The position numbers and the translations under genes are program-made. 59,643 bases of DNA. Origin: Anaerolineales bacterium. GTDB lineage: Bacteria; Chloroflexota; Anaerolineae; Anaerolineales; Villigracilaceae. The stretch is from NCBI GenBank assembly GCA_016934715.1, contig JAFGSI010000069.1, positions 1 to 59,643 of the forward strand, read 5' to 3'. The notes beneath the pieces were generated by a model. It had not been told where the DNA came from, made no database searches, and worked only from the letters and a program-made list of their open reading frames with translations. Positions 1 through 59,643 of the stretch are shown here, in pieces (the stretch's first letter is position 1; every line of letters begins with the position of its first letter).

Positions 1-2268
1 AGTGCCAGTGCGGACGGGACGACCTCGAACCTGGACAGTGCGACGGCGCATGCGACGCTGAACCCGGCGCTGACGCTGGTGAAGGGCTACGTGGGTTACG
101 GCGACAACGATACGAGCGGCGGGATTACCGAGGGCGACGACCTGAACTACACGCTGACGATGACCAACACGGGCAACACGACGCTGACGAACGTGGAGGT
201 GAGCGATCCTGACCTGACGCCGACGAGCCAGACCTGCGCCAGTGTTGCGCCGGGGGCGACCTGCGAGCTGGCGGGCAGCTACACGGTGACGCAGGCGGAC
301 GTGGATGCAGGCAGTTTTACGAACACCGGGGTGGTGACGGACGACGATGTCTGTCCTGCGGCTGGGGTTGGGACGTGCGAGGATGATGTGACCACGCCAA
401 TCCTGCAGAGTCCTGCGATTGCGATTGACAAGAATCCCCCAACGCAGACGGTGGTGAGCGGCTCGAACGTGAACTTCACCCTGACCGTGACGAACCCCGG
501 CAACGTGACGCTGTCGAACATCGTGTTGCATGATCCGACCTGCGACACGCTGACGGGCCCTGTGGGAGATCTGAACAGCAACGGGGAACTGGAGACGAGC
601 GAGACGTGGATGTACGCCTGCACGGTGAACAATGCACTGGCGGATTTCACGAACAATGCGGACGTCACCGGCACGCCGCCGATTGGTCCGGATGTGACGG
701 ATAGTGACAGTGCCGATGTGGTTGTCGCACAGGACCCTGTCGTTGGTGTTGCCAAACGGGTTGTCGGCACGCCGGTTCTGGTCAGTGCAGGCACCTGGGA
801 TGTCACCTATCAGATCCTGGTGCGCAATTACGGGAACGTTGCCTTAAGTGACCTCCAGGTCACGGACGACCTGGTTGCCACTTTTCCTCCTGCGACCACC
901 TTCGTGGTTCAGTCGGTGACGCCAAGTGCGAATCTGACCTCCAACCTGAGCTACGATGGGAATACCGATGGCGGTATCCATCCCACCCACATCAACCTGC
1001 TGGCCGGCACCGATTCGTTGGCGATCAACGCAAGCGGCACGCTTACGGTGGTGGTGCGGGTGGTCCCTGCTGCGGCCGGGCCGTTCTGGAACTGGGCGAT
1101 TGCCTCTGGTCAGCCTCCGGTCGGGCCTCGCGTGGACGATCTTTCGCAGGATGGAGCGGATCCAGACCCGGACGGGGATGGGAATCCCACCAACAATGAC
1201 GATCCCACACCGGTGAGCTTCGGTCCGCATCTGTTCGACCCGCCCTTCGGCATCAAACTGCTGGACGCCAACAACCTGCCGGTCCTGCGCTGGACGATGG
1301 TCTGGATTAATGATACCAACATCGTTGCGGTCAATGCCCTGGCCAGCGATGGAATTCCAGAGGGGACCACGTTCGTCGATAACGGCATCCCGAGCGGCTA
1401 TCCCCTGCCGCCTGGAGTCCAGCCTTTCGGCACGGTGGCGAGCGGTGTTACCTGTGAGGACATCTCGGCGGTGACGATCACGCAATACTGTTACTACGAA
1501 GGTCCGACAGTGACTTACCCGCGCGGCCGCATTGTCTGGGGGGGCACCCTGGGCCCCGATTTCGGCGTCACCGATCCTGCCGTGGCGGTCAACGCTATTG
1601 CGATCACATTCTTCGTTCGGGTCGATGCCGGCGTTGGTGAGGTCAACAACATGGCCACGATCGACTCCGATCGCAACGGCGACGGCGATACCGCTGATGC
1701 GGGCGAGCAGATTGTTGCTCGGGCAAGTGCGCACTGGGAGACCGCACCGACCCAGCTTCCGGGAACCGGCTTCGCCCCTGGACAGATCACGGACCTGAGC
1801 GACCTGGAACCGGTCACGTACGCGGCTACGGACGAAGTCCGACTTGAAATCCCTGCCCTGCGGATCGACATTCCGATCGTGGGTGTCCCGCTTGAGGGCG
1901 GAGACTGGGATGTCACCTGGCTGGCGAACCAGGCTGGCTGGCTCGAAGGTACAGCCTTCCCGTCCTGGGAGGGCAACTCTGTCCTGACCGGCCATGTCTA
2001 CCTGCCCAGCGGGGCACCGGGCCCATTCGTCAATCTGGGCCAGCTGCGCTGGGGTGACCAGATCGTTGTCCATGCCTACGGGAGTCGCTATGTTTACGAG
2101 GTGCGTTCGAACCAGGTCGTCAGGCCAAATGACCTGACTGCTTTGCGCCACGAAGATCTGCCCTGGGTGACGCTGATCACCTGCCGGCAGTACGATGATG
2201 CGACGAACGCTTATCGTTACCGGGTCGTTGTCCGGGCGGTACTGCTGCGGGTTGACCCCGAACGTTAG
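1..2268 (+). CDS. DUF11-repeat surface protein with LPGTG motif and C-terminal sortase domain (5' partial)
   Basis: The frame is open from base 1, so the start lies upstream; the GTG at 79 is only the first start-like codon inside the window. The first ~700 bases encode DUF11/CARDB-like beta-sandwich repeats (blocks such as YTLTMTNTGNTTLTNV and FTLTVTNPGNVTLSNI), typical of exported adhesin-like proteins. An LPGTG sorting motif is at 1756-1770. A sortase-family domain follows, with the three expected catalytic residues: His in TGH (1993-1995), Cys in TLITC (2182-2184) and Arg in YRYR (about 2221-2223). No membrane segment or basic tail follows the LPGTG, so this is not a standard cell-wall sorting signal. 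Any signal peptide or anchor would lie outside the window. Sortases cleave LPxTG motifs and transfer the protein to an amine; here motif and enzyme share one chain, so cis-processing is possible but inferred. Confidence 0.88.
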   Translation, partial: SASADGTTSNLDSATAHATLNPALTLVKGYVGYGDNDTSGGITEGDDLNYTLTMTNTGNTTLTNVEVSDPDLTPTSQTCASVAPGATCELAGSYTVTQADVDAGSFTNTGVVTDDDVCPAAGVGTCEDDVTTPILQSPAIAIDKNPPTQTVVSGSNVNFTLTVTNPGNVTLSNIVLHDPTCDTLTGPVGDLNSNGELETSETWMYACTVNNALADFTNNADVTGTPPIGPDVTDSDSADVVVAQDPVVGVAKRVVGTPVLVSAGTWDVTYQILVRNYGNVALSDLQVTDDLVATFPPATTFVVQSVTPSANLTSNLSYDGNTDGGIHPTHINLLAGTDSLAINASGTLTVVVRVVPAAAGPFWNWAIASGQPPVGPRVDDLSQDGADPDPDGDGNPTNNDDPTPVSFGPHLFDPPFGIKLLDANNLPVLRWTMVWINDTNIVAVNALASDGIPEGTTFVDNGIPSGYPLPPGVQPFGTVASGVTCEDISAVTITQYCYYEGPTVTYPRGRIVWGGTLGPDFGVTDPAVAVNAIAITFFVRVDAGVGEVNNMATIDSDRNGDGDTADAGEQIVARASAHWETAPTQLPGTGFAPGQITDLSDLEPVTYAATDEVRLEIPALRIDIPIVGVPLEGGDWDVTWLANQAGWLEGTAFPSWEGNSVLTGHVYLPSGAPGPFVNLGQLRWGDQIVVHAYGSRYVYEVRSNQVVRPNDLTALRHEDLPWVTLITCRQYDDATNAYRYRVVVRAVLLRVDPER

Positions 2269-2288
2269 GGAACCGTCTTTCGAAATGC

Positions 2289-2328
2289 GACGAATCCGTC
2301 GGGGTTGTGAGACTCCGGCGGATTCGTC
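2289..2328 (+). terminator. 16-bp inverted repeat between the sortase gene and cpaF
   Basis: The arms GACGAATCCG (2289-2298) and CGGATTCGTC (2319-2328) are perfect complements. Pairing continues inward through G-U pairs to about 16 bp around an 8-nt loop. It begins 20 nt after the stop of the sortase gene. No T-run follows, so it is either a weak terminator or an operator just upstream of the cpaF promoter. Confidence 0.5.
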
Positions 2329-2333
2329 TGTGC

Positions 2334-2357
2334 TATACTAGAATCCAAGAGGTGCAT
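2334..2357 (+). promoter_or_regulatory. -10 box and ribosome site for cpaF
   Basis: TATACT at 2334-2339 is preceded by TGC, giving an extended -10 form. No convincing -35 lies 16-18 nt upstream. AAGAGG before the ATG at 2358 is the probable ribosome-binding site and decides that start over an upstream in-frame alternative at 2307, which would overlap the hairpin. Confidence 0.45.
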
Positions 2358-3650
2358 ATGACGGAGGTTTGCCAGGTCGTCCCGAAGGTCTTGCTTGACC
2401 CGCGGATTAAAAAATTCAAAGGGGTGCTGATGAACGCGGTGGCGCCGGAGATGCAATCCCTGCCTGCGGGCCAACAGAGCCGGGAGGTGGTACACCGCTG
2501 GCTGACGGAAGCCCTCGGGCGTATGAGCGGGGACCTGCCGGTTGAGGTCCGGGAAGCGGTGCTCGACAGTGCTCTGGCCGATCTGGTTGGCTTCGGGCCG
2601 CTCGAATGGCTGCTTAAAGAGCCGGATGTCAGCGAGATCATGGTCAACGGGGCCGGGCTGGTCTTCCTTGAGCGCGGCGGCCAGATCCTCGAGACGGATG
2701 TCAAATTCGACGATGATGCTCATGTGCTGCGCATCATTGACCGGATCGTCAATCCGCTCGGACGGCGGATCGACTCGGATAACCCGACGGCCGATGCTCG
2801 TCTACCTGATGGTTCGCGGGTCAATATTGTCGCTCCGCCGGTGGCGGTTGATGGGCCGCACATCACCATCCGCAAGTTCCTGCGGACCAAGATGGCCATG
2901 GAGGATCTGCTGGCCCTGGATGCCCTCAATCATCACATGGCCCGACTGCTGGAGGCCTGCGTGGTGGCCCGGCTCAACATCCTCGTCACCGGGAACACAA
3001 GTTCGGGCAAGACGACAATCCTAAACGTGCTCTCGAGTTTCATCCCCGAACGCGAACGCATCGTGACCATCGAGGATGCAGTCGAGTTGCAGCTCAAGCA
3101 GCGTCACGTCGTGCGCCTGGAGACCAAGCTGCCTGGGATCGATGGGGATGGGGCAGTGTCGGTGCGCGATCTGGTACGCAATGCTCTGCGCATGCGTCCC
3201 GATCGGATTGTGGTCGGAGAGGTGCGCGGTGGTGAAGCGATGGACATGCTCCAGGCGATGAACACCGGCCACACCGGTTCGCTGACTACCCTGCATGCCA
3301 ACGGTCCGCGCGACGCCACTTCGCGACTGGAGACGATGGCGATGATGGCCGGCCTGGACATGCCCCTGCTTGCAATCCGCAAGCAGATCGCCTCGGCCAT
3401 GAACGTGATCGTGCACCTGGCACGCCTGCAGGACGGTTCTCGCCGGGTTACCCATATCACGGAAGTGGTCGGCATGGAAGGGGATGTCATCACCCTGAGC
3501 GATATTTTCAAGTTTGAGCAGACCGGCGTTACTCCGGAGGGCAAGGTGCTCGGGCAGATGCATCCGACCGGAATCCGCCCGATGTTCAGCCAGCGTCTCG
3601 AGGTGGCTGGCTTTAAACTTGGCGGCGAGGTCTTCGGAGCAGGTTTCTAG
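2358..3650 (+). CDS. cpaF: CpaF/TadA-type secretion ATPase
   Basis: A 430-aa hexameric ATPase of the type II/IV secretion superfamily, which powers assembly of Tad/Flp pili or related secretion machines at the inner face of the membrane. Visible motifs are the N-terminal block GFGPLEWLLKEPDVSEIMVNG-like region, Walker A GNTSSGKTT (about residues 212-220), an Asp box in VTIEDAVEL, and Walker B / His-box region VVGEVRGGEAMDMLQAMNTG followed by SLTTLHANGPRD. These are characteristic of CpaF rather than PilB. No other tad genes are next to it; a TadE/G-like pseudogene sits at 22890-23471. It may serve a remote pilus locus. Family assignment is firm, the substrate is unknown. Confidence 0.92.
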   Translation: MTEVCQVVPKVLLDPRIKKFKGVLMNAVAPEMQSLPAGQQSREVVHRWLTEALGRMSGDLPVEVREAVLDSALADLVGFGPLEWLLKEPDVSEIMVNGAGLVFLERGGQILETDVKFDDDAHVLRIIDRIVNPLGRRIDSDNPTADARLPDGSRVNIVAPPVAVDGPHITIRKFLRTKMAMEDLLALDALNHHMARLLEACVVARLNILVTGNTSSGKTTILNVLSSFIPERERIVTIEDAVELQLKQRHVVRLETKLPGIDGDGAVSVRDLVRNALRMRPDRIVVGEVRGGEAMDMLQAMNTGHTGSLTTLHANGPRDATSRLETMAMMAGLDMPLLAIRKQIASAMNVIVHLARLQDGSRRVTHITEVVGMEGDVITLSDIFKFEQTGVTPEGKVLGQMHPTGIRPMFSQRLEVAGFKLGGEVFGAGF

Positions 3651-3673
3651 CCGGGAGTTCCCCACTCGTCTCG

Positions 3674-3682
3674 TGTTATAAT
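3674..3682 (+). promoter_or_regulatory. Extended -10 promoter box before the STAS gene
   Basis: TGTTATAAT (TATAAT at 3677-3682, with an upstream TG) lies 33 nt before the start at 3715. A GGAGG-like site (TATGGAGGCC) precedes the ATG. This would start the STAS/anti-sigma/PP2C operon separately from cpaF. Confidence 0.5.
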
Positions 3683-3714
3683 TTTGCTATCTTGATTCCG
3701 AATATGGAGGCCAA

Positions 3715-4050
3715 ATGGAAATCACAACCCAGCAGTTCAAACATTGTGATATGGTGAACGTCAAAGGCCGGGTGGACTCGTACACGGCTCCACAATTGGC
3801 CGATGCTTTGGAAGCCATCAATAAGGATGGGCGCTTCAAGATCGTCATTGATATGAACGAGTTGGAGTATATGTCCAGCGCCGGGTTCCGGGTCCTGTTG
3901 ATCGGCCAGCGCAACTGCAAGCATTACAATCGTGGGGAGATCGTCCTGGCGAGGGTGCCCAAGAATATCTACGATGCTTTCGAACTGACCGGTTTCACGC
4001 CGCTCTTCAAGATGTTCGACGACGAAACCTCTGCCGTCGGTAATTTCTAA
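3715..4050 (+). CDS. STAS-domain anti-sigma factor antagonist (SpoIIAA/RsbV-like)
   Basis: A 111-aa single STAS domain. In partner-switching systems such a protein binds the anti-sigma kinase when its conserved Ser is unphosphorylated. The motif MSSAGFRVL carries the likely phosphorylated Ser at residue 54 or 55. It is followed by an anti-sigma kinase gene and a PP2C phosphatase gene, which are the enzymes that would phosphorylate and dephosphorylate it. The cognate sigma factor or output protein is not in the window. Confidence 0.9.
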   Translation: MEITTQQFKHCDMVNVKGRVDSYTAPQLADALEAINKDGRFKIVIDMNELEYMSSAGFRVLLIGQRNCKHYNRGEIVLARVPKNIYDAFELTGFTPLFKMFDDETSAVGNF

Positions 4051-4124
4051 CCCCAATCCCACGCTTGACATTGTCGAGGCCGTTACCAGCCGCTGGCCAT
4101 GGGGCGGCCTCGTTTCTATCAGAG

Positions 4125-4541
4125 ATGCGTACTGTTATCTTCCCGGCCCACTTCGACCAATTAGATGCGATTCGCAGATTCGTCACCCAGGCGGCTCGTG
4201 ATGTTGGCCTCGCCGAGAAGGATGTCTGTGCGGTCGAGATGGCGGTCGATGAAGCCTGTTCGAATATCATCGAACATGCTTATCGAAGCAGCAAGGGGGT
4301 AATCGAGTGCACCTGCGAGTGTGCCGACGATGCCCTGACGGTCGTCCTGCGGGATTACGCCGCTCCCTTCGATCCTGCCAATGTTCCACCTCCCGATCTT
4401 TCTGACGATCTGGAAGAACGCAAGATCGGTGGTCTGGGAGTCTATCTCATGCGCCAGCTTATGGACGAGATCCACTATGAAACCGATGCGACCACCGGCA
4501 ACGTCTTGACCATGGTTAAGCGGCGCGGGGGGGAAGAATGA
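4125..4541 (+). CDS. Anti-sigma regulatory kinase (SpoIIAB/RsbW-like, HATPase_c)
   Basis: A 138-aa GHKL-type ATPase that would phosphorylate the STAS protein upstream. Visible motifs are an N-box (VDEACSNIIEHAY), a G1-like box (RDYAAPFDP, where the usual DxG is altered to DYA) and a G2 box (GGLGVYLMRQLMDE). The ATG at 4125 gives the usual family length; an in-frame TTG at 4065 would add 20 poorly conserved residues. The last four bases (ATGA) overlap the start of the PP2C gene, indicating translational coupling. Confidence 0.88.
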   Translation: MRTVIFPAHFDQLDAIRRFVTQAARDVGLAEKDVCAVEMAVDEACSNIIEHAYRSSKGVIECTCECADDALTVVLRDYAAPFDPANVPPPDLSDDLEERKIGGLGVYLMRQLMDEIHYETDATTGNVLTMVKRRGGEE

Positions 4542-7500
4542 CTTCTCGATCCGCCGCGCCTGCGGCCTGGCAGGAAATGGTTGCATTGGGCGAGAAGCTC
4601 CTGCAGGCTGAAGGTCTGGCTGGCCAGTGTAACTGCATCTGTGAAACAACAGCCGAGCTGCTCAAAGCCGAGGCTTGTCTGTGGTTGGACGAGCAGATGT
4701 ACCGCCTACCCGGTTCGGATGCGCCAGCGTATTTTCACGCTCAGCCGCCGGACCCGGCAATGGTACAGGCTTTCACCCGGGGCGAGGTCTGTTATCTGGA
4801 GGTGGATGGCAGGTCACAAGTCGCCGCGCCGCTGCGTTATCAGGACATTTTCCTGGGAGTCCTGCAGATCAGCCGGCCGATGGAGCGGAAGTTTCGCAAG
4901 CCCGAGCTGGACATGTTTATCGGGCTGGCAGGCCACATTGGTCTGGCCCTCTACACGGCCCGCCGGGTGGCTGTCGAACAGTGGCGTCTCGAGCAGTTGA
5001 ACCTGGTTCGCCGGGTCAGCGCCCAGATCGCCAGCGTGCTCGATCTGGATATCCTGACCCGCCGCGTCACGGACCTGATCTTGGAGACTTTCCAATATTA
5101 TTTTGTCGCCATCTTCACCCTCGAGCCGGGCCAGTCCCTGCTGCGTTTCCGCTCCAGTGCCGGACCGCGTGGTCGTCGCAAGCGCAAGAAGGCTATCTCG
5201 CCTCTGGCGGTGGAGCTGGGGCAGGGGTTGGTAGGGCTGGCGGCACAGAATGGCGAAGAATTCGTCGTCAGCGACGTGCGCGCTGAACCGCGCTTCCGCT
5301 TTATCGACGTTCTCCCGGAGACGCAGTCCGAGGTCGTCCTGCCGCTCAAGATCGAGAACCAGGTCCTGGGGGTGCTGGACATCCAGAGCGAAAAGCTGGA
5401 CGCCTTTCACCCGAACGACCTGCTCGTCCTGCGAGCTCTCGCCGATGCCATCGCCACGGCCGTCAACGCTGCCCGCCTGTATAGCGACGTGCAGAAGCGT
5501 GCCGAGCAACTGGCCGTGGTGGCTGAAGTTAGCGACGATATCAATAAAGCCCTTGACCTGGAGGTCTTGTTTGCCCAGGTCGCCAAGTTGATCCACGAGC
5601 GCCTGGGTTTCCCTCACGTCCACCTGCTCACCGTACACCCCAATCGGCGCCAGATTATCTATGAAGCCGGCAGCGGGACGCACAACAGTGCCAACAAGGG
5701 CACGGTGATGAACCTGGATACCGCTGAAGGTTTGATCCCCTGGGTGGCTCGCAACGGTGAAACTGTCTTGGCGAACGACGTGACCTTGGAACCGCGTTAC
5801 GTTTCTTCACCCTTCCCGCCCCAGAACACGCGCGCCGAGCTGGCGGTTCCCCTGATCTATGACAACAAGGTCGTTGGGGTGCTGGACCTGCAAAGCAACG
5901 AAACCGGCGCCTTTCTCGAGACGGATGTCTTCCTGTTCGAGGCCCTGGCTGACAGTATTGCCACGGCGATCCATAATGCCGATCTTTACCATACCGAGCG
6001 CTGGCGCCGTCAGGTGGCTGACAGCCTGCGCGAGGTCGCCGGCCTGGTCTCGGCCGATGTCAGCCTGGATGATGTGCTTGACGCCGTGCTGCGCGAACTG
6101 GAACGCAACCTGCCTTGTGAAGTTTCGGCGGTCTGGCTGCTGGATGGCGATTCGCTCTACCTGGCCCACGTTCGGGGGGCTGATCCGGTCGAGATCGAAG
6201 CAGTCGCCCAGCGCTGGCCGGAAGCCTATGACTATCTGGCCTCGACACTGGTGGTCGATCTGCCGGTCATTCGCCAGCCGGCCGATCCGTTCGGCCCGAC
6301 TGGCACGATGATGGGCTATGCGGCCGACTATTCCTCGATCGCGGCCGCATTGCGGGTCGGCGACCAGCCCCTGGGCGTGCTGACCCTGACCCATCACACT
6401 GCCGGGCGCTATGGGCACGAGGCCCAGGCGATCACGGCGACCTTCGCCAACTATGCTGCGGTCGCGATCGAGAATGCCCGCATGTATGACACCGCCCAGG
6501 AGCAGGCTTACGCCTCAGCCACCCTGTTGCATGTCGCCCAGACGGTCGCCAACTCCACCGGCCTGGATGAAACTCTCGAGTCGATCGTGCGCGTCATGCC
6601 CATGCTGGTTGGCGTACACGGCTGCGCCGTCTACCTGCTCGGCTCCCAACATCTGATGCTGGCAAAAGCGTATGGGATCTCCGAGGACTTGCGGCTTGTA
6701 CTGGCGGACCGGCCCTTCCAGCCGGGCGAGTTTCCTCTCCTGGATGCGGTCCGGGAACAGGGCTCCATGATCATCGGGCTGATCGACGCCAAGTGTCGTG
6801 CCGAGGACTGTTTGTTGACCGACCTGGCCTTGACTGATGATGAGATCCTGTATGCCCTCCAGGCCGGTGATCGCATGTTACTCGGGTTTCCATTGATGAT
6901 CCGTGGCGATCTGTATGGTGTCATGCTGGTCGAGGAGACGGGCGAAGCGCGCCGCTTCCGCAATAAGCGCGTCGAGATCATTCATGGCGTTGCCCAGCAG
7001 ATCGCCATTGCGATCCAGAACGAGCATCTCAAGCGCGAGATGGTTGTGCGCGAGCGCCTCGAGCACGAGGTCCAGCTGGCCCGCCAGATCCAGCAGACTT
7101 TTCTGCCCGACCACCTCCCCGAGTTGCCGGGCTGGGAACTGCAGGCGGAATGGATCACGGCCCGCCAGGTGGGCGGCGATTTCTATGATGTCTTCGAACT
7201 CCCCGGCCGGCGCCTGGGCCTGTTCATTGCCGATGTCTCCGACAAGGGCATCCCGGCGGCGCTCTTTATGGCCCTCACCCGGACCCTGGTTCGGGCGGTG
7301 GTGTTCGACACCGATTCCCCGGCTGAGGCCCTGCGGCGGGTCAACGAATTGATCCGCCCTGATAACCAGCAGGAGATGTTCGTCACTGCCGTCTACGCGG
7401 TTCTCTCGCTGGAGGGCGGCGAGCTGACTTATGCCAATGCGGGTCATAATCCACCGCTGTGGTTCAACCGGCCGGACGGCAACGTGGAACGCCTGACCCG

Positions 7501-7786
7501 CACCGGGGCGGCGCTGGGCGTGATCGATAAGATGGAAATGGAAGAACGCACGATCCACTTCCTGCCCGGGTGCGGACTGCTTTTGTATACCGATGGTCTG
7601 ACCGAGGCCTTTTCCCCGGATGGGAAATTGTTCGGGGAGGAGCGCCTGCTCCAGGTCCTGGTGGAGAACGCTGCAGCGCCGGCGACAGAGTTGTTGCAGG
7701 CGATCAATGCCTCGGTCGAGGCGTTCATGGACACCGAACCAGCGGCTGATGATCTCACCATGCTGGTTCTGCGTCGCGCCGGCTGA
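4538..7786 (+). CDS. Multi-GAF sensor PP2C-type phosphatase (SpoIIE/RsbU-like)
   Basis: A 1082-aa cytoplasmic protein. Roughly five GAF-like modules run from residue ~20 to ~830 (about 20-145, 165-312, 335-487, 505-652 and 670-830), each ending in a helix with an AVAIENARMY-type signature. A short coiled coil (ERLEHEVQLARQIQQTFLP) leads to a SpoIIE PP2C domain at ~850-1080 with metal-binding residues in GGDFYDVF, IADVSDKGIPAALFMAL, YANAGHNPP and YTDGLTEA. The phosphatase should dephosphorylate the STAS protein. The array of GAF domains would integrate several small-molecule or redox cues. The start overlaps the kinase stop by 4 nt. The family is clear, the ligands are not. Confidence 0.9.
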   Translation: MTSRSAAPAAWQEMVALGEKLLQAEGLAGQCNCICETTAELLKAEACLWLDEQMYRLPGSDAPAYFHAQPPDPAMVQAFTRGEVCYLEVDGRSQVAAPLRYQDIFLGVLQISRPMERKFRKPELDMFIGLAGHIGLALYTARRVAVEQWRLEQLNLVRRVSAQIASVLDLDILTRRVTDLILETFQYYFVAIFTLEPGQSLLRFRSSAGPRGRRKRKKAISPLAVELGQGLVGLAAQNGEEFVVSDVRAEPRFRFIDVLPETQSEVVLPLKIENQVLGVLDIQSEKLDAFHPNDLLVLRALADAIATAVNAARLYSDVQKRAEQLAVVAEVSDDINKALDLEVLFAQVAKLIHERLGFPHVHLLTVHPNRRQIIYEAGSGTHNSANKGTVMNLDTAEGLIPWVARNGETVLANDVTLEPRYVSSPFPPQNTRAELAVPLIYDNKVVGVLDLQSNETGAFLETDVFLFEALADSIATAIHNADLYHTERWRRQVADSLREVAGLVSADVSLDDVLDAVLRELERNLPCEVSAVWLLDGDSLYLAHVRGADPVEIEAVAQRWPEAYDYLASTLVVDLPVIRQPADPFGPTGTMMGYAADYSSIAAALRVGDQPLGVLTLTHHTAGRYGHEAQAITATFANYAAVAIENARMYDTAQEQAYASATLLHVAQTVANSTGLDETLESIVRVMPMLVGVHGCAVYLLGSQHLMLAKAYGISEDLRLVLADRPFQPGEFPLLDAVREQGSMIIGLIDAKCRAEDCLLTDLALTDDEILYALQAGDRMLLGFPLMIRGDLYGVMLVEETGEARRFRNKRVEIIHGVAQQIAIAIQNEHLKREMVVRERLEHEVQLARQIQQTFLPDHLPELPGWELQAEWITARQVGGDFYDVFELPGRRLGLFIADVSDKGIPAALFMALTRTLVRAVVFDTDSPAEALRRVNELIRPDNQQEMFVTAVYAVLSLEGGELTYANAGHNPPLWFNRPDGNVERLTRTGAALGVIDKMEMEERTIHFLPGCGLLLYTDGLTEAFSPDGKLFGEERLLQVLVENAAAPATELLQAINASVEAFMDTEPAADDLTMLVLRRAG

Positions 7787-7853
7787 ATTCGACAGGTCCT
7801 TGCTGGTACGCACGCTGCCGGCGTCCATTCGTCGCGTAACCATCATGGTATAG

Positions 7854-7896
7854 TATAATAGTTTCGTTAGACAGATCTCTAGGAGCAGCATACACT
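7854..7896 (+). promoter_or_regulatory. Promoter and ribosome site for mreB
   Basis: TATAAT at 7854-7859 lies about 40 nt before the mreB start. AGGAG at 7881-7885 lies 11 nt before a TTG codon at 7897, supporting the TTG start. No clear -35 hexamer is visible. Confidence 0.5.
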
Positions 7897-8961
7897 TTGG
7901 CTTTCAATCCGTTTAACTGGCTTCTGGGTCTCTTGTCCCTGGACATCGGCATCGACCTGGGAACGGCCAATACGCTTGTCCATGTACGCGGGAAGGGCAT
8001 TGTGATCAACGAACCCTCCTGGGTCGCCATCGACAAGCGTACGCGTGATCCCCTGAAAGTCGGCCTGGAAGCCAAGGAGATGGTCGGGCGCACTTCGGGG
8101 AACATCGTCGTCATCCGGCCGTTGCGCGATGGCGTCATTTCCGAGTTCGAGATCACCGAATATATGTTGGAATACTTCATCGGCAAGGTGCACGAACAGA
8201 CCGTCGCGGCGTTGCCGCGGCCGCGGGTGGTGATCGGGATCCCCTCGGGCGTGACCGAGGTCGAGAAGCGGGCGGTCTATGATGCGGCGATGTCGGCCGG
8301 GGCGCGCCTGGCTCACATGATCGAGGAGCCAATCGCTGCCGCCCTGGGGGCCGGCTTGCCGATAGGTGAGACGCGTGGCAGCATGATCGTCGATATCGGC
8401 GGCGGGACGACCGAGGTGGCGGTCATGTCGATGGGAGGGGTGGTCGTTTCGCGCTCCCTGCGCGTGGCGGGCGACGAAATGGACCAGGATATCGTCAAGT
8501 ACGTGCGCAATAAGTACAACGTGCTCATCGGCGAGCGGGTTGCCGAGCGGGTCAAGTGGGAGGTCGGTTCGGCCTTCCCGCTGCCGGTCGAGAAGACGGT
8601 CGAAGTGCGCGGTCGCAACCTGGTCAACGGCCTGCCCGAGTCGGTCGAGATTTCCTCGGTTGAGGTACGCGAGGCCTTGTCGCCTTCGATCCAGGTGATT
8701 GTTGACACACTCAAAGACGCTCTCGACGAGGTCCCGCCGGAGATCGTTGCTGATTTGATGGACATCGGTATTTGCCTGGCGGGTGGTGGGGCTCTGCTGC
8801 AGGGACTGGCCGAACGCCTGAGTGACGAACTTCACCTGCGCGTCTGGGCTGCGGAAGACCCGTTGACCTGTGTTGTGCGCGGCACCGGCAGGATCCTGGA
8901 CGATTTTGAGGCTCTCAAAGGGTATCTGGTCGGCCTGGAGCGTGGCAGCACGCGTCACTAG
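7897..8961 (+). CDS. mreB: Rod shape-determining protein MreB
   Basis: A 354-aa bacterial actin homologue that forms membrane-bound filaments guiding lateral wall synthesis. Actin-fold phosphate loops are visible: IGIDLGTANTLV near residue 17, IVDIGGGTTEVAVM near 165 and LAGGGALLQGL near 290. The N-terminal FNPFNWLLGLLS is a hydrophobic, amphipathic-like membrane-binding segment. The TTG start is supported by AGGAG upstream. It heads the mreBCD-mrdA-min-rodA cluster. Confidence 0.96.
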   Translation: MAFNPFNWLLGLLSLDIGIDLGTANTLVHVRGKGIVINEPSWVAIDKRTRDPLKVGLEAKEMVGRTSGNIVVIRPLRDGVISEFEITEYMLEYFIGKVHEQTVAALPRPRVVIGIPSGVTEVEKRAVYDAAMSAGARLAHMIEEPIAAALGAGLPIGETRGSMIVDIGGGTTEVAVMSMGGVVVSRSLRVAGDEMDQDIVKYVRNKYNVLIGERVAERVKWEVGSAFPLPVEKTVEVRGRNLVNGLPESVEISSVEVREALSPSIQVIVDTLKDALDEVPPEIVADLMDIGICLAGGGALLQGLAERLSDELHLRVWAAEDPLTCVVRGTGRILDDFEALKGYLVGLERGSTRH

Positions 8962-8971
8962 CCCGCGCGTG

Positions 8972-8991
8972 GCCGCGCCGGGAGGCGCGGC
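8972..8991 (+). other. GC-rich hairpin between mreB and mreC
   Basis: GCCGCGCC (8972-8979) pairs perfectly with GGCGCGGC (8984-8991) around a GGGA tetraloop. No T-run follows, so read-through into mreC is expected. It could be a transcript stabiliser that sets mreB expression above that of mreCD; this is inference. Confidence 0.45.
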
Positions 8992-9006
8992 ATCCCTGTC
9001 AAACCT

Positions 9007-9852
9007 ATGAAGAAATTTACCCCCCGTTCTTTACAGACGATCATCATCGTTCTGGTTTCCGTCGGCCTGGTTGCCATGGCGCTGGGAGGTTTCTTTAACA
9101 CTGCGACCAGCCGCGTTGGCCAGTTCATTGTCAATGCGCAGACCTGGATTTCTATTCGCTATGTGGCGGTAGTGGACTTCCTGACCGTGCCGCGCGATGT
9201 GGCCTCCCTGCGCCAGCGCAATACCGAATTGGAGGCCGAAGTGGCCCGCCTGCAGACCCAGGTGATCGAGCTTCAAGAACGGGTCACCGAAACCGAGGTT
9301 CTTTCCGCGCTGGTGGACTTCGCCCGTGCCAACCCGGTGAATACGTACAAGGCTGCCACGATCGTCGGTCGTGACCCAAGCCCGTTTCTGCGCTACGTGA
9401 TCATCAATGTCGGCTCGAACGATGGCATCCGGACCGGGATGCCGGTCGTCAATGACCGGGGTCTGGTTGGGCGTGTCGATGCTGTTGCTGCCGAGGCGGC
9501 CCGGGTCCAGTTGATCACCGACCCGGCCTCGCAGGTCAACGTCCGTCTGCAGGGCTCGAATACCGATGCGTTGCTGATCGGCTCGGTGACAGGTGACCTG
9601 TCGCTGGACATGATCTCGCAGGATGCCAATGTCCCAGTGGGCGAGGTTGTCCTGACCTCCGGCCTGGGCGGCGGCTTTCCGCCCAACATCCTGGTCGGAC
9701 AGGTGCTCAGCATCCGCAAGCTGGACTATGAACTCTTCCAGCAGGCGACCGTCCAGCCGGTCGTGGACTTTAACCAGGTCCAGTTCGTCCTGGTGATCAT
9801 CAACTTCCGGCCGGTCGATATCACGCCGTTGATACCATCCCAGGCTCCTTGA
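9007..9852 (+). CDS. mreC: Rod shape-determining protein MreC
   Basis: A 281-aa membrane-anchored periplasmic scaffold of the elongasome. It has an N-terminal transmembrane segment (about residues 10-30), a coiled coil (about 60-98, rich in Leu/Glu heptads such as RQRNTELEAEVARLQ) and two beta-barrel domains in the rest (e.g. VGRDPSPFLRYVIINVGSNDGI and GLVGRVDAV). It lies between mreB and mreD in the standard order. Confidence 0.93.
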   Translation: MKKFTPRSLQTIIIVLVSVGLVAMALGGFFNTATSRVGQFIVNAQTWISIRYVAVVDFLTVPRDVASLRQRNTELEAEVARLQTQVIELQERVTETEVLSALVDFARANPVNTYKAATIVGRDPSPFLRYVIINVGSNDGIRTGMPVVNDRGLVGRVDAVAAEAARVQLITDPASQVNVRLQGSNTDALLIGSVTGDLSLDMISQDANVPVGEVVLTSGLGGGFPPNILVGQVLSIRKLDYELFQQATVQPVVDFNQVQFVLVIINFRPVDITPLIPSQAP

Positions 9853-9858
9853 GATCCG

Positions 9859-10359
9859 ATGTGGGAATATCTGGTTTCCCTGCCGGTTCTCGGGCTGGCG
9901 CTGATGCTGCAGGTGGCGATCTTCAGCCGCCTGAACCTGCTCTACGGTAGCGCAGATCTACTTCTGATCGTGGTGGCGGCCTGGAGCTTGCAAGAGCGCG
10001 TCCGTTCGGCCTGGGTGTGGTGTGTGCTGGCCGGCCTGCTGGTCGGTTATGTGTCCGGCTTGCCGTGGTTTGTGCCGCTGGTCGGTTATCTGCTGGTCAC
10101 AGGTCTGGCCGCCTTCCTCCGCCAGCGGGTCTGGCAGGCACCGTTGCTGGCGATGTTCATCGTCTGTTTTATAGGTACTCTGGTGATGCAAACCCTTGCC
10201 TTTGTCGTGTTGCGTCTTCTGGGGGACCCACTGGCATTTGACCAATCATTCAGCCTGATTATTCTGCCGAGCGTACTGCTCAATCTATTCATCGGGATGC
10301 TGGTCTATCCGCTGCTACGAAACCTGGCTGCCCAGTTCCATCCTGAGGAGGTGGATTAA
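9859..10359 (+). CDS. mreD: Rod shape-determining membrane protein MreD
   Basis: A 166-aa protein made almost entirely of hydrophobic segments, about five to six helices, as is usual for MreD. Assignment leans on size, hydrophobicity and position directly after mreC and before mrdA. Its TAA stop overlaps the next ATG (TAATG), so translation is coupled to the penicillin-binding protein. Confidence 0.85.
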   Translation: MWEYLVSLPVLGLALMLQVAIFSRLNLLYGSADLLLIVVAAWSLQERVRSAWVWCVLAGLLVGYVSGLPWFVPLVGYLLVTGLAAFLRQRVWQAPLLAMFIVCFIGTLVMQTLAFVVLRLLGDPLAFDQSFSLIILPSVLLNLFIGMLVYPLLRNLAAQFHPEEVD

Positions 10360-12533
10360 TGAGAAGGACGTTCTCCGTACGCTCCCAGAGCTGGCGTGGT
10401 TGGATCGTTTACGCGCTGATGGGACTGGTCTTCGTGATCTTCGTTGTGCGCCTCTTCAACCTGCAGATCTTGCAGGGAGAAACCTGGACGCTCCAGGCGG
10501 AAGACAATCGTACCGAGACGATCAGCATCCCGCCGCAGCGCGGCATCATCTATGACCGCAACGGTTATCTTCTGGCACGTAACATCGCTTCCTATAACAT
10601 TGTCATCACCCCGGCCCATCTCCCCGATGACCAGGCCGATATCGAGCGCATCTATCGAGAACTTTCCGCGTTGAGCGGTATGCCGACAGGTTTTCCCTTG
10701 ACCGATGAGAGCATCGAGGCGGCCAAGTTGCTGCGCGCCTGTGCCCCTGGGCCGGGAATCGCCCAGTGGGTTGCGCTGGGCGAATCCAATGCCCCTTACG
10801 ATCCGGTTCCGGTCCAGTGCAACGTCAGTGAAGAGGTGGCAATGACCGTCCGTGAACGCGCAGTCGAATGGCCTGGGGTGGACATCGCCATCGAACCGGT
10901 GCGCGACTACCCGACCGGGACTCTGACTGCCAACCTGATCGGTTTTCTCGGCCCGATCCCGGCCGTTTTCTCGGACTACTACGAAGAATTGGGCTTCGAC
11001 CTTGAGCGTGACAAGCTTGGTTATTCCGGCGTGGAACTGGCCATGGACGAGGTTCTGCTCGGGGTCCCGGGCCGGCGGGTGATCGAGGTGGATGTGGCTG
11101 GTCAGGAACTGCGCAACCTGGAGCCCCCGGTGGCGTCCGTCCCGGGCAACAACGTGGTCATGACGATCGACACACGCCTGCAGCTTGCCGCTGAGGCTGC
11201 TCTTCGGACCGAGATCGATTCGTGGAATGCATACTATGGCTTCAACCGCATTTCAAGCGGGGTGGTGATCGCCATGAATCCACAGACCGGTGAGATCCTG
11301 GCCATGGTCCAGTACCCGTCGTACGAGAACAACCGGCTGGCGCGCATCATTCCCGAATATTATTACCGCCAACTCGTAGAGGACCCTCGCCATCCCCTGC
11401 TCAACGCGGCCATCTCGGCCGAGTTCCCGCCCGGATCGGTCTTCAAGTTGTCCACTGCGACCGGGGCCCTGAACGAGGGTGTTGTGACCCTCAGCCAGGT
11501 CATCGAAGCTCCCGGTGAGCTGCTCCTGACCGAGCGTTATTCGCCCACCGACCCGGGCAACGTGCGCCCTTTCCGCGATTGGATCTTTGACGACAACCCG
11601 GCCGGTTTTGGCACGATCGACTTCCTGCACTGCATCGCCTATTCCAGCAACGTGTGCTTCTATAAGTTAGGAGGTGGCTACCCGGGCGAGATCGAGGAGG
11701 GCCTGGGAATCCTGCGCCTGCAGCAGTATGCCCGCGCTCTGGGCTACGACCGGGTCTCGGGCATCGAACTGCCGGGCGAAGCCTCCGGCCTGATCCCCGA
11801 CCCGACCTGGAAGCGCATTAACCGCGGCGAGAACTGGTCCACTGGTGACACCTACATTGCGTCAGTGGGGCAGGGCTACGTGCTGTCCACACCATTGCAG
11901 GTGATGCTCTCCGGGGCGACGATCGCCAACGACGGGATAGCCGTGCAGCCGACGGTGATCCGCGAGATCCTCGATGGGGAGGGCAATGTGCTGGAGCTCT
12001 ACTGGAATCCGTTCGCCCATACGGTGACGAGCCTGCCCCTCGAGCCGGAGAGCTACCAGATCTCGCCCTTCGTCCCGAGCATCCGTTGGGATATCACCAC
12101 CGACCCGATCATCGAAGACTTTCTCTGCGTGGACGGGTACTGTGAGCCCACCGGTTTGTTCAAGATTGTCGAGCCCTGGGTCGTCGAGAGTGTCCAGCGC
12201 GGCATGCGCCTGGCGGTAACCGAGCCACTGGGCACCCTCAACCGCGATTTTTCGTTCCAGAATTATCCGATCGCCGTGGCCGGCAAGACCGGCACAGCTG
12301 AGTACTGCGATGATGTGGCCCTGGCGCAGAATCGCTGTTCCTTTGGCAACTGGCCAACCCATTCCTGGACGATGGCGTATGCGCCCTACGATAACCCGGA
12401 AGTCATCATCGTCGCCTTCCTATATAATGGCGGTGAGGGAGGCGTGGTGGCCGCGCCCGTCGTCCGGCTGGTGATGGATGCCTATTTCGAGATCAGGGCG
12501 ATCGACATCGCCCAGGGAGCCACCGGACCTTAG
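10359..12533 (+). CDS. mrdA: Penicillin-binding protein 2 (elongasome transpeptidase)
   Basis: A 724-aa class B PBP that cross-links peptidoglycan during elongation with RodA. One N-terminal membrane segment (about 17-37) is followed by a PBP dimerisation domain and a transpeptidase domain. The three active-site motifs are present: SxxK in PGSVFK (catalytic Ser about residue 360), SxN in YSSNVCFY, and KTG in AGKTGTAEY. The region around residues 110-150 (with CAPGPG and a Cys in VQCNVSEE) is an insertion relative to the shortest homologues. Confidence 0.94.
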   Translation: MRRTFSVRSQSWRGWIVYALMGLVFVIFVVRLFNLQILQGETWTLQAEDNRTETISIPPQRGIIYDRNGYLLARNIASYNIVITPAHLPDDQADIERIYRELSALSGMPTGFPLTDESIEAAKLLRACAPGPGIAQWVALGESNAPYDPVPVQCNVSEEVAMTVRERAVEWPGVDIAIEPVRDYPTGTLTANLIGFLGPIPAVFSDYYEELGFDLERDKLGYSGVELAMDEVLLGVPGRRVIEVDVAGQELRNLEPPVASVPGNNVVMTIDTRLQLAAEAALRTEIDSWNAYYGFNRISSGVVIAMNPQTGEILAMVQYPSYENNRLARIIPEYYYRQLVEDPRHPLLNAAISAEFPPGSVFKLSTATGALNEGVVTLSQVIEAPGELLLTERYSPTDPGNVRPFRDWIFDDNPAGFGTIDFLHCIAYSSNVCFYKLGGGYPGEIEEGLGILRLQQYARALGYDRVSGIELPGEASGLIPDPTWKRINRGENWSTGDTYIASVGQGYVLSTPLQVMLSGATIANDGIAVQPTVIREILDGEGNVLELYWNPFAHTVTSLPLEPESYQISPFVPSIRWDITTDPIIEDFLCVDGYCEPTGLFKIVEPWVVESVQRGMRLAVTEPLGTLNRDFSFQNYPIAVAGKTGTAEYCDDVALAQNRCSFGNWPTHSWTMAYAPYDNPEVIIVAFLYNGGEGGVVAAPVVRLVMDAYFEIRAIDIAQGATGP

Positions 12534-12561
12534 TCCAATCAGGTCGCGGGGTAGTTAATGC

Positions 12562-12576
12562 TATAATCACTGGAAA
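12562..12576 (+). promoter_or_regulatory. TATAAT box directly upstream of minC (leaderless start)
   Basis: A perfect TATAAT at 12562-12567 is followed by only 9 nt before the ATG at 12577. Transcription would begin at or a few bases before the start codon. No Shine-Dalgarno sequence fits in between. A second in-frame ATG at 12586 is an alternative start. Confidence 0.5.
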
Positions 12577-13254
12577 ATGAGCGCCATGTCCGACCCGATC
12601 CAGATCAAAGGTCTGCGCGAAGGTTTGCTGGTCACCCTGGGCGATGGTCCCTGGGAGGAAATTGCGGCCGCCCTGTTGCAACGGGTGACCGACCAGCCGG
12701 CATTCTTCCAGGGCGCGCGCCTGGCGCTGGATATCGGTGCACATGAATTGCGCGTAGTCGAGCTGTCGGCCTTGCGGGACCAGTTGTCGGAGCGCGGCAT
12801 GACCCTGTGGGCCATCCTGAGCGAGTCCCCGACCACCGAGCAGACCGCCCAGAACCTGGGCATGGCCACCCGCATCTCGAAACCACGTCCCGAAGATGCC
12901 CGGCCGGTATTCGAGGCACCGGCCGAGAATGTTGCTCTGTGGGTGCACCAGACCGTTCGCTCGGGGACACGCATCGAGTTCGCCGGTCCGGTGGTGGTCC
13001 TGGGCGATGTCAACCCGGGTGGCGAGATCATGGCCGGCGGCAGTGTGATCGTCTGGGGACGGTTGCGGGGCGTCGTCCACGCCGGTGCTCAGGGTGATGA
13101 GAAGGCAGTCGTCTGCGCCCTGGATCTGGCGCCCACGCAGCTGCGGATTGCGGCCGAAATTGCCGTCTCGCCGCAGAGGTCCGGGAAATCCCATCCGGAG
13201 ATTGCCTGCCTGAGGGATGGGCAGATCGTGGCCGAACTCTGGCAGGCTTCCTGA
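12577..13254 (+). CDS. minC: Septum site-determining protein MinC
   Basis: A 225-aa inhibitor of FtsZ ring assembly. The N-terminal half is the FtsZ-inhibiting domain. The C-terminal half (from about residue 125) is the right-handed beta-helix MinC_C domain, with the typical run of Gly-rich strands (GPVVVLGDVNPGGEIMAGGS, WGRLRGVVHAGA). It precedes minD and minE. It has its own TATAAT box 9 nt upstream of the start. Confidence 0.92.
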   Translation: MSAMSDPIQIKGLREGLLVTLGDGPWEEIAAALLQRVTDQPAFFQGARLALDIGAHELRVVELSALRDQLSERGMTLWAILSESPTTEQTAQNLGMATRISKPRPEDARPVFEAPAENVALWVHQTVRSGTRIEFAGPVVVLGDVNPGGEIMAGGSVIVWGRLRGVVHAGAQGDEKAVVCALDLAPTQLRIAAEIAVSPQRSGKSHPEIACLRDGQIVAELWQAS

Positions 13255-13265
13255 TCGATTCGCCT

Positions 13266-13279
13266 GCCCGCATGCGGGC
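13266..13279. repeat. 14-bp palindrome between minC and minD
   Basis: GCCCGCATGCGGGC is a perfect palindrome just after the minC stop. With no T-run it is at most a weak hairpin or a protein-binding site. The minD ribosome site (TTGAGGA) lies about 45 nt further on. Confidence 0.35.
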
Positions 13280-13327
13280 GATCGCAGTCACGGAATCGGG
13301 TATGCAGATCACATTGAGGACTGAAAC

Positions 13328-14122
13328 ATGACCGCGAAAATCATAACCATTACTTCGGGGAAGGGCGGCGTCGGGAAAACAACGGCGGTTGCCAACATCG
13401 CCGTTTCGCTGGCGGCCAGGGGCCAGAAGGTTGTCTGCATCGACGGTGACATCGGCCTGCGCAACCTGGACGTCGTCCTGGGTCTGGAAAACCGCATCGT
13501 CTATGATCTGGTCGACGTGATTGAAGGGCGCTGCCGGCTGCGCCAGGCAATGATCCGTGATAAGCGCCTGCCGGAACTGCACCTGATCCCGGCGGCCCAG
13601 ACACGTGACAAGAGTGCCGTCTCGCCGAGCGACATGATCCGTCTGGGCGACGAACTGCGGGAGGAATGCGACTGGGTCATCATCGATTCACCGGCCGGGA
13701 TCGAACGCGGCTTTCGCAATGCGATCGCCGCTGCCGACAAGGTGCTGGTGATGACCAATCCCGAGGTCTCAGCGGTGCGCGATGCCGACCGGGTGGTGGG
13801 CCTGCTAGACGCCGATGAGAAGGGTCCAGCTTCGCTGATCATCAATCGTTTGAACATCACGATGGTCAAGCGCGGCGACATGCTCGCAGTCGAGGACGTG
13901 CTCGAGTTGTTGGCCATCGAACTGATCGGGATCGTCCCGGAAGACGAAGGTGTAATTGTGGCTTCCAACCGGGGTACCCCGCTGGCCCTGGACCCGAAAA
14001 GTCGCGCCGGGCTGGCTTTCCAGAACATCGCCCGCCGTATCCTCGGCGAGGAAATTCCCTTCCTGGACCTGGAAAATCACAATCTGTTACAGCGCATCTT
14101 CACGGGGAGGAAAACCACATGA
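13328..14122 (+). CDS. minD: Septum site-determining ATPase MinD
   Basis: A 264-aa ParA/MinD-family ATPase that recruits MinC to the membrane and is released by MinE. The deviant Walker A motif SGKGGVGKTT lies near residues 10-19, followed by DGDIGLRNLDVVLG and Walker B-type DWVIIDSPAGIERG. The C-terminus (LLQRIFTGRK) is the expected amphipathic membrane-targeting helix. The stop overlaps minE by 4 nt. Confidence 0.96.
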   Translation: MTAKIITITSGKGGVGKTTAVANIAVSLAARGQKVVCIDGDIGLRNLDVVLGLENRIVYDLVDVIEGRCRLRQAMIRDKRLPELHLIPAAQTRDKSAVSPSDMIRLGDELREECDWVIIDSPAGIERGFRNAIAAADKVLVMTNPEVSAVRDADRVVGLLDADEKGPASLIINRLNITMVKRGDMLAVEDVLELLAIELIGIVPEDEGVIVASNRGTPLALDPKSRAGLAFQNIARRILGEEIPFLDLENHNLLQRIFTGRKTT

Positions 14123-14367
14123 CTCCCTTATTCCGACGTAAAAAGAGCGCCAGCAGCGCCAAGGAACGCCTGCAGTTGGTTCTCATCCATGATCGGACCG
14201 ACCTTTCGCCGAGCGTCTTGGACGCACTCAAGGATGATCTGATCGCCACCATCTCGCGCCACGTGGCGATCGATCCGACCGAAGTGGATATCCGGATCGC
14301 CCATGAAGGGCGCTCGCAGCGCCTGGTGGCCGATATCCCCCTGCAGACCTCGCACCGCCACCGTTAG
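14119..14367 (+). CDS. minE: Cell division topological specificity factor MinE
   Basis: An 82-aa protein with the MinE signature SSAKERLQLVLIHDRTDLS after a short basic N-terminus (LFRRKKS) that would bind membrane. The C-terminal half carries the dimerisation region. ATGA overlap with minD implies coupling. Together with minCD it makes a full oscillating Min set. Confidence 0.93.
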   Translation: MTPLFRRKKSASSAKERLQLVLIHDRTDLSPSVLDALKDDLIATISRHVAIDPTEVDIRIAHEGRSQRLVADIPLQTSHRHR

Positions 14368-14448
14368 TCGCGCGCGCCAGGATCTCCGCGGGCTCTCCTC
14401 CCCTGACCCGGATCCGTATGCATCCCCCGGGATCTTTCCATGGTTTGC

Positions 14449-14465
14449 GATAAACTCCCTGGATA
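14449..14465 (+). promoter_or_regulatory. Possible -10 box just before rodA
   Basis: TGCGATAAAC (GATAAA at 14449-14454, 4 of 6 matches to TATAAT) lies 11 nt before the ATG at 14466, and no Shine-Dalgarno is visible. This resembles the short spacing seen before minC and mntA, so rodA may be read from a leaderless or near-leaderless transcript. The match is weak. Confidence 0.3.
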
Positions 14466-15569
14466 ATGTTTCGCAGCAGTTACTGGCGTCACTTTGATTT
14501 CTGGCTCCTGGGCATGGTGATCCTGAGCATGGTCTTTGGGATCGCCATGATCCGTTCGGCGATCGCCGGTAACGAAACCCTGGCAGAACTGCCCTCGCGC
14601 CAGATCACCTGGGCCAGCCTGGGCTTCGTGGTCATTCTGATCGTTGCCGGTGTCGATTATCGTTTTTGGGGTGGTGCCGTCAAATGGATGTATTTTGCCA
14701 TTGTTTTGTTCCTCCTGCTCCTTTATTTCATTGGCGGGGCGACCTTCGGAGCGGTCAGGTGGATCGAGACCGGCCTGGTGTCCATCCAGCCGACGGAATT
14801 GGCCAAGATCGTGGTAATCCTGGCCCTGGCGGCCTATTTCGCGCGTTACTACGACGAGCCGCGCACCTGGTTCTGGCTGCTGCGCAGCCTGTTGATCGCC
14901 GGGGGAATCGCCGGGTTCATATACATCCAGCCCAACCTCAGCAATGTGATTGTCATCCTGGTCATCTGGGGGGCGATGGCCTGGATCAGCGGCCTTGAAT
15001 GGCGGCAGCTGATCGTGATTCTGCTCGTCGGGCTGGTGCTCGGGGTGGTGGCGTTCTTCTTCTTCATTGAAGACTATCAGCAGGCGCGCATTGTCACCTT
15101 CTTATTCCCGGATCCGGATGCGCGTCACGGGGCGACCTACAATGTCCTGCAGGCCCTGACCGCCCTCGGGTCGGGCGGCTGGGCTGGCCGGGGTTATGGG
15201 CTTGGCACCCAGACCCAGCTGCGCTTCATGAAGGTTCGCCACACCGACTTCATCTTTTCAGCCATCGGGGAGGAATTTGGTTTCATCGGCGCTGTCCTGG
15301 TGATCGCCATGATCGGGTTCATCATCTACCGCTGCCTGAGGGCGGCGCGCCTGGCGCGTGATCCTCTGGGAACGTTGATCTCCTATGGTGTTGCCATCCT
15401 GATCTTCTTCCAGGCGGCCGTCAACATTGCTGTCAACCTGAATCTCATTCCCGTGACCGGTCTGCCGCTGCCTTTTATCAGCTACGGTGGTTCCGGGCTG
15501 TTGTCGCTGATGATCGGGATCGGTCTGGTCGAAAGCGTGGTCATGCGTCACAAGCCTCTCGACTTCTAA
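14466..15569 (+). CDS. rodA: Rod shape-determining protein RodA (SEDS glycosyltransferase)
   Basis: A 367-aa polytopic SEDS-family peptidoglycan polymerase with about ten hydrophobic segments. Family signatures are visible: GGATFGAVRWIETG and IQPTELAKI in the middle, and the C-terminal GLPLPFISYGGSGLLSLMIGIG. It is chosen as RodA rather than FtsW because it clusters with mreBCD and mrdA. gltX follows 10 nt downstream. Confidence 0.92.
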   Translation: MFRSSYWRHFDFWLLGMVILSMVFGIAMIRSAIAGNETLAELPSRQITWASLGFVVILIVAGVDYRFWGGAVKWMYFAIVLFLLLLYFIGGATFGAVRWIETGLVSIQPTELAKIVVILALAAYFARYYDEPRTWFWLLRSLLIAGGIAGFIYIQPNLSNVIVILVIWGAMAWISGLEWRQLIVILLVGLVLGVVAFFFFIEDYQQARIVTFLFPDPDARHGATYNVLQALTALGSGGWAGRGYGLGTQTQLRFMKVRHTDFIFSAIGEEFGFIGAVLVIAMIGFIIYRCLRAARLARDPLGTLISYGVAILIFFQAAVNIAVNLNLIPVTGLPLPFISYGGSGLLSLMIGIGLVESVVMRHKPLDF

Positions 15570-15579
15570 CGGAGGTATT

Positions 15580-17058
15580 TTGGAACACAAACCTGTCCGT
15601 ACGCGTTTCGCACCTTCGCCCACCGGGCGGATGCACCTCGGCTCCGCCCGTTCGGCGCTCTATCCTTTCCTGCTGGCCCGCCGCACTGGTGGAACCTTTA
15701 TCCTGCGCATCGAGGATACCGACCAGAAGCGCTTCGTCCCCGGGGCCGAGCAGGAATTGATCGACGGGTTGCATTGGCTGGGCATCACGTACGATGAAGG
15801 GCCGGACATCGGTGGTCCCTGCGGTCCCTATCGCCAGACCGAGCGGCGCGAGATCTATCACCAGCACGCCTGGGAACTGGTCGCCCGCGGCCACGCCTTT
15901 CCCTGTTTTTGCAGTCCCGACCGGTTGGGAAAGGTCCGCCAGGAGCAGATGCGGAACAAGCAGAATCCGCGCTACGATGGAACTTGCCGCGGCCTGGACC
16001 CAGACCTGGCCCGCCGGCGAGCCACTGCCGGCGAAAAATACGTCATCCGCTTCAAGATGCCCAAGGAGGGCACTGTCCAGGCCACGGACCTGTTGCGCGG
16101 TTCGATCCAGACTGAGAATGCAGCCCTGGACGATGCGGTCCTGCTCAAGTCTGATGGCCTGCCGACCTACCACCTGGGCGCCATGGTCGATGACCATCTG
16201 ATGGGCATCACCCATGTCATCCGCGGCTCGGAGTGGCTGCCGTCCCTGCCGCTGCACGCTCACCTGATCCGGGCGTTCGGCTGGGAAGAACCGGCCTTCG
16301 TGCACCTGTCGGTCTTTCTCAAGCCTTCCGGCAAGGGCAAGATGAGCAAGCGCGAGGCCGCGGAAGCCATCCAGGATGGACATTCGATATTTGTCAGTGA
16401 GATGCAGGATCTGGGGTACATCCCCGAAGGGGTGCTCAACTGGATTGTACTGATGGGCTGGGGCGTCCCGGAGGACGAGGTCATGACCCTCGACGACATG
16501 ATCGCCCGTTTCGACGTCCAGAACCTGACCCCATCGCCGGCAGCGGTCAACTTCGCCAAACTGGACCACTTTAATGGAACCCATATCCGGCTCCTGTCGA
16601 CCGAGGACCTGGCCGCCCGGATCAAGCCGTACTTCATCCGTGAGGGCCTGACCGTGGACGAGGCAACCCTGTTGCGGGTCGTCCCGCTGATCCGCGAGCG
16701 CCTGGTCACCCTGGACGACTGCCTGCCCTTCGCGGCCTGGTTCTTCCGGGACAGCGTCAACCCGGATCCGGCCGAACTGTTGATCAAGGGCCTGACCCCG
16801 GCCCAGGCGGCCGACGTTGCGGGCAGGGCGCAAGCCATCCTGGCCGGCCTGCCGGTGATCACCCCTGCGACCGCCGAGGCGCCACTGCGCCAGCTGGTGG
16901 ACGACCTCGGCCTCAAAGCGGGACAGGTCTTCGGTGTCCTGCGCGTCGCCGTGACCGGTCAGTCCGTCAGCCCGCCGCTGTTCGAAAGCATGGAAATTAT
17001 TGGCAGGGAGAAGGTCCTGGAACGGATCGCCAGGGCGATCGCGATGCTGGGTTCCTGA
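15580..17058 (+). CDS. gltX: Glutamyl-tRNA synthetase
   Basis: A 492-aa class I aminoacyl-tRNA synthetase that charges tRNA-Glu. The HIGH motif reads HLGS in FAPSPTGRMHLGSARSA and the KMSKS motif reads KMSKR near residue 254. Four Cys/His-type positions (CFCS region near residue 108) match the bacterial zinc-binding insert. The TTG start at 15580 is preceded by GGAGG. A separate glnS at 18297-20003 means direct Gln-tRNA charging exists, so this GluRS need not be the non-discriminating type. Confidence 0.95.
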   Translation: MEHKPVRTRFAPSPTGRMHLGSARSALYPFLLARRTGGTFILRIEDTDQKRFVPGAEQELIDGLHWLGITYDEGPDIGGPCGPYRQTERREIYHQHAWELVARGHAFPCFCSPDRLGKVRQEQMRNKQNPRYDGTCRGLDPDLARRRATAGEKYVIRFKMPKEGTVQATDLLRGSIQTENAALDDAVLLKSDGLPTYHLGAMVDDHLMGITHVIRGSEWLPSLPLHAHLIRAFGWEEPAFVHLSVFLKPSGKGKMSKREAAEAIQDGHSIFVSEMQDLGYIPEGVLNWIVLMGWGVPEDEVMTLDDMIARFDVQNLTPSPAAVNFAKLDHFNGTHIRLLSTEDLAARIKPYFIREGLTVDEATLLRVVPLIRERLVTLDDCLPFAAWFFRDSVNPDPAELLIKGLTPAQAADVAGRAQAILAGLPVITPATAEAPLRQLVDDLGLKAGQVFGVLRVAVTGQSVSPPLFESMEIIGREKVLERIARAIAMLGS

Positions 17059-17093
17059 TCGGCATCCAAAACCAAGGGCGGGTTCTACAAGAC

Positions 17094-17133
17094 AGGAGCG
17101 ACTTTGCATCGCGGCAAGGTCGCTCCTTTCGTT
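17094..17133 (+). terminator. Hairpin terminator after gltX
   Basis: AGGAGCGACTTT (17094-17105) pairs with AAGGTCGCTCCT (17116-17127), with one G-U pair, around a 10-nt loop. A short T-rich run follows. It sits between the convergent gltX and methyltransferase genes and would end the rodA-gltX transcript. Confidence 0.6.
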
Positions 17134-17176
17134 GGCAGATCTTCAGCCGTTTGACGCCGGGGGAAAAGCCTGCATT

Positions 17177-18154
17177 TTAGAGGCGGCGATCGTTTTTCGC
17201 CGGAGAAGACGTGCCTGTGACCTTGCGGGCCACAAGAATGAACGTACAGGGCCTTTTCTCTTTCGGCAGCATTGCGCCGACATAGTATCTGAGCAGGAAC
17301 GATAAGAGGTCCAGTGCTGTTTGAATTATTTTCCCCGGGGATGGTTTTCGGGCGCTTTGCTCTGCCGGGATGACCGTAGCCTTTCTCGTGGAGAGATCTT
17401 GCCCCCCTTTCTTTGGCTTCTTAGTAAGACGGAAGAAGGCTTTTTTGGCGACCAGTTGCGGCAAGAGTGACCATCGCCGAAAGGCCAACAACTCAAAACC
17501 GGTCTGGGCCAGCAGGTCGCGGAGATTTCGCTCACTAAAAAAGAAGAGATGGTCAGGGTATTGAAAGGAAGAAAAAGCAGGTAGGTACTTCTCCTGGAAA
17601 TCCCCATTGCCTGTCTCGAAGAAGAGTATTCCGCCTGTTTTCAGTCGTTTATGGATGGTGAGGAATTCTGCGAACGGGTCATAGAAATGACTGAGCACAT
17701 CACAGTGATAGATCGTGTCAAACAGCGTCCCTTCGAATGCATCGTTAAGCATCCCGCTCTCACACGCAATGGCAAGGCTGTTGCGAATGAATTCGACTTG
17801 TCTGGTATTCCATTCAAGGCCAAATACTTCAAATCCTGTCTTCCTGGCTTCATCTAAAAAGTATCCGCCGCCTGCGCCGATTTCGAGCAGCTTGCCAGAT
17901 GAGATGTAGCGGCGAAGGATTGCCAGGTGATGCCTTGCGAGCATTCGCTTGCTGAAGCTTTGTGCGGTGTGTGTATCTGACGGAATTTGGGCCTGGTCGT
18001 GTGAATACATGTTCTTGATATCATCCAGTGACGGGCGCGGCGAAATATAGACCAACCCACAGCGTGCGCACTTCCTGCCGCTGAAACCGTTTTCCTGGAC
18101 AAGGATCGGATCTTCTTGATCGGTCTTGCAAAACAGGCAGTTTATTTTTTCCAT
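17177..18154 (-). CDS. Class I SAM-dependent methyltransferase with N-terminal zinc-finger-like motif
   Basis: A 325-aa Methyltransf_23-like protein. The N-terminus has two CxxC pairs (CLFC and CARC, residues ~6-36), followed by LVYISPRP, a common start for sugar or lipid methyltransferases in surface polysaccharide loci. SAM motif I is LLEIGAGGGYFLDEA near residue 90. The substrate is unknown. Base composition is clearly more AT-rich than the neighbouring housekeeping genes, which suggests a different origin. It lies downstream of glnS on the same strand, with 142 nt between. Confidence 0.78.
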   Translation of the reverse strand: MEKINCLFCKTDQEDPILVQENGFSGRKCARCGLVYISPRPSLDDIKNMYSHDQAQIPSDTHTAQSFSKRMLARHHLAILRRYISSGKLLEIGAGGGYFLDEARKTGFEVFGLEWNTRQVEFIRNSLAIACESGMLNDAFEGTLFDTIYHCDVLSHFYDPFAEFLTIHKRLKTGGILFFETGNGDFQEKYLPAFSSFQYPDHLFFFSERNLRDLLAQTGFELLAFRRWSLLPQLVAKKAFFRLTKKPKKGGQDLSTRKATVIPAEQSARKPSPGKIIQTALDLLSFLLRYYVGAMLPKEKRPCTFILVARKVTGTSSPAKNDRRL

Positions 18155-18296
18155 CGTCAGTGGCCTGTCTGGTCTGCCTGGCGGGCTGCTTCTACTGCTT
18201 CTTGTAGAAAGAGCGGAACGGAAGTTGCCGCGCAGCAGGGGGCAGCGACGATTTCGGTTCGGATATTCCCGCAGTCCTTCGTGATTCCGGGGCAGA

Positions 18297-20003
<1,707 letters not shown>

Positions 20004-20018
20004 GATCCGTCCTTTTGG

Positions 20019-20061
20019 CGTATAATTTCGCCAGGCTGTTTTCCTCGGATGGCCTATTATA
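20019..20061. promoter_or_regulatory. Crossed divergent promoter region of glnS and the small membrane protein
   Basis: TATAAT at 20021-20026 reads rightward. ATTATA at 20056-20061 gives TATAAT on the minus strand, toward glnS. TGGCG and CGCCA flank the first box as a small inverted repeat. No strong -35 hexamers are seen, so the exact promoters are uncertain. Confidence 0.35.
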
Positions 20062-20087
20062 ACAAACGAAAAGGGAGCGAAGAGCAG

Positions 20088-20435
20088 ATGAACAAACACA
20101 GTGGCTTTCTGGGAACGTACTTTAACAAGGGGACGGTCATGCGCCTGGCGCAGGGATCCAGGATCCTGGCCTGGGTCATTTTGGTGATCTACGGCTTGCA
20201 ACTGCTGCTGAGTGCCGGTGTGATGGCACTCCAGGTGCTGCGCGGCTTCTGGGGCGGGATGGGATTGACCGATTATGCCCAGAATCTTCTCTTCCTGTTC
20301 GAGCAGCCGCTGCGCGGGGTGGTCTATTTCGTTGTCCTGCAGGGTGTGGCCCAGGTGCTGTTGGTATTCATGGACATCGAGGATAATACCCGCCGCCTGG
20401 CCCGCTCGATGGAGAGAAACGGACCCGAAGCCTGA
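20088..20435 (+). CDS. Small membrane protein, function unknown
   Basis: A 115-aa protein with two clear hydrophobic segments ([20 protein letters not shown] near residue 27 and [20 protein letters not shown] near residue 75). The charged tail ([13 protein letters not shown]) would be cytoplasmic. AAGGGAGCGAAG precedes the ATG. I do not recognise the family; two-helix proteins of this kind are often annotated DUF4282-like, but that is a guess. Confidence 0.65.
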
Positions 20436-20486
20436 TCCCACCCTCTGGACGGATCGGCCCCCTGATGGTAAAATACCGCCCGTAGT

Positions 20487-20557
20487 TGGGGGCTCGTCTA
20501 ATGGTAGGACGGCTGACTCTGGATCAGTTAGTAGAGGTTCGAATCCTTTGCCCCCAG
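20487..20557 (+). tRNA. tRNA-Gln (anticodon CTG)
   Basis: The cloverleaf is complete. The acceptor stem pairs 20487-20493 with 20550-20556 (TGGGGGC with GCCCCCA). The D stem is GTCT/GGAC and the anticodon stem is GCTGA/TCAGT. The anticodon loop CTCTGGA has CTG at 20519-20521. The T arm has loop TTCGAAT. The discriminator base is G at 20557, followed by CCT, so CCA is not encoded. The 3' end is partly duplicated at 23504-23528. Confidence 0.96.
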
Positions 20558-20572
20558 CCTAGATATGGCGGT
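20548..20572 (+). repeat. Direct repeat A (putative attachment site at the tRNA-Gln 3' end)
   Basis: The 25 bases from the tRNA 3' end into the trailer match 23504-23528 at 23 of 25 positions; the shared core is TTGCCCCCAGCCT. Integration into tRNA 3' ends is typical of genomic islands. The 2.9 kb between the copies is full of toxin-antitoxin and transposase remnants. Confidence 0.6.
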
Positions 20573-20585
20573 AGACCGCCACCAT

Positions 20586-20614
20586 AGCCCCCAAATACGG
20601 GGGCTTATTGTTTT
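20586..20614 (+). terminator. Intrinsic terminator after tRNA-Gln
   Basis: AGCCCCC (20586-20592) pairs with GGGGGCT (20599-20605) around AAATAC, followed by the T-rich TATTGTTTT. A smaller inverted repeat TGGCGGT/ACCGCCA lies just before it. Confidence 0.75.
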
Positions 20615-20942
20615 AAGTCGAAAGGCTGTGGTCATTTGATTCAACACCTCTCACTACCTATAATTTGGCGCTACATGCACCCGCTTTGCAACCGTACCGA
20701 TGTAAAAGCAGAGTACGTTGGCCGTGACCGGGTCCGCCGGCCAGCGGATCGCCGCGCCCCTGGCTGTTAGCGTTGAACGCAGCTGCTCGCCCAGGACGAC
20801 AGCGCCCCCGCCGGGCGGGATAACGACGTTGAACCGGCGCAGGCTGGATCAGGTCCGCTCGACGTTGCTCAGGATGGCGTCCGGCCAGGCGGTCTTCTGC
20901 TCAACCGAGTTCATCGGTCACCAGAATGGCGATAAAGCGGGG
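20615..20942. other. Gene-free stretch at the left end of the putative island
   Basis: No intact gene is visible. The minus strand reads as coding-like (e.g. FNVVIPPGGGAVVLGEQLRS, then RWPADPVTANVLCFY) but is broken by in-frame stops and has no start, so it is probably the remnant of an unidentified gene. Confidence 0.4.
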
Positions 20943-20954
20943 TATAATTTAAAC
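20943..20954 (+). promoter_or_regulatory. TATAAT box 6 nt before the mntA start
   Basis: TATAAT at 20943-20948 is followed by TTAAAC and then the ATG at 20955. Transcription would start essentially at the A of the ATG, giving a leaderless mRNA. Confidence 0.55.
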
Positions 20955-21287
20955 ATGGTCGCACTCCAAATACGTGTCCCCCGCAAAAAAATTGCTGCTT
21001 TCTGCAAACGCTGGAAAGTGGTGGAATTCGCGTTGTTCGGGTCGGCGGTACGGGATGATTTCTCCACGCAAAGCGACATCGATGCTTTGGTTTCCTTCGC
21101 TCCGCACAGCAACTGGAGTCTCTTTGACCATATCCAGATGAAGCAGGAACTTCAGGAAATCTTTGGGCGCGAGGTGGATCTTATCACTCGCCGGGCGCTG
21201 GAACAAAGCCGCAACACATTGCTACGCTCGGAAATCCTGGGCACGGCAAAAACATTGTACTCGGAGAACGAACACGCCAATGTCTAA
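20955..21287 (+). CDS. MNT-type nucleotidyltransferase (antitoxin of a HEPN/MNT pair)
   Basis: A 110-aa minimal nucleotidyltransferase with the active-site signature GSAVRDDFSTQSDID (GSxxR...SDxD) near residue 30 and a third acidic position in GREVDLITRR. In HEPN/MNT modules this protein neutralises the HEPN RNase, in studied cases by AMPylating it. The start at 20955 is chosen because the longer frame upstream has no family similarity and a TATAAT box lies 6 nt before. It overlaps the HEPN gene by 8 nt. The next gene carries an in-frame stop. Confidence 0.85.
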   Translation: MVALQIRVPRKKIAAFCKRWKVVEFALFGSAVRDDFSTQSDIDALVSFAPHSNWSLFDHIQMKQELQEIFGREVDLITRRALEQSRNTLLRSEILGTAKTLYSENEHANV

Positions 21288-21615
21288 GCATCGGGATGAC
21301 ATCGTCTTGAAAGATATCATCAACGCGGCGCAGCTCATCGCCGCGTTTGTTGAGGGTCTCGGGAAAGATGGCTTCAGCGATGATTGAAAAACTCGTTCGG
21401 CCGTTTTATACCAACTGACAGTGATCGGCGAAGCCGTTAAACGACTGTCAGTAGAATTCCGCGTCGCCCACCCACAAATCCCCTGGGCATCCATGGCGGG
21501 AATGCGCGACCACCTTGTCCATGCTTATGACCTGGTGGATTGGGATGAAGTCTGGGAAACCGCCACGCGAGATGTGCCCGGTCTTATGAAACAAATCGAA
21601 TATCTCTCCGAATAA
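21280..21615 (+). pseudogene. HepT-like HEPN toxin interrupted by an in-frame TGA
   Basis: One continuous reading frame from the ATG at 21280 to the stop at 21615 (111 codons) matches a full-length HepT, except for TGA at 21385-21387 (codon 36, between FSDD and KTRSAV). The catalytic Rx4HxY motif (RDHLVHAY) lies after the stop. As written, only a 35-aa fragment without the active site would be made. A downstream GTG at 21421 could start a 64-aa C-terminal piece. No SECIS-like hairpin follows the TGA, so selenocysteine is unlikely. A nonsense mutation of the toxin beside an intact antitoxin is the simplest reading. Confidence 0.8.
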
Positions 21616-21618
21616 GCC

Positions 21619-22014
21619 CTATATCCTACTTCGCTCGGCAAATTTCCCCTGGCTGATCGGCCGTCCCGAGTCCTCAGGCTTTTCACAGGCCAGCGCTTCT
21701 ATCCGGCAACGCTGGTCTGCCGTGATCCTGGCTGGCGCTCCCGGACGGGGAGCATCTTGGAGACGATCTTCAATGCTCAAATCGTCCAACGAGATGTCTT
21801 GCAGTTTGACCCAACGATTACGCCACAGCCCTACCGTAACTCCGGTGACTTTATACTTCTCTACGATTTCCTTGTTCTTCAGTCCGTCCGCCGCAAGTAC
21901 GATCCTGGCTCGCAAGGCGATCTGTTGCCCTACTTGATGGCGTTTCACCAGTTTCTCTAACCCTTGCCGCTCTTCTTCGGATAAGGTGACCACTTGTGCT
22001 TTTGGTATTGGCAT
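21619..22014 (-). pseudogene. Truncated IS630-type transposase (N-terminal HTH part)
   Basis: 131 codons from an ATG at 22014 preceded by AGGAG. The protein begins like IS630-family transposases (VTLSEEERQGLEKLVKR, then IALRARIVLAADG and IVEKYKVTGVTVGLWRNRWV), which is the helix-turn-helix half. It stops shortly after a GRPIS block, before the DDE catalytic domain, and ends in an unrelated short tail. It cannot be an active transposase. Confidence 0.72.
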
Positions 22015-22151
22015 TTCAGGCTTCTCCTTCGTGAGATACCTATCCGATACCACCCATTACCTATTTGCGCCAGAATGTACTAGATGAAACCCAATTTCCC
22101 CATGAAACGAAAGGGGTTGGTTTAGATATTTACGCAGCACTCTGTAGCTGT

Positions 22152-22598
22152 TCAGGCATTTAGGGGTGGCAGTTCTTCGATCCAGTGCATCCAGCCCAGG
22201 CGCGCATCTTGCAAGCCATTGAACAGGCGCTTGTCCGCGGTCCAATAGTCGCATTCCAGGGCCTCGGCGAGTGCCAAGTAGTAACTATCGTAGGCCGAGG
22301 CGCGCTGCAGCCGCAGAGTCCATTCGAAAGCAGCCAGATTCTGGGTGGGATCCGGTACAAAGAGGCGGACGCCCAGCGCGTTGAGTTTATCGATCGCCCA
22401 CCGGCCTTCATCCTTGGTGATCTCCCCGAAGTGGGTGGCCTTGGCAATGGCAGATGTGGTCCCGTGCGCCCAGAGGGCCGGGGCGGCCGGCTGAACATCG
22501 GCAAAGGTTTGTATTAATGCCAGGCAGTGCCCCTGCAGGGGATTAGGCAGGACAGCCTTGACGGCCACACTTGCATCCAGGATGAGCACGCCGTTCAT
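22152..22598 (-). CDS. PIN-domain (VapC-like) protein, probably catalytically impaired
   Basis: A 148-aa PIN fold. The first active-site Asp is in LDASVAVK (residue ~8). The later acidic residues are in SAYDSYYLALAEAL and TADKRLF. The conserved Glu normally found in a block like WPYEVANAL is missing; the aligned stretch here is LWAHGTTSAIAK. That residue helps bind the catalytic metal, so RNase activity may be lost. It overlaps the antitoxin gene by 4 nt (ATGA). Confidence 0.82.
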   Translation of the reverse strand: MNGVLILDASVAVKAVLPNPLQGHCLALIQTFADVQPAAPALWAHGTTSAIAKATHFGEITKDEGRWAIDKLNALGVRLFVPDPTQNLAAFEWTLRLQRASAYDSYYLALAEALECDYWTADKRLFNGLQDARLGWMHWIEELPPLNA

Positions 22599-22891
22599 CG
22601 GGTCTCCAGTTCCTGGCGGGAAGCATCCAGAATGGCGTCCACATCCACCATCCCGCCGCGGCGCTGGGCGATCTTGCCGGAAAGCGTCCGGGCCTCTGCC
22701 AGCCACTTTTGAACGTCGGTGGTGCGGCTCTCACTGCGCAAAAGACGCTCGTAATCCTCCATGTTGATCAGCACGGCCTTGGGCTTGCCGCGAGAGGTGA
22801 GGATGATGCGTTCGCCGGCGTAGGTGACGCGGTTGACCAGTTCGGAGATGTCGCGCTTGATCTGACCAATGCTGACGCGTGTGTTATTCAT
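22595..22891 (-). CDS. Phd/YefM-type antitoxin
   Basis: A 98-aa protein that begins with the Phd/YefM DNA-binding fold (VSIGQIKRDISELVNRV, then GERIILTSRGKPKAVLINMEDYERLL). The C-terminal tail would wrap the PIN partner. It precedes and overlaps the PIN gene, the usual order, and would autoregulate the pair. Confidence 0.85.
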   Translation of the reverse strand: MNNTRVSIGQIKRDISELVNRVTYAGERIILTSRGKPKAVLINMEDYERLLRSESRTTDVQKWLAEARTLSGKIAQRRGGMVDVDAILDASRQELETR

Positions 22892-23471
22892 GGGTATGCT
22901 CCTGATCGGGCTGTATCTGTACGGGCCGTCCAACGTCGAGAATGCCGCCCGCCATGCGGCGCGCATGGGCACTGTCTCCCGGACCTGCGCCCCGGGTGAG
23001 GCGGTTTCGGCTGCGGAAAGCGCCCTTTCCGGGCAGCCGGTCATTCGGGAGACAAGCGTGAGCGTGCTTGCGCCCGGCGGGGTGGTGGGGACGACCGTGC
23101 CCATTCGTGTCACAGCGCAGATCCCAATGGTGATTCCCGGCGGTGAGGCCTTTGGTCTCGGAGCGCTTACCAAAAAGCGCCGTAAAGCCCCACGCTTTAG
23201 CGGTGGGGATGTAAGGCGCTTTTTGGTAACGGTGACAGGGATTACCGTGGACCCGGGCAACTAGGTGGTCTCTGGGACGGTGTCGGCAGACTTGTCGTCG
23301 CTCGTGCCGGGGATATTGCCATTCCAGGCGGAGTACAGCCTGACTGGATATGCGGAGGTGAGGGTGGAGGGGCGGTCGGTGGGAGAACAAGAGAGATTCT
23401 TTCTCGCTGGAGATCACCCGCGAGAAGGAATGGCCGGTCCTGACCGAGCGGAAGACCGTTGGCCAGAATAA
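22890..23471 (+). pseudogene. TadE/TadG-like pilus protein remnant
   Basis: One frame carries a hydrophobic start (MGMLLIGLYLYG), NVENAARHAARMGTV, SVLAPGGVVGTTVPIRVTAQ and then, after a TAG at 23262-23264 in the same frame, LSSLVPGILPFQAEYSLTGY. The pattern resembles the C-terminal beta-rich part of TadE/TadG proteins. It is broken by the TAG and by a 63-nt palindromic insert at 23167-23229. Its 5' end collides with the antitoxin gene start on the other strand. Assignment is tentative. Confidence 0.4.
23167..23229. mobile_element. 63-bp palindromic element with IS200/IS605-like end hairpin
   Basis: Perfect 15-bp inverted arms TTACCAAAAAGCGCC (23167-23181) and GGCGCTTTTTGGTAA (23215-23229) enclose 33 nt. 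These contain GCCCCACGCTTTAGC followed by GGTGGGGATGT, closely resembling the subterminal hairpin at the right end of many IS200/IS605 elements, which is also the 3' part of TnpB guide RNAs. No tnpA or tnpB is present. It may be a solo end or a MITE-like derivative inserted in frame into the TadE/G-like gene. Confidence 0.5.
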
Positions 23472-23503
23472 ATTCCCATTGACCCAATCTTCCTGACATA
23501 CCC

Positions 23504-23528
23504 TTGCCCCCAGCCTGGATCTGGCGGT
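23504..23528 (+). repeat. Direct repeat B (imperfect copy of the tRNA-Gln 3' end)
   Basis: It matches 20548-20572 at 23 of 25 positions, including TTGCCCCCAGCCT. The rest of the tRNA is absent here. This marks the probable right boundary of the island. Confidence 0.6.
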
Positions 23529-23534
23529 TCCTCG

Positions 23535-23567
23535 ACCCAGACCCCCCCACATGCGGGGGGTCTGGGT
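23535..23567. terminator. 13-bp stem hairpin beside repeat B
   Basis: ACCCAGACCCCCC (23535-23547) pairs perfectly with GGGGGGTCTGGGT (23555-23567) around a 7-nt loop. It occupies the same relative position as the terminator after the real tRNA-Gln and may be the displaced original tRNA terminator. No T-run follows. Confidence 0.5.
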
Positions 23568-23594
23568 CCCCAGTGATCCCAAAAGAGCCTTTCT

Positions 23595-23875
23595 ACTATC
23601 ACGGATTGGGATCTCCACATCCTGGATGACTGGTTACGTGATGAACGCACCTCTGCCAATGCCCAAGACATCTTGCAAGCCCTCGATGATCGCTACGACC
23701 AGGTTCGACGATTGTCGCTTCCCAAATGCCGCTGACCGGTTGGTTTTCTCAAGTTGCTAATCCCAGCCTCGCAGATGCCACCCTGGATCATCTCGTCCAC
23801 AATGCTGATCGGCTCCAATTGAGCGGCGAGTCGCAAAGAAGGTTGCCTGCAATACGGCCCATGTCGAACACTTGA
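23595..23875 (+). pseudogene. istB-like (IS21 family) ATPase remnant
   Basis: The translation gives DWDLHILDDWLRDERTSANA and ILQALDDRYDQ in one frame, then, after a frameshift near 23705, TIVASQMPLTGWFSQVANPS, LADATLDHLVHNADRL and LSGESQRR, ending at TGA 23873-23875. This is the C-terminal third of IstB, the AAA+ helper of IS21 transposition. The N-terminal Walker A region is missing. Confidence 0.65.
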
Positions 23876-24019
23876 TGTACAATTAGCTTACCAGCGCATT
23901 CTCCCCCCCATGTGCGCCATGCTCCGTCTTGCTGTGCGGGTTCACCGTATTACGCAGGGTCAAGCAATTCCCATACATAGTACTCAACTGGAAAGTTCGA
24001 ATCGTGCTGAGAGGTTTTT

Positions 24020-25330
24020 ATGAAAACAATCTCCATTCCAGTTGTTATTTTAGCGGGCATCTCTTTCTATGCCGGTTTTTATCACCTGATTGTATATATG
24101 CGTACCAGGGAGGATAAAAAACAGCTGTCATTCGCGTTGACGTGCATTGCCGTCGGGTTCTATGATGTGTTTGCAGTGGGCGTGTACAATGCAAATTCGG
24201 TCGCCCAGGCAGCTTTCTGGCAGCGCAGCCAGGTAATTGCAATGATGCTGTCGGGGGCCGCATTTTTATGGTTTATCGCTGACTACACGTCACAAAGACC
24301 CAAAAAGGCGCTCATCCTCTTTACAGCATACTTTTTACTTTCTGCTTTCGTGCATGTCGTGGATCGCAGCGACCTGACCTGGCTTTCGCTGGACCATCCA
24401 TCGATCAAGAATATCAGCCTTCCCAATGGCTTTACAGTCACTTATTACGAAATGTCTCCGGGCTTGTTTACTGATATCCAGAGCTTTTTTTCAATACCGA
24501 TTTATATATTTCTCATGTTTATGGGCATTCGTTATTTCCGGGCAGGAAATCAACGGGCTGCAGCACCCTTGTTGATATCCTTGACGCTGTTTTGGATCGG
24601 CGTATTCAACGATTCGCTTGTCAGCAGCGGTGTTTACCAATTCATTTATGTTGTGGAATATTCGTTCATGGCAATCATCCTCTTGATGGCCATCTCTCTG
24701 GCGCACGATATTGCCAGCGTGACGGATTCTCTGCGGGAGAGCGTGAAAACAATCGAGACTCAGAGCAATGAGTTAGCAATGGCATATGATGCCACGCTCC
24801 AGGGTTGGGCAAAAGCCTTAGAACTGTATGACCAGGAAACCGAAGGCCACTCGCGGCGGGTTGTGGATATGACCCTCAGGATCGCTCAAACCTTTAACTT
24901 ATGCCGGGATGAGTTGGTTGCGGTCCATCGGGGTGTCTTGCTTCATGATATTGGAAAAATGGCCATTCCCAGTGATATCCTGCAAAAACCTGGGCCTCTC
25001 AGTGAGGATGAATGGGAAGTTATGCGTCAGCACCCCAACCATGCTTATGAATTGCTTCAACCCATTACGTACCTGCAATCTGCACTCGACATACCCTATT
25101 GTCATCATGAACGTTGGGATGGGAAAGGTTACCCGCGCGGTCTGAAAGGCGAGCAGATCCCGCTGGCGGCGCGTATCTTCAGCATTGTGGATGTATGGGA
25201 TGCCTTGTTGTCAGATCGCCCTTATCGGAAAGCCTGGCCAAGAAGTAAGACCCTGAAGTATATTAAAGAGAACGCCGGAATTCGATTTGATCCAGTCATC
25301 GTAGATATATTTTTCCAGAAACTTGAGTAG
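24020..25330 (+). CDS. Membrane-bound HD-GYP domain cyclic-di-GMP phosphodiesterase
   Basis: A 436-aa protein. The first ~235 residues form about seven hydrophobic segments, a 7TM-type sensor. A linker helix (residues ~236-265) leads to an HD-GYP domain (~265-436) with EGHSRR, HDIGK (about residue 312), HPNHAYELL, HHERWDGKGYP (the HHExxDGxGYP signature) and DVWDALLSDRPYRKA. HD-GYP domains hydrolyse cyclic di-GMP. GAGAGG precedes the ATG. The gene is noticeably more AT-rich than its surroundings and lies just outside the putative island. Confidence 0.9.
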   Translation: MKTISIPVVILAGISFYAGFYHLIVYMRTREDKKQLSFALTCIAVGFYDVFAVGVYNANSVAQAAFWQRSQVIAMMLSGAAFLWFIADYTSQRPKKALILFTAYFLLSAFVHVVDRSDLTWLSLDHPSIKNISLPNGFTVTYYEMSPGLFTDIQSFFSIPIYIFLMFMGIRYFRAGNQRAAAPLLISLTLFWIGVFNDSLVSSGVYQFIYVVEYSFMAIILLMAISLAHDIASVTDSLRESVKTIETQSNELAMAYDATLQGWAKALELYDQETEGHSRRVVDMTLRIAQTFNLCRDELVAVHRGVLLHDIGKMAIPSDILQKPGPLSEDEWEVMRQHPNHAYELLQPITYLQSALDIPYCHHERWDGKGYPRGLKGEQIPLAARIFSIVDVWDALLSDRPYRKAWPRSKTLKYIKENAGIRFDPVIVDIFFQKLE

Positions 25331-25430
25331 AGGACTGTGGCAGGTTCGGCCAAAGAGCAAACGCGCTGGGACTCGTTTGTCCCGCGGGGGAAATCCGGGA
25401 TCTGCACGGATGTAACCGGGAGGTGATCGA

Positions 25431-26549
25431 TCATGGTTCCTTTTGTTGTGGGGAAGAGGGCGTTTTGCAGGACAGCCCGGTCCAGGCCTGCCTGGCCGGG
25501 GCGATCGAGAACCAGAAGAGCAGTGTCATCACGATGGCGGATGTCAAGCACCAGGCGCAGGTGGCGCCGATGACGAATGGCTCCAGGAAGGTCAGGTAAA
25601 TCGAGAAGAGGATGCCGAACATGGTCATGGCGAACATCGTCAGCGTGGCGTAAGCCGCCAGTTGCCCTTTGGCTTGTTGGGCTGTGAACCAGGCGGCAAT
25701 GATGGCAACATAGCCAAGCATTCCCAGCACGCCAATGGGCAGGATCCCGAACAGGCGGGCATATTGGCTCTCCTGGACCGTGTTGCAATTTCCGACGGGG
25801 CCGCAGAAGGCCTCCACTCGGGCGGTCTCCACGTAGGCCAGGTAGCCGGCCACGCACAGGCCCAGCAGGCACAGGCTCGGGATCAGCCATGCTCTGTGGG
25901 GAACCGGGGGAAGCGGTTGGCTGCGCTGGAAATGGAGCGCGGCAGCAACGAGAACAAGGACCATCCCGGCCAGCACAATCACAGAAATTGTGTTTCCTGT
26001 CAGGTCGAGGGAATATCTCTCATACCAGGTCAGGGTGTGATTGTCAACCAGGATTAGTGCGGGTCTTGAGGTTGGCACCGCCGAAGCCAAAACCTGTTCA
26101 ACCACATCCTCCAGACCGGGGATATCCGGCCAGTCCAGCCCGCCCCTGGCGAGGCGGGCCTCGATCAGGTCCGGGAATTGGTTCGGGATCTCCCAGGTGC
26201 CGACCATCACTGTCTCGCCCGCGATCAGGGTGGGGAATCCCTGCTGTTGCTCAGGTATGGCGAAACGTTCGACGGCGGCATGATACAGGTCGCGCCCCTG
26301 CCTGGTCGTGCCGTCAATGCCGATGATCTGCAGTTGGTGGCCGTATTGCGCGAAGAGGGTCCTGAGATACTCTTCCATTACTTCAACGCATCTTGGACAG
26401 GTGGGCGAATAGAAGAGCAGGGCGCGCACGATCGGCTCTGCGGTCTGGGCGTGGACTGGCCGGGGATTGATCATCAAGGCCAGCAGCATAATCAAAATTG
26501 CCAGAATAAACGTCGGGCATTTCCGTTTCATCAGCAACCTCATTTTCAT
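25431..26549 (-). CDS. Thioredoxin-like/VKOR fusion (disulfide-forming membrane protein)
   Basis: About 372 aa. A signal peptide (RLLMKRK then a hydrophobic run ending HAQ) is followed by a thioredoxin-like domain with CPRC in SPTCPRCVEVMEEYL. A VKOR four-helix domain then follows, with loop cysteines in CGPVGNC and the redox pair in GATCAWCLTSA. VKOR enzymes oxidise a thioredoxin-like partner and pass electrons to quinone, making disulfides outside the membrane. In most bacterial fusions the thioredoxin part follows VKOR; here it comes first. An alternative start at 26531 has a better ribosome site (GAGG). Confidence 0.85.
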   Translation of the reverse strand: MKMRLLMKRKCPTFILAILIMLLALMINPRPVHAQTAEPIVRALLFYSPTCPRCVEVMEEYLRTLFAQYGHQLQIIGIDGTTRQGRDLYHAAVERFAIPEQQQGFPTLIAGETVMVGTWEIPNQFPDLIEARLARGGLDWPDIPGLEDVVEQVLASAVPTSRPALILVDNHTLTWYERYSLDLTGNTISVIVLAGMVLVLVAAALHFQRSQPLPPVPHRAWLIPSLCLLGLCVAGYLAYVETARVEAFCGPVGNCNTVQESQYARLFGILPIGVLGMLGYVAIIAAWFTAQQAKGQLAAYATLTMFAMTMFGILFSIYLTFLEPFVIGATCAWCLTSAIVMTLLFWFSIAPARQAWTGLSCKTPSSPQQKEP

Positions 26550-26569
26550 GCATCCCTGGCAAGGGGCCT

Positions 26570-26938
26570 TCAGGATGCCCGCATGACGAGAATGATGGAA
26601 TGCACGGTGGGGTTTTGCCCGCCAGTTGTCTTCCAGGGATTGCTCATGGAGAATGCCGAATGGCAGTGGTCGGTGAGATTTCCCTGTACGTGCCACAACC
26701 ATATCTGGCGAGGCGGCCGGCAATTGCGTCGAGGCACAGGAGGACATCTCCCCGCTGACGGAGATGAAAGAAGCCCGCTGGAAATTTCCGGTGCCGGCAG
26801 GCACGGGGTCGGGGAGGAGACGGGGGCGGCCTGGTCTGCCACGGTCGCGGACGGGATGTCTGCAGAGATCGGGCCGCTACACCCCGCCGGCAGCAGCCTG
26901 GGGCAGATCCACGGAAGCATGGTCCTGTGTTTCTTCAT
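26570..26938 (-). CDS. Possible short lipoprotein (doubtful, perhaps degenerate)
   Basis: A 122-aa frame starts MKKHRTMLPWICPRLLPAGC, which looks like a lipoprotein signal with a lipobox ending in Cys, though two prolines interrupt the hydrophobic core. The rest is Pro/Ser/Cys-rich and unrecognised. No good ribosome site precedes the ATG. It fills an otherwise gene-free 480-bp gap upstream of the VKOR gene. It may be a decayed gene. Confidence 0.25.
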   Translation of the reverse strand: MKKHRTMLPWICPRLLPAGCSGPISADIPSATVADQAAPVSSPTPCLPAPEISSGLLSSPSAGRCPPVPRRNCRPPRQIWLWHVQGNLTDHCHSAFSMSNPWKTTGGQNPTVHSIILVMRAS

Positions 26939-27029
26939 CTGGTGAAAGGATTCGCGCAAGGCTGCCGTTGGCGTTGTTCGACAGGAACATCGGCACTGCT
27001 GTTTTCAAATACCGGGCTGGCAGGCATGC

Positions 27030-29948
27030 CTAATCCTGCCCTTGGTGGAGGACAGGCTTGTTGCGCTCCGGCGTATAGGGCAATTCGCGTAACCAGACGC
27101 CGGTGGCATCGTGAATCGCGCTGGCCAATGCCGGTGCGACACCGTCCGTGGAAATCTCGGATACCGACTTGGCACCGAAGGGGCCGCTTGGCTCGTCCGT
27201 CTGGACGAAAATCACATCCACCACCGGCATGTCCTGGGCGCGGGGAATGCGGTACGTGACAAAGTCCTGGTTAAGCAGGTGCCCTTGCTGATCAAAACGC
27301 ATCTCTTCCGTGAGGGCAAATCCCATTGCTTGCGCCATGCCGCCTTCGACCTGCCCGGCAGCGGTGACCGGGTTGATCACCCGGCCACAGTCCACGATCA
27401 TCAATAATCGTTCGACGGTGATCTCCCCGCAGGTGGTATCCACAACCACCTCGGCGAACTGGGCGGCGGTCGGCGGCGGGCTGACCGGGCTGGTATGGGA
27501 GGCCGTGGCCATGATCTGGTGCTGCTCCAATTGATGCAGGCTGCTCAGCGCCACCTCTGCCAGGGTCACCGAGCGGCCGTCCGGGGCAGTCACTTTGCGC
27601 TCCTCCAGTCTCAGTCTGTCCGGTTCCGGATCGGCCAGCATGCGCGCGGCGTGTTTCAGGATCTGTTCTTTGACTTGCAAGGCCGCCTTGCGCACCGCAC
27701 CGCCGCTGACATACGTGGTGCTGCTGGCATAGGCGCCCTTGTCGAAGGGCGTGAAATCAGTGTCCGAGGAGTAGACAATCACATCCTCCAGTGGAATGCC
27801 CAGCACTTCGGCGGCCATTTGCGCCAGGATGGTATCCGAACCGGTGCCCAGGTCTGTTGCACCGATCAGCAAGTTGAAGGAACCGTCATCATTCATCTTT
27901 AGGGTCGCGGCTGCCATATCCAGGCCGGCGATGCCGCTGCCGTGGATCATCACTGACATGCCGATTCCGCGGCGCAGGTGTCCGCTTTGTTTGCGATAGG
28001 CTTTGCGCTTGGCATAGAAATCGGTGGCGCGCAGGCCGATCTCCACGCATTGTTCCAGCGCGCTGCTTTGCAGGGATTGCTCGGTGCCTTCGCGACCTTC
28101 GCCCAACGCTTTGGAGAGGTGCATGTCTTCCCCAAGCTTGATCCAGTTCTTGCGCTTGAACGCGACCTCATCCAGCCCCAATTTTTCAGCGATCTCGGCC
28201 ATCAGGACCTCAATGCCGAACTGGCATTGCATGGCCCCATAGCCGCGGAAAGCGCCAGCCGGCGGCGTGTTGGTATAGACTACGTCGCATACGAAATGCG
28301 CGTTGGGCGGGTTGTAAAGGGTCAGTCCCTTGAAACCACCCACCATGCTGACCGTCAGGCCGTGGGAACCATACGCGCCGGTATCGCCGATCAGGTACAG
28401 CTCGGTGGCCGTGACCCTGTCGTCCTTCACGCCGACTTTGTAGCGTAAGATCTGCGGGTGCCGGCTGCGGGAACTGGTGAACTCCTGCTGGCGGCTGTAT
28501 TCCATGCGTACCGGGCGGCCGGTTGCCAGCGTGAGATGGGCACACAGGTCTTCAAGAAGCATCTCTTGCTTATTGCCAAAACCGCCACCAATGCGTGGCT
28601 TGATGACGCGTATACGCTTGACCGGGATCCCGATCAGCGGCGCGACCATACGCCGGATATGGAACGGAACCTGGGTGCTGCTGCGGATGACCAGGCGTTG
28701 ATCCTCATCCCAATAGGTGATGCACACGTGGGGTTCTAGGTGGGCGTGCTGCTGCTTGGGAGTTCGATATTCACCTGTGAAGATCGAGTCGGCTTCAGCA
28801 AAGGCAGCCTTGACGTTCCCGGTTGCAGCTTCGATGTGATGGACAATGTTTCGCTCTGCCTGGTGAATTCCCACGGTATCGGTTTCGTCGTGGATGATCG
28901 GTGCGCCCGCCTCCATCGCTTCCAGCGGGTCAACTACCGCGGGCAGGATTTCATACTCAACATGGATCAACTTCAAGGCTTCTTCAGCCAGTTGTGGGGT
29001 CTCGGCGGCAACCACTGCCACGCGGTCGCCCTCGTGGCGGACCTTGTTATCCAGGCACACCTGGTCATAGGGCAACGGCTGAGGATAGCTCTGCCCGCCA
29101 GAGGCGTGTTTGATGCGCGGGAGATCCTGGTGAGTCAGAACCGCATGCACCCCTGCCAAAGCGCGTGCCCGGCCCGCATCAATGCGCTTGATGCGGGCGT
29201 GGGCGTGCGGGCTGGTGAGCAGCGCGCCGTAGAGCATACCGTCCAGGCGGAAATCATCGGTGAAGACCGCTCTGCCTCGCGCCAGCTTGACGGCATCCAC
29301 CTTGACCTCTGGTTTGCCGAGCATGTGCGCCGTGGGATAATCTGGCGGTGTGAAGACCAGCGGTGGCAGCGGGTCGCGCGACCCGTCCCGCCGGTAGTAG
29401 GCTTCGGGCAGCGTGACATTGTGGATATCGGTCGGCAGCGTCTGTTCCACATGCATGACGGGAGCAACTGCTTCGCCGCGTAACCGTGCTGCGGCACGCT
29501 GCACTGCCGCTACCGGACGCACATAACCGGTGCAGCGGCAAAGGACGGGGTTCAGGGCCTGGCGGATTTCGGCCTCGGTTGGGGCAGCATTCTTGTCCAG
29601 GAGCGCCTTGGCTGCCAGGATTTGCGCAGGGGTGCAAAAGCCGCACTGAATGGCGCCTGTCTCGATAAATGCTTCCTGGATGGGGTGCAGCGCCTCGTCC
29701 TTGCTCAACCCTTCCAGCGTGGTGATCTCTGCACCATCCACATCGGCAGCTTTTATCTTGCAGCTGTGCACTGGCTTGCCATTCAGGAGCACTGTGCAAA
29801 CCCCGCAGGTACCATCGTCGCAGCCGTATTTCACGCTGAAATAAGAAGCATGGCGCAGCGCGGCCAACAAACTCTCGTCCGGCCTGACGGAAAGCGTTCG
29901 ACGAACGTTGTTCACGATCACGGTGATTTCAACGCTAGACGTGCTCAT
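27030..29948 (-). CDS. Molybdenum hydroxylase (xanthine dehydrogenase/aldehyde oxidase family), Fe-S and Moco domains fused
   Basis: A 972-aa protein. Residues ~1-165 form the two [2Fe-2S] domains, with the plant-type cluster in GCDDGTCGVCTVLLNG and the second cluster in CGFCTPAQ...CRCTGY. The rest is the molybdopterin-binding subunit (aldehyde oxidase a/b hammerhead from FTDDFRLDGMLYGALLTSPH, then the Moco domain), with the conserved Glu in GPFGAKSVSE. No FAD subunit is encoded next to it, so electrons probably go to another acceptor such as a ferredoxin. The substrate cannot be read from sequence. The start at 29948 is the second of two adjacent ATGs and has AGGAG at ideal spacing. A radical-SAM remnant occupies the space just upstream. 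Confidence 0.9.
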   Translation of the reverse strand: MSTSSVEITVIVNNVRRTLSVRPDESLLAALRHASYFSVKYGCDDGTCGVCTVLLNGKPVHSCKIKAADVDGAEITTLEGLSKDEALHPIQEAFIETGAIQCGFCTPAQILAAKALLDKNAAPTEAEIRQALNPVLCRCTGYVRPVAAVQRAAARLRGEAVAPVMHVEQTLPTDIHNVTLPEAYYRRDGSRDPLPPLVFTPPDYPTAHMLGKPEVKVDAVKLARGRAVFTDDFRLDGMLYGALLTSPHAHARIKRIDAGRARALAGVHAVLTHQDLPRIKHASGGQSYPQPLPYDQVCLDNKVRHEGDRVAVVAAETPQLAEEALKLIHVEYEILPAVVDPLEAMEAGAPIIHDETDTVGIHQAERNIVHHIEAATGNVKAAFAEADSIFTGEYRTPKQQHAHLEPHVCITYWDEDQRLVIRSSTQVPFHIRRMVAPLIGIPVKRIRVIKPRIGGGFGNKQEMLLEDLCAHLTLATGRPVRMEYSRQQEFTSSRSRHPQILRYKVGVKDDRVTATELYLIGDTGAYGSHGLTVSMVGGFKGLTLYNPPNAHFVCDVVYTNTPPAGAFRGYGAMQCQFGIEVLMAEIAEKLGLDEVAFKRKNWIKLGEDMHLSKALGEGREGTEQSLQSSALEQCVEIGLRATDFYAKRKAYRKQSGHLRRGIGMSVMIHGSGIAGLDMAAATLKMNDDGSFNLLIGATDLGTGSDTILAQMAAEVLGIPLEDVIVYSSDTDFTPFDKGAYASSTTYVSGGAVRKAALQVKEQILKHAARMLADPEPDRLRLEERKVTAPDGRSVTLAEVALSSLHQLEQHQIMATASHTSPVSPPPTAAQFAEVVVDTTCGEITVERLLMIVDCGRVINPVTAAGQVEGGMAQAMGFALTEEMRFDQQGHLLNQDFVTYRIPRAQDMPVVDVIFVQTDEPSGPFGAKSVSEISTDGVAPALASAIHDATGVWLRELPYTPERNKPVLHQGQD

Positions 29949-29954
29949 CATTTC

Positions 29955-30127
29955 TCCTTTCGGTTCCTTGGCCTGGCAGTCTCGCCAGACCGGGAGAGGG
30001 GAACGCTGCGGCCCAACTGGCAGGAGATGCAATTCCAGTTGCAGGTCTTGAGAGGAATGGGGTCGATGCCCGGCGATTTGCCGAGGCGCGGGAGGGGACC
30101 GGGCCGGAGAGATCTTTCATGACTTTG
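29955..30127 (-). pseudogene. N-terminal remnant of a radical SAM protein
   Basis: The minus strand encodes GPVPSR, then one frame over [20 protein letters not shown] and [11 protein letters not shown]. This is the start of COG0731-like radical SAM proteins, including the CxxxCxxC cluster motif (CNWNCISC). A frameshift splits the GPVPSR and RLGKS parts, and the gene is cut off after about 45 codons by the start region of the molybdenum hydroxylase. Confidence 0.6.
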
Positions 30128-30129
30128 CT

Positions 30130-30867
30130 TCATAAGCCTTTCGACAGGACGATGATCACTGCCACCAGGATTCCGGCTCCCAGCGAAATCAAAGTGTATT
30201 TCTGTTTCTCTTTTTCGACCGCCGGGAGCAGGTGCGAGGCGCCCACATACACCAGCGCCCCGGCAGAGATTGCCAACAGGATGCCCAGGGCAGCTTGATC
30301 AATCTTGCTGATGAACGGAAACGAGACCAGCGTTCCAAGAGGTGTGGATACGGCCGCGGCGAGAAAAGCGTATAAAGCTGCTTTCTTCCGTGAAAAGCCG
30401 GCGTGCTCCAAAAGCAAGAACGTAACGATCCCTTCAGGAAACTCGTGGAGTACCATGCCGATCGCGGTCATAGCACCGGTGAATATGCTTACGTTAAAGG
30501 TTACAGAGTAGATGATCCCGTCAATGAAGGAGTGCAAGCCAATACCGAGCATGGGAATGATCCCGATCGAAAGATTGGTGCATGCACGGTCATTGCAGAC
30601 AAACGCGGTCAAAAAACGATTGAAGAGGTAGAGTCCCATATATCCGGCCAACAGGGCGACGGGCGCCGCATCGTTCATCTCAAATGATTTGGGAATGATG
30701 TGGATAAAGGATACAGAGATCAATACGCCGGCGGCGAAGCTTATGAAATAAGCTACATTTTGGTTGCCCCATCTTTCGTACCTGCTGATGGTATAGATAC
30801 CGATCGTGGTAACCAAACATGCCAGAATACTGGCCAGGAGAACACTTCCGAAGATGGTCATTGACAT
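30130..30867 (-). CDS. ZIP family metal transporter
   Basis: A 245-aa inner-membrane protein with about eight hydrophobic segments. The ZIP metal-site motifs are present: [12 protein letters not shown] in one helix and [10 protein letters not shown] in the next. ZIP proteins import zinc, iron or manganese; selectivity cannot be decided. AAGGATG precedes the start, 12 nt after the small upstream ORF. Confidence 0.9.
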
Positions 30868-30879
30868 CGTTGCATCCTT

Positions 30880-31056
30880 TTAGATGAGCGTATTGCGATC
30901 GTCCATGACTGGCGGCGACTGAGTGAAGCCTGTCTGTGCGAACCCACGCCAGATTTCGTGCACGACCTGCATATGAAAATCCGGGTCCTCAAAGTCCTGG
31001 CTGGCCGGAACCGGGTTTGATTTAAGAGAGAGAATGCGATCTGGCAGGGTATTCAT
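30880..31056 (-). CDS. Small 58-aa protein of unknown function
   Basis: An ATG at 31056 opens 58 codons ending at TAA 30880-30882. It fits neatly between the deformylase stop (31062) and the ZIP start (30867). The protein is acidic and soluble-looking, with PDFHMQVVHEIWRGF in the middle. The ribosome site is weak (GGGTAG). I do not recognise the family. Packing and codon use favour a real gene. Confidence 0.45.
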   Translation of the reverse strand: MNTLPDRILSLKSNPVPASQDFEDPDFHMQVVHEIWRGFAQTGFTQSPPVMDDRNTLI

Positions 31057-31061
31057 GGCAG

Positions 31062-31607
31062 CTACCCCACAGTGAACGGTACCCGGATCGTGTCGCCCTG
31101 TTCATTTCTGCGCAGCGTGTACAAATCCTGTGGGTTTTCGATTCGATCAATGAAGAGGATCCCGTCCAGGTGATCGATTTCGTGATGGACGACCACGGCG
31201 TTGAAGCCATCGTAGACGTGGTCGCAGGGTCTTCCTGCCTCGTCCAGGCCGGTGACGCGCAGGTGATGCGGGCGTGTCGTCTCTCCATACAGGCCCGGAA
31301 AACTCAAACAGCCATCGAAATCCCTGCGTTTGCCGCTGGCCTCGACGATCTCGGGATTGACCAGGGCGACCGGCAAGCCGGCCCGCCACTCGCCATCCGT
31401 TTCGAGTCCTGGGCGAAAGATCACGACGCGCTTTTGGATGTTGATTTGGGGCGCGGCCAGGCCGATGCCTTCGGAATGGGCTTGCAGGGTGTCTTTGAGA
31501 TCCCGGATGATCCGGCGAACAGTCCTGTTGAAAAGCGGAACCGCCCCACTTTTTTCCCTCAGGGTCTCTCTGTGCTCGGAATAGAGGAGGATTTTACGAA
31601 CTGCCAT
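31062..31607 (-). CDS. def: Peptide deformylase
   Basis: A 181-aa metalloenzyme that removes the formyl group from nascent proteins. All three motifs are visible: GIGLAAPQ (motif 1), DGCLSFPG (motif 2, with D in place of the usual E and the metal-binding Cys present) and HHEIDHLDG (motif 3, HExxH). It overlaps the upstream gene by 14 nt, so it is part of the metal/redox operon rather than a standard def-fmt pair. It could be a second, specialised deformylase. Confidence 0.92.
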   Translation of the reverse strand: MAVRKILLYSEHRETLREKSGAVPLFNRTVRRIIRDLKDTLQAHSEGIGLAAPQINIQKRVVIFRPGLETDGEWRAGLPVALVNPEIVEASGKRRDFDGCLSFPGLYGETTRPHHLRVTGLDEAGRPCDHVYDGFNAVVVHHEIDHLDGILFIDRIENPQDLYTLRRNEQGDTIRVPFTVG

Positions 31608-33285
31608 TCTTGTCTCCTGTCACCAAGAGGGCCTGCACTTCCTCAAAAAGCGCATCGCTCATGAAACCGCCTTTTTGCATCAGTGCTTGGATTTGACCTT
31701 GCAGGCGGTTTTTCTCATCCCTCGTCAGTTCCTTCGCCGTGGAAACGATCACGGGCAGCTCGGCCGTCTTCGGGTCAGTTTTCAGGTTGTCCAGGACTGC
31801 GAACCCATCCATTTCAGGCATCATCAAATCCAGGATCAGCAGATCGGGGTGTTCTTTGTAAACCAGGTCCAGGGTTTCGCGGCCGTTGGCCGCTTCAAAA
31901 AAGATGTATTCGCCCTGCGATTGCAAAATGCGGCGAACCAGGCAGCGTGCATCGGCGGCGTCATCCGCGATGAGGATGCGCGGGAAGCGATCGGGAGCAA
32001 CGCGGTTGAGTGCAGCCAGCAGTCCTTCCTCCTGCGGCTTGCTTTTTTCTTCCTTTCTGGGCAGAATGATGCTGCGTGCCCAGCCCGAGCCAAGTACGAG
32101 TGGTTCTGCAGGCATCGTATGGCCGGTGCAATTGACCACGATCACATCACTGGGTGTGATGATCCCGGCATGGATTAACTTGAATAAGCCCGCAAAAGCA
32201 ACGCCAGCGGCAGGTTCGGCCGAAATCCCCTCCATTTTTGCCAATGTGTGCATGGCCTGGTAAGCTTCTTCATCGGTGACACTTTCAAATACGCCGCGAT
32301 CCTCTTTGAAGATTTTTCTCAAAATGGGGTACACGCGCCCGGGTGTGCCGGTTGCGAGGGTTTCGATGTGAGTTTGGGGGTTTGTGACCGCCTCGGCCTC
32401 TTCCCTGTCCTCCCTCCAGGCATGTACCATTGGCGCACAACCTTCGGCCTGTATGGCGGCGATGGCCGGAACCTGGCGGGTAAAGCCCATTCGTGCCATT
32501 TCCCTGAAGCCTTTGCTGACCCCAACCGGGCCCATTCCACCGCTGATCGATTGTATGTACCAGGTTGGCGTGCGCCAGAGAGTGCCAGGCTCTTCAGGCG
32601 GACCAAGTTCTTCGGTGAGCTGTTCGGCAATTTCATAGGCGATCGTTTTCATTGCCTCGATCGATGTAATCGTGCGGGCTCCCCGGTCCAGGTACAGGCC
32701 GCGCTGTTCGGCGAACTCAGTGGCGATTTGTTTAACCTGGTCGTACGTGCCAGTTACTTTAATCACCTGGCCACCGTAGAGGGCGATTTCGCGCATTTTC
32801 AGCGCCGGCACCAGGCTGGTGACAAAAGCCCACAATTTAATACCGGCGCGGGCAGCGTAAGCCGAGTAGGAAATAGCAACATTGCCAGTCGACGCAGCCA
32901 CCATTTCAGTAATGCCGGCTTCTTTGAGCGCGGCGATGGTTACTGCCGCTTGGCGGTCCTTGAAGGATGCTGTTGGGCTTTGACGCTCATCTTTGATGAA
33001 AATGTTGGGGCAGCTCAACATGAGTCCTACATTGGCGGCTTGAATGAGCGGAGTTCCGCCTTCGCCCAGTTTCAGGATGGGGAGGGGGTTATGAACCGGA
33101 AGGAGTTCTCGATATCGCCACAGGTCAAACCGGCGTTGGGCAATGTCTTGCGGGAATGAGGATGCGATTTCCTCATAAGGGTAGAGCGCCTCCCGCCACT
33201 GGCTTTTACAATTTGGGCAATCGATGTCGCCAGGGTGGTAAGGCGTGGTGTGACCACAATCCATGCAACGAATCGTAAATGACAT
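31594..33285 (-). CDS. Threonine synthase-like PLP enzyme fused to a response-regulator receiver domain
   Basis: A 563-aa protein. Residues 7-26 hold a zinc-ribbon-like pair CMDC...CPNC, as in threonine/cysteate synthase relatives. The fold-type II PLP domain spans ~60-420, with the Schiff-base Lys in PTASFKDRQA (Lys109), the phosphate-binding block AASTGNVAISYSAYAARAG, and a GGMGPVGV loop. A receiver (REC) domain occupies ~440-560: DDAADA acidic pocket, phospho-acceptor Asp in LLILDLMMPEMDGF, and STAKE with the conserved Lys. GGAGG precedes the start at 33285. The PLP part would make threonine from O-phosphohomoserine or act on a related substrate; the REC domain suggests phosphorylation control. 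No frameshift joins the two parts. Confidence 0.85.
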   Translation of the reverse strand: MSFTIRCMDCGHTTPYHPGDIDCPNCKSQWREALYPYEEIASSFPQDIAQRRFDLWRYRELLPVHNPLPILKLGEGGTPLIQAANVGLMLSCPNIFIKDERQSPTASFKDRQAAVTIAALKEAGITEMVAASTGNVAISYSAYAARAGIKLWAFVTSLVPALKMREIALYGGQVIKVTGTYDQVKQIATEFAEQRGLYLDRGARTITSIEAMKTIAYEIAEQLTEELGPPEEPGTLWRTPTWYIQSISGGMGPVGVSKGFREMARMGFTRQVPAIAAIQAEGCAPMVHAWREDREEAEAVTNPQTHIETLATGTPGRVYPILRKIFKEDRGVFESVTDEEAYQAMHTLAKMEGISAEPAAGVAFAGLFKLIHAGIITPSDVIVVNCTGHTMPAEPLVLGSGWARSIILPRKEEKSKPQEEGLLAALNRVAPDRFPRILIADDAADARCLVRRILQSQGEYIFFEAANGRETLDLVYKEHPDLLILDLMMPEMDGFAVLDNLKTDPKTAELPVIVSTAKELTRDEKNRLQGQIQALMQKGGFMSDALFEEVQALLVTGDKNGSS

Positions 33286-33301
33286 GGGACCTCCAGCGGA
33301 C

Positions 33302-33748
33302 TCAGTCGTAAGCCTCTCGCGTGGCCTCATCTGCCATGGTCGGTGCGAGAAGGGGTTGCCAGGCGGGGCTGGCCCACGTTCCAAGTTTTGTGTGCAGGTC
33401 AAGATATTTCTTGGGGATGGGATGCGTTCCCACTACGACCTTGACGCCATAACGTTCTTCCAGGAAAGCCTTGAAAACCTGGATGCGCGGGCAGGGAGGG
33501 TAACCGACCAGCATCCCGGTCGCCAGGTGGATGACCTGGGCGCCGTTCTTGACCATCTCTTCCCCGGTGTATTCCACATTGCCACCCGGACAGCCGTCAC
33601 AGGTGGTGTAGCCGACCAGTTCCACATCCATACCCGCGTAGATGCTGAATGCGCCTTCGCGGTTGCGCATCGCGCGCAGGCATTTGCCGCCCGCGCAGGT
33701 GTGGTAACGGTTACAGATGATGATCCCGATCTTCCTTGTGTCACGCAT
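33302..33748 (-). CDS. CGGC-domain metal-binding protein
   Basis: A 148-aa cysteine-rich protein with CNRYHTCAGGKCLRAM, TTCDGCPGGN and YPPCPRIQVF, the layout of the CGGC domain family found in anaerobes and often assumed to bind metal. Function is not established. AAAGGAG precedes the start; 16 nt separate it from the threonine synthase-like gene. Confidence 0.82.
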   Translation of the reverse strand: MRDTRKIGIIICNRYHTCAGGKCLRAMRNREGAFSIYAGMDVELVGYTTCDGCPGGNVEYTGEEMVKNGAQVIHLATGMLVGYPPCPRIQVFKAFLEERYGVKVVVGTHPIPKKYLDLHTKLGTWASPAWQPLLAPTMADEATREAYD

Positions 33749-34107
33749 TCTTGACTCCTTTGTAGGGGGGCTTCGGCCCCCTCTTCCTGTACCTGCCTCG
33801 GATTTTCTTCAACGGCCCGCTCGAGTGCGGCGGTCAGTTCTTTGGAAAGAGCAAAGCCGACGATCTGCATATCCTGCGAGGCGACGCTTGGGATTTCCGC
33901 CACCGCGCGCTGGATGACCTCTGCGAGCGGAGCGGCGATTGGGTGAAATGCAGACGAGGGTCTGAACTTGTTGGGGGTGTCTTCGCTCTCGTCCACGGCC
34001 AGGTCTTCGATCAGGCCCATGCGCACCACGTCCCCAAGGGTCTCCGGGTTGATACTCTTCACCATCTTGAAAAGGATTGCAGATTGGAACCGTCCGCTCT
34101 CGCCCAT
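33741..34107 (-). CDS. Conserved-looking hypothetical protein with a probable frameshift near its 3' end
   Basis: Begins at ATG 34107, three bases after the mrp stop, with AGGGA upstream. About 115 residues read well (MGLIEDLAVDESEDTPNK, FHPIAAPLAEVIQRAV, DMQIVGFALSKELTAALERA). As written the frame runs on to 33433, overlapping the CGGC gene by 315 nt with implausible sequence. One base fewer in the six-G run at 33765-33770 would give the ending APYKGVKNA and a TGA inside the next gene's start (ATGCGTGA), a typical operon overlap. Role unknown; the neighbour Mrp suggests Fe-S or metal work. Confidence 0.55.
33764..33782. other. GC hairpin with UUCG loop at the frameshift site
   Basis: The six-G run (33765-33770) and following C pair with GCCCCC around TTCG on the plus strand (CGAA on the transcribed minus-strand message). 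A strong hairpin next to a homopolymer favours either sequencing error or slippage. No T-run follows, so it is not a clear terminator. Confidence 0.45.
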
Positions 34108-34109
34108 GT

Positions 34110-35171
34110 CTATTCCCTGATTTGAACGGGAATGGCCCTGGTAAATGCGTCCAGGAGCCCGGGCATCTCGGAAAGGATCACTTCTTCGATCTTGCCAGCA
34201 TCGCACAGGGCAGCCAGGGTCGGGTCAATGGGGAGTTGCGCCAGCATGGGCGCCTTGGCGGTCAGGGTGACTTCTGTTGCGTGACTGGGCCCGAAAATAA
34301 AATGTTGTTTGCCTGTGTCCGGGCATTGGAAGTACGCCATGTTTTCCACCACGCCCAGGATGGAAACGCCGACGGCCTGGGCCATATGCACAGCCTTGCG
34401 GACGATCATGGCAGCCAGGCCTTGCGGTGTGGTGACCATGACGATGCCTCGGACGGGCAGGGATTGCATGGTGCTCAGGGCTGCATCCGAGGTGCCGGGC
34501 GGCAGGTCGACCAACAGGTAATCCAGGTCGCCCCACATCACATCCCCCCATAACTGCGTGATGGCCTTGCCGATCAGCGGCCCGCGCCAGATGATCGGCT
34601 GGTCCTCATTTGCAAGCAGGAAGTTCATCGACATGACCTTCAGCCCGCCTCGGCTCTCGAGGGGCCGCAGCCCCACCGGTCCGTGTTCCGGGGGCCCCTG
34701 CAGTCCAAACAGCATGGGGATGCTGGGGCCGGTGATGTCTGCGTCCAGGATGCCCACCCGGTAGCCTTGTTGGACCAGCGCAGAGGCCAGCAGACCGGCG
34801 ACGAGCGATTTTCCCACGCCGCCCTTGCCGCTCATCACCGCCACGACATGCTGGATGTGGTTGTATTTTGCTGCCGTACCCTCCGCGGAAGCTCCCATCA
34901 ATGCCTGCCGTTCTTTGTCAGTCATCGTTCCCGTGTGAAGGACCACCTCTTTGACCCCCGGCAGGGCCCGCACCGCGGTGCGCGCCTCTGATTCGATCTG
35001 GGCTCTGAAGGGACAGTTCGGCAGGGTGATGGCAAGCTCGATTTCGACAACATCTCCTCTGATCTCCACTTTGCGGACCATCTTCAATTCTGTCAGGCTG
35101 CGATGCAGTTCGGGGTCATTGACCTTCGAAAGCGCGTCCAGGATCTGTTTCTGTGATAGTGTGGATGTCAT
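34110..35171 (-). CDS. mrp: Mrp/NBP35-family Fe-S cluster carrier ATPase
   Basis: A 353-aa protein. An N-terminal MIP18/DUF59 domain (~1-95, NDPELHRSLTELKMV and LPNCPFRAQIE) is followed by a P-loop ATPase with SGKGGVGKS near residue 113, DADITGPSIPMLFG, and DYLLVDLPPGTSD. Mrp proteins bind and transfer [4Fe-4S] clusters. The usual CxxC that bridges the cluster in the dimer reads CPDT here (YFQCPDTGKQ), so the second Cys is missing, which may change cluster binding. Confidence 0.92.
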   Translation of the reverse strand: MTSTLSQKQILDALSKVNDPELHRSLTELKMVRKVEIRGDVVEIELAITLPNCPFRAQIESEARTAVRALPGVKEVVLHTGTMTDKERQALMGASAEGTAAKYNHIQHVVAVMSGKGGVGKSLVAGLLASALVQQGYRVGILDADITGPSIPMLFGLQGPPEHGPVGLRPLESRGGLKVMSMNFLLANEDQPIIWRGPLIGKAITQLWGDVMWGDLDYLLVDLPPGTSDAALSTMQSLPVRGIVMVTTPQGLAAMIVRKAVHMAQAVGVSILGVVENMAYFQCPDTGKQHFIFGPSHATEVTLTAKAPMLAQLPIDPTLAALCDAGKIEEVILSEMPGLLDAFTRAIPVQIRE

Positions 35172-35533
35172 GGTTTTCCTTATCGGGATGGCAGGGATCG
35201 AATGTCAGGAGCCAGCATGCGATTTCGCTACACGGCGATGCTTTCTTGGCTGGCAGTGGCTCCGTGATCCCTGATTGTCGCTGGCTCAGCGTTCATCAGG
35301 GCCAGCGCGACAGGCTCGTCGAGCGGAAGGCGGAGGCCGGTTCCAGGCTGCGCTCCAGGCAGAAGGTTTTGTTCTGGTGCGCACCCTGGCGCGGACGCGG
35401 AGCGTGTCAGTAGTCTCCAGGATGCACTGCGCGTCGTGGAAGCCGGAGGCGGTCGGCCTGGCCAGCGCCAGATCCGTGCCGGAGAGGGCCGAGCGGACGG
35501 ATTTTTTATCAGGAGGTTCCTCTCTGCCCGGTC
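35172..35533. other. Gene-free stretch with a degenerate coding-like segment
   Basis: Between mrp and the DUF1847 gene the minus strand reads SALSGTDLALARPTASGF, then CILETTDTLRVRARV, then in another frame KTFCLERSLEPASAFRSTSL. The codon pattern is coding-like, but there is no start and the frame shifts. It is probably a decayed small gene of the operon. I cannot name it. Confidence 0.4.
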
Positions 35534-36175
35534 TCAGCCTTTCTCGGCGCGCAGACGGCGGTAGTAGGAATGGCTGGTGTACAGGGCCGCGGCCGGATTA
35601 TGGCCGGTGACGCGGTCCTTGGCCACCAGCACTGTGACTGGTGCCTGCGAGTGGCGGAAGAACAGGCTATCGTGTCCCACGCACAGTCCAACGGCAATGT
35701 TCAATCCTGTGCCGGCCTTGTTCAGTAGGCCTGCCTGCCCGATGGGGTTGCACAAAGCTTCGAATTGGCCCGGGCGGATCTTCTCCTCGTCCTGCAAGCC
35801 AATCTCTTCTTTGGCGATCGAGTCAACCTTGCAGCAGACGCTGCTGACTGAGAATCCGTTCGCTTCCAGGATCTCCTGAAGCAGAGCGGCTTCGCGCAGA
35901 AGGCCGATGCAGGTGGCAATGCCCAGGTGAGAGACAGCGAGCCGTCGCGCAAATTCCATGATCTCTTCCACGCGCGGCCAGCGGCAGTACCCTGCCGACT
36001 CGACTTGGGCCGCGGCTCGAGCCAACTGCCGGGTCCCGGCCTCGGACTGGTAGATTTGACGCGCCGTGGCCAGGATGTCAGACTCTGTCCGCGCCGGACA
36101 GAAAGCCGGAAGGGGTTTGACACCGGGTGCCTCGCGGCAGGCCTGCACCCGGCAGAGCGAACAGGTGAGTTCCAA
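35534..36175 (-). CDS. DUF1847 cysteine-rich protein
   Basis: A 213-aa protein starting at a TTG with AGGAG upstream. The N-terminus carries CSLCRVQAC and FCP, then an Asp/Glu-rich helical middle and CCKVDSIAKEEIG, GHDSLFFRHSQAPVTVLVAKD near the end, the pattern of DUF1847 family proteins. These occur in anaerobes next to redox genes and are presumed metal-binding. Function is unknown. Confidence 0.8.
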   Translation of the reverse strand: MELTCSLCRVQACREAPGVKPLPAFCPARTESDILATARQIYQSEAGTRQLARAAAQVESAGYCRWPRVEEIMEFARRLAVSHLGIATCIGLLREAALLQEILEANGFSVSSVCCKVDSIAKEEIGLQDEEKIRPGQFEALCNPIGQAGLLNKAGTGLNIAVGLCVGHDSLFFRHSQAPVTVLVAKDRVTGHNPAAALYTSHSYYRRLRAEKG

Positions 36176-36195
36176 TTTTTGCTCCTGTGTGCCGC

Positions 36196-36613
36196 GGCGG
36201 CCTCATCGCCGCCAACCAGGCGGAGTGCCAATCTGGCGGCGATGCACACCGGTCGGCCGGTATGGCTGTGCTGAGTCGGCGTGCCGCCCTCTTTCAGTTG
36301 ACTGCCTTGAACATTCGACCGCTTCGGCGGCGGTCGGACAGTCGCCGTACAGGTCCATGGCCTCCCGGCCCCGGCTGCCAGGATGGCGTTGAAAGCGTTG
36401 GGGCCGAAATCGCTGCTGAGGACTGCCTGGGCTTTCTGGTCAGCAGCAAATTGGGTTCCCTGAATGCCCTCCCCGCCCGAGGTGTTCAGGCCGGGATCGG
36501 GGTGGCTTTCCGCCTTGCCGCTTTCGGTGTTCACGACCAGCAGCCAGGCGCCGTGCCCAAAGCGTGGGGCGATCTGCGGTTCGACGGTCGGGGCAGTGGT
36601 GCTCAGGATGATT
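36196..36613 (-). pseudogene. NifX/NifB-type (FeMo-cofactor-binding fold) protein, frame-disrupted
   Basis: The frame reads KIILSTTAPTVEPQIAPRFG, then LLVVNTESGK and FAADQKAQAVLSSDFGPNAF, like the dinitrogenase Fe-Mo cofactor-binding fold. It has no usable start codon in front of KIILST. About 60 nt around 36310-36370 read better one frame over (MDLYGDCPTAAEAVE), after which the original frame resumes (GSQLKEGGTPTQ). Two compensating indels or assembly errors would explain this. It directly follows the zinc-ribbon gene. Confidence 0.6.
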
Positions 36614-36622
36614 TTCCGCGGT

Positions 36623-36844
36623 CTACTCGCGGATCATGCGCGTGCCGCAATCGGGGCAGGTCTTGTCCACGCAGCGCGTGCCGGGAGTGTGCGGGATCTT
36701 CTTACCACACTTCGGGCAGATGCAGGTTCCGCCTGGGCCGGACCCGGGCTTGGTTCCACCGCCCCGGCCTCCACCTCCATGCCCCTGGCCGCGTGCTTGT
36801 CTGCCGCCGGGGCTGAAACGGTTGCGTAAGAATCGGGTGATCAT
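36623..36844 (-). CDS. Small zinc-ribbon protein
   Basis: A 73-aa protein. A basic N-terminus (MITRFLRNRF) and a Gly-rich linker lead to a zinc ribbon with CICPKCG and CVDKTCPDCGTRM. Such short proteins often sit beside NifX-like and Mrp genes in anaerobes. The role is unknown; metal or nucleic-acid binding is inferred. AGGAGACAAATG marks the start. Confidence 0.7.
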   Translation of the reverse strand: MITRFLRNRFSPGGRQARGQGHGGGGRGGGTKPGSGPGGTCICPKCGKKIPHTPGTRCVDKTCPDCGTRMIRE

Positions 36845-37023
36845 TTGTCTCCTGTTCCGGCAGCACCGCGCGAAACCTGGTCAGGCTGCCCACGCTTGAG
36901 ACAACTGGAGCATGGCCTGAGAAGACCTGCCGTGTTGCCGAGGCGGCTGCCAGGGAAGCGGTGGGGGGGATTGGGTGAGCCAGGCCTTTTTCCCGATTCC
37001 ACGCTTAACGAGGCATGCTGCCT

Positions 37024-37740
37024 CTATTCCATATCCGGTTTCCAGACTTCCCAGACCTTTCCGACCAGGTCGGGCTCGGGTTTGAGCGTGGGCTTGCCAG
37101 GCTCCCAGCCTGCCGGGGTGGCCTCTTTGCCGCCCGATGCACGTACGTGCTGGAAGGCCTGGATCTGGCGGATGGACTCGACGAGCTTGCGCCCGACGGG
37201 CGGTGTCAATATTTCCAGGGCCTGGATGGTACCATCCGGGTCGATGATGAAGCGTCCGCGCATTTCGATGCCCTGGTTTTCATCCCAGACGCCGTAGGCG
37301 CGGCCCACATTCCCGGCCTGGTCGGAGGCCATGTGGAAGGGGATGCCGCCCTTGACCATCTTCGTCAACTCGTGATCGTTCCACATCTTGTGCACGAAAT
37401 GACTGTCCACGCTGACCGAAATCACTTCGACCCCCAGTTTCTGCAGGACGGGATATTTGTCGGCGACCGCCGACACTTCCGTTGCTCAGACAAAAGTGAA
37501 ATCGCCGGGGTAGAAGCACATCAATACCCATTTGCCGGCGAAATCGGATAGTTTCACGGGGGTAAAGCCGCCTTTGTAGTAGGAAGGGGCGGTGAAGTCG
37601 GGGGCTTTCTGTCCAACACGAGCGCTCATCGCGGGCTCCTTTCGTTCGGGCATTGCGGGGGACGGAGGGGCGGTAGGCGAAGGTGCTTGTTCGCCCGTCA
37701 CTGCGCCCGTCACGCGGGCGCAGCCAGTGGTCTCTGCCAT
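37024..37740 (-). CDS. Selenocysteine-containing peroxiredoxin (TGA at the peroxidatic position)
   Basis: One reading frame from ATG 37740 (AAGGAG upstream) or ATG 37629 (also AAGGAG) to 37024, interrupted only by TGA at 37486-37488. The sequence before is PVKLSDFAGKWVLMCFYPGD then FTFV; after it comes ATEVSAVADKYPVLQKLG. In AhpC/Prx1-type peroxiredoxins the peroxidatic Cys sits exactly there (FTFVCPTE). A SECIS-like hairpin with a GGUC loop follows. So the protein is read as ~238 aa (Sec at codon 85) or 201 aa (Sec48). The usual resolving Cys block (VCPA) is ATPAGW here, so it would be a one-Sec enzyme needing an external thiol reductant. It reduces peroxides. Gene finders would split or truncate it. 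Confidence 0.88.
37459..37488 (-). promoter_or_regulatory. Bacterial SECIS-like element after the in-frame TGA
   Basis: On the coding strand TGA (37488-37486) is followed, 12 nt later, by a perfect 6-bp stem GTCGGC/GCCGAC (37474-37459) closed by a GGTC tetraloop. The loop starts 17 nt after the TGA. E. coli fdhF has a GGUC-containing apical loop at nearly the same distance, which is what SelB recognises. Confidence 0.75.
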
Positions 37741-37760
37741 CGGTTCTCCTTTCTTGTCAA

Positions 37761-38051
37761 TCACGATTCGAGTTCCTCGATGCGCTTTTGGATGGCATCG
37801 AGCTGGCTTTTCAGCCAATCTGCCTGGGCCTTCAGGTCTGCGGCTTCCTGTTCTGCCGTGGGCTGCGTCCAGGCTGGGATACTGCCGGCAGTAAAGCGAT
37901 TCTGCCAGCCGCGTCCCCTGCCTCCGCGTCCAAGGCGGAATCCGGGGGCCGGGCTTGTAAAACCGGGCCGGTCGTACCCGCTGCAGTAGCCCATGCCGCG
38001 CCCGGTCCTTGGACCAGCGCCCAACGGGCCTGTGCGATCTCCTCCTGGCAT
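37761..38051 (-). CDS. DUF5320 domain protein
   Basis: A 96-aa protein beginning MPGGDRTGPLGAGPRTGRGM with GYCSGY, the DUF5320 signature, then a Gly/Arg-rich stretch and a C-terminal coiled coil (EQEAADLKAQADWLKSQLDA). These proteins are common next to NifX-like, Mrp and ferredoxin genes in anaerobes. The function is not known. GGAGG precedes the ATG at 38051; an in-frame GTG at 38060 is less likely. Confidence 0.8.
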   Translation of the reverse strand: MPGGDRTGPLGAGPRTGRGMGYCSGYDRPGFTSPAPGFRLGRGGRGRGWQNRFTAGSIPAWTQPTAEQEAADLKAQADWLKSQLDAIQKRIEELES

Positions 38052-38056
38052 GTTTT

Positions 38057-38572
38057 TCACCTCCTTCCTTTCTGGTTTGCATTTCTGGTGCGCCCGCGGC
38101 GGCGGACTTGCCTCTGTTCGCGTCTGCCGCGTGCATCGGGCCTTCGTACCGGCGCAGGCAACGAAGATGTGCTGGTGGTCATTTCGGGTTGTTTGAGCCT
38201 GCGGTCCAATGCGTCCAGTAGGATGTTTGCCAGGCGAGGGGCGACTTCGCGCCCGAGCAATGCCAGTAGGGCTCCAGCCAACGGTGCCGCTTCACGAGCC
38301 GGGGCCTGCGTCTCCGGCGCTGCTATCATGGCGGGTGCAGGAACCATGCGAGTCTCCACGATAGGAAGCGTCGATCCAGGTTTACTGCGGGTGGGCACAG
38401 CGAGGATTGTGATTGCCTGGTTAGGACAGGCATCGATGCAAGCCTCGCACTGTGTGCAGAGAGTCTCATCGATCGCGGCCCGCTGCTTCACCAGGTGGAT
38501 TGCCCCGGCGGGGCACGCATCGGCACACACACCGCAGCCTGCACATAGCGCCTGGTTGACCTGGATGATCAT
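38057..38572 (-). CDS. Two-cluster [4Fe-4S] ferredoxin with C-terminal extension
   Basis: A 171-aa protein. Two full cluster motifs lie in the first 60 residues (CAGCGVCADACPAGAI and CTQCEACIDACPNQAI). A Pro/Ala linker, a hydrophobic-amphipathic stretch (AGALLALLGREVAPRLANIL) and a basic tail follow. AAGGAGCG sets the start at 38572. It could supply electrons to the operon's oxidoreductases, including the molybdenum hydroxylase that lacks an FAD subunit; that link is inferred. Confidence 0.88.
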   Translation of the reverse strand: MIIQVNQALCAGCGVCADACPAGAIHLVKQRAAIDETLCTQCEACIDACPNQAITILAVPTRSKPGSTLPIVETRMVPAPAMIAAPETQAPAREAAPLAGALLALLGREVAPRLANILLDALDRRLKQPEMTTSTSSLPAPVRRPDARGRREQRQVRRRGRTRNANQKGRR

Positions 38573-38770
38573 GTTTCGCTCCTTGCTATTCCCTTCTCGG
38601 TGGAGGGATCTCTGTCCGATCCATGCTCCAGTCGGCGGACAGCGGTCCGGATGGCTTGCACCCACACACCCTGCGTTGTCGTACCATTGCAATGGCCGCA
38701 GCTTTTCACTACTGAATGGGTGATCGATGGATGTCTACAGGCGCAGGCGGAAGGGGAACACCGAGACGCA

Positions 38771-39478
38771 TCACCCTTCGACCTGTTCGTTCTTGAAATG
38801 CTGCTCCGCCGAACGGTCGTTTTGGTCTGCCGGGCAGAGGATAAGCAGGGAACGGGAGTTCGTATTGCCCCGGTTCTCCCACCGATGCGGTAGGTGGGCC
38901 TGGAAGACCAGGCTGTCACCCGGGCCGAGATCATGTTCCTCTCCTGCAACCGTATAAACAAGCCGCCCTTCCAGACAGTAGATGAATTCCTGGCCGGTAT
39001 GAATGATGGCATCCGGACCGCTGTCCGCGTACGGTTTCAGGGTCAGCAAGAACGGCATCCCTTCTCCCAATGTGAGACCGGCTCCCAGGTCTTCGAGCAG
39101 ACCCTGGGAAAAGACGGCCTGCGGTCGCTGTCCCGATTTTTGAAAGATCGCATCCTTCTGAGGCGATGACATTTCGAAGAAAGCGATGATCGGCACCTGG
39201 AGAGCCTGCGCAAGTTGCTCCAGGGTGCTGACACTCGGGGATGATTTATCATTTTCGATCAGGCTGAGGGTATTGAAGTTCAAGCCTGACATTTCGGCCA
39301 GGGACCGGATGGACAGTCCTTGCAGCGTGCGCAGTTCCCGCAACCGCTCTCCGACATCGATGCGCCGGGCGGCATCATTTTCATCTTCTGAATCCAGCAT
39401 GGCCTTCAGGCTGTCCTGCCAATGTCGATCGCAGGCTCTCTTTCGGGGACGAGATCTGCCTTGATGATTTCTGGGCAT
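38771..39478 (-). CDS. XRE-family regulator with cupin sensor domain
   Basis: A 235-aa transcription factor. A basic N-terminus precedes an HTH_3 domain (~45-100: RLRELRTLQGLSIRSLAEMS, then SLIENDKSSPSVSTLEQLAQ). A cupin domain lies at ~155-222 (HTGQEFIYCLEGRLVYTVAG, DLGPGDSLVFQAHLPHRWEN). Cupin-XRE regulators bind a small ligand and often control the adjacent operon. It is the first gene of the minus-strand metal/redox run. A 10-bp-arm palindrome overlaps its own -10 box. Confidence 0.88.
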   Translation of the reverse strand: MPRNHQGRSRPRKRACDRHWQDSLKAMLDSEDENDAARRIDVGERLRELRTLQGLSIRSLAEMSGLNFNTLSLIENDKSSPSVSTLEQLAQALQVPIIAFFEMSSPQKDAIFQKSGQRPQAVFSQGLLEDLGAGLTLGEGMPFLLTLKPYADSGPDAIIHTGQEFIYCLEGRLVYTVAGEEHDLGPGDSLVFQAHLPHRWENRGNTNSRSLLILCPADQNDRSAEQHFKNEQVEG

Positions 39479-39508
39479 CGGACTTCCGAATCGCAAAGTT
39501 ATAACATT

Positions 39509-39540
39509 ATTATAGTACAAAAATGACAAATTTGTACTAT
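39509..39540 (-). promoter_or_regulatory. Promoter and palindromic operator of the XRE-cupin gene
   Basis: ATAGTACAAA (39512-39521) and TTTGTACTAT (39531-39540) are perfect 10-bp inverted arms with a 9-nt spacer. TATAAT on the minus strand (plus positions 39509-39514) overlaps the proximal arm. This is an ideal position for autorepression. Confidence 0.6.
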
Positions 39541-40196
39541 TATTTTGATACATAATTCGAAATGCCCCCCCCATGAGGATGAAAAGGACGTTGCCCCTTT
39601 CGAAGAAATGGAAGGGCGGCAGAAAGGATGGTGGCAACCAGCACCCGGGTGGGGGCTGATGGTGAACGAACGAAGAGAAGGAAAAACGCGGGAGCAGGCT
39701 GCAGCCAAAGCGGATCCTGGTATCAGGCCTGCCATGATCGATTTTGGGCGTGATTCTTAAGTCTCCGGGCGTACGGAAACCAGTAACGGGACACTGCCCA
39801 TCCCCGGGGGCGTCCGGATGCAATGGAGTTGCCTCTCACCTGTTGTCTTTGGATGTTCCTTCTCGCTTGACAAGGATCGCAGGCGAGGGATGTTGTTCTT
39901 TACCGGTCTAGGAGGGGGGAATGTCTCTCGCAGATTCTTAAAGTCGTTTGAGTTTGCCAGTGACCCCATTTTTGCATGTCTTTCTACTGTCCCCCCCACA
40001 CGTACAGGCACCGCCTAATTATCCGAACCGAGATCGTTACACCGACCTGCTTGGCGGCAGATTCCGTTCCGCTATTTCTGCAAGAAGCAGGACGGCAGGC
40101 GCCCCCTGCAAGCGGAAGCCGATCGAAAATCGTGTTTACTGGTCCGGGAACGAAACAGGCCGGGCTTCGGGATGGAGGGACCGGGAACTCATGGGA
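39541..40196. other. 650-bp stretch without a recognisable gene
   Basis: It lies between the XRE promoter and the 3' end of the alpha-1,3-glucanase gene. Short frames exist on both strands but none shows a family motif, a good ribosome site or coherent codon use. It separates the metal/redox cluster from the glucan locus. Confidence 0.5.
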
Positions 40197-42461
40197 CTAA
40201 GGAATTTCCCACCCGCGATTGCCCTCTCCAGGATCCAGTGTGAAGTACAGGCTCGGCGCGTAATTGAGCAGGCCTCCTGCCCCCGGGTTGCTGACGACGA
40301 CAAAGGAGAATGCCACCTCCCCGGCGGTGTTCGAGTGGAAAAGGATCCCCCATGTGCCGGGCTGGCGCACTTCGATGTGGTCGAAACTGGCATGCGTAAT
40401 GGGGTAGCTGCCCTCGAGTTCGATCCCGGAAAAGGTGGGACTGTCGATCAACAAATCGCTGACCAGCAGACCGCTGATCTCCCCCTGCGCAGCCCAGATT
40501 TTGAGCGCCCCATGTTCATCATGGAACATGGGGCCGCCGGCCCGGATGAGCGCATTGCTCTGGAGAACGGTGACGCCGTCGAAGGGATTGGCGTTGAATT
40601 GCTGTGCGATGAGAATGCCGGGGTAGGTGACCACGTCAAAACACAGGTTGTTTGCGACGCGGTTATCGGTTCCTCCGTAGATGGCGAAGCAGTTGGCTCT
40701 CCACGGGACCTGGACGGTGTTGAAGCGGAAGACATTGCCGGTGTTCGGCCGGTCACCCAGAGGAGACCATGAGGCAAGCGCGTCGTCACCCGTATTGCGG
40801 AAATGTGAATTCTCGACCAGCGAGTAGCTTGTGCCGTTGCAGAAGTTGACCCCATCGGCGAACAGGTTGCGGAAGCGGCTGCCTGTGATGATCAACCCGT
40901 TCGTTCCGCCGCCAACCCAGTAACCGACCTTGGTGTGTTCGACCCAGATATTTTCCAGCCGCGAACCTGTTCCCGCGCCACCGTTGAAGCCGTTATCCGG
41001 GTTGTTGTCCTGGCGGAGGACCGTTTCGCCCAGAATGGCAAAATCAAAATAACGGCAGTTGTTCCCGGTGCAAAGGAAGCGGGCGAAACTGCCATGGATG
41101 ATCGAGTACCACATCCCCGCGCCCTGAAGGGTGACATCCTGGACTTCAAACCCGCGCAGGTTGCTCTCAAAGGTACCCGCCGGGATCCAGACCCCCGTCC
41201 GGGACGCCTCTGCCCGCGCAATGCAGCTGCGGATGGCGTCGCCATCCTCCTCGCCATCATTGGGGACCGCCCCGCAGTCTTCCACGATGGAGAGGTAGCC
41301 TTCGGGCATGGTTCCGGGTGGGGCGACCTGCTCCAGGTCGACCAGATCAAGGACATAATACTCGGCATCATCGCCGGCGTCTATCTGCAGGCTCACAAGG
41401 GCCCCTGCCGGGATGTCGCCCACGAGCGCCCGCGCCTCATCGTAAAAATGGTGTGCGCCGCCTGCCTGGGGCGCATTCAATGTCCATTCCTCGCCACCGT
41501 AAGACCAGGCGTATCTGGAGGTGAGCTGGATCGTCTGGCGAAAGACCCCCTCCACATACAGGCTGAGGGTGGCGTCCAGGCCCTGCCCATCATCCGAATC
41601 GGGGATCACAAAGCGGACAACGATTGCGTTGGCCGGCTGGATGGCCCGGAAGCGGACATATTCCCCTCTTGCGTCCAGACGGACCGCGCTGCGGCCCGAC
41701 GACTCTGATGCAATGGTCCCGAAGGTTCGATCGGGAGCGAGGACCTCGCCGTTGGTCTGGCCCTGCTCGGCCTCGTATTCGACCCAGGGAACAGCTGCGC
41801 CCCGGCTGGTGGGTGGGTTGGTGGGGGGCGGGATGGCAGGCACCGGCGCGGCTGTGCTGTTGGCCAGTGGCAGGCCGGAGACAGCCTCGATCAGCCAGCG
41901 CGCGTTGTCCGTCGGGACCGGAATGCGGTCACAGCGCACCTGGCCGGCTTCGACATACAGCAGTTGCCAGTTGTGCCAGACATTCCGGATGACGATCGCG
42001 CCCTGTCCGACATCTCCTTCAAAAGTCCAGCGCGGGCTCATCCATTCCGGGAAAATGGGGATGATCTCAACGTATTCTTCCAGATGCTCGATGGAGAGAT
42101 AGTTGCTGCTGGCGCGGTTTTGGAGGCGCAGGCTGCCCTGGTAATCTTCAACCACCCAAAGGGAAGATGGATTGGAGGCCGGGAGGTCCCCGACCTGGGC
42201 CTGTCCATCCTGTTCGTACAGATAGGTGCCCGTTGCGACATTTCTGATCCGTACGATTGGACGGGTCGCGCCGGGGGTCGTCTCCTGCGGCGCGGTCGGC
42301 GTTGGCGTTTGCCCGGCCGTTGACGGCAGTGCAGATGCCGCGGCTGTGATGGGAAGGCCGGGCCCGGTGCTCGTCCCGACCGAGGAAGAGAGCGGCCGGG
42401 GACCGGCACATCCCATCAAGCAAAGGAGAAAGAGAAGAATGACACCGAATCGACGGAGCAT
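40197..42461 (-). CDS. GH87-type alpha-1,3-glucanase (mycodextranase-like) lipoprotein
   Basis: A 754-aa exported lipoprotein. The signal MLRRFGVILLFLLCLMGC ends in a lipobox, followed by a Pro/Thr linker. Residues ~75-210 look like a beta-trefoil. A CBM6/35-like domain (WVEYEAEQGQTNGEVLAPDR, then HHFYDEARALVGDIPAG) and a right-handed beta-helix follow. Blocks such as IEHTKVGYW-like WVEHTKVGYWVGGGTNGL, ADGVNFCNG and NTGDDALASWS match GH87 enzymes, where the Asp pair is catalytic. GH87 enzymes cut alpha-1,3-glucan (nigeran, mutan). Placement after the ABC permease genes, on the same strand, fits cell-surface glucan digestion feeding the transporter. Confidence 0.75.
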   Translation of the reverse strand: MLRRFGVILLFLLCLMGCAGPRPLSSSVGTSTGPGLPITAAASALPSTAGQTPTPTAPQETTPGATRPIVRIRNVATGTYLYEQDGQAQVGDLPASNPSSLWVVEDYQGSLRLQNRASSNYLSIEHLEEYVEIIPIFPEWMSPRWTFEGDVGQGAIVIRNVWHNWQLLYVEAGQVRCDRIPVPTDNARWLIEAVSGLPLANSTAAPVPAIPPPTNPPTSRGAAVPWVEYEAEQGQTNGEVLAPDRTFGTIASESSGRSAVRLDARGEYVRFRAIQPANAIVVRFVIPDSDDGQGLDATLSLYVEGVFRQTIQLTSRYAWSYGGEEWTLNAPQAGGAHHFYDEARALVGDIPAGALVSLQIDAGDDAEYYVLDLVDLEQVAPPGTMPEGYLSIVEDCGAVPNDGEEDGDAIRSCIARAEASRTGVWIPAGTFESNLRGFEVQDVTLQGAGMWYSIIHGSFARFLCTGNNCRYFDFAILGETVLRQDNNPDNGFNGGAGTGSRLENIWVEHTKVGYWVGGGTNGLIITGSRFRNLFADGVNFCNGTSYSLVENSHFRNTGDDALASWSPLGDRPNTGNVFRFNTVQVPWRANCFAIYGGTDNRVANNLCFDVVTYPGILIAQQFNANPFDGVTVLQSNALIRAGGPMFHDEHGALKIWAAQGEISGLLVSDLLIDSPTFSGIELEGSYPITHASFDHIEVRQPGTWGILFHSNTAGEVAFSFVVVSNPGAGGLLNYAPSLYFTLDPGEGNRGWEIP

Positions 42462-42480
42462 GAAACGGGTTCTGCCCTGG

Positions 42481-43347
42481 TCAGAAGGTAAGCCCACCCT
42501 TCATGTAGCGCTGCAGGAAAATGGCAGCGAACATGGGCGGGATCATTGCAATGAAAGAGCCAGCCATGTGCAGGTTCATCGGGAAGTCGCGGGTCAAGTT
42601 GAAGAGCCGCACCGAGACGGTCTGCATCGATGAGTCACGCAGCACCAGCAGCGGCAGCAAGAAATCGCCCCACAGGCCGATGAAGGACAGCAAACCCAGA
42701 ACCAGCATGATGGACGCTGACAGGGGGATGGTGAATTGAAGGAAGATGCGCGTTTCGGTTGCACCATCGACCTCCGCCGCATCATAGATTTGACGCGGGA
42801 TGCTGTCGAAGGCGTTTTTCAACACCAGGATCATGAACGGATTGACTGCATAGGGCAGCCACAGCCCCCAGAAGGTATTGATCAGGCTGGTGTTGATAAA
42901 GGGCAGTTTGGCCAGCGTCATGTACAGGGGCACAAGGTAAGCGATGCGTGGAATGGTCATGGTGATCAGGATCAGCACCATGACCAGATTGGAGCCGATC
43001 GGCTTGAGGCGGGAAAGAAAAAAGGCTGCCAGCGAGGAGACCACCAGCTGTGCAAGCACACCGCCGCCTGCCACGACGAAGGTGTTCCAGAACATGCGCG
43101 TCATATTGAAGCGCCGCCAGGCCTCAACATAATTTCCCCAATCCGGGCTGGCCGGCCATAGATTCACGCCGGGCCGATAGATTTCCGTGCTGTTCTTCAG
43201 GCCGGCGGTAAAGGAAAAGAAGAAGGGGAAGATGATGATGATGCCGGTCAGCACCAGGATGGCGAAGAACAGCCCAAGAACGAGGCGCCCTTTGAGGGAA
43301 CGGCCTTCAACAATGGACATCACGCCGCGATTGGCGGTTGCCTTCAT
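42481..43347 (-). CDS. ABC sugar transporter permease (MalG/CUT1 type)
   Basis: A 288-aa permease with six hydrophobic segments and the EAA loop YDAAEVDGATETRIFLQFTI that docks the ATPase. It ends MKGGLTF, typical of CUT1 permeases. GAGGAG sets the start at 43347; 10 nt separate it from the partner permease. No ATPase gene is in the locus, so a shared MsmK-type ATPase must serve it. Confidence 0.92.
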   Translation of the reverse strand: MKATANRGVMSIVEGRSLKGRLVLGLFFAILVLTGIIIIFPFFFSFTAGLKNSTEIYRPGVNLWPASPDWGNYVEAWRRFNMTRMFWNTFVVAGGGVLAQLVVSSLAAFFLSRLKPIGSNLVMVLILITMTIPRIAYLVPLYMTLAKLPFINTSLINTFWGLWLPYAVNPFMILVLKNAFDSIPRQIYDAAEVDGATETRIFLQFTIPLSASIMLVLGLLSFIGLWGDFLLPLLVLRDSSMQTVSVRLFNLTRDFPMNLHMAGSFIAMIPPMFAAIFLQRYMKGGLTF

Positions 43348-43357
43348 GGATTTCTCC

Positions 43358-44293
43358 TCAGTATTGGATTGATTCACGCCCGAGCGATAGCCGGACGTAA
43401 ACAATCGAGAATAATGATAAGACGACCAGCAATGAAACGCTCCAGGCCGATGCCAGGCCAAAGTCGCTGCGTTCAAAGGCGGTCCGGTAGAGTTCGAGCA
43501 CGGGTGTGACGGTGCTGTTGGCTGGGCCACCCGTTGTCAGAATAAAGGGCTCGGTGAATACCTGTCCCACGACGATGATCTGCAGCAGGAGCATGATTTG
43601 CATGCGTGAGCTGATCAGGGGCAGGGTGATATACCAGATGCGCTGCCAGGGCGAGAATCCATCCAGTTCAGCGGCTTCGTAAATTTCTGTGGGGATTTCT
43701 TGTAGCGCCGAAAGGTAAATGAGGACACTGCCGCCGGCCCCCAGCCAGGTCATGATCACCACGATGGCGGGTTTCGCCAGGTCAGGATTCTGCAGCCAGA
43801 GCTGCGCCGGCAGGCCGATGGAGTTAAGCAGGCTGTTTAAGACGCCGCCATCGGGGGCATAGATCTGCCGCCAGACAAGCAGGGCCACGGCAATCGGAAT
43901 GAGCGAGGGGAGATACACAATGGTTTGAAAAAAGCGCCCGAAGTGGCGTAGCTCATTGACCATCAGCGCCAGGAACACGGGTACCATGAAGCCCATGAGA
44001 ATACTGATGATCAGAAAGACAGCGATATTTTTCCAGGCGGTATAGAACAAGGGATTGCCAAACATGCGAACATAATTATGCAATCCAACCCATTCCGAGG
44101 CTCTTGTCAGGTTCACTTCCTGAAAACTGTAGACGATCGTGGTGAGGATCGGGCCGAAGGTCATTACAGCAAAGATCAAAAGGGTTGGCAGGATGACCAG
44201 ATAGGAGAGGGCCTGCTTTTTCCAGAAGTTTCGAGACCGGGGCGGTCTTGGCGATGGGGTGTCGAGGGATGGATTGGCCAGGGTTGTCATCAT
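43358..44293 (-). CDS. ABC sugar transporter permease (MalF/CUT1 type)
   Basis: A 311-aa permease with a charged N-terminus and six hydrophobic segments. The EAA loop is YEAAELDGFSPWQRIWYITL. AAGGAG lies before the tandem ATGs at 44293 and 44290. It lies between the binding protein and the second permease, the standard CUT1 order. Confidence 0.92.
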   Translation of the reverse strand: MMTTLANPSLDTPSPRPPRSRNFWKKQALSYLVILPTLLIFAVMTFGPILTTIVYSFQEVNLTRASEWVGLHNYVRMFGNPLFYTAWKNIAVFLIISILMGFMVPVFLALMVNELRHFGRFFQTIVYLPSLIPIAVALLVWRQIYAPDGGVLNSLLNSIGLPAQLWLQNPDLAKPAIVVIMTWLGAGGSVLIYLSALQEIPTEIYEAAELDGFSPWQRIWYITLPLISSRMQIMLLLQIIVVGQVFTEPFILTTGGPANSTVTPVLELYRTAFERSDFGLASAWSVSLLVVLSLFSIVYVRLSLGRESIQY

Positions 44294-44371
44294 TTGGCTC
44301 CTTGCCAGTATTGTAGTGAACAGGTGGCATTTGCGCAATGCCACCTGTTCGATGGAGTATGTTGAGCCGAG

Positions 44372-45862
44372 TTACCTCAGTTGATCGAGCACGTTGGTCT
44401 GGAAAGTGTCGGCGGTCTGCAGCAGGATGGCTGCCGGGTCAGCGCTCTGATCGTTGACCACAGTGCTGACAACTGCTCCCAGGGCGCTGTAGAAATCCTG
44501 TCCGGCAATCAGCGGTTCCGGCTGCATGCTGGCCTGGCCGGAAGAGATCGCATCCAGGAACAGCTGGTAGTTGGCGACCGGCAGATTCGCATACTGGGCC
44601 TGCAGGGCCTCGAGCGCGGCTTCGTAATCGCCCACGTAGAGCGGCAGGGTCGGGGCGCCGACGACAACGGTCGGATTGGAGGCACCGGATTCGAAATTGG
44701 CAACGATTTCGTCGGGGTCGAACTGGGTGAACAGGCGCCAGTACACTGCGGCCTCAACCTGTTCAGGAGTGGCCTGAGCGCTCACCATGGCGATATTGCC
44801 GCCGACCAGGGAAACACTCGTGCCGTTGGGACCGGCAGGCAGCGGTGCGAAGCCGTAATCATCGATGGGCGCATCCGGGTAGGTCTGGCGGATCCAGGTG
44901 AATTGATCGCCCGCCATCACAACCATGGCCGCCCGGCCGGTGGCCAGGGCCTCGCCGTTGGTACCCCAGTTGAGGTTCTCGCGCGGCAGGACATCGTAGG
45001 TCCAGCGCAGGTCGTAGACGAACTGCAGGGCCTCGAGCATGGGCCCTTCGCTGAAGCCGGCCGCGTAGCCGGTGTCGCTCTGGCGAACGATATCGGTGTT
45101 CAGGAGACCGAAGTTGTAGGCAATGGTGGTCATGTGCCAGCCAGCCGCGCCGCTGCCATCCGTGATGAAGGAGAAACCAGCCACACCGGCATCGCGATCG
45201 GTCAAAGCCTGCGCCATCACGGCCAGCTCTTCCCAGGTCGCGGGGGGCGCGTCATACCCGGCAGCATTGAGCATGCTGATGTTGTAGGCCAATCCCATCG
45301 CGTATGCGAAGCGCGGAATACCATACACTCTCCCATCCTGGGTGGCAATGCTCATGATATCCGGGTTGAAAACCTGGTCGAGATTCTGGGCCTCGAAGAT
45401 GCTCGTCAGGTCGGCAGCAACCCCCTGTTCGATCATCTTGCCCGGGTCGGTCAGATAGACCTCAAAGAGCGTGGGCACCTGGTTGCCGGCGACAAGCGCT
45501 GCAAAAGAATCCGGCGTGTAGGCGTAGTCGGTGCCAGTGATGGTGACGTTCGGGTACATCTCCTGGAAACGGGCCACCTGGGCTTCCCAGGCCTCCACAG
45601 CCTCGGGCTGGGAATCGGCCGGTTTCTGCACTACTGTGATCTCCACCGGGCTGCCGCCTGCGATCTCTGCGGGGAAAGCGATCACTGCCGGGAGGGGGCC
45701 CTCATCCGCGGGCTCCTCCACCGGGGCTGTGGTTTCTTCTACCTCAGGTGCTTCGGTGGCCACTTCCGGGGCTGCTTCCGTGGTCGCCGAACTGCCGCAT
45801 GCGCTGAGCACCAGCGTCACCAGCAGAACCAGGGTAGACAGAACAAACAATTTGGATCTCAT
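44372..45862 (-). CDS. ABC sugar-binding lipoprotein
   Basis: A 496-aa extracellular solute-binding protein of family 1. The signal peptide ends in the lipobox LVLSAC, followed by an acidic Thr/Glu/Pro linker. The mature part has the family blocks VARFQEMYPNVTITGTDYAY, GRVYGIPRFAYAMGLAYNIS and ATGRAAMVVMAGDQFTWI. AAGGAG precedes the ATG. A LacI-type operator lies about 135 nt upstream, shared with the divergent STAND gene. Confidence 0.93.
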   Translation of the reverse strand: MRSKLFVLSTLVLLVTLVLSACGSSATTEAAPEVATEAPEVEETTAPVEEPADEGPLPAVIAFPAEIAGGSPVEITVVQKPADSQPEAVEAWEAQVARFQEMYPNVTITGTDYAYTPDSFAALVAGNQVPTLFEVYLTDPGKMIEQGVAADLTSIFEAQNLDQVFNPDIMSIATQDGRVYGIPRFAYAMGLAYNISMLNAAGYDAPPATWEELAVMAQALTDRDAGVAGFSFITDGSGAAGWHMTTIAYNFGLLNTDIVRQSDTGYAAGFSEGPMLEALQFVYDLRWTYDVLPRENLNWGTNGEALATGRAAMVVMAGDQFTWIRQTYPDAPIDDYGFAPLPAGPNGTSVSLVGGNIAMVSAQATPEQVEAAVYWRLFTQFDPDEIVANFESGASNPTVVVGAPTLPLYVGDYEAALEALQAQYANLPVANYQLFLDAISSGQASMQPEPLIAGQDFYSALGAVVSTVVNDQSADPAAILLQTADTFQTNVLDQLR

Positions 45863-45995
45863 TTTTCTTCTCCTTGTTGTGGTGGGATGGAACAGAAGGT
45901 TTATGACAAAGCATTTTCCTGCTACGATAACACTTTGTTCTGGTAAGAGTATACGAGCAAACCCGGTTGGCTTGGTCTAAGGATAGGCTAAATAT

Positions 45996-46011
45996 AGTTG
46001 AACGTTCAACT
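45996..46011. promoter_or_regulatory. LacI-type operator 1 (divergent arms)
   Basis: AGTTGAACGTTCAACT is a perfect 16-bp palindrome in the space between the divergent binding-protein and STAND genes. It covers the -35 (TTGAAC) of the STAND promoter. An identical copy precedes the GH65 genes at 48510. Confidence 0.8.
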
Positions 46012-46034
46012 TGAATGTGGTATAATCTTTGCAA
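45998..46034 (+). promoter_or_regulatory. Promoter of the STAND regulator gene
   Basis: TTGAAC (45998-46003), 17 nt, then a perfect TATAAT (46021-46026). The ATG at 46035 follows after 8 nt, so the message would be leaderless or nearly so. The operator overlaps the -35. Confidence 0.65.
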
Positions 46035-47480
46035 ATGGAATCGTGTACTGCGCACCGACTATCTATGACCGATGTCTGGGACGACGAACGCGTAAAGGCC
46101 CTGCTTCACTTTCCTCGTTTTCCCATTCGGTTGATCCAGCAGGAGCCCTGGCAATCCTGGATCAGGGAGCACGGCGGGCTGAAAGCCGTCCATGATTACC
46201 TGCAGCACTATCCCTTCCCCCCCAGCCATCGCCGGATTCTCGAGGCTGTGCTTTCCACCCCGGAGGCGGTGGCCAACGTCTATGCGGACCGCCTGAACAT
46301 CAGCCGCGCCACCTATTTCTACCAGCTGCGCGAGCTGGTGGCGGCCATCGTGCAGGCCCTCAACCAATGGGAACCGACCGAGGCGCTGCTGTCCCGGGAG
46401 GCGACATTCCCCCGGAGCAGCCTGCCTGCCCCCCTGACCAGCCTGGTTGGTGTCGAAGCCGTCCTGCGGGCGCTTGCGCGCCTGCTTGCCAGTCCGGACG
46501 TTCGCCTGCTGACCCTGCTGGGTCCCGGCGGGATCGGGAAAACCCGGTTAAGCATCGCATTGGCGCACCGCCAGAACCGGCCGGCCTGTTTCGTGGATAT
46601 ATCTGCCCACCAGGATCCAGCGAAGGTCCCCGCCGTCATTGCCAAGAACCTTGGCGTCAAGACGGCCACTGCCTCCGGGCTGAAAAACGCCCTTCGAGAG
46701 CATGAATTCTTGCTCATTCTGGACAATTTCGAGCAGATTCTCCCCGCCCGCAGCCTGGTTACGGATCTTTTGACGGCCTGCCCCCGCTTAAAGATCCTGG
46801 TGACCAGCCGGGCGGCCCTCCATGTTTATGGGGAACATGCGTTTATCGTTCCACCGCTGGCGACCGCGGATGTCGATACTGTCAAGGATCAACAGCTCTG
46901 GGCGCAATCCCCGGGCGTGACTTTGTTTGTCCAGCGCGCCCAGGCAGTGAATCCTAATTTTTCGCTCAACAAGGAGAATGTCGAGTCGGTGACTGAAATC
47001 TGCCAGCGACTGGAGGGGCTGCCCCTGGCCATTGAGCTGGCTGCCTTTCAGGTCAAGTTCTTCTCGCCCCAGGCCATTCTGATGCGATTATCCGATCATC
47101 TCCTGAATTTCCTTGGACAAGGAGTCAACCAGATGCCGGCCCGCCAGCAGGGAATCCGCGCCATGCTGGACTGGAGTTTCAAGCTGCTGCCTCCCGAACT
47201 GCAGGCGTTCTTCTGCCAATTGTCGGTTTTCCCGGGGAGTTTCACCATCGCAGAAGCGGAAACCCTGTGTGCAGTGGAAGAAGTGCAGGGCGGCCTGACA
47301 ACCCTGGTGGATCATTCCATGATCGACCAGCATATTGGAGAAGATGGGGAGCCCTGTTTTCAGATGCTCGATATGATCCGCGAATATGCGCGCGAGAGGT
47401 GTCGTTGCAACCTGCCGCTTGACAAAAAGGCTGTTCGCCACGATAATTTGTTGAACGCTCAATCAGGAAGTAACCTATGA
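46035..47480 (+). CDS. STAND/NB-ARC ATPase regulator (AfsR-type, without C-terminal repeats)
   Basis: 481 aa. The N-terminus (~1-110) is a winged-helix-like domain ending NVYADRLNISRATYFYQLRE, common in Chloroflexota regulators. An NB-ARC ATPase follows: Walker A LLGPGGIGKTRL near 160, Walker B LLILDNFEQIL, sensor KILVTSRAAL, and GLPLAIELAA in the helical part. Homologues normally continue into TPR sensor repeats, but here the protein stops after FQMLDMIREYARERC plus a short odd tail and overlaps lacI by 4 nt. It may act with LacI, or be a truncated regulator kept for coupling. Confidence 0.82.
   Translation: MESCTAHRLSMTDVWDDERVKALLHFPRFPIRLIQQEPWQSWIREHGGLKAVHDYLQHYPFPPSHRRILEAVLSTPEAVANVYADRLNISRATYFYQLRELVAAIVQALNQWEPTEALLSREATFPRSSLPAPLTSLVGVEAVLRALARLLASPDVRLLTLLGPGGIGKTRLSIALAHRQNRPACFVDISAHQDPAKVPAVIAKNLGVKTATASGLKNALREHEFLLILDNFEQILPARSLVTDLLTACPRLKILVTSRAALHVYGEHAFIVPPLATADVDTVKDQQLWAQSPGVTLFVQRAQAVNPNFSLNKENVESVTEICQRLEGLPLAIELAAFQVKFFSPQAILMRLSDHLLNFLGQGVNQMPARQQGIRAMLDWSFKLLPPELQAFFCQLSVFPGSFTIAEAETLCAVEEVQGGLTTLVDHSMIDQHIGEDGEPCFQMLDMIREYARERCRCNLPLDKKAVRHDNLLNAQSGSNL
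47449..47464. promoter_or_regulatory. LacI-type operator 2 (imperfect, before lacI)
   Basis: TGTTGAACGCTCAATC matches the palindrome at 45996 and 48510 in 12 of 16 positions. It lies inside the 3' end of the STAND gene, 12 nt before the lacI start, and could give autoregulation. Confidence 0.45.
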
Positions 47481-48481
47481 GAGTCACGGTCATTGATGTT
47501 GCCAAGGCCGCTGGAGTTTCTCGCACGACCGTCTCCAATGTGCTCGGAGGAAAGGGGAATTATTCCGACGAAACACGCGATGCGGTGATCGCGGCGGCGA
47601 AAAAACTGGGGTACAAGCCCAATCTGGCGGCGCGCTCGTTGATCACGAACCGCTCGCGCCTGATCGGCCTGATCCTGCCTTCTTACGTCGACACAAACAC
47701 CCTGACCAACAGCCCTTTCTACAACATCATCATGGACAGCGTCTATTCCGTTTTACGCCTCGAGGCCTATTATGACCTGATCCTGTTTTCCGTTCCTTAC
47801 AAGGAGATCCTGTTACAGGTCAATGACTGGATTGACGCCCGCAACGTCGATGGCATCCTGGCGGTCGGCGAGTATGAACGCCCATTCATGCAGGAGTTAA
47901 ATGCCAAGCAGCTCCCCGTGGTCCTGATCGATAATTATGCGCATGACAACTTTGTCAATTTCTCCTATGTAAACTCGGATGACGAAACCGGAGGCTATCT
48001 GGCGACCCGGCACCTGGTCGAAAAAGGATACCAGAAAATAGCGCTGTGCAGCGTGGAGCTGGACAGTCCGCTGATGCAGAAACGCTATCAGGGCTATAAG
48101 CGCGCCATGAAAGAGGCGGGCTATAAAGAGCATGCCTTCGATAAAACCGGCATCCCGTTTGAAGCGGGTTTGCAGTTCGCCGATTCGTTGTCGGCCCAGC
48201 AGTTCGAGGCTGCATTCTGTACGGAAGATATGGTGGCGGTTGGCCTGGTTCATGGGATGCTCAAAATGGGTGTGCAGGTCGGGCCGAAATTCGGCGTGGT
48301 GGGCTTTGATAATTCCAACATCGGGAGGCAAATATCCCCCGAGTTGACCACCATTGACCAGAATATCTTTGAGAAGGGCGAGACCGCCGCCAGAACGCTG
48401 TTGAAGATCATCAACAACCAGGTCCAGCGAGGCAGCCGCTTGATCTTGCCGGTCAGCCTGGTGGTACGGGAGACGGCTTAG
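47477..48481 (+). CDS. LacI-family transcriptional regulator
   Basis: A 334-aa repressor-type protein. The N-terminal HTH is typical (VTVIDVAKAAGVSRTTVSNV), followed by the hinge helix (KPNLAARSLITNRSR) and a periplasmic-binding-protein-like sugar sensor domain with FGVVGFDNSNIGRQISPELT near the end. The 16-bp palindromes around it have LacI-operator form. It probably represses the glucan genes until a disaccharide or sugar phosphate binds. AGGAAG precedes the ATG, which overlaps the STAND stop. Confidence 0.92.
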   Translation: MRVTVIDVAKAAGVSRTTVSNVLGGKGNYSDETRDAVIAAAKKLGYKPNLAARSLITNRSRLIGLILPSYVDTNTLTNSPFYNIIMDSVYSVLRLEAYYDLILFSVPYKEILLQVNDWIDARNVDGILAVGEYERPFMQELNAKQLPVVLIDNYAHDNFVNFSYVNSDDETGGYLATRHLVEKGYQKIALCSVELDSPLMQKRYQGYKRAMKEAGYKEHAFDKTGIPFEAGLQFADSLSAQQFEAAFCTEDMVAVGLVHGMLKMGVQVGPKFGVVGFDNSNIGRQISPELTTIDQNIFEKGETAARTLLKIINNQVQRGSRLILPVSLVVRETA

Positions 48482-48509
48482 CTTTTCGGGCCTCTTTTTT
48501 TCGCAGGGC

Positions 48510-48525
48510 AGTTGAACGTTCAACT
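48510..48525. promoter_or_regulatory. LacI-type operator 3 (before the GH65 operon)
   Basis: AGTTGAACGTTCAACT, identical over all 16 bases to the site at 45996. It lies 28 nt after the lacI stop and 62 nt before the first GH65 start, so it should control the phosphorylase operon. Confidence 0.8.
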
Positions 48526-48587
48526 AGATTCTGCGCGTGAGTCTCCCCTTCCGAGACGCACTGCAGCCATTTCTCCCAGGAGTTGTG

Positions 48588-50864
48588 ATGGGCAAAATCG
48601 CAGATCAATATTTGCTGGTGGATCCCTGGAAAATCATCGAGGAAGGTTTTCACAGCGATCGAAGCCAGGTGTCCGAGTCGCTGTTTTCGCTGGCGAATGA
48701 ACACCAGGGAGTGCGTGGTTTCTTTGACGAAGGGTACTCGGGGAAAAGCCTGGTCGGGGTGTACCTGAATGGCATTTACGAGCAGCAGTTCACGCAAGGC
48801 ACGACCTATAAGGGGATCTCCAACCGGCTGGCTTTCATGGTCAATACTGTCAACTGGCTGGCCACCCGCCTGGAGGTCGATGGCGAAGCGCTTGACCTGG
48901 CGAAGAGCACATACTCCGCATTCCGCCGCGAATTGAATTTCCGCACGGGGGAATTGCGACGTGAGTTCATCTGGGAAACCCGGACCGGGAAGAAGCTGCG
49001 GCTGGTTTTTCTACGCCTGCTCAGCATGCAAACCAAGGAACTGGCCTGCCAGCAGATCCGCATCACGCCATGCGGTTTTTCGGGGAAGGCGACACTGACT
49101 CTGGGCCTGGATTTTTCTGTGCCCCATCGCTCCTTTGGACAGAATTTTTGGGACTGCCCGCGGAAGGAAGCCCTGGCCATCCTCGGGGTGAGCAAATCCC
49201 TCGAACAGCGGTTGTTCGCCGGAATGCAGGTGGAGGCCGGAGTGCCGCTGACGCCCATCGAAGCCGAGAAATATGCCGGCGGCAGCATGGACGTGGATCT
49301 TGTTGACGGCCAGGAGCAGGTGATCGGGAGATCCGTGATCCTGTCCTCGGACCGGGATCCGAAGCAAACCCTGGAGGAAGCCTGGCAGGGCGGGCTGGGC
49401 CAACTCCAGACCTCCATCAGACCCTATGCGGATGTCCTGGAGCAGAACCAGGCCTACTGGCATCACGTCTGGGACCGAGCGGATATCATGATCGAGGGGG
49501 ATCCGGAAACCCAGCAGGGGATCCGGTTTTGTATTTTCCAGATGCAGCAGACCTATCGCGGCGCGCTGGCGGGTGCGAGCATTGGCGCCAAAGGACTCAC
49601 CGGGGAAGCCTACAACGGGAATGCCTTCTGGGATACCGAAACGTACTGCCTGCCGTTCTACCTGTTCAGCAACCCGGCGGCGGCAAAGGCGCTGCTTGAT
49701 TTTCGCCACCGGACGCTGCCCCAGGCGTTGGAACGTGCCAGGGACCTGGACTGCCGCGGGGCGTGCTACCCGGTAGCGACCTGCGACGGTACGGAGAGCT
49801 GCACACTCTGGCAGCATGCCAGCCTGCAACTCCAGCCGACGACCGCGGTGGCCTATGCGATCTGGCACTATGGGAAAGTGACCGGCGACACGGCCTTCGT
49901 ACGCCGTGAAGGGGCTGCGATGCTGGTCCAGATCTGCCGCTTCCTGGCAAGTCGTGGACAGTGGTCCCCCAGAGGCAAATTCGGTTATTACGCCGTGATG
50001 GGGCCGGACGAGTTCCACATGATGGTCCATAACAACGCCTACACCAATTACATGGCAAAGCAGGCCTTCGAATTTGCCGCCTGTATCTTGGGCGCGCTGG
50101 ATCTTTCAGAAGTGGGCTGCTCGGCGGCGGAACTGGGGACCTGGCGGCGCATGGCTGCCGAGATGTTCATTCCCTATGATCCAGAGACCCTGCTGTATGA
50201 ACAGCACGATGGCTATTTTGATCTGCCTCACCTCGATGTGAATGCCATCCCGGTGGAGGATTTTCCACTGTACCAACACTGGTCGTATGATCGTATTTTT
50301 CGCAGCGATATGATCAAGCAGCCAGATGTCCTGATGTTCATGTTCCTGTATAACCAATCCTTTTCAACGGCGCAAAAAGAGGCCAACTATACCACCTATG
50401 CGCCGCGCTGCATCCACGAATCGTCCCTTTCGCCATCCGTGCATTCGATCCTGGCGTCTGAACTGGGGCGGCACCAGGAAGCGTTCGACTTTTTCCGCTT
50501 CGCGGCCCGCATCGACCTGGACAATTACAACCGCAATACCGACGAGGGCATCCACACCACCTCCATCGCCGCGGCATGGATGAACATCGTCTATGGTTTT
50601 GGCGGGATGCGTTCGGATGGCGAGATTCTGGCCTTCAATCCCTGCCTGCCGGCCCAATGGAAGGGATACAGCTTCCAGGTGTTCTATCGCGGCAGTCTGA
50701 TCCGGGTGGAAGTCACCCAAAGAGGGGCGCTGATACGGGTTGTGGATGGGCCTCCGCTGACTCTCAAAGTTGGTGAACAGGTGCAGGAGGTCGATCAGGC
50801 TGGCCGGAGGATCGCCTGGGCATCTGCGCCCGACCAGAAATCCTTGCACGGAAGAGGTCCCTAA
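48588..50864 (+). CDS. GH65-family glycoside phosphorylase/hydrolase, copy 1
   Basis: 758 aa from ATG 48588 (AGGAG 5 nt upstream; an open frame extends to 48537 but has no ribosome site). GH65 landmarks: an N-terminal beta-sandwich, an (alpha/alpha)6 barrel with GNAFWDTETYCLPFYLF, the catalytic-acid block VMGPDEFHMMVHNNAYTNY (general-acid Glu in PDEFH), and the phosphate-site region MIKQPDVLMFMFLY plus ESSLSPSVHSIL. It lacks the insertion seen in copy 2 after the GACYPVATCDGTE block, so substrate choice probably differs. GH65 inverting phosphorylases act on maltose, trehalose, kojibiose or nigerose. The stop overlaps the next start (TAATG). Confidence 0.87.
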   Translation: MGKIADQYLLVDPWKIIEEGFHSDRSQVSESLFSLANEHQGVRGFFDEGYSGKSLVGVYLNGIYEQQFTQGTTYKGISNRLAFMVNTVNWLATRLEVDGEALDLAKSTYSAFRRELNFRTGELRREFIWETRTGKKLRLVFLRLLSMQTKELACQQIRITPCGFSGKATLTLGLDFSVPHRSFGQNFWDCPRKEALAILGVSKSLEQRLFAGMQVEAGVPLTPIEAEKYAGGSMDVDLVDGQEQVIGRSVILSSDRDPKQTLEEAWQGGLGQLQTSIRPYADVLEQNQAYWHHVWDRADIMIEGDPETQQGIRFCIFQMQQTYRGALAGASIGAKGLTGEAYNGNAFWDTETYCLPFYLFSNPAAAKALLDFRHRTLPQALERARDLDCRGACYPVATCDGTESCTLWQHASLQLQPTTAVAYAIWHYGKVTGDTAFVRREGAAMLVQICRFLASRGQWSPRGKFGYYAVMGPDEFHMMVHNNAYTNYMAKQAFEFAACILGALDLSEVGCSAAELGTWRRMAAEMFIPYDPETLLYEQHDGYFDLPHLDVNAIPVEDFPLYQHWSYDRIFRSDMIKQPDVLMFMFLYNQSFSTAQKEANYTTYAPRCIHESSLSPSVHSILASELGRHQEAFDFFRFAARIDLDNYNRNTDEGIHTTSIAAAWMNIVYGFGGMRSDGEILAFNPCLPAQWKGYSFQVFYRGSLIRVEVTQRGALIRVVDGPPLTLKVGEQVQEVDQAGRRIAWASAPDQKSLHGRGP

Positions 50865-53248
50865 TGGAATGGAAGATCTCCGAAACAGGCAGACCTGCTC
50901 CCGGCGATATTGAGCGCAGGGGCAACAAGCTCCTGATCAGCAACGGGTATATCGGCTATCGCGGCACCCTTGAGGAGTTCAATAGGGACCAGAAGACTGC
51001 CACCATTGTCTCGGGCCTGTACGACAGGGTCGCCCATTTGTGGCGCGAACCGGTCAACCTGCCCAACGGTGGTTTTGTCCAGATCGGCTACGCAGGCGAG
51101 CTGCTGCATGTGCTGACGAGCAAGGTGATTGACCATTCGCAAAGCCTGGATCTGCAGCATGCAGTGCATGAACGACAGACCACCTTCGAAACCAGCGACG
51201 GAACCCGCATCACGATCCGCTCGCGGCGCTTCGCCAGCCTGGCGCGCCGGAATCTGCTGTGCATGGAATTTTCGGTCAGCGCCGACCGAGCGTGTGAAAT
51301 TGACATTTGCACCGGCATCGAGGGGAATGTGTGGGACATCAACGGTCCGCACTTGACCGCTCTGGCTGCCAGGGAGCAGAAGGGTATTCTTTCGGTCAGT
51401 GCCGTCACCCATGAAAATGCGATCCAGATTGCGGTTTCAGAAGCCGTGGTCCTCCCGAGTGGGCGCAACCGGGTGTACGGGCAGGGCGCGCAGTTGTCCG
51501 CAGCCTCCGCTTTCCGTGAGTTCCGGGTTGCGCTTGTCAAGGATGGTTTCACCTTTCACAAAATCGTTGCGCACGCCTTTGGCCTGGACTGTGAAGATCC
51601 CCTCGCAACCAGCCGTCAGCTCTGCCGGCAGGCAGCCGGTGTGGATTTTGAGACCCTGCTTGCCGAGCATGCTGCCCTCTGGCGCCAGCGGTGGGAGAAC
51701 TGTGATATTCAGATCGAAGGCGATCCTGCCGCCCAGCAGGCCCTCCGCTTCAGTATGTATCATCTCCTGGCGATCGTTCCCGCGCACACGGCCCGCGCCT
51801 CCATCCCCGCCCGGGGCATGTCTGGCCAGATGTACAAGGGCGCAATTTTCTGGGACACCGAAATTTTCATGCTCCCGTTCTTCACGCACGCATTCCCCCG
51901 GCTCGCTCGCAACCTGCTGCTGTACCGTTACCATACGCTGGATGGGGCGCGCCGCAAGGCCCGCGAATACGGCTACCGCGGCGCTTTCTACGCCTGGGAG
52001 AGCCAGGACAGCGGCGATGATGCCTGCACGCTTTTCAACGTCACCGACGTGTTCACCCACCGTCCGATCCGGACCTATTTCCGCGACAAACAGGTGCACA
52101 TCAGCGCCGATATCGCCTATGCCTTCTGGCAATATTTCACCCTCACCGGTGACGCTTCCATATGGATCGAGGGTGGGGCGGAAGTGATCTTTGAATGCGC
52201 CCGCTTTTATCTGGCCTACATTTACTATAACCCCGACAGGCGCCGTTACGAAATCCTCGATGTCACCGGGCCCGATGAATATCATGAGCGGGTCCACAAC
52301 AATGCGTTCACGAACCGCATGGTCGCCCACACCTTCGAGGTCTGCCTGAAGGTCGCGGCCCTCCTCAGGCAGCATTCCCGGGGATTCTATGATGGCTTGA
52401 TGGAGGCGCTTTGTTTTGAGTCTGACCTGGCAGCGATCGCACAGATCGCCCCCAGGGTGTTCCAGCCCGATTCTGCCGTCCCCGGTACCGTGATCCCTCA
52501 ATTTGATGGGTATTTCACCCTGGAGAATGTTTCCCTGCCCACCCTGTTGGGGCGCAAGCTGCATCCAACCGAATATTTCGGCGGCGGGAGTGGACTGGCC
52601 ACGACGACCCAGATCATCAAACAGGCCGATGTGGTCTTGATGCTCTCTCTTTTCAGCGAACGCTACCCAACTGAAACAAAATCCGCCAACTGGGAATACT
52701 ATGAGTCCCGCACGGAACACGGCTCCAGCCTGAGCACCTGCTCCTACGCGCTCATCGCTGCCCAACTTGGCAAAGTGGACTGGGCATATCAGTACTTCAT
52801 GAAGACCGCCACCATCGACCTGGCCGGTGAAGCGAAGCAATATGTGGGCGAGCTGTATATCGGCGGCACCCATCCCGCCGGCAACGGCGGCGCATGGATG
52901 TCAGCGGTCTTTGGCCTGTGCGGGATCCATTGCGTTGATCTCTGCATCGCCATCAACCCGCACCTGCCTGCGCACTGGAGCAAGGTCACCCTGCCGATCA
53001 TCTGCCAGGGTCAGATGTTGCGCATCACCCTGACCCATGAGGCGGTGACCGTGCTGCCGGTCGTGCCCCTCGAAGCGCAATTATCGGTCTCGGTCGAGGG
53101 CTCCGTTCACCCGCTGGATCCGACCGCCGAAACAACCTTTCCCTATCATGCGTGGCAGGGCGCTGAAAATGGTCTTGAAAACGCCTGCCGGGCAGAAATT
53201 GCATCGACCGGGTTCGATCGGGTCCATGGCGAACCCTGCGAGTCGTAA
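50864..53248 (+). CDS. GH65-family glycoside phosphorylase, copy 2
   Basis: 794 aa. Barrel blocks GAIFWDTEIFMLPFFTH, GAFYAWESQDSGDDACTLFN, RTYFRDKQVHISADIAYAFW, the acid motif VTGPDEYHERVHNNAFTNRM (Glu in PDEYH), and the phosphate-site residues in TQIIKQADVVLMLSLF and HGSSLSTCSYAL. The FNVTDVFTHRPIRTYF insertion occurs in the kojibiose/nigerose-type branch as far as I recall. It would phosphorolyse an alpha-linked disaccharide to glucose plus beta-glucose 1-phosphate, the substrate of the next gene. Exact specificity is inferred from context. Confidence 0.88.
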   Translation: MEWKISETGRPAPGDIERRGNKLLISNGYIGYRGTLEEFNRDQKTATIVSGLYDRVAHLWREPVNLPNGGFVQIGYAGELLHVLTSKVIDHSQSLDLQHAVHERQTTFETSDGTRITIRSRRFASLARRNLLCMEFSVSADRACEIDICTGIEGNVWDINGPHLTALAAREQKGILSVSAVTHENAIQIAVSEAVVLPSGRNRVYGQGAQLSAASAFREFRVALVKDGFTFHKIVAHAFGLDCEDPLATSRQLCRQAAGVDFETLLAEHAALWRQRWENCDIQIEGDPAAQQALRFSMYHLLAIVPAHTARASIPARGMSGQMYKGAIFWDTEIFMLPFFTHAFPRLARNLLLYRYHTLDGARRKAREYGYRGAFYAWESQDSGDDACTLFNVTDVFTHRPIRTYFRDKQVHISADIAYAFWQYFTLTGDASIWIEGGAEVIFECARFYLAYIYYNPDRRRYEILDVTGPDEYHERVHNNAFTNRMVAHTFEVCLKVAALLRQHSRGFYDGLMEALCFESDLAAIAQIAPRVFQPDSAVPGTVIPQFDGYFTLENVSLPTLLGRKLHPTEYFGGGSGLATTTQIIKQADVVLMLSLFSERYPTETKSANWEYYESRTEHGSSLSTCSYALIAAQLGKVDWAYQYFMKTATIDLAGEAKQYVGELYIGGTHPAGNGGAWMSAVFGLCGIHCVDLCIAINPHLPAHWSKVTLPIICQGQMLRITLTHEAVTVLPVVPLEAQLSVSVEGSVHPLDPTAETTFPYHAWQGAENGLENACRAEIASTGFDRVHGEPCES

Positions 53249-53259
53249 AGAAGCCGGCG

Positions 53260-53919
53260 ATGATCCGAGAAATGCGTGCCGCCATTTTCGACCTGGATGG
53301 TGTCATTGTCGACACGGCGCACTATCACTACCTGGCCTGGAAACGGCTTGCTCAAGATCTCGGCTTTGATTTCAGCGAAGCCGAGAATGAACGCCTGAAG
53401 GGCGTCAGTCGTACCCGCTCCCTCGAAATCCTGCTGGAAATCGGCGGCCTGACCATGGACGAAGACGCCAGGGCCAGGGCTGCCGCCCGCAAGAACGCCT
53501 GGTACGTTGAGTACCTCGCCCACCTGGATGCCTCGGAGATCCTGCCAGGCGCGGCCGAGTATCTGCACAGCCTGCGCGGGCGGGGGGTCAAAACTGCTCT
53601 CGGCAGCGCGTCCAAGAACGCCCCGCTCATCCTTGCCCGGCTCGGGCTGACCCCGCTGTTCGAGGCGATCGTTGACGGCAACATGGTCAGCCGCGCCAAG
53701 CCCGATCCCGAGGTCTTTCTGCGCGCCGCCAGGCAGCTCCGCACCCCACCGGCCAGCTGCATCGTCTTCGAGGATGCCGAAGCCGGCATCCAGGCAGCCC
53801 TGCGCGCCGGCATGGGCGCGGTGGGTGTTGGCAGACCAGAGACCCTCAAGACAGCAGACATGGTGATCGAAGGGCTGTATCAACTCAACGCCCTGCTGGG
53901 CATTCGCTCTTCTGCATAG
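53260..53919 (+). CDS. pgmB: Beta-phosphoglucomutase (HAD superfamily)
   Basis: A 219-aa HAD phosphatase-fold enzyme. The catalytic DxD is in IFDLDGVIVDTA, followed by HYHYLAWKRLAQDLGF and RLKGVSRTRSLEILLE, which mark beta-PGM. Later motifs are GSASKNAP, SRAKPDPEVFL and VFEDAEAGIQAAL. It converts beta-glucose 1-phosphate to glucose 6-phosphate and so completes the GH65 pathway. It begins 12 nt after GH65 copy 2; an alternative start at 53272 is possible. Confidence 0.93.
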   Translation: MIREMRAAIFDLDGVIVDTAHYHYLAWKRLAQDLGFDFSEAENERLKGVSRTRSLEILLEIGGLTMDEDARARAAARKNAWYVEYLAHLDASEILPGAAEYLHSLRGRGVKTALGSASKNAPLILARLGLTPLFEAIVDGNMVSRAKPDPEVFLRAARQLRTPPASCIVFEDAEAGIQAALRAGMGAVGVGRPETLKTADMVIEGLYQLNALLGIRSSA

Positions 53920-54113
53920 TTCAGGAAGGTTCCCGGCAAATGCCGAAAGGCCACACCGATGGGGGGGCGCCTCCGGGGCACAAAACGGCTCGCCAATGCG
54001 GAAGGGGGGCAAACGCGGACGGCCGGCCGTGTGCAGCGCTGTCAACCAGCCCATGCCGCGCAAGGGGCCAGTTCATCCAGGCCGGCTTTCAATCCCTCCC
54101 GCGCAGTGCTGGT

Positions 54114-55688
54114 TCAGCCGTTCAGTCTTTGATAACTTGCCTTGTTCTGTTTGTAGAACGTGACGAACTCGGCGAAGAGCTTGTCGTAAAGGGCCCGGTT
54201 CTCCGGGTTCGGCAGGTAGATCGCCTTGCATGCGATCTTCTGCGGGATGTCGGCGAAGGCCAGGTGTCCCAGGCCGACAGCGGCGATGAAGGCCGCCCCG
54301 CGGGCGTTGGCCTGGATCGGGTCACGCAGCTGGCGGATGCTCACGTTCATCACGTCGGCCAGGATCTGGCTCCAGACATCCGACTTGGCCCCGCCACCGA
54401 CGAAGTTCAGCTGGGTTAACCTGTGCCCCATGAACTTCTCGGCCGGCCCGACCAGCCAGCGCGCGTTGAGCGCAACCCCCTCCAGGAAGGCGCGCACGAT
54501 ATCCTCGCGGGTCGTCTCCAGCGAGATGTTGAACAGGGCGGCGCGGGCGTTGCGGTCGTCGATCGGGGCGCGCTCGCCGTAGATCCACGGCATGTACATC
54601 AGGCCGTGGCTTCCGGGCGGCGTCTTGGCGGCGATGCGGTCGAAGACCTGGAAGACATCCGGGTTGTGCTCCTCCTGCAGGAGCTCATCCTTGTGGTAGA
54701 GGATCTTGTCGCGCAGGTAGTTCAGGTTGCCGCCGGCGGTCGTCTGCAGGACGATCATCAGGAACTTGCCGGGGATGGCGCACGGCACCGAGGCCATCCA
54801 GGATGAGAGGTCGGTCTTCTTGTAGGGCACGTGGGCGGCGAGCCAGTTGGACGTGCCGATGTAGATGTGGGCGTCGAAATCGTTGACCGCCCCGGCCCCG
54901 ATGGCTGCCGCGCTGACATCGATCGCCCCGGCGACAACCCTGACCCCCTCCTGCAATCCCAGGCTTTGGGCCACCTCCCGCTGCAGCGTCCCGATCACCG
55001 TGGTGCATTGGACCAGTTCCGGGAACTTGTCCGGGGCGATGCCGCAATCTTTGAGCAGGCCGTCATCGTAGGTGATGTGGGCCGAGTCGCGGTTGTCGGT
55101 CACCCAGGAGGTCAGGATCGAGTCGGACGTGGCGACGAATTCCCCGGTCAGGCGCAGGTTCATGTAATCCAGGGCTGTCAGGAACTTGTAGGTCTTCAGG
55201 TAGACTTCGGGATACTCGTGGCGGACGAGCAGCATGTGGGCGGCCGGATCCGTGCCGGTGTGGGTGGGCACGCCGCCGGTCAGGGAAAGCCAGCGCGGCA
55301 GTTTGAAGACGTTGTAGCCGGCCACCTTGACCAGCCCGCCGATGATCTTGTGGAGGTGCCTGGCGCCGCGCATGTCCAGCCAGGAGATCACGTTCATCAA
55401 GGCATTCCCGTCGGCATCGACCGGGATGGTGCACTCCCCCTGCGTCGAGCAGCACACGGCGAGAATGCTCGCGACCGGCACCAGCTCCTTCCGGATCAGG
55501 CGCCTGGCAGTGGCGAGGAAGGCATCCCACCAATCCTGGGGGTCCTGCTCGGCGCCGCCGTCGGGCAGGATGTGGAGCGGCAGCTCCTGGACTTCCCAGC
55601 CGGCCACCCTGCCGGAGGTGGAGATCAGTGCTGTTTTGAGGGCCGAAGTGCCCAGGTCCACGGCGAGAACGTAGGGCTCATTTTCCAT
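54114..55688 (-). CDS. FGGY-family carbohydrate kinase (xylulokinase-like)
   Basis: A 524-aa kinase of the actin-like ATPase fold. The N-terminal phosphate loop is LAVDLGTSALKTALIS. Then come STQGECTIPVD, WLDMRGARHLHK, a substrate-side Asp in GAIDVSAAAIGAG and the ATP-site block LNFVGGGAKSDVWSQILAD with NARGAAFIAAV. AAGGAG precedes the ATG at 55688. Family members phosphorylate xylulose, ribulose, gluconate or related sugars; which one is undecided. It converges on pgmB with 194 nt between, in which I see nothing. Confidence 0.88.
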   Translation of the reverse strand: MENEPYVLAVDLGTSALKTALISTSGRVAGWEVQELPLHILPDGGAEQDPQDWWDAFLATARRLIRKELVPVASILAVCCSTQGECTIPVDADGNALMNVISWLDMRGARHLHKIIGGLVKVAGYNVFKLPRWLSLTGGVPTHTGTDPAAHMLLVRHEYPEVYLKTYKFLTALDYMNLRLTGEFVATSDSILTSWVTDNRDSAHITYDDGLLKDCGIAPDKFPELVQCTTVIGTLQREVAQSLGLQEGVRVVAGAIDVSAAAIGAGAVNDFDAHIYIGTSNWLAAHVPYKKTDLSSWMASVPCAIPGKFLMIVLQTTAGGNLNYLRDKILYHKDELLQEEHNPDVFQVFDRIAAKTPPGSHGLMYMPWIYGERAPIDDRNARAALFNISLETTREDIVRAFLEGVALNARWLVGPAEKFMGHRLTQLNFVGGGAKSDVWSQILADVMNVSIRQLRDPIQANARGAAFIAAVGLGHLAFADIPQKIACKAIYLPNPENRALYDKLFAEFVTFYKQNKASYQRLNG

Positions 55689-55742
55689 TTTCACTCCTTG
55701 ATCGGCCAGGCGCAAAGGTTGAAGTCGGCCCGTGAGCGGGGA

Positions 55743-56810
55743 TCATCCCAGCAGCCGGACCAGTTTCTCGGGCTGCCGGGAGAACGCAGCGATCGGGATC
55801 TCGCCGCGCACCATGGCCAGCAGGGTCTCGGTCAGCAGGCGGCTGACGGGCGTCGGGAGGCCGGCCTGCTGGCCGTGACGCGCCACGGCCCCGTGCAGCC
55901 ACGCGACCTCGCTCTGCCTGCGCCCGGCGTGCAGGTCGATGTGGAAGGACGGCATTTTCCTGCCGCGTCCGCCTCCGACGGCCTTCATCATCACCGGCCG
56001 GGCCAGGAAGGCCGGCAGGCGGGCAGCCAGTGCCAGTATTTTCACGGGGACCCCGGGCAGGTTCACCGGGCGGACCCCCTCGGCGGCCATGACCGCCTGC
56101 GCCTCGCGCGCCAGGCGCATCTCCAGGTCGAACAGGTCCTGGCGGGAGAAGACCTCCGCCGGGGTCATGTCCAGGATGGCCGCCGTGGCGCTGCCCGGCA
56201 GGTTGACCAATACCTTTGACCATTTCATCGCCGCGGCGTGTGGGAAGAGGCGGGCGTTGAGCAGGGCCGCGTTCATTGCCCCGACGAGCCGCCTGGAAAG
56301 GGGATGCCCGGCGGCGATCCCGACCCCGCGCGCCTTTTCGAGGACGATGTCGCCGGGGCCGCGGCGGGCGATCGAGCAGGTCACCGTGCCGGCCAGGATG
56401 CGTTCGGTCCCGAGGGCGGCCGCGATGAGGGCCTCGTTGTCCACGCCGTTCTGCAGGCAGAGGACCGGCGGCATCCGGTCCGCAAAGGGTTGGATCCCCT
56501 CCAGGGCGAGGGCGGTGTCGTAAGATTTCATGGCGAAGACAGCGACATCGAACGGGCCCTGCTCGAATGCCTCCGGGAGAGAAGATGCGATGCCGAAGGC
56601 TTCCGGTCGGATGACCAGCGGCGCTGCCTGTCGGCGCTGCCGGTCGATGGAAACATCCAGGCGCATGCCGCCTGTGCGCAGTTCCGCGGCGGCGGAGGCC
56701 TGCTCGATGAAGGTCACCCGCTGCCCGGCCGCGACCAGCGACCCGCCGATGTAGGTGCCGATCGCCCCGGCTCCAAAGACCAGGGTGGAGAGAGAGGAAG
56801 AGTCAGTCAT
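55743..56810 (-). CDS. Ketopantoate reductase family protein (PanE/ApbA-like)
   Basis: 355 aa. The Rossmann NAD(P) loop is VFGAGAIGTYIGGSL. Family blocks include FAMKSYDTALALEGI, LCLQNGVDNEALI (the GVxN motif) and KWSKVLVNLPGSATAAILDM. The ATG at 56810 has GGAG 6 nt upstream; ATG 56822 lies before it in frame. It could make pantoate for coenzyme A, or act on another 2-keto acid, since it sits next to a sugar kinase rather than panB. Confidence 0.82.
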   Translation of the reverse strand: MTDSSSLSTLVFGAGAIGTYIGGSLVAAGQRVTFIEQASAAAELRTGGMRLDVSIDRQRRQAAPLVIRPEAFGIASSLPEAFEQGPFDVAVFAMKSYDTALALEGIQPFADRMPPVLCLQNGVDNEALIAAALGTERILAGTVTCSIARRGPGDIVLEKARGVGIAAGHPLSRRLVGAMNAALLNARLFPHAAAMKWSKVLVNLPGSATAAILDMTPAEVFSRQDLFDLEMRLAREAQAVMAAEGVRPVNLPGVPVKILALAARLPAFLARPVMMKAVGGGRGRKMPSFHIDLHAGRRQSEVAWLHGAVARHGQQAGLPTPVSRLLTETLLAMVRGEIPIAAFSRQPEKLVRLLG

Positions 56811-56903
56811 GCGTGTCTCCATGTCTTAGAGTACCCCCGACGCATTCAAAAGTTTCGCTGGAGAGAGTCTCCAGCCCGGTGGGGGACGTATCGGGGGGAA
56901 AGA

Positions 56904-57962
56904 TCATGGGGATCCGAATTGGGCCGCCAGGCGGCAGAGCCAGCGCGTAAGGATGCCTGTCCCCGAAAAAACGAAATGGTCATTGGTCTCCGGCTGGAAG
57001 CCCAGCCGTTGCTTGACCTCAAAGGCGCCGCTGCCCCAGCGCAGGGTTTGCACGCCTTGTTCGATTGCGAGGCGGATCCCCTCATATCCCAAGACGAAGT
57101 AAACGTATGGCAAATCGTCCTGGATACCCAGCCCGGTGTGCAGATGGCTATTTCCGTCCCGTAACACGAGTTCCGAGCCGACCAAGCGATCGCCGAGATG
57201 GGCAGTGAGCCAGGTGCCTCCCGAAAGATGCAGGTGCTCCATCACACGCCGGATCCATGGATCCGGGGAATTCCCATAACGGCGGTCGATCTTGCCGACC
57301 AGTTCCAGGGCGGTCGGGATATCACTGACGGCACTGTGGCGTGCGACCCGAATCCCCAGGTCGTTGGCATTCCGAACGCTGCGTTTGTAATGCTTGCGCT
57401 GGTTCTTGCTCAGGCTTGCCAGATATTCCTCGAAGTTCGCCCAGCGGATTTCCAGCCGGGTCCCCGGGTCATTCAGGGAGATGCACCTGAATCCATTCGG
57501 CCATTCGATCTGGCTGGCCTGCGCGGTTTCGAAATCAAAGAGCACCAGGGACGCATGCTGGTTCCTGGCGATCTCGAGAGCCGTGTCCGCGATTGTTTTC
57601 AGCGCGTCGCGGCGCAGTTGGGACTCGGGAAGGATGACACCCGACGTACAGGCCAGTGGGGAACGGCAGATCATCAGCGGCCGGTGCTGTAACAAGCGTC
57701 CCAGAAGCGCACGCGCCATGGGGGGGAAAACGGAGAGCGGTTCATTCCTGGTCAGCCAAAAAGCCGCCCTGGCGATTTCTCGATCGTCGCGGGATAAGAG
57801 GATGTACGTGGGGGGGCAGTCGGAAAGGATTTTCTCTCCCCAGACATACCAGGCATAGCTTTGGAATGGGCGGCCGCCGGAGAGTCTGTTCCAGGCCGTG
57901 GGCCCGATCTCCTCCACCCTATTTTTGATCTGGATTGTGAATTTCTTCTGCTGGTTGTTCAT
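56904..57962 (-). CDS. FemAB/GNAT-like acyltransferase
   Basis: 352 aa. The C-terminal half resembles the Acetyltransf_6/FemAB-type GNAT fold (SLSKNQRKHYKRSVRNANDL, GGTWLTAHLGDRLVGSELVL, FVLGYEGIRLAIEQGVQTLR, WGSGAFEVKQRLGFQPE). Such proteins often act in cell-envelope or peptide-bridge synthesis. The acceptor is unknown. It overlaps the upstream MFS gene by 44 nt, so they are co-expressed. Confidence 0.7.
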   Translation of the reverse strand: MNNQQKKFTIQIKNRVEEIGPTAWNRLSGGRPFQSYAWYVWGEKILSDCPPTYILLSRDDREIARAAFWLTRNEPLSVFPPMARALLGRLLQHRPLMICRSPLACTSGVILPESQLRRDALKTIADTALEIARNQHASLVLFDFETAQASQIEWPNGFRCISLNDPGTRLEIRWANFEEYLASLSKNQRKHYKRSVRNANDLGIRVARHSAVSDIPTALELVGKIDRRYGNSPDPWIRRVMEHLHLSGGTWLTAHLGDRLVGSELVLRDGNSHLHTGLGIQDDLPYVYFVLGYEGIRLAIEQGVQTLRWGSGAFEVKQRLGFQPETNDHFVFSGTGILTRWLCRLAAQFGSP

Positions 57963-59223
57963 ATTTTTGAAACACGATGAAGCTCACACACAGGAGTAGG
58001 CCGCCGGCTACACCCAGGAGGCGAACCCCCAATGGTCCCCGGGGGTCCTCTGCGCTGCGACCGAGCAGCAGGAAGAGCGGCAACAGGGCCGATCCGACGC
58101 CGGCGGCAAGCTGGTCGAGCAGTCCCCATACGGCAAAAAAGGTCCCTTCGCGATGCTGCCCGGTCCTCCTTTTATCCAGGTCGGTGATTTCTGCAGCAAT
58201 GGCAGTTGGCAGGACCTGGGCGCCGGTGAGAACCGCGGCCTGAAGGGAGATCCAAAAAACGCCCTGCAGGATCAGAGGAACAGGGATTTGTTCGCCGAGG
58301 GCCATCAGTCCAGGCATGACGATCGCTCCCGCCAGGAGCGAGGCTGCAAAGACGCGTTCTTTCCCGAAGCGGTTGGCTGCCCAGCTGACGAGCGGATAAC
58401 AGATCAGCGAAACCAGGACCGCCGGCAGGAAGAAGTACACCGTGGCTGCCTCACGCAGCTGGCAGATCTCGGTCACGATATAGGGGAGCGATTCCAATAC
58501 GAATGTAGAGGCGATCCAAAACAGGGCATACGTGATCGTAAAGATGCGGAAAGGGCGGCTGTCGAAAACCGATCGTACGCTCTCTCGGAACGATGTTTTT
58601 GAAAGGAACCTGTCCCCCCCGTTTTTTTCTCGCAGGAAGAGCAATGGAATGAACAGGAAGGGTGCGCTCACGAGCGCAAACACAAACGCGGTCCTCAGAT
58701 AGCCCATGTTTTCGATCAGCGGGCCAGCGAACCCCGCCAGGATGGCGCCGGCCAGGTGAAATCCGGATGCCCAGGCAGATGTATTTACGCGCTGCTTTTC
58801 TTCGGGGATGATTTCCGGCAGGAGGGCTTCATACGGTGTTTGGAAGATCTCGTACGCTACATTAAATCCAATCAGGGCCAGGGCCAGGAAAACCAGATTC
58901 CAGATCGATTCTCCTGCATGGGGTGGCATCCACAACAGGAGGAACAAGAACGGCAGGCAGATGGCTCCTCCGACGATATACGGCATGCGCCGCCCCCAGC
59001 GCGTCCGGGTGCGGTCTGACAGGTATCCGATCGGCAGGGTGATGGCGATGTTGATGCCTCGGCTGACCAGCATGACCAGGCCGAAGAGGCCAGCGGGGAC
59101 CAGGGGGGTTCCAGTGGGGGGCAGGTAGTAATACAGGAGCCAGCCATTTACGACACCCCAAAGGGTGGAACTGGCAACCATGATGGCCGCGTAAAGAATG
59201 CCGATCTTCGGTTTCCTCTGCAT
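57919..59223 (-). CDS. MFS sugar:cation symporter (GPH family-like)
   Basis: 434 aa with about twelve hydrophobic segments. The MFS loop between helices 2 and 3 reads PIGYLSDRTRTRWGRRMPYI, the D-R-T-x-x-x-G-R-R-R/M-P pattern of glycoside-pentoside-hexuronide symporters (MFS_2). AYEIFQTPYEALLPEIIPEE is also typical. The cargo is unknown. It is read with the FemAB-like gene. Confidence 0.83.
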   Translation of the reverse strand: MQRKPKIGILYAAIMVASSTLWGVVNGWLLYYYLPPTGTPLVPAGLFGLVMLVSRGINIAITLPIGYLSDRTRTRWGRRMPYIVGGAICLPFLFLLLWMPPHAGESIWNLVFLALALIGFNVAYEIFQTPYEALLPEIIPEEKQRVNTSAWASGFHLAGAILAGFAGPLIENMGYLRTAFVFALVSAPFLFIPLLFLREKNGGDRFLSKTSFRESVRSVFDSRPFRIFTITYALFWIASTFVLESLPYIVTEICQLREAATVYFFLPAVLVSLICYPLVSWAANRFGKERVFAASLLAGAIVMPGLMALGEQIPVPLILQGVFWISLQAAVLTGAQVLPTAIAAEITDLDKRRTGQHREGTFFAVWGLLDQLAAGVGSALLPLFLLLGRSAEDPRGPLGVRLLGVAGGLLLCVSFIVFQKYEQPAEEIHNPDQK

Positions 59224-59324
59224 CGTATCCTTGTTGCCGATGGACTTCTCCTATTTTACATTGGGCTGACCGAATCGCGCTGGCTTTCTGCCCACGGATT
59301 CCCTTCGGGTGTGGCCGCCGGTAA

Positions 59325-59356
59325 CGAAAAACTTCCGAGGTTCAAACCTCGGAAGT
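59325..59356 (-). terminator. Intrinsic terminator of secF
   Basis: ACTTCCGAGGTT (59331-59342) pairs with AACCTCGGAAGT (59345-59356). On the minus strand the stem is followed by TTTTTCG, giving a standard intrinsic terminator 10 nt after the secF stop. Confidence 0.85.
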
Positions 59357-59366
59357 CCGGTGCCTG

Positions 59367-59643
59367 TTACAGGGTCGCCCCCTGGGGCTTGCGGCGGAAC
59401 CAGTTGCGCCACTCACCGGTCTCCCACAGCACCAGGAAGGGGGCGGCGATGAAGATCGACGAGTAGGTACCGCTGAGCAGGCCGACCAGCAGGATGATGG
59501 CAAACTCCCGCAGGGTCACGCCGCCCATCAGGGCCAGGGCCAGCAGCAGGAACTCGACGGTCATCAACTGGGTGTTGATCGAACGCTGCAGGGTCTGGAC
59601 GATGGAGTGGTTGACCAGGGTCTCGAAGTCCAGGCGGCGCAGG
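59367..59643 (-). CDS. secF: Protein-export membrane protein SecF (C-terminal part)
   Basis: The frame is open to the window edge, so the N-terminus is missing. The 91 residues seen include TLVNHSIVQTLQRSINTQLM, then two hydrophobic segments with GGVTLREFAIILLVGLLSGT and YSSIFIAAPFLVLWE, which match the end of SecF. SecF with SecD uses the proton gradient to help preprotein export. A terminator follows, so it is the last gene of its operon. Confidence 0.9.
   Translation of the reverse strand, partial: LRRLDFETLVNHSIVQTLQRSINTQLMTVEFLLLALALMGGVTLREFAIILLVGLLSGTYSSIFIAAPFLVLWETGEWRNWFRRKPQGATL

Follow-up and report, generated by a model that had tools for sequence, protein, structure and literature searches.

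A predicted alpha-1,3-glucan utilization regulon with LacI-family and STAND-class regulators in an Anaerolineales bacterium

Our analysis indicates that positions 40197-53919 of the window (the whole 59,643-nucleotide stretch of Anaerolineales DNA that was analyzed) very probably constitute a regulon for the utilization of alpha-1,3-glucan of the pseudonigeran or mutan type. The locus comprises a GH87 lipoprotein, the genes of a CUT1 importer except for that of its ATPase, a LacI-family regulator, two GH65 enzymes (GH65a and GH65b) and a beta-phosphoglucomutase (PgmB). In the proposed pathway, the surface-anchored GH87 lipoprotein would cut alpha-1,3-glucan outside the cell to nigero-oligosaccharides. 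Their uptake would rely on the binding lipoprotein and the pair of CUT1 permeases, powered by a MalK-like ATPase whose gene lies elsewhere. GH65a would then shorten the nigero-oligosaccharides with phosphate to yield beta-glucose 1-phosphate, GH65b would split nigerose to beta-glucose 1-phosphate and glucose, and PgmB would convert beta-glucose 1-phosphate to glucose 6-phosphate. Judged from predicted gene functions, the route to glucose 6-phosphate closes, as a first-pass annotation of this DNA had proposed. What the sequence shows directly is the protein families, the catalytic residues, and the operators with their association with lacI; the substrate, what each enzyme acts on, repression by LacI and its inducer, and the part played by the STAND protein are predictions.

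The genes were found at the positions given by that annotation, and family profiles match each of them; its gene list was correct as to families and left out one gene, a STAND-class regulator at 46035-47480. The likely starts of several open reading frames are internal, as judged from lipoboxes, start codons and homologues. On the minus strand lie the genes for the GH87 alpha-1,3-glucanase lipoprotein (40197-42461; frame opening at 42497, lipobox LMGC), a permease of the MalG/UgpE type (42481-43347; frame opening at 43530, likely internal start at 43347), a permease of the MalF/UgpA type (43358-44293; frame opening at 44344, likely start at 44293) and the CUT1 sugar-binding lipoprotein (44372-45862; lipobox LSAC). 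The plus strand carries the STAND-class gene (46035-47480; frame opening at a TTG at 46029), the LacI-family gene (47477-48481; family profile match), GH65a, of the alpha-1,3-oligoglucan phosphorylase type (48588-50864; frame opening at 48537), GH65b, a probable nigerose phosphorylase of the EEQTYG type (50864-53248), and the beta-phosphoglucomutase (53260-53919), which matches TIGR01990 with 227.4 bits against a curated cut-off of 189.4. In profile searches the importer proteins match SBP_bac_1 and two BPD_transp_1 permeases. The earlier description of a CUT1 ABC importer thus holds for the binding protein and two permeases, but no ATPase gene lies in the unit; the candidate MalK-type ATPase is the one protein of the genome that matches the MalK OB domain (OB_MalK), on another contig. 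No GH31 protein was found among the ten proteins scanned at the locus.

The palindrome AGTTGAACGTTCAACT is present at 45996-46011 (O1, on the importer/STAND side) and at 48510-48525 (O3, ahead of the GH65 arm), in agreement with the earlier claim of identical operators on both arms around LacI. These are its only exact matches in the whole genome (4,089,344 bases), where 0.0003 would be expected by chance from a base-composition estimate; a single further site differs from it at 3 positions. When up to 3 mismatches are allowed, shuffling the window 100 times gave 2 matches in 2 cases, and in the whole genome a reversed control pattern gave 5 matches against 3 for the operator, which is therefore not above control. 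The weight therefore falls on exactness, positions and relatives, and not on loose matches. Two related genomes with the same lacI carry the operator three times each, with 0-2 mismatches and at matching places, so that all three genomes with this lacI have it there; the third of these places, just before lacI, has a good copy in both relatives and a degenerate site in the window, TGTTGAACGCTCAATC (47449-47464, 4 mismatches). In G332, where the locus is syntenic with the window and the proteins are 55-76% identical, none of 200 shuffles contained 3 operator matches. The operator is absent from G232, a relative that has the cluster with no lacI in it; this lacI-free contrast consists of one clear locus, the place of lacI lying off the contig in G504 and L087. 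This co-occurrence with the regulator, at promoters, supports the prediction that the palindrome is the LacI operator of the unit. At O1, LacI would overlap the -35 element of the STAND-lacI promoter as well as the importer arm's repeat element, and at the second palindrome it would sit before GH65a. It would leave its operators on binding a sugar brought in by the importer, either nigerose or a compound derived from it. A weak terminator-like hairpin with a T run lies between lacI and O3 (48475-48492, plus strand), in a region with 16 terminator-like sites against 12.2 expected.

The STAND-lacI arm has a putative promoter at 45998-46026 on the plus strand (TTGAAC, inside O1, a 17-bp spacer and TATAAT; 10 of 12 consensus bases), in a region where 13 promoter-like sites were found against 5.3 expected. 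Facing the importer/GH87 arm on the minus strand is an 11-bp-phased direct-repeat element (45975-46003; GTCTAAGGATAGGCTAA on the plus strand at 45975-45991), which we propose as a STAND activator site, followed by a TATACT proposed as the -10 from its spacing to the repeats (45948-45953). O1 overlaps the distal unit of the repeat element. TATACT (TATATT in G232) lies 26-28 bp from the repeats in all six loci compared, a spacing chosen after inspection; given this near-fixed spacing, the repeats themselves are less likely to form the importer arm's -10 region. With up to 1 mismatch allowed, the pattern GTCTAANNATAGNCTAA has a single match in the genome that carries the window (control, 0). The stricter TAGTCTAANNATAGTCTAA, which matches neither the window nor G332, was found in one of 396 genomes of the class (G232, at the corresponding locus), ruling out an 11-bp repeat common in the class; the reversed control also gave one match (in G1102), and the weight therefore lies on where the repeat was found rather than on how often.

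The STAND-class protein matches NB-ARC over the cut-off and a winged HTH (HTH_24) weakly, below the cut-off. A TPR sensor is absent from the window's protein and present in the relatives in G232, G504 and G503 (the last with a broken frame), and the AfsR/MalT-like architecture of HTH, NB-ARC and TPR sensor is accordingly not seen in the window's version. Its AlphaFold2 model has a mean pLDDT of 57.6. In PADLOC it had no match, and the G232 relative matched nothing more specific than a generic TPR model; a search of the literature for STAND regulators of Anaerolineae returned nothing of use among the matches listed. One could envision the STAND protein as the master switch and LacI as a minor or autoregulatory repressor, as the STAND gene adjoins the importer or GH87 in six of six loci while lacI was seen in three, and the direct-repeat promoter precedes the importer/GH87 arm in all six. 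We consider this unlikely, since the window's STAND protein lacks the TPR sensor, repeats were not found ahead of the window's GH65 arm, and LacI operators stand on both arms. Ahead of the GH65 arm the repeat promoter is present in two of five readable loci, the two without a LacI operator there, and LacI may have taken over this arm from STAND control. A fuller scenario, which we offer tentatively as possible but somewhat less than an even prospect, is a change of masters: an ancestral TPR-sensing STAND activator would have driven both arms from repeats 26-28 bp before TATACT, LacI would have taken the GH65 arm in the window's lineage, its operator extending into the importer arm's distal repeat and reaching the STAND promoter, and the STAND protein would have lost its TPR region to become an unsensing activator under LacI control. 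If so, no DNA site is known to have been proposed earlier for this STAND subfamily of Chloroflexota, none having been found in the literature searched, and the repeat element would be the first.

The beta-helix protein, which the first-pass annotation had called GH87-like, belongs to GH87. A ricin-type lectin-like stretch is followed by CatAgl_D1 (E 1.6e-47, 161.9 bits) and CatAgl_D2 (E 3.2e-32, 112.3 bits; Pfam cut-off 27 each), and the six solved GH87 sequences matched, all alpha-1,3-glucanases, gave E values of 5.2e-83 to 1.4e-55. Asp548, Asp571 and Asp572 are invariant across 10 aligned sequences, the window's GH87 included, and are spaced as the proven triad D1067, D1090 and D1091 of Agl-KA (PMC6814745). 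No second GH87 was found in the same genome at E <= 0.001. On this evidence the window's GH87 is a predicted alpha-1,3-glucanase. The dominant product of Agl-KA is a tetrasaccharide, with disaccharide also released (PMC6814745); the sugars imported are therefore probably nigero-oligosaccharides rather than the disaccharides of the first-pass annotation, and the two GH65 enzymes would thus likely divide the labor, as an oligosaccharide phosphorylase and a nigerose phosphorylase, rather than be copies of one step.

Both GH65 proteins are complete, with three GH65 domains each, and no further GH65 was found in the genome at E <= 0.001. The alignment places SSLS and GPDE in both; the Glu of GPDE we take to be the general acid. 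Two consecutive phosphate-binding serines mark GH65 phosphorylases (PMC8626586), and by this mark both are phosphorylases rather than hydrolases. GH65a is 46% identical to 6W0P and 34% to the maltose phosphorylase of L. brevis. At the published specificity positions (64, 392, 394, 402, 416 and 585 of CsKP), where the tested oligoglucan phosphorylase ChGP reads FAITQA, GH65a has F, A and T exactly, C rather than I at 394, a gap in the alignment at 416 and S rather than A at 585; its G332 homologue has F/A/I/T at the first four. GH65a thus resembles an alpha-1,3-oligoglucan phosphorylase. Relatives of the a type without a nearby b partner also exist, as at L081 of G463 (fingerprint AAIG, 12 kb read).

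The maltose (KV[MF]NES), trehalose (TRIGPP, taken from one tested enzyme) and kojibiose (EEAPxx) motifs are absent from the pair, GH65a reading FACT-S and GH65b EEQTYG. On these motifs we reject redundant or maltose/trehalose-acting enzymes, the latter being an outcome that the first-pass annotation had named as damaging to its reading. They also bear on a mixed alpha-glucan substrate such as nigeran (alternating alpha-1,3/1,4), with GH87 acting as a mycodextranase and the GH65 pair on mixed oligosaccharides. The GH87 family does include mycodextranase, which acts on mixed alpha-1,3/1,4-glucan. PMC11475409 names a mycodextranase from Streptomyces alongside mutanases, and ChGP takes maltose and kojibiose as acceptors in addition to nigerose (PMC8950772). 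However, the solved GH87 relatives are alpha-1,3-glucanases, the maltose phosphorylase motif is missing from both GH65 proteins, and none of the unit's genes scanned belongs to a family known to hydrolyze alpha-1,4 bonds, making nigeran an improbable substrate.

We infer that GH65b is most likely a nigerose phosphorylase, from its tandem partner and its GH87 neighborhood: EEQ[TS]Y[GA] is kept across the nine tandem pairs aligned (10 pairs were seen), and in a tree that left out 6 of 30 loci as partial or stray GH65b groups apart from EEAP sequences. A kojibiose or other alpha-glucoside phosphorylase, whose second step would involve alpha-1,2 bonds or an acceptor other than glucose, is very improbable: although GH65b retains Trp391 and Glu392, the kojibiose-binding residues of kojibiose phosphorylase, and its best solved match is a 2-O-alpha-glucosylglycerol phosphorylase (35% identical), it carries EEQTYG where kojibiose phosphorylases have EEAPxx, and enzymes of its type usually stand in tandem with the a type, accompany GH87 in Chloroflexota and, in a Clostridium, lie right next to it.

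Assimilation of alpha-1,3-glucan by this unit would give these Chloroflexota a concrete role, the recycling of fungal-wall or biofilm alpha-1,3-glucan by energy-saving phosphorolysis; a literature search for GH87 with Chloroflexi found nothing besides work on viral communities. At least five of 80 GH87 loci have a GH65 within 10 kb, a lower bound, as Clostridium yunnanense is missed by distance and loci end with their contigs; of 28 GH87 places in one search, 19 were retrieved. The comparison of six loci makes the proposed regulator hand-over directly testable, with a candidate binding site for each regulator.

Disaccharide clusters of the LacI-CUT1-GH65-PgmB kind, such as ycj of E. coli and the operons for maltose phosphorylase in bacilli and lactobacilli, follow the same logic of transport and phosphorolysis; their GH65 enzymes have other specificities, and they are not known to include an extracellular GH87. 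AfsR and MalT are STAND transcription activators, and the likeness lies in the DNA-binding part, the NB-ARC-type ATPase and, in full-length relatives, the TPR region; AfsR was among the weak PDB matches to the full-length G232 relative, in the TPR part only (E 0.002). Unlike them, the window's protein has a weak N-terminal wHTH match and no TPR, and the site that we propose for it consists of direct repeats of 11 bp. In a clostridial sample of 391 genomes, G662, G616, G498 and G499 have runs of binding protein, permeases, GH65a and GH65b. LacI is present in three of them (G662, G616 and G498) and PgmB in two (G662 and G498); GH87 was not matched in these stretches of about 10-20 kb each. In C. 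yunnanense (NZ_JAENHN010000039.1, L223/L224), a GH87 lies directly beside a b-type GH65, with permeases and a binding protein, and LacI and two more GH87 are found on the same contig, LacI further along; unlike the window, that contig has a single GH65, the a-b pair is on another (C70), and a GH13 gene is present.

The closest known system is that of Lachnoclostridium phytofermentans, where a putative GH87 is located near the GH65 nigerose phosphorylase Cphy1874, whose cluster has ABC transporter, LacI regulator and GH31 genes (PMC9061262, 2022). This overturns the first-pass view of GH87 with GH65 under one LacI operator as an undescribed unit. The gene families GH87, GH65, ABC transporter and LacI recur in the window, with nigerose activity predicted for GH65b. 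The Lachnoclostridium cluster differs in holding a GH31 alpha-1,3-glucosidase, Cphy_1877, with one GH65 mentioned in the available part of that source; an operator common to both arms is not mentioned there. In the same organism, Cphy_3313 is a nigerose phosphorylase and Cphy_3314 an alpha-1,3-oligoglucan phosphorylase (PMC8950772), the two activities predicted for GH65b and GH65a, under neighboring locus tags. What Lachnoclostridium has under separate locus tags, an endo-enzyme and both phosphorylases, is joined in the window, with PgmB and a STAND regulator, in one divergent unit. The kind of system is thus already known, while the window's version of it and its proposed two-regulator control are new variations.

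The genes at 40197-53919 form two divergent arms. The leftward arm encodes a sugar-binding lipoprotein, two CUT1 permeases and a GH87 lipoprotein, and the rightward arm a STAND-class protein (46035-47480), a LacI regulator, two GH65 proteins, GH65a (48588..50864) and GH65b (50864..53248), and the beta-phosphoglucomutase PgmB. This unit is very likely an alpha-1,3-glucan regulon. The genome (4,089,344 bases in 88 contigs) contains no further GH87 or GH65 at E <= 0.001. The ATPase needed by a CUT1 importer is absent from the unit, and contig C33 encodes one protein with a MalK OB domain; systems with such a shared ATPase occur.

The palindrome AGTTGAACGTTCAACT occurs exactly at 45996-46011, on the importer/STAND side, and at 48510-48525, before GH65a, with no third exact copy genome-wide. 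At three mismatches the genome yields one further place and the reversed control pattern five matches, so that a copy counts only if it is exact or nearly so and stands in place; the window copy before lacI has four mismatches. The importer-side copy overlaps the -35 element of a TTGAAC-17-TATAAT promoter of the STAND-lacI arm. Synteny extends to a different genus (G332, Anaerolineales ES-bin-309, contig JACMLM010000058.1), whose proteins are 55-76% identical to those of the window (64% for the STAND protein). Its locus carries three copies, ahead of the binding-protein/STAND pair, of lacI and of GH65a, with 1, 0 and 2 mismatches, and none of 200 shuffles reached three copies. In genome G503 (JAEKNU010000022.1) the equivalent places carry copies that differ by 0, 1 and 1 mismatches, and two more matches lie elsewhere with four mismatches each. 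The operator that the first-pass annotation saw on both arms recurs at matching places in these two relatives, and LacI is predicted with high confidence to act at this palindrome. An FGGY-family sugar kinase gene (54114-55715) lies convergent with the unit; as no operator match with up to three mismatches was found upstream, it is probably outside the regulon.

Genome G232 (PLND01000024.1) possesses GH87, the permeases, the binding protein, the STAND protein, GH65a, GH65b and PgmB. From the stop codon of the STAND gene to the open frame of GH65a it has about 270 bp, which contain no lacI, and the two stretches read have no operator with up to four mismatches. The operator is likewise absent at this threshold from L085 (a G504 contig) and from locus L087, and the other G504 contig (L232) has a single four-mismatch match, within the GH65a reading frame. 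The G504 and L087 contigs end where lacI would be, and the lacI-free contrast is the G232 locus. Of the related loci, suggested earlier as a check, those of G332 and G503 have lacI and operators, and that of G232 has the gene set without lacI. Clostridial GH65a-GH65b clusters show operator-like palindromes with three or four mismatches before binding-protein genes (L226, L227, L229), and in L229 AGTTTAACGTTAAACT, two mismatches from AGTTGAACGTTCAACT, lies upstream of a chemotaxis-receptor gene; palindromes like AGTTTAACGTTAAACT are found at L226:16361 and 16394, L227:3910, and L229:814, 3069 and 3131.

Assignment of the beta-helix protein to GH87, proposed in the first-pass annotation, is well supported by CatAgl_D1 and D2 matches well over cut-off and by matches to solved GH87 alpha-1,3-glucanases (six distinct sequences, several being variants of a single enzyme; E 5.2e-83 to 1.4e-55). 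Asp548, Asp571 and Asp572 are unchanged in all ten aligned GH87 sequences (the window protein included) and are spaced as D1067, D1090 and D1091 of Agl-KA, whose alanine mutants are reported to show activity no higher than 3.12% after 18 h (PMC6814745). In four relatives an open frame of 583-732 aa lies 3' of GH87 and has a LacI-type sugar sensor but no HTH match (L064:3997-6123, L084:12139-13887, L085:9152-11281, L087:2924-5119), one of the four having weak STAS matches; the window has no ORF of this size directly 3' of GH87.

GH65a and GH65b both retain the two phosphate-binding serines of GH65 phosphorylases (PMC8626586, in excerpt) and the GPDE glutamate, which argues that both should be phosphorylases. 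Excerpts of PMC8537180 define six specificity positions, reading KV[MF]NES for maltose, EEAPxx for kojibiose, and, each from a single tested enzyme, TRIGPP for trehalose and FAITQA for alpha-1,3-oligoglucan. GH65a has F, A, C and T at the first four, S at 585, and an alignment gap at 416; its homologues read FAIT in G332 and G504 and FATT in G232 and G503, and GH65b reads EEQTYG. Ten tandem pairs were seen, one of them without a locus; in the nine aligned, FA[CILT][TSND] marks the first member and EEQ[TS]Y[GA] the second. Exceptions in the wider clade of GH65a are DSIG in G497 and AAIG in G463, where the 12 kb read show no GH65b-type partner. Among 31 clostridial matches to GH65b, 30 with loci, 18 are of the EEQ[TS] type, six of these with a GH65a-type neighbour (flanks of about 1.5 kb), and 12 of the kojibiose type (11 EEAP, one EQAP). 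The fingerprints and tandem pairing, together with Cphy_3313 and Cphy_3314, a nigerose and an alpha-1,3-oligoglucan phosphorylase, respectively (PMC8950772, in excerpt), suggest that GH65b is likely a nigerose phosphorylase and GH65a, with slightly less assurance, probably of the alpha-1,3-oligoglucan type. The original scheme of two GH65 phosphorylases splitting imported disaccharides would keep both phosphorylases and become two enzymes likely acting in series by chain length.

The gene at 46035-47480, omitted from the first-pass gene list, encodes a STAND-class NB-ARC protein with a weak winged-HTH match, and no second match was found in the genome (E <= 1e-10). It adjoins the importer in five larger loci (window, G332, G503, G232, G504) and GH87 in L087. 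In G232 the open frame has 940 aa and includes TPR repeats, and in G504 it has 923 aa. The G503 frame (740 aa) breaks inside the TPR part, with a remnant in another frame, and those of G332 and the window, at 472 and 483 aa, stop directly past NB-ARC. The frame is thus shortened in all three lacI genomes, an association that is at most suggestive across five genomes. In the window its ATG lies 9 bases beyond the end of TATAAT, so the transcript may be almost leaderless, and the start of lacI overlaps its stop codon.

Direct repeats phased at 11 bp, with a TATACT following at a nearly constant distance, occur at window 45948-46003 and at L062:9395, L231:16236, L064:12416, L085:2938, L082:3490 and L232:518. 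The scored model comprised two units (TTTAGACTATG twice) and TATACT after a 26-28 bp gap, 28 positions in all; upstream regions were scored with it along the transcribed direction, each against 300 dinucleotide shuffles. With consensus, gap and region limits set after most regions had been inspected, so that the shuffles overstate the case, importer-arm mismatches were 6 (window), 5 (G332), 6 (G503), 2 (G232) and 0 (G504, a self-match, its units being the consensus), and 6 upstream of GH87 in L087, with no shuffle as good. On the GH65 arm, G232 and G504 had 2 and 4 mismatches (0/300 shuffles), and the window, G332 and G503 had 15, 13 and 11, values that 185, 150 and 7 of the 300 shuffles equalled or bettered; there the element appears absent from the window and G332 and is doubtful in G503. 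It is therefore present on the importer or GH87 arm in 6/6 loci and on the GH65 arm in 2/5, both without a LacI operator there, in the same orientation to transcription on both arms. The distal repeat of the window includes the right half of the LacI operator. Read most simply, the element is a putative activator site, and the STAND protein is its likeliest user; whether that protein acts at the repeats is evenly balanced. LacI would then overlap the putative activator site on one arm and have replaced it on the other, and a hand-over of regulation from STAND to LacI is a tentative suggestion.

Of the 400 genomes sampled from the phylum, 21 have GH87. It occupies 28 places there outside the window, and in the 18 stretches read (19 places) GH65 is present in two (G332, G232) and related permeases in ten. 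The named GH87 loci are the 80 best among the 544 relatives found, and five of them have a GH65 match within 10 kb: G332, G232, G503, a Kiritimatiellota MAG and a Pedosphaera MAG, the last with a short GH65 match. The Kiritimatiellota gene row is GH65, GH65, PgmB, GH87 (L111:287-4986); its complete GH65, with the unusual fingerprint QQDP/QQEP, may differ in specificity. Clostridium yunnanense (L135) provides a sixth such locus at a reach beyond 10 kb, and has three GH87 genes, a GH65b-type GH65, LacI and a GH13 gene on one contig (L223:7670-13042, L224:4585-9117). Matches to GH65b above 50% identity occur in 3 of 396 class genomes, its own included.

The pairing of GH87 with GH65 and LacI had been taken as undescribed, a view that does not hold: excerpts of PMC9061262 report for L. 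phytofermentans a GH87 near a nigerose phosphorylase whose gene cluster also includes ABC, LacI and GH31 genes. Those parts of the open-licence literature covered on GH87 with GH65, LacI or Chloroflexi, or on nigerose phosphorolysis, showed no account of the Chloroflexota unit. The window unit shares the logic of the L. phytofermentans cluster; what sets it apart within this literature is that a single divergent unit brings GH87 together with the two phosphorylases under one operator sequence, and that the STAND protein is present as an unusual second regulator.
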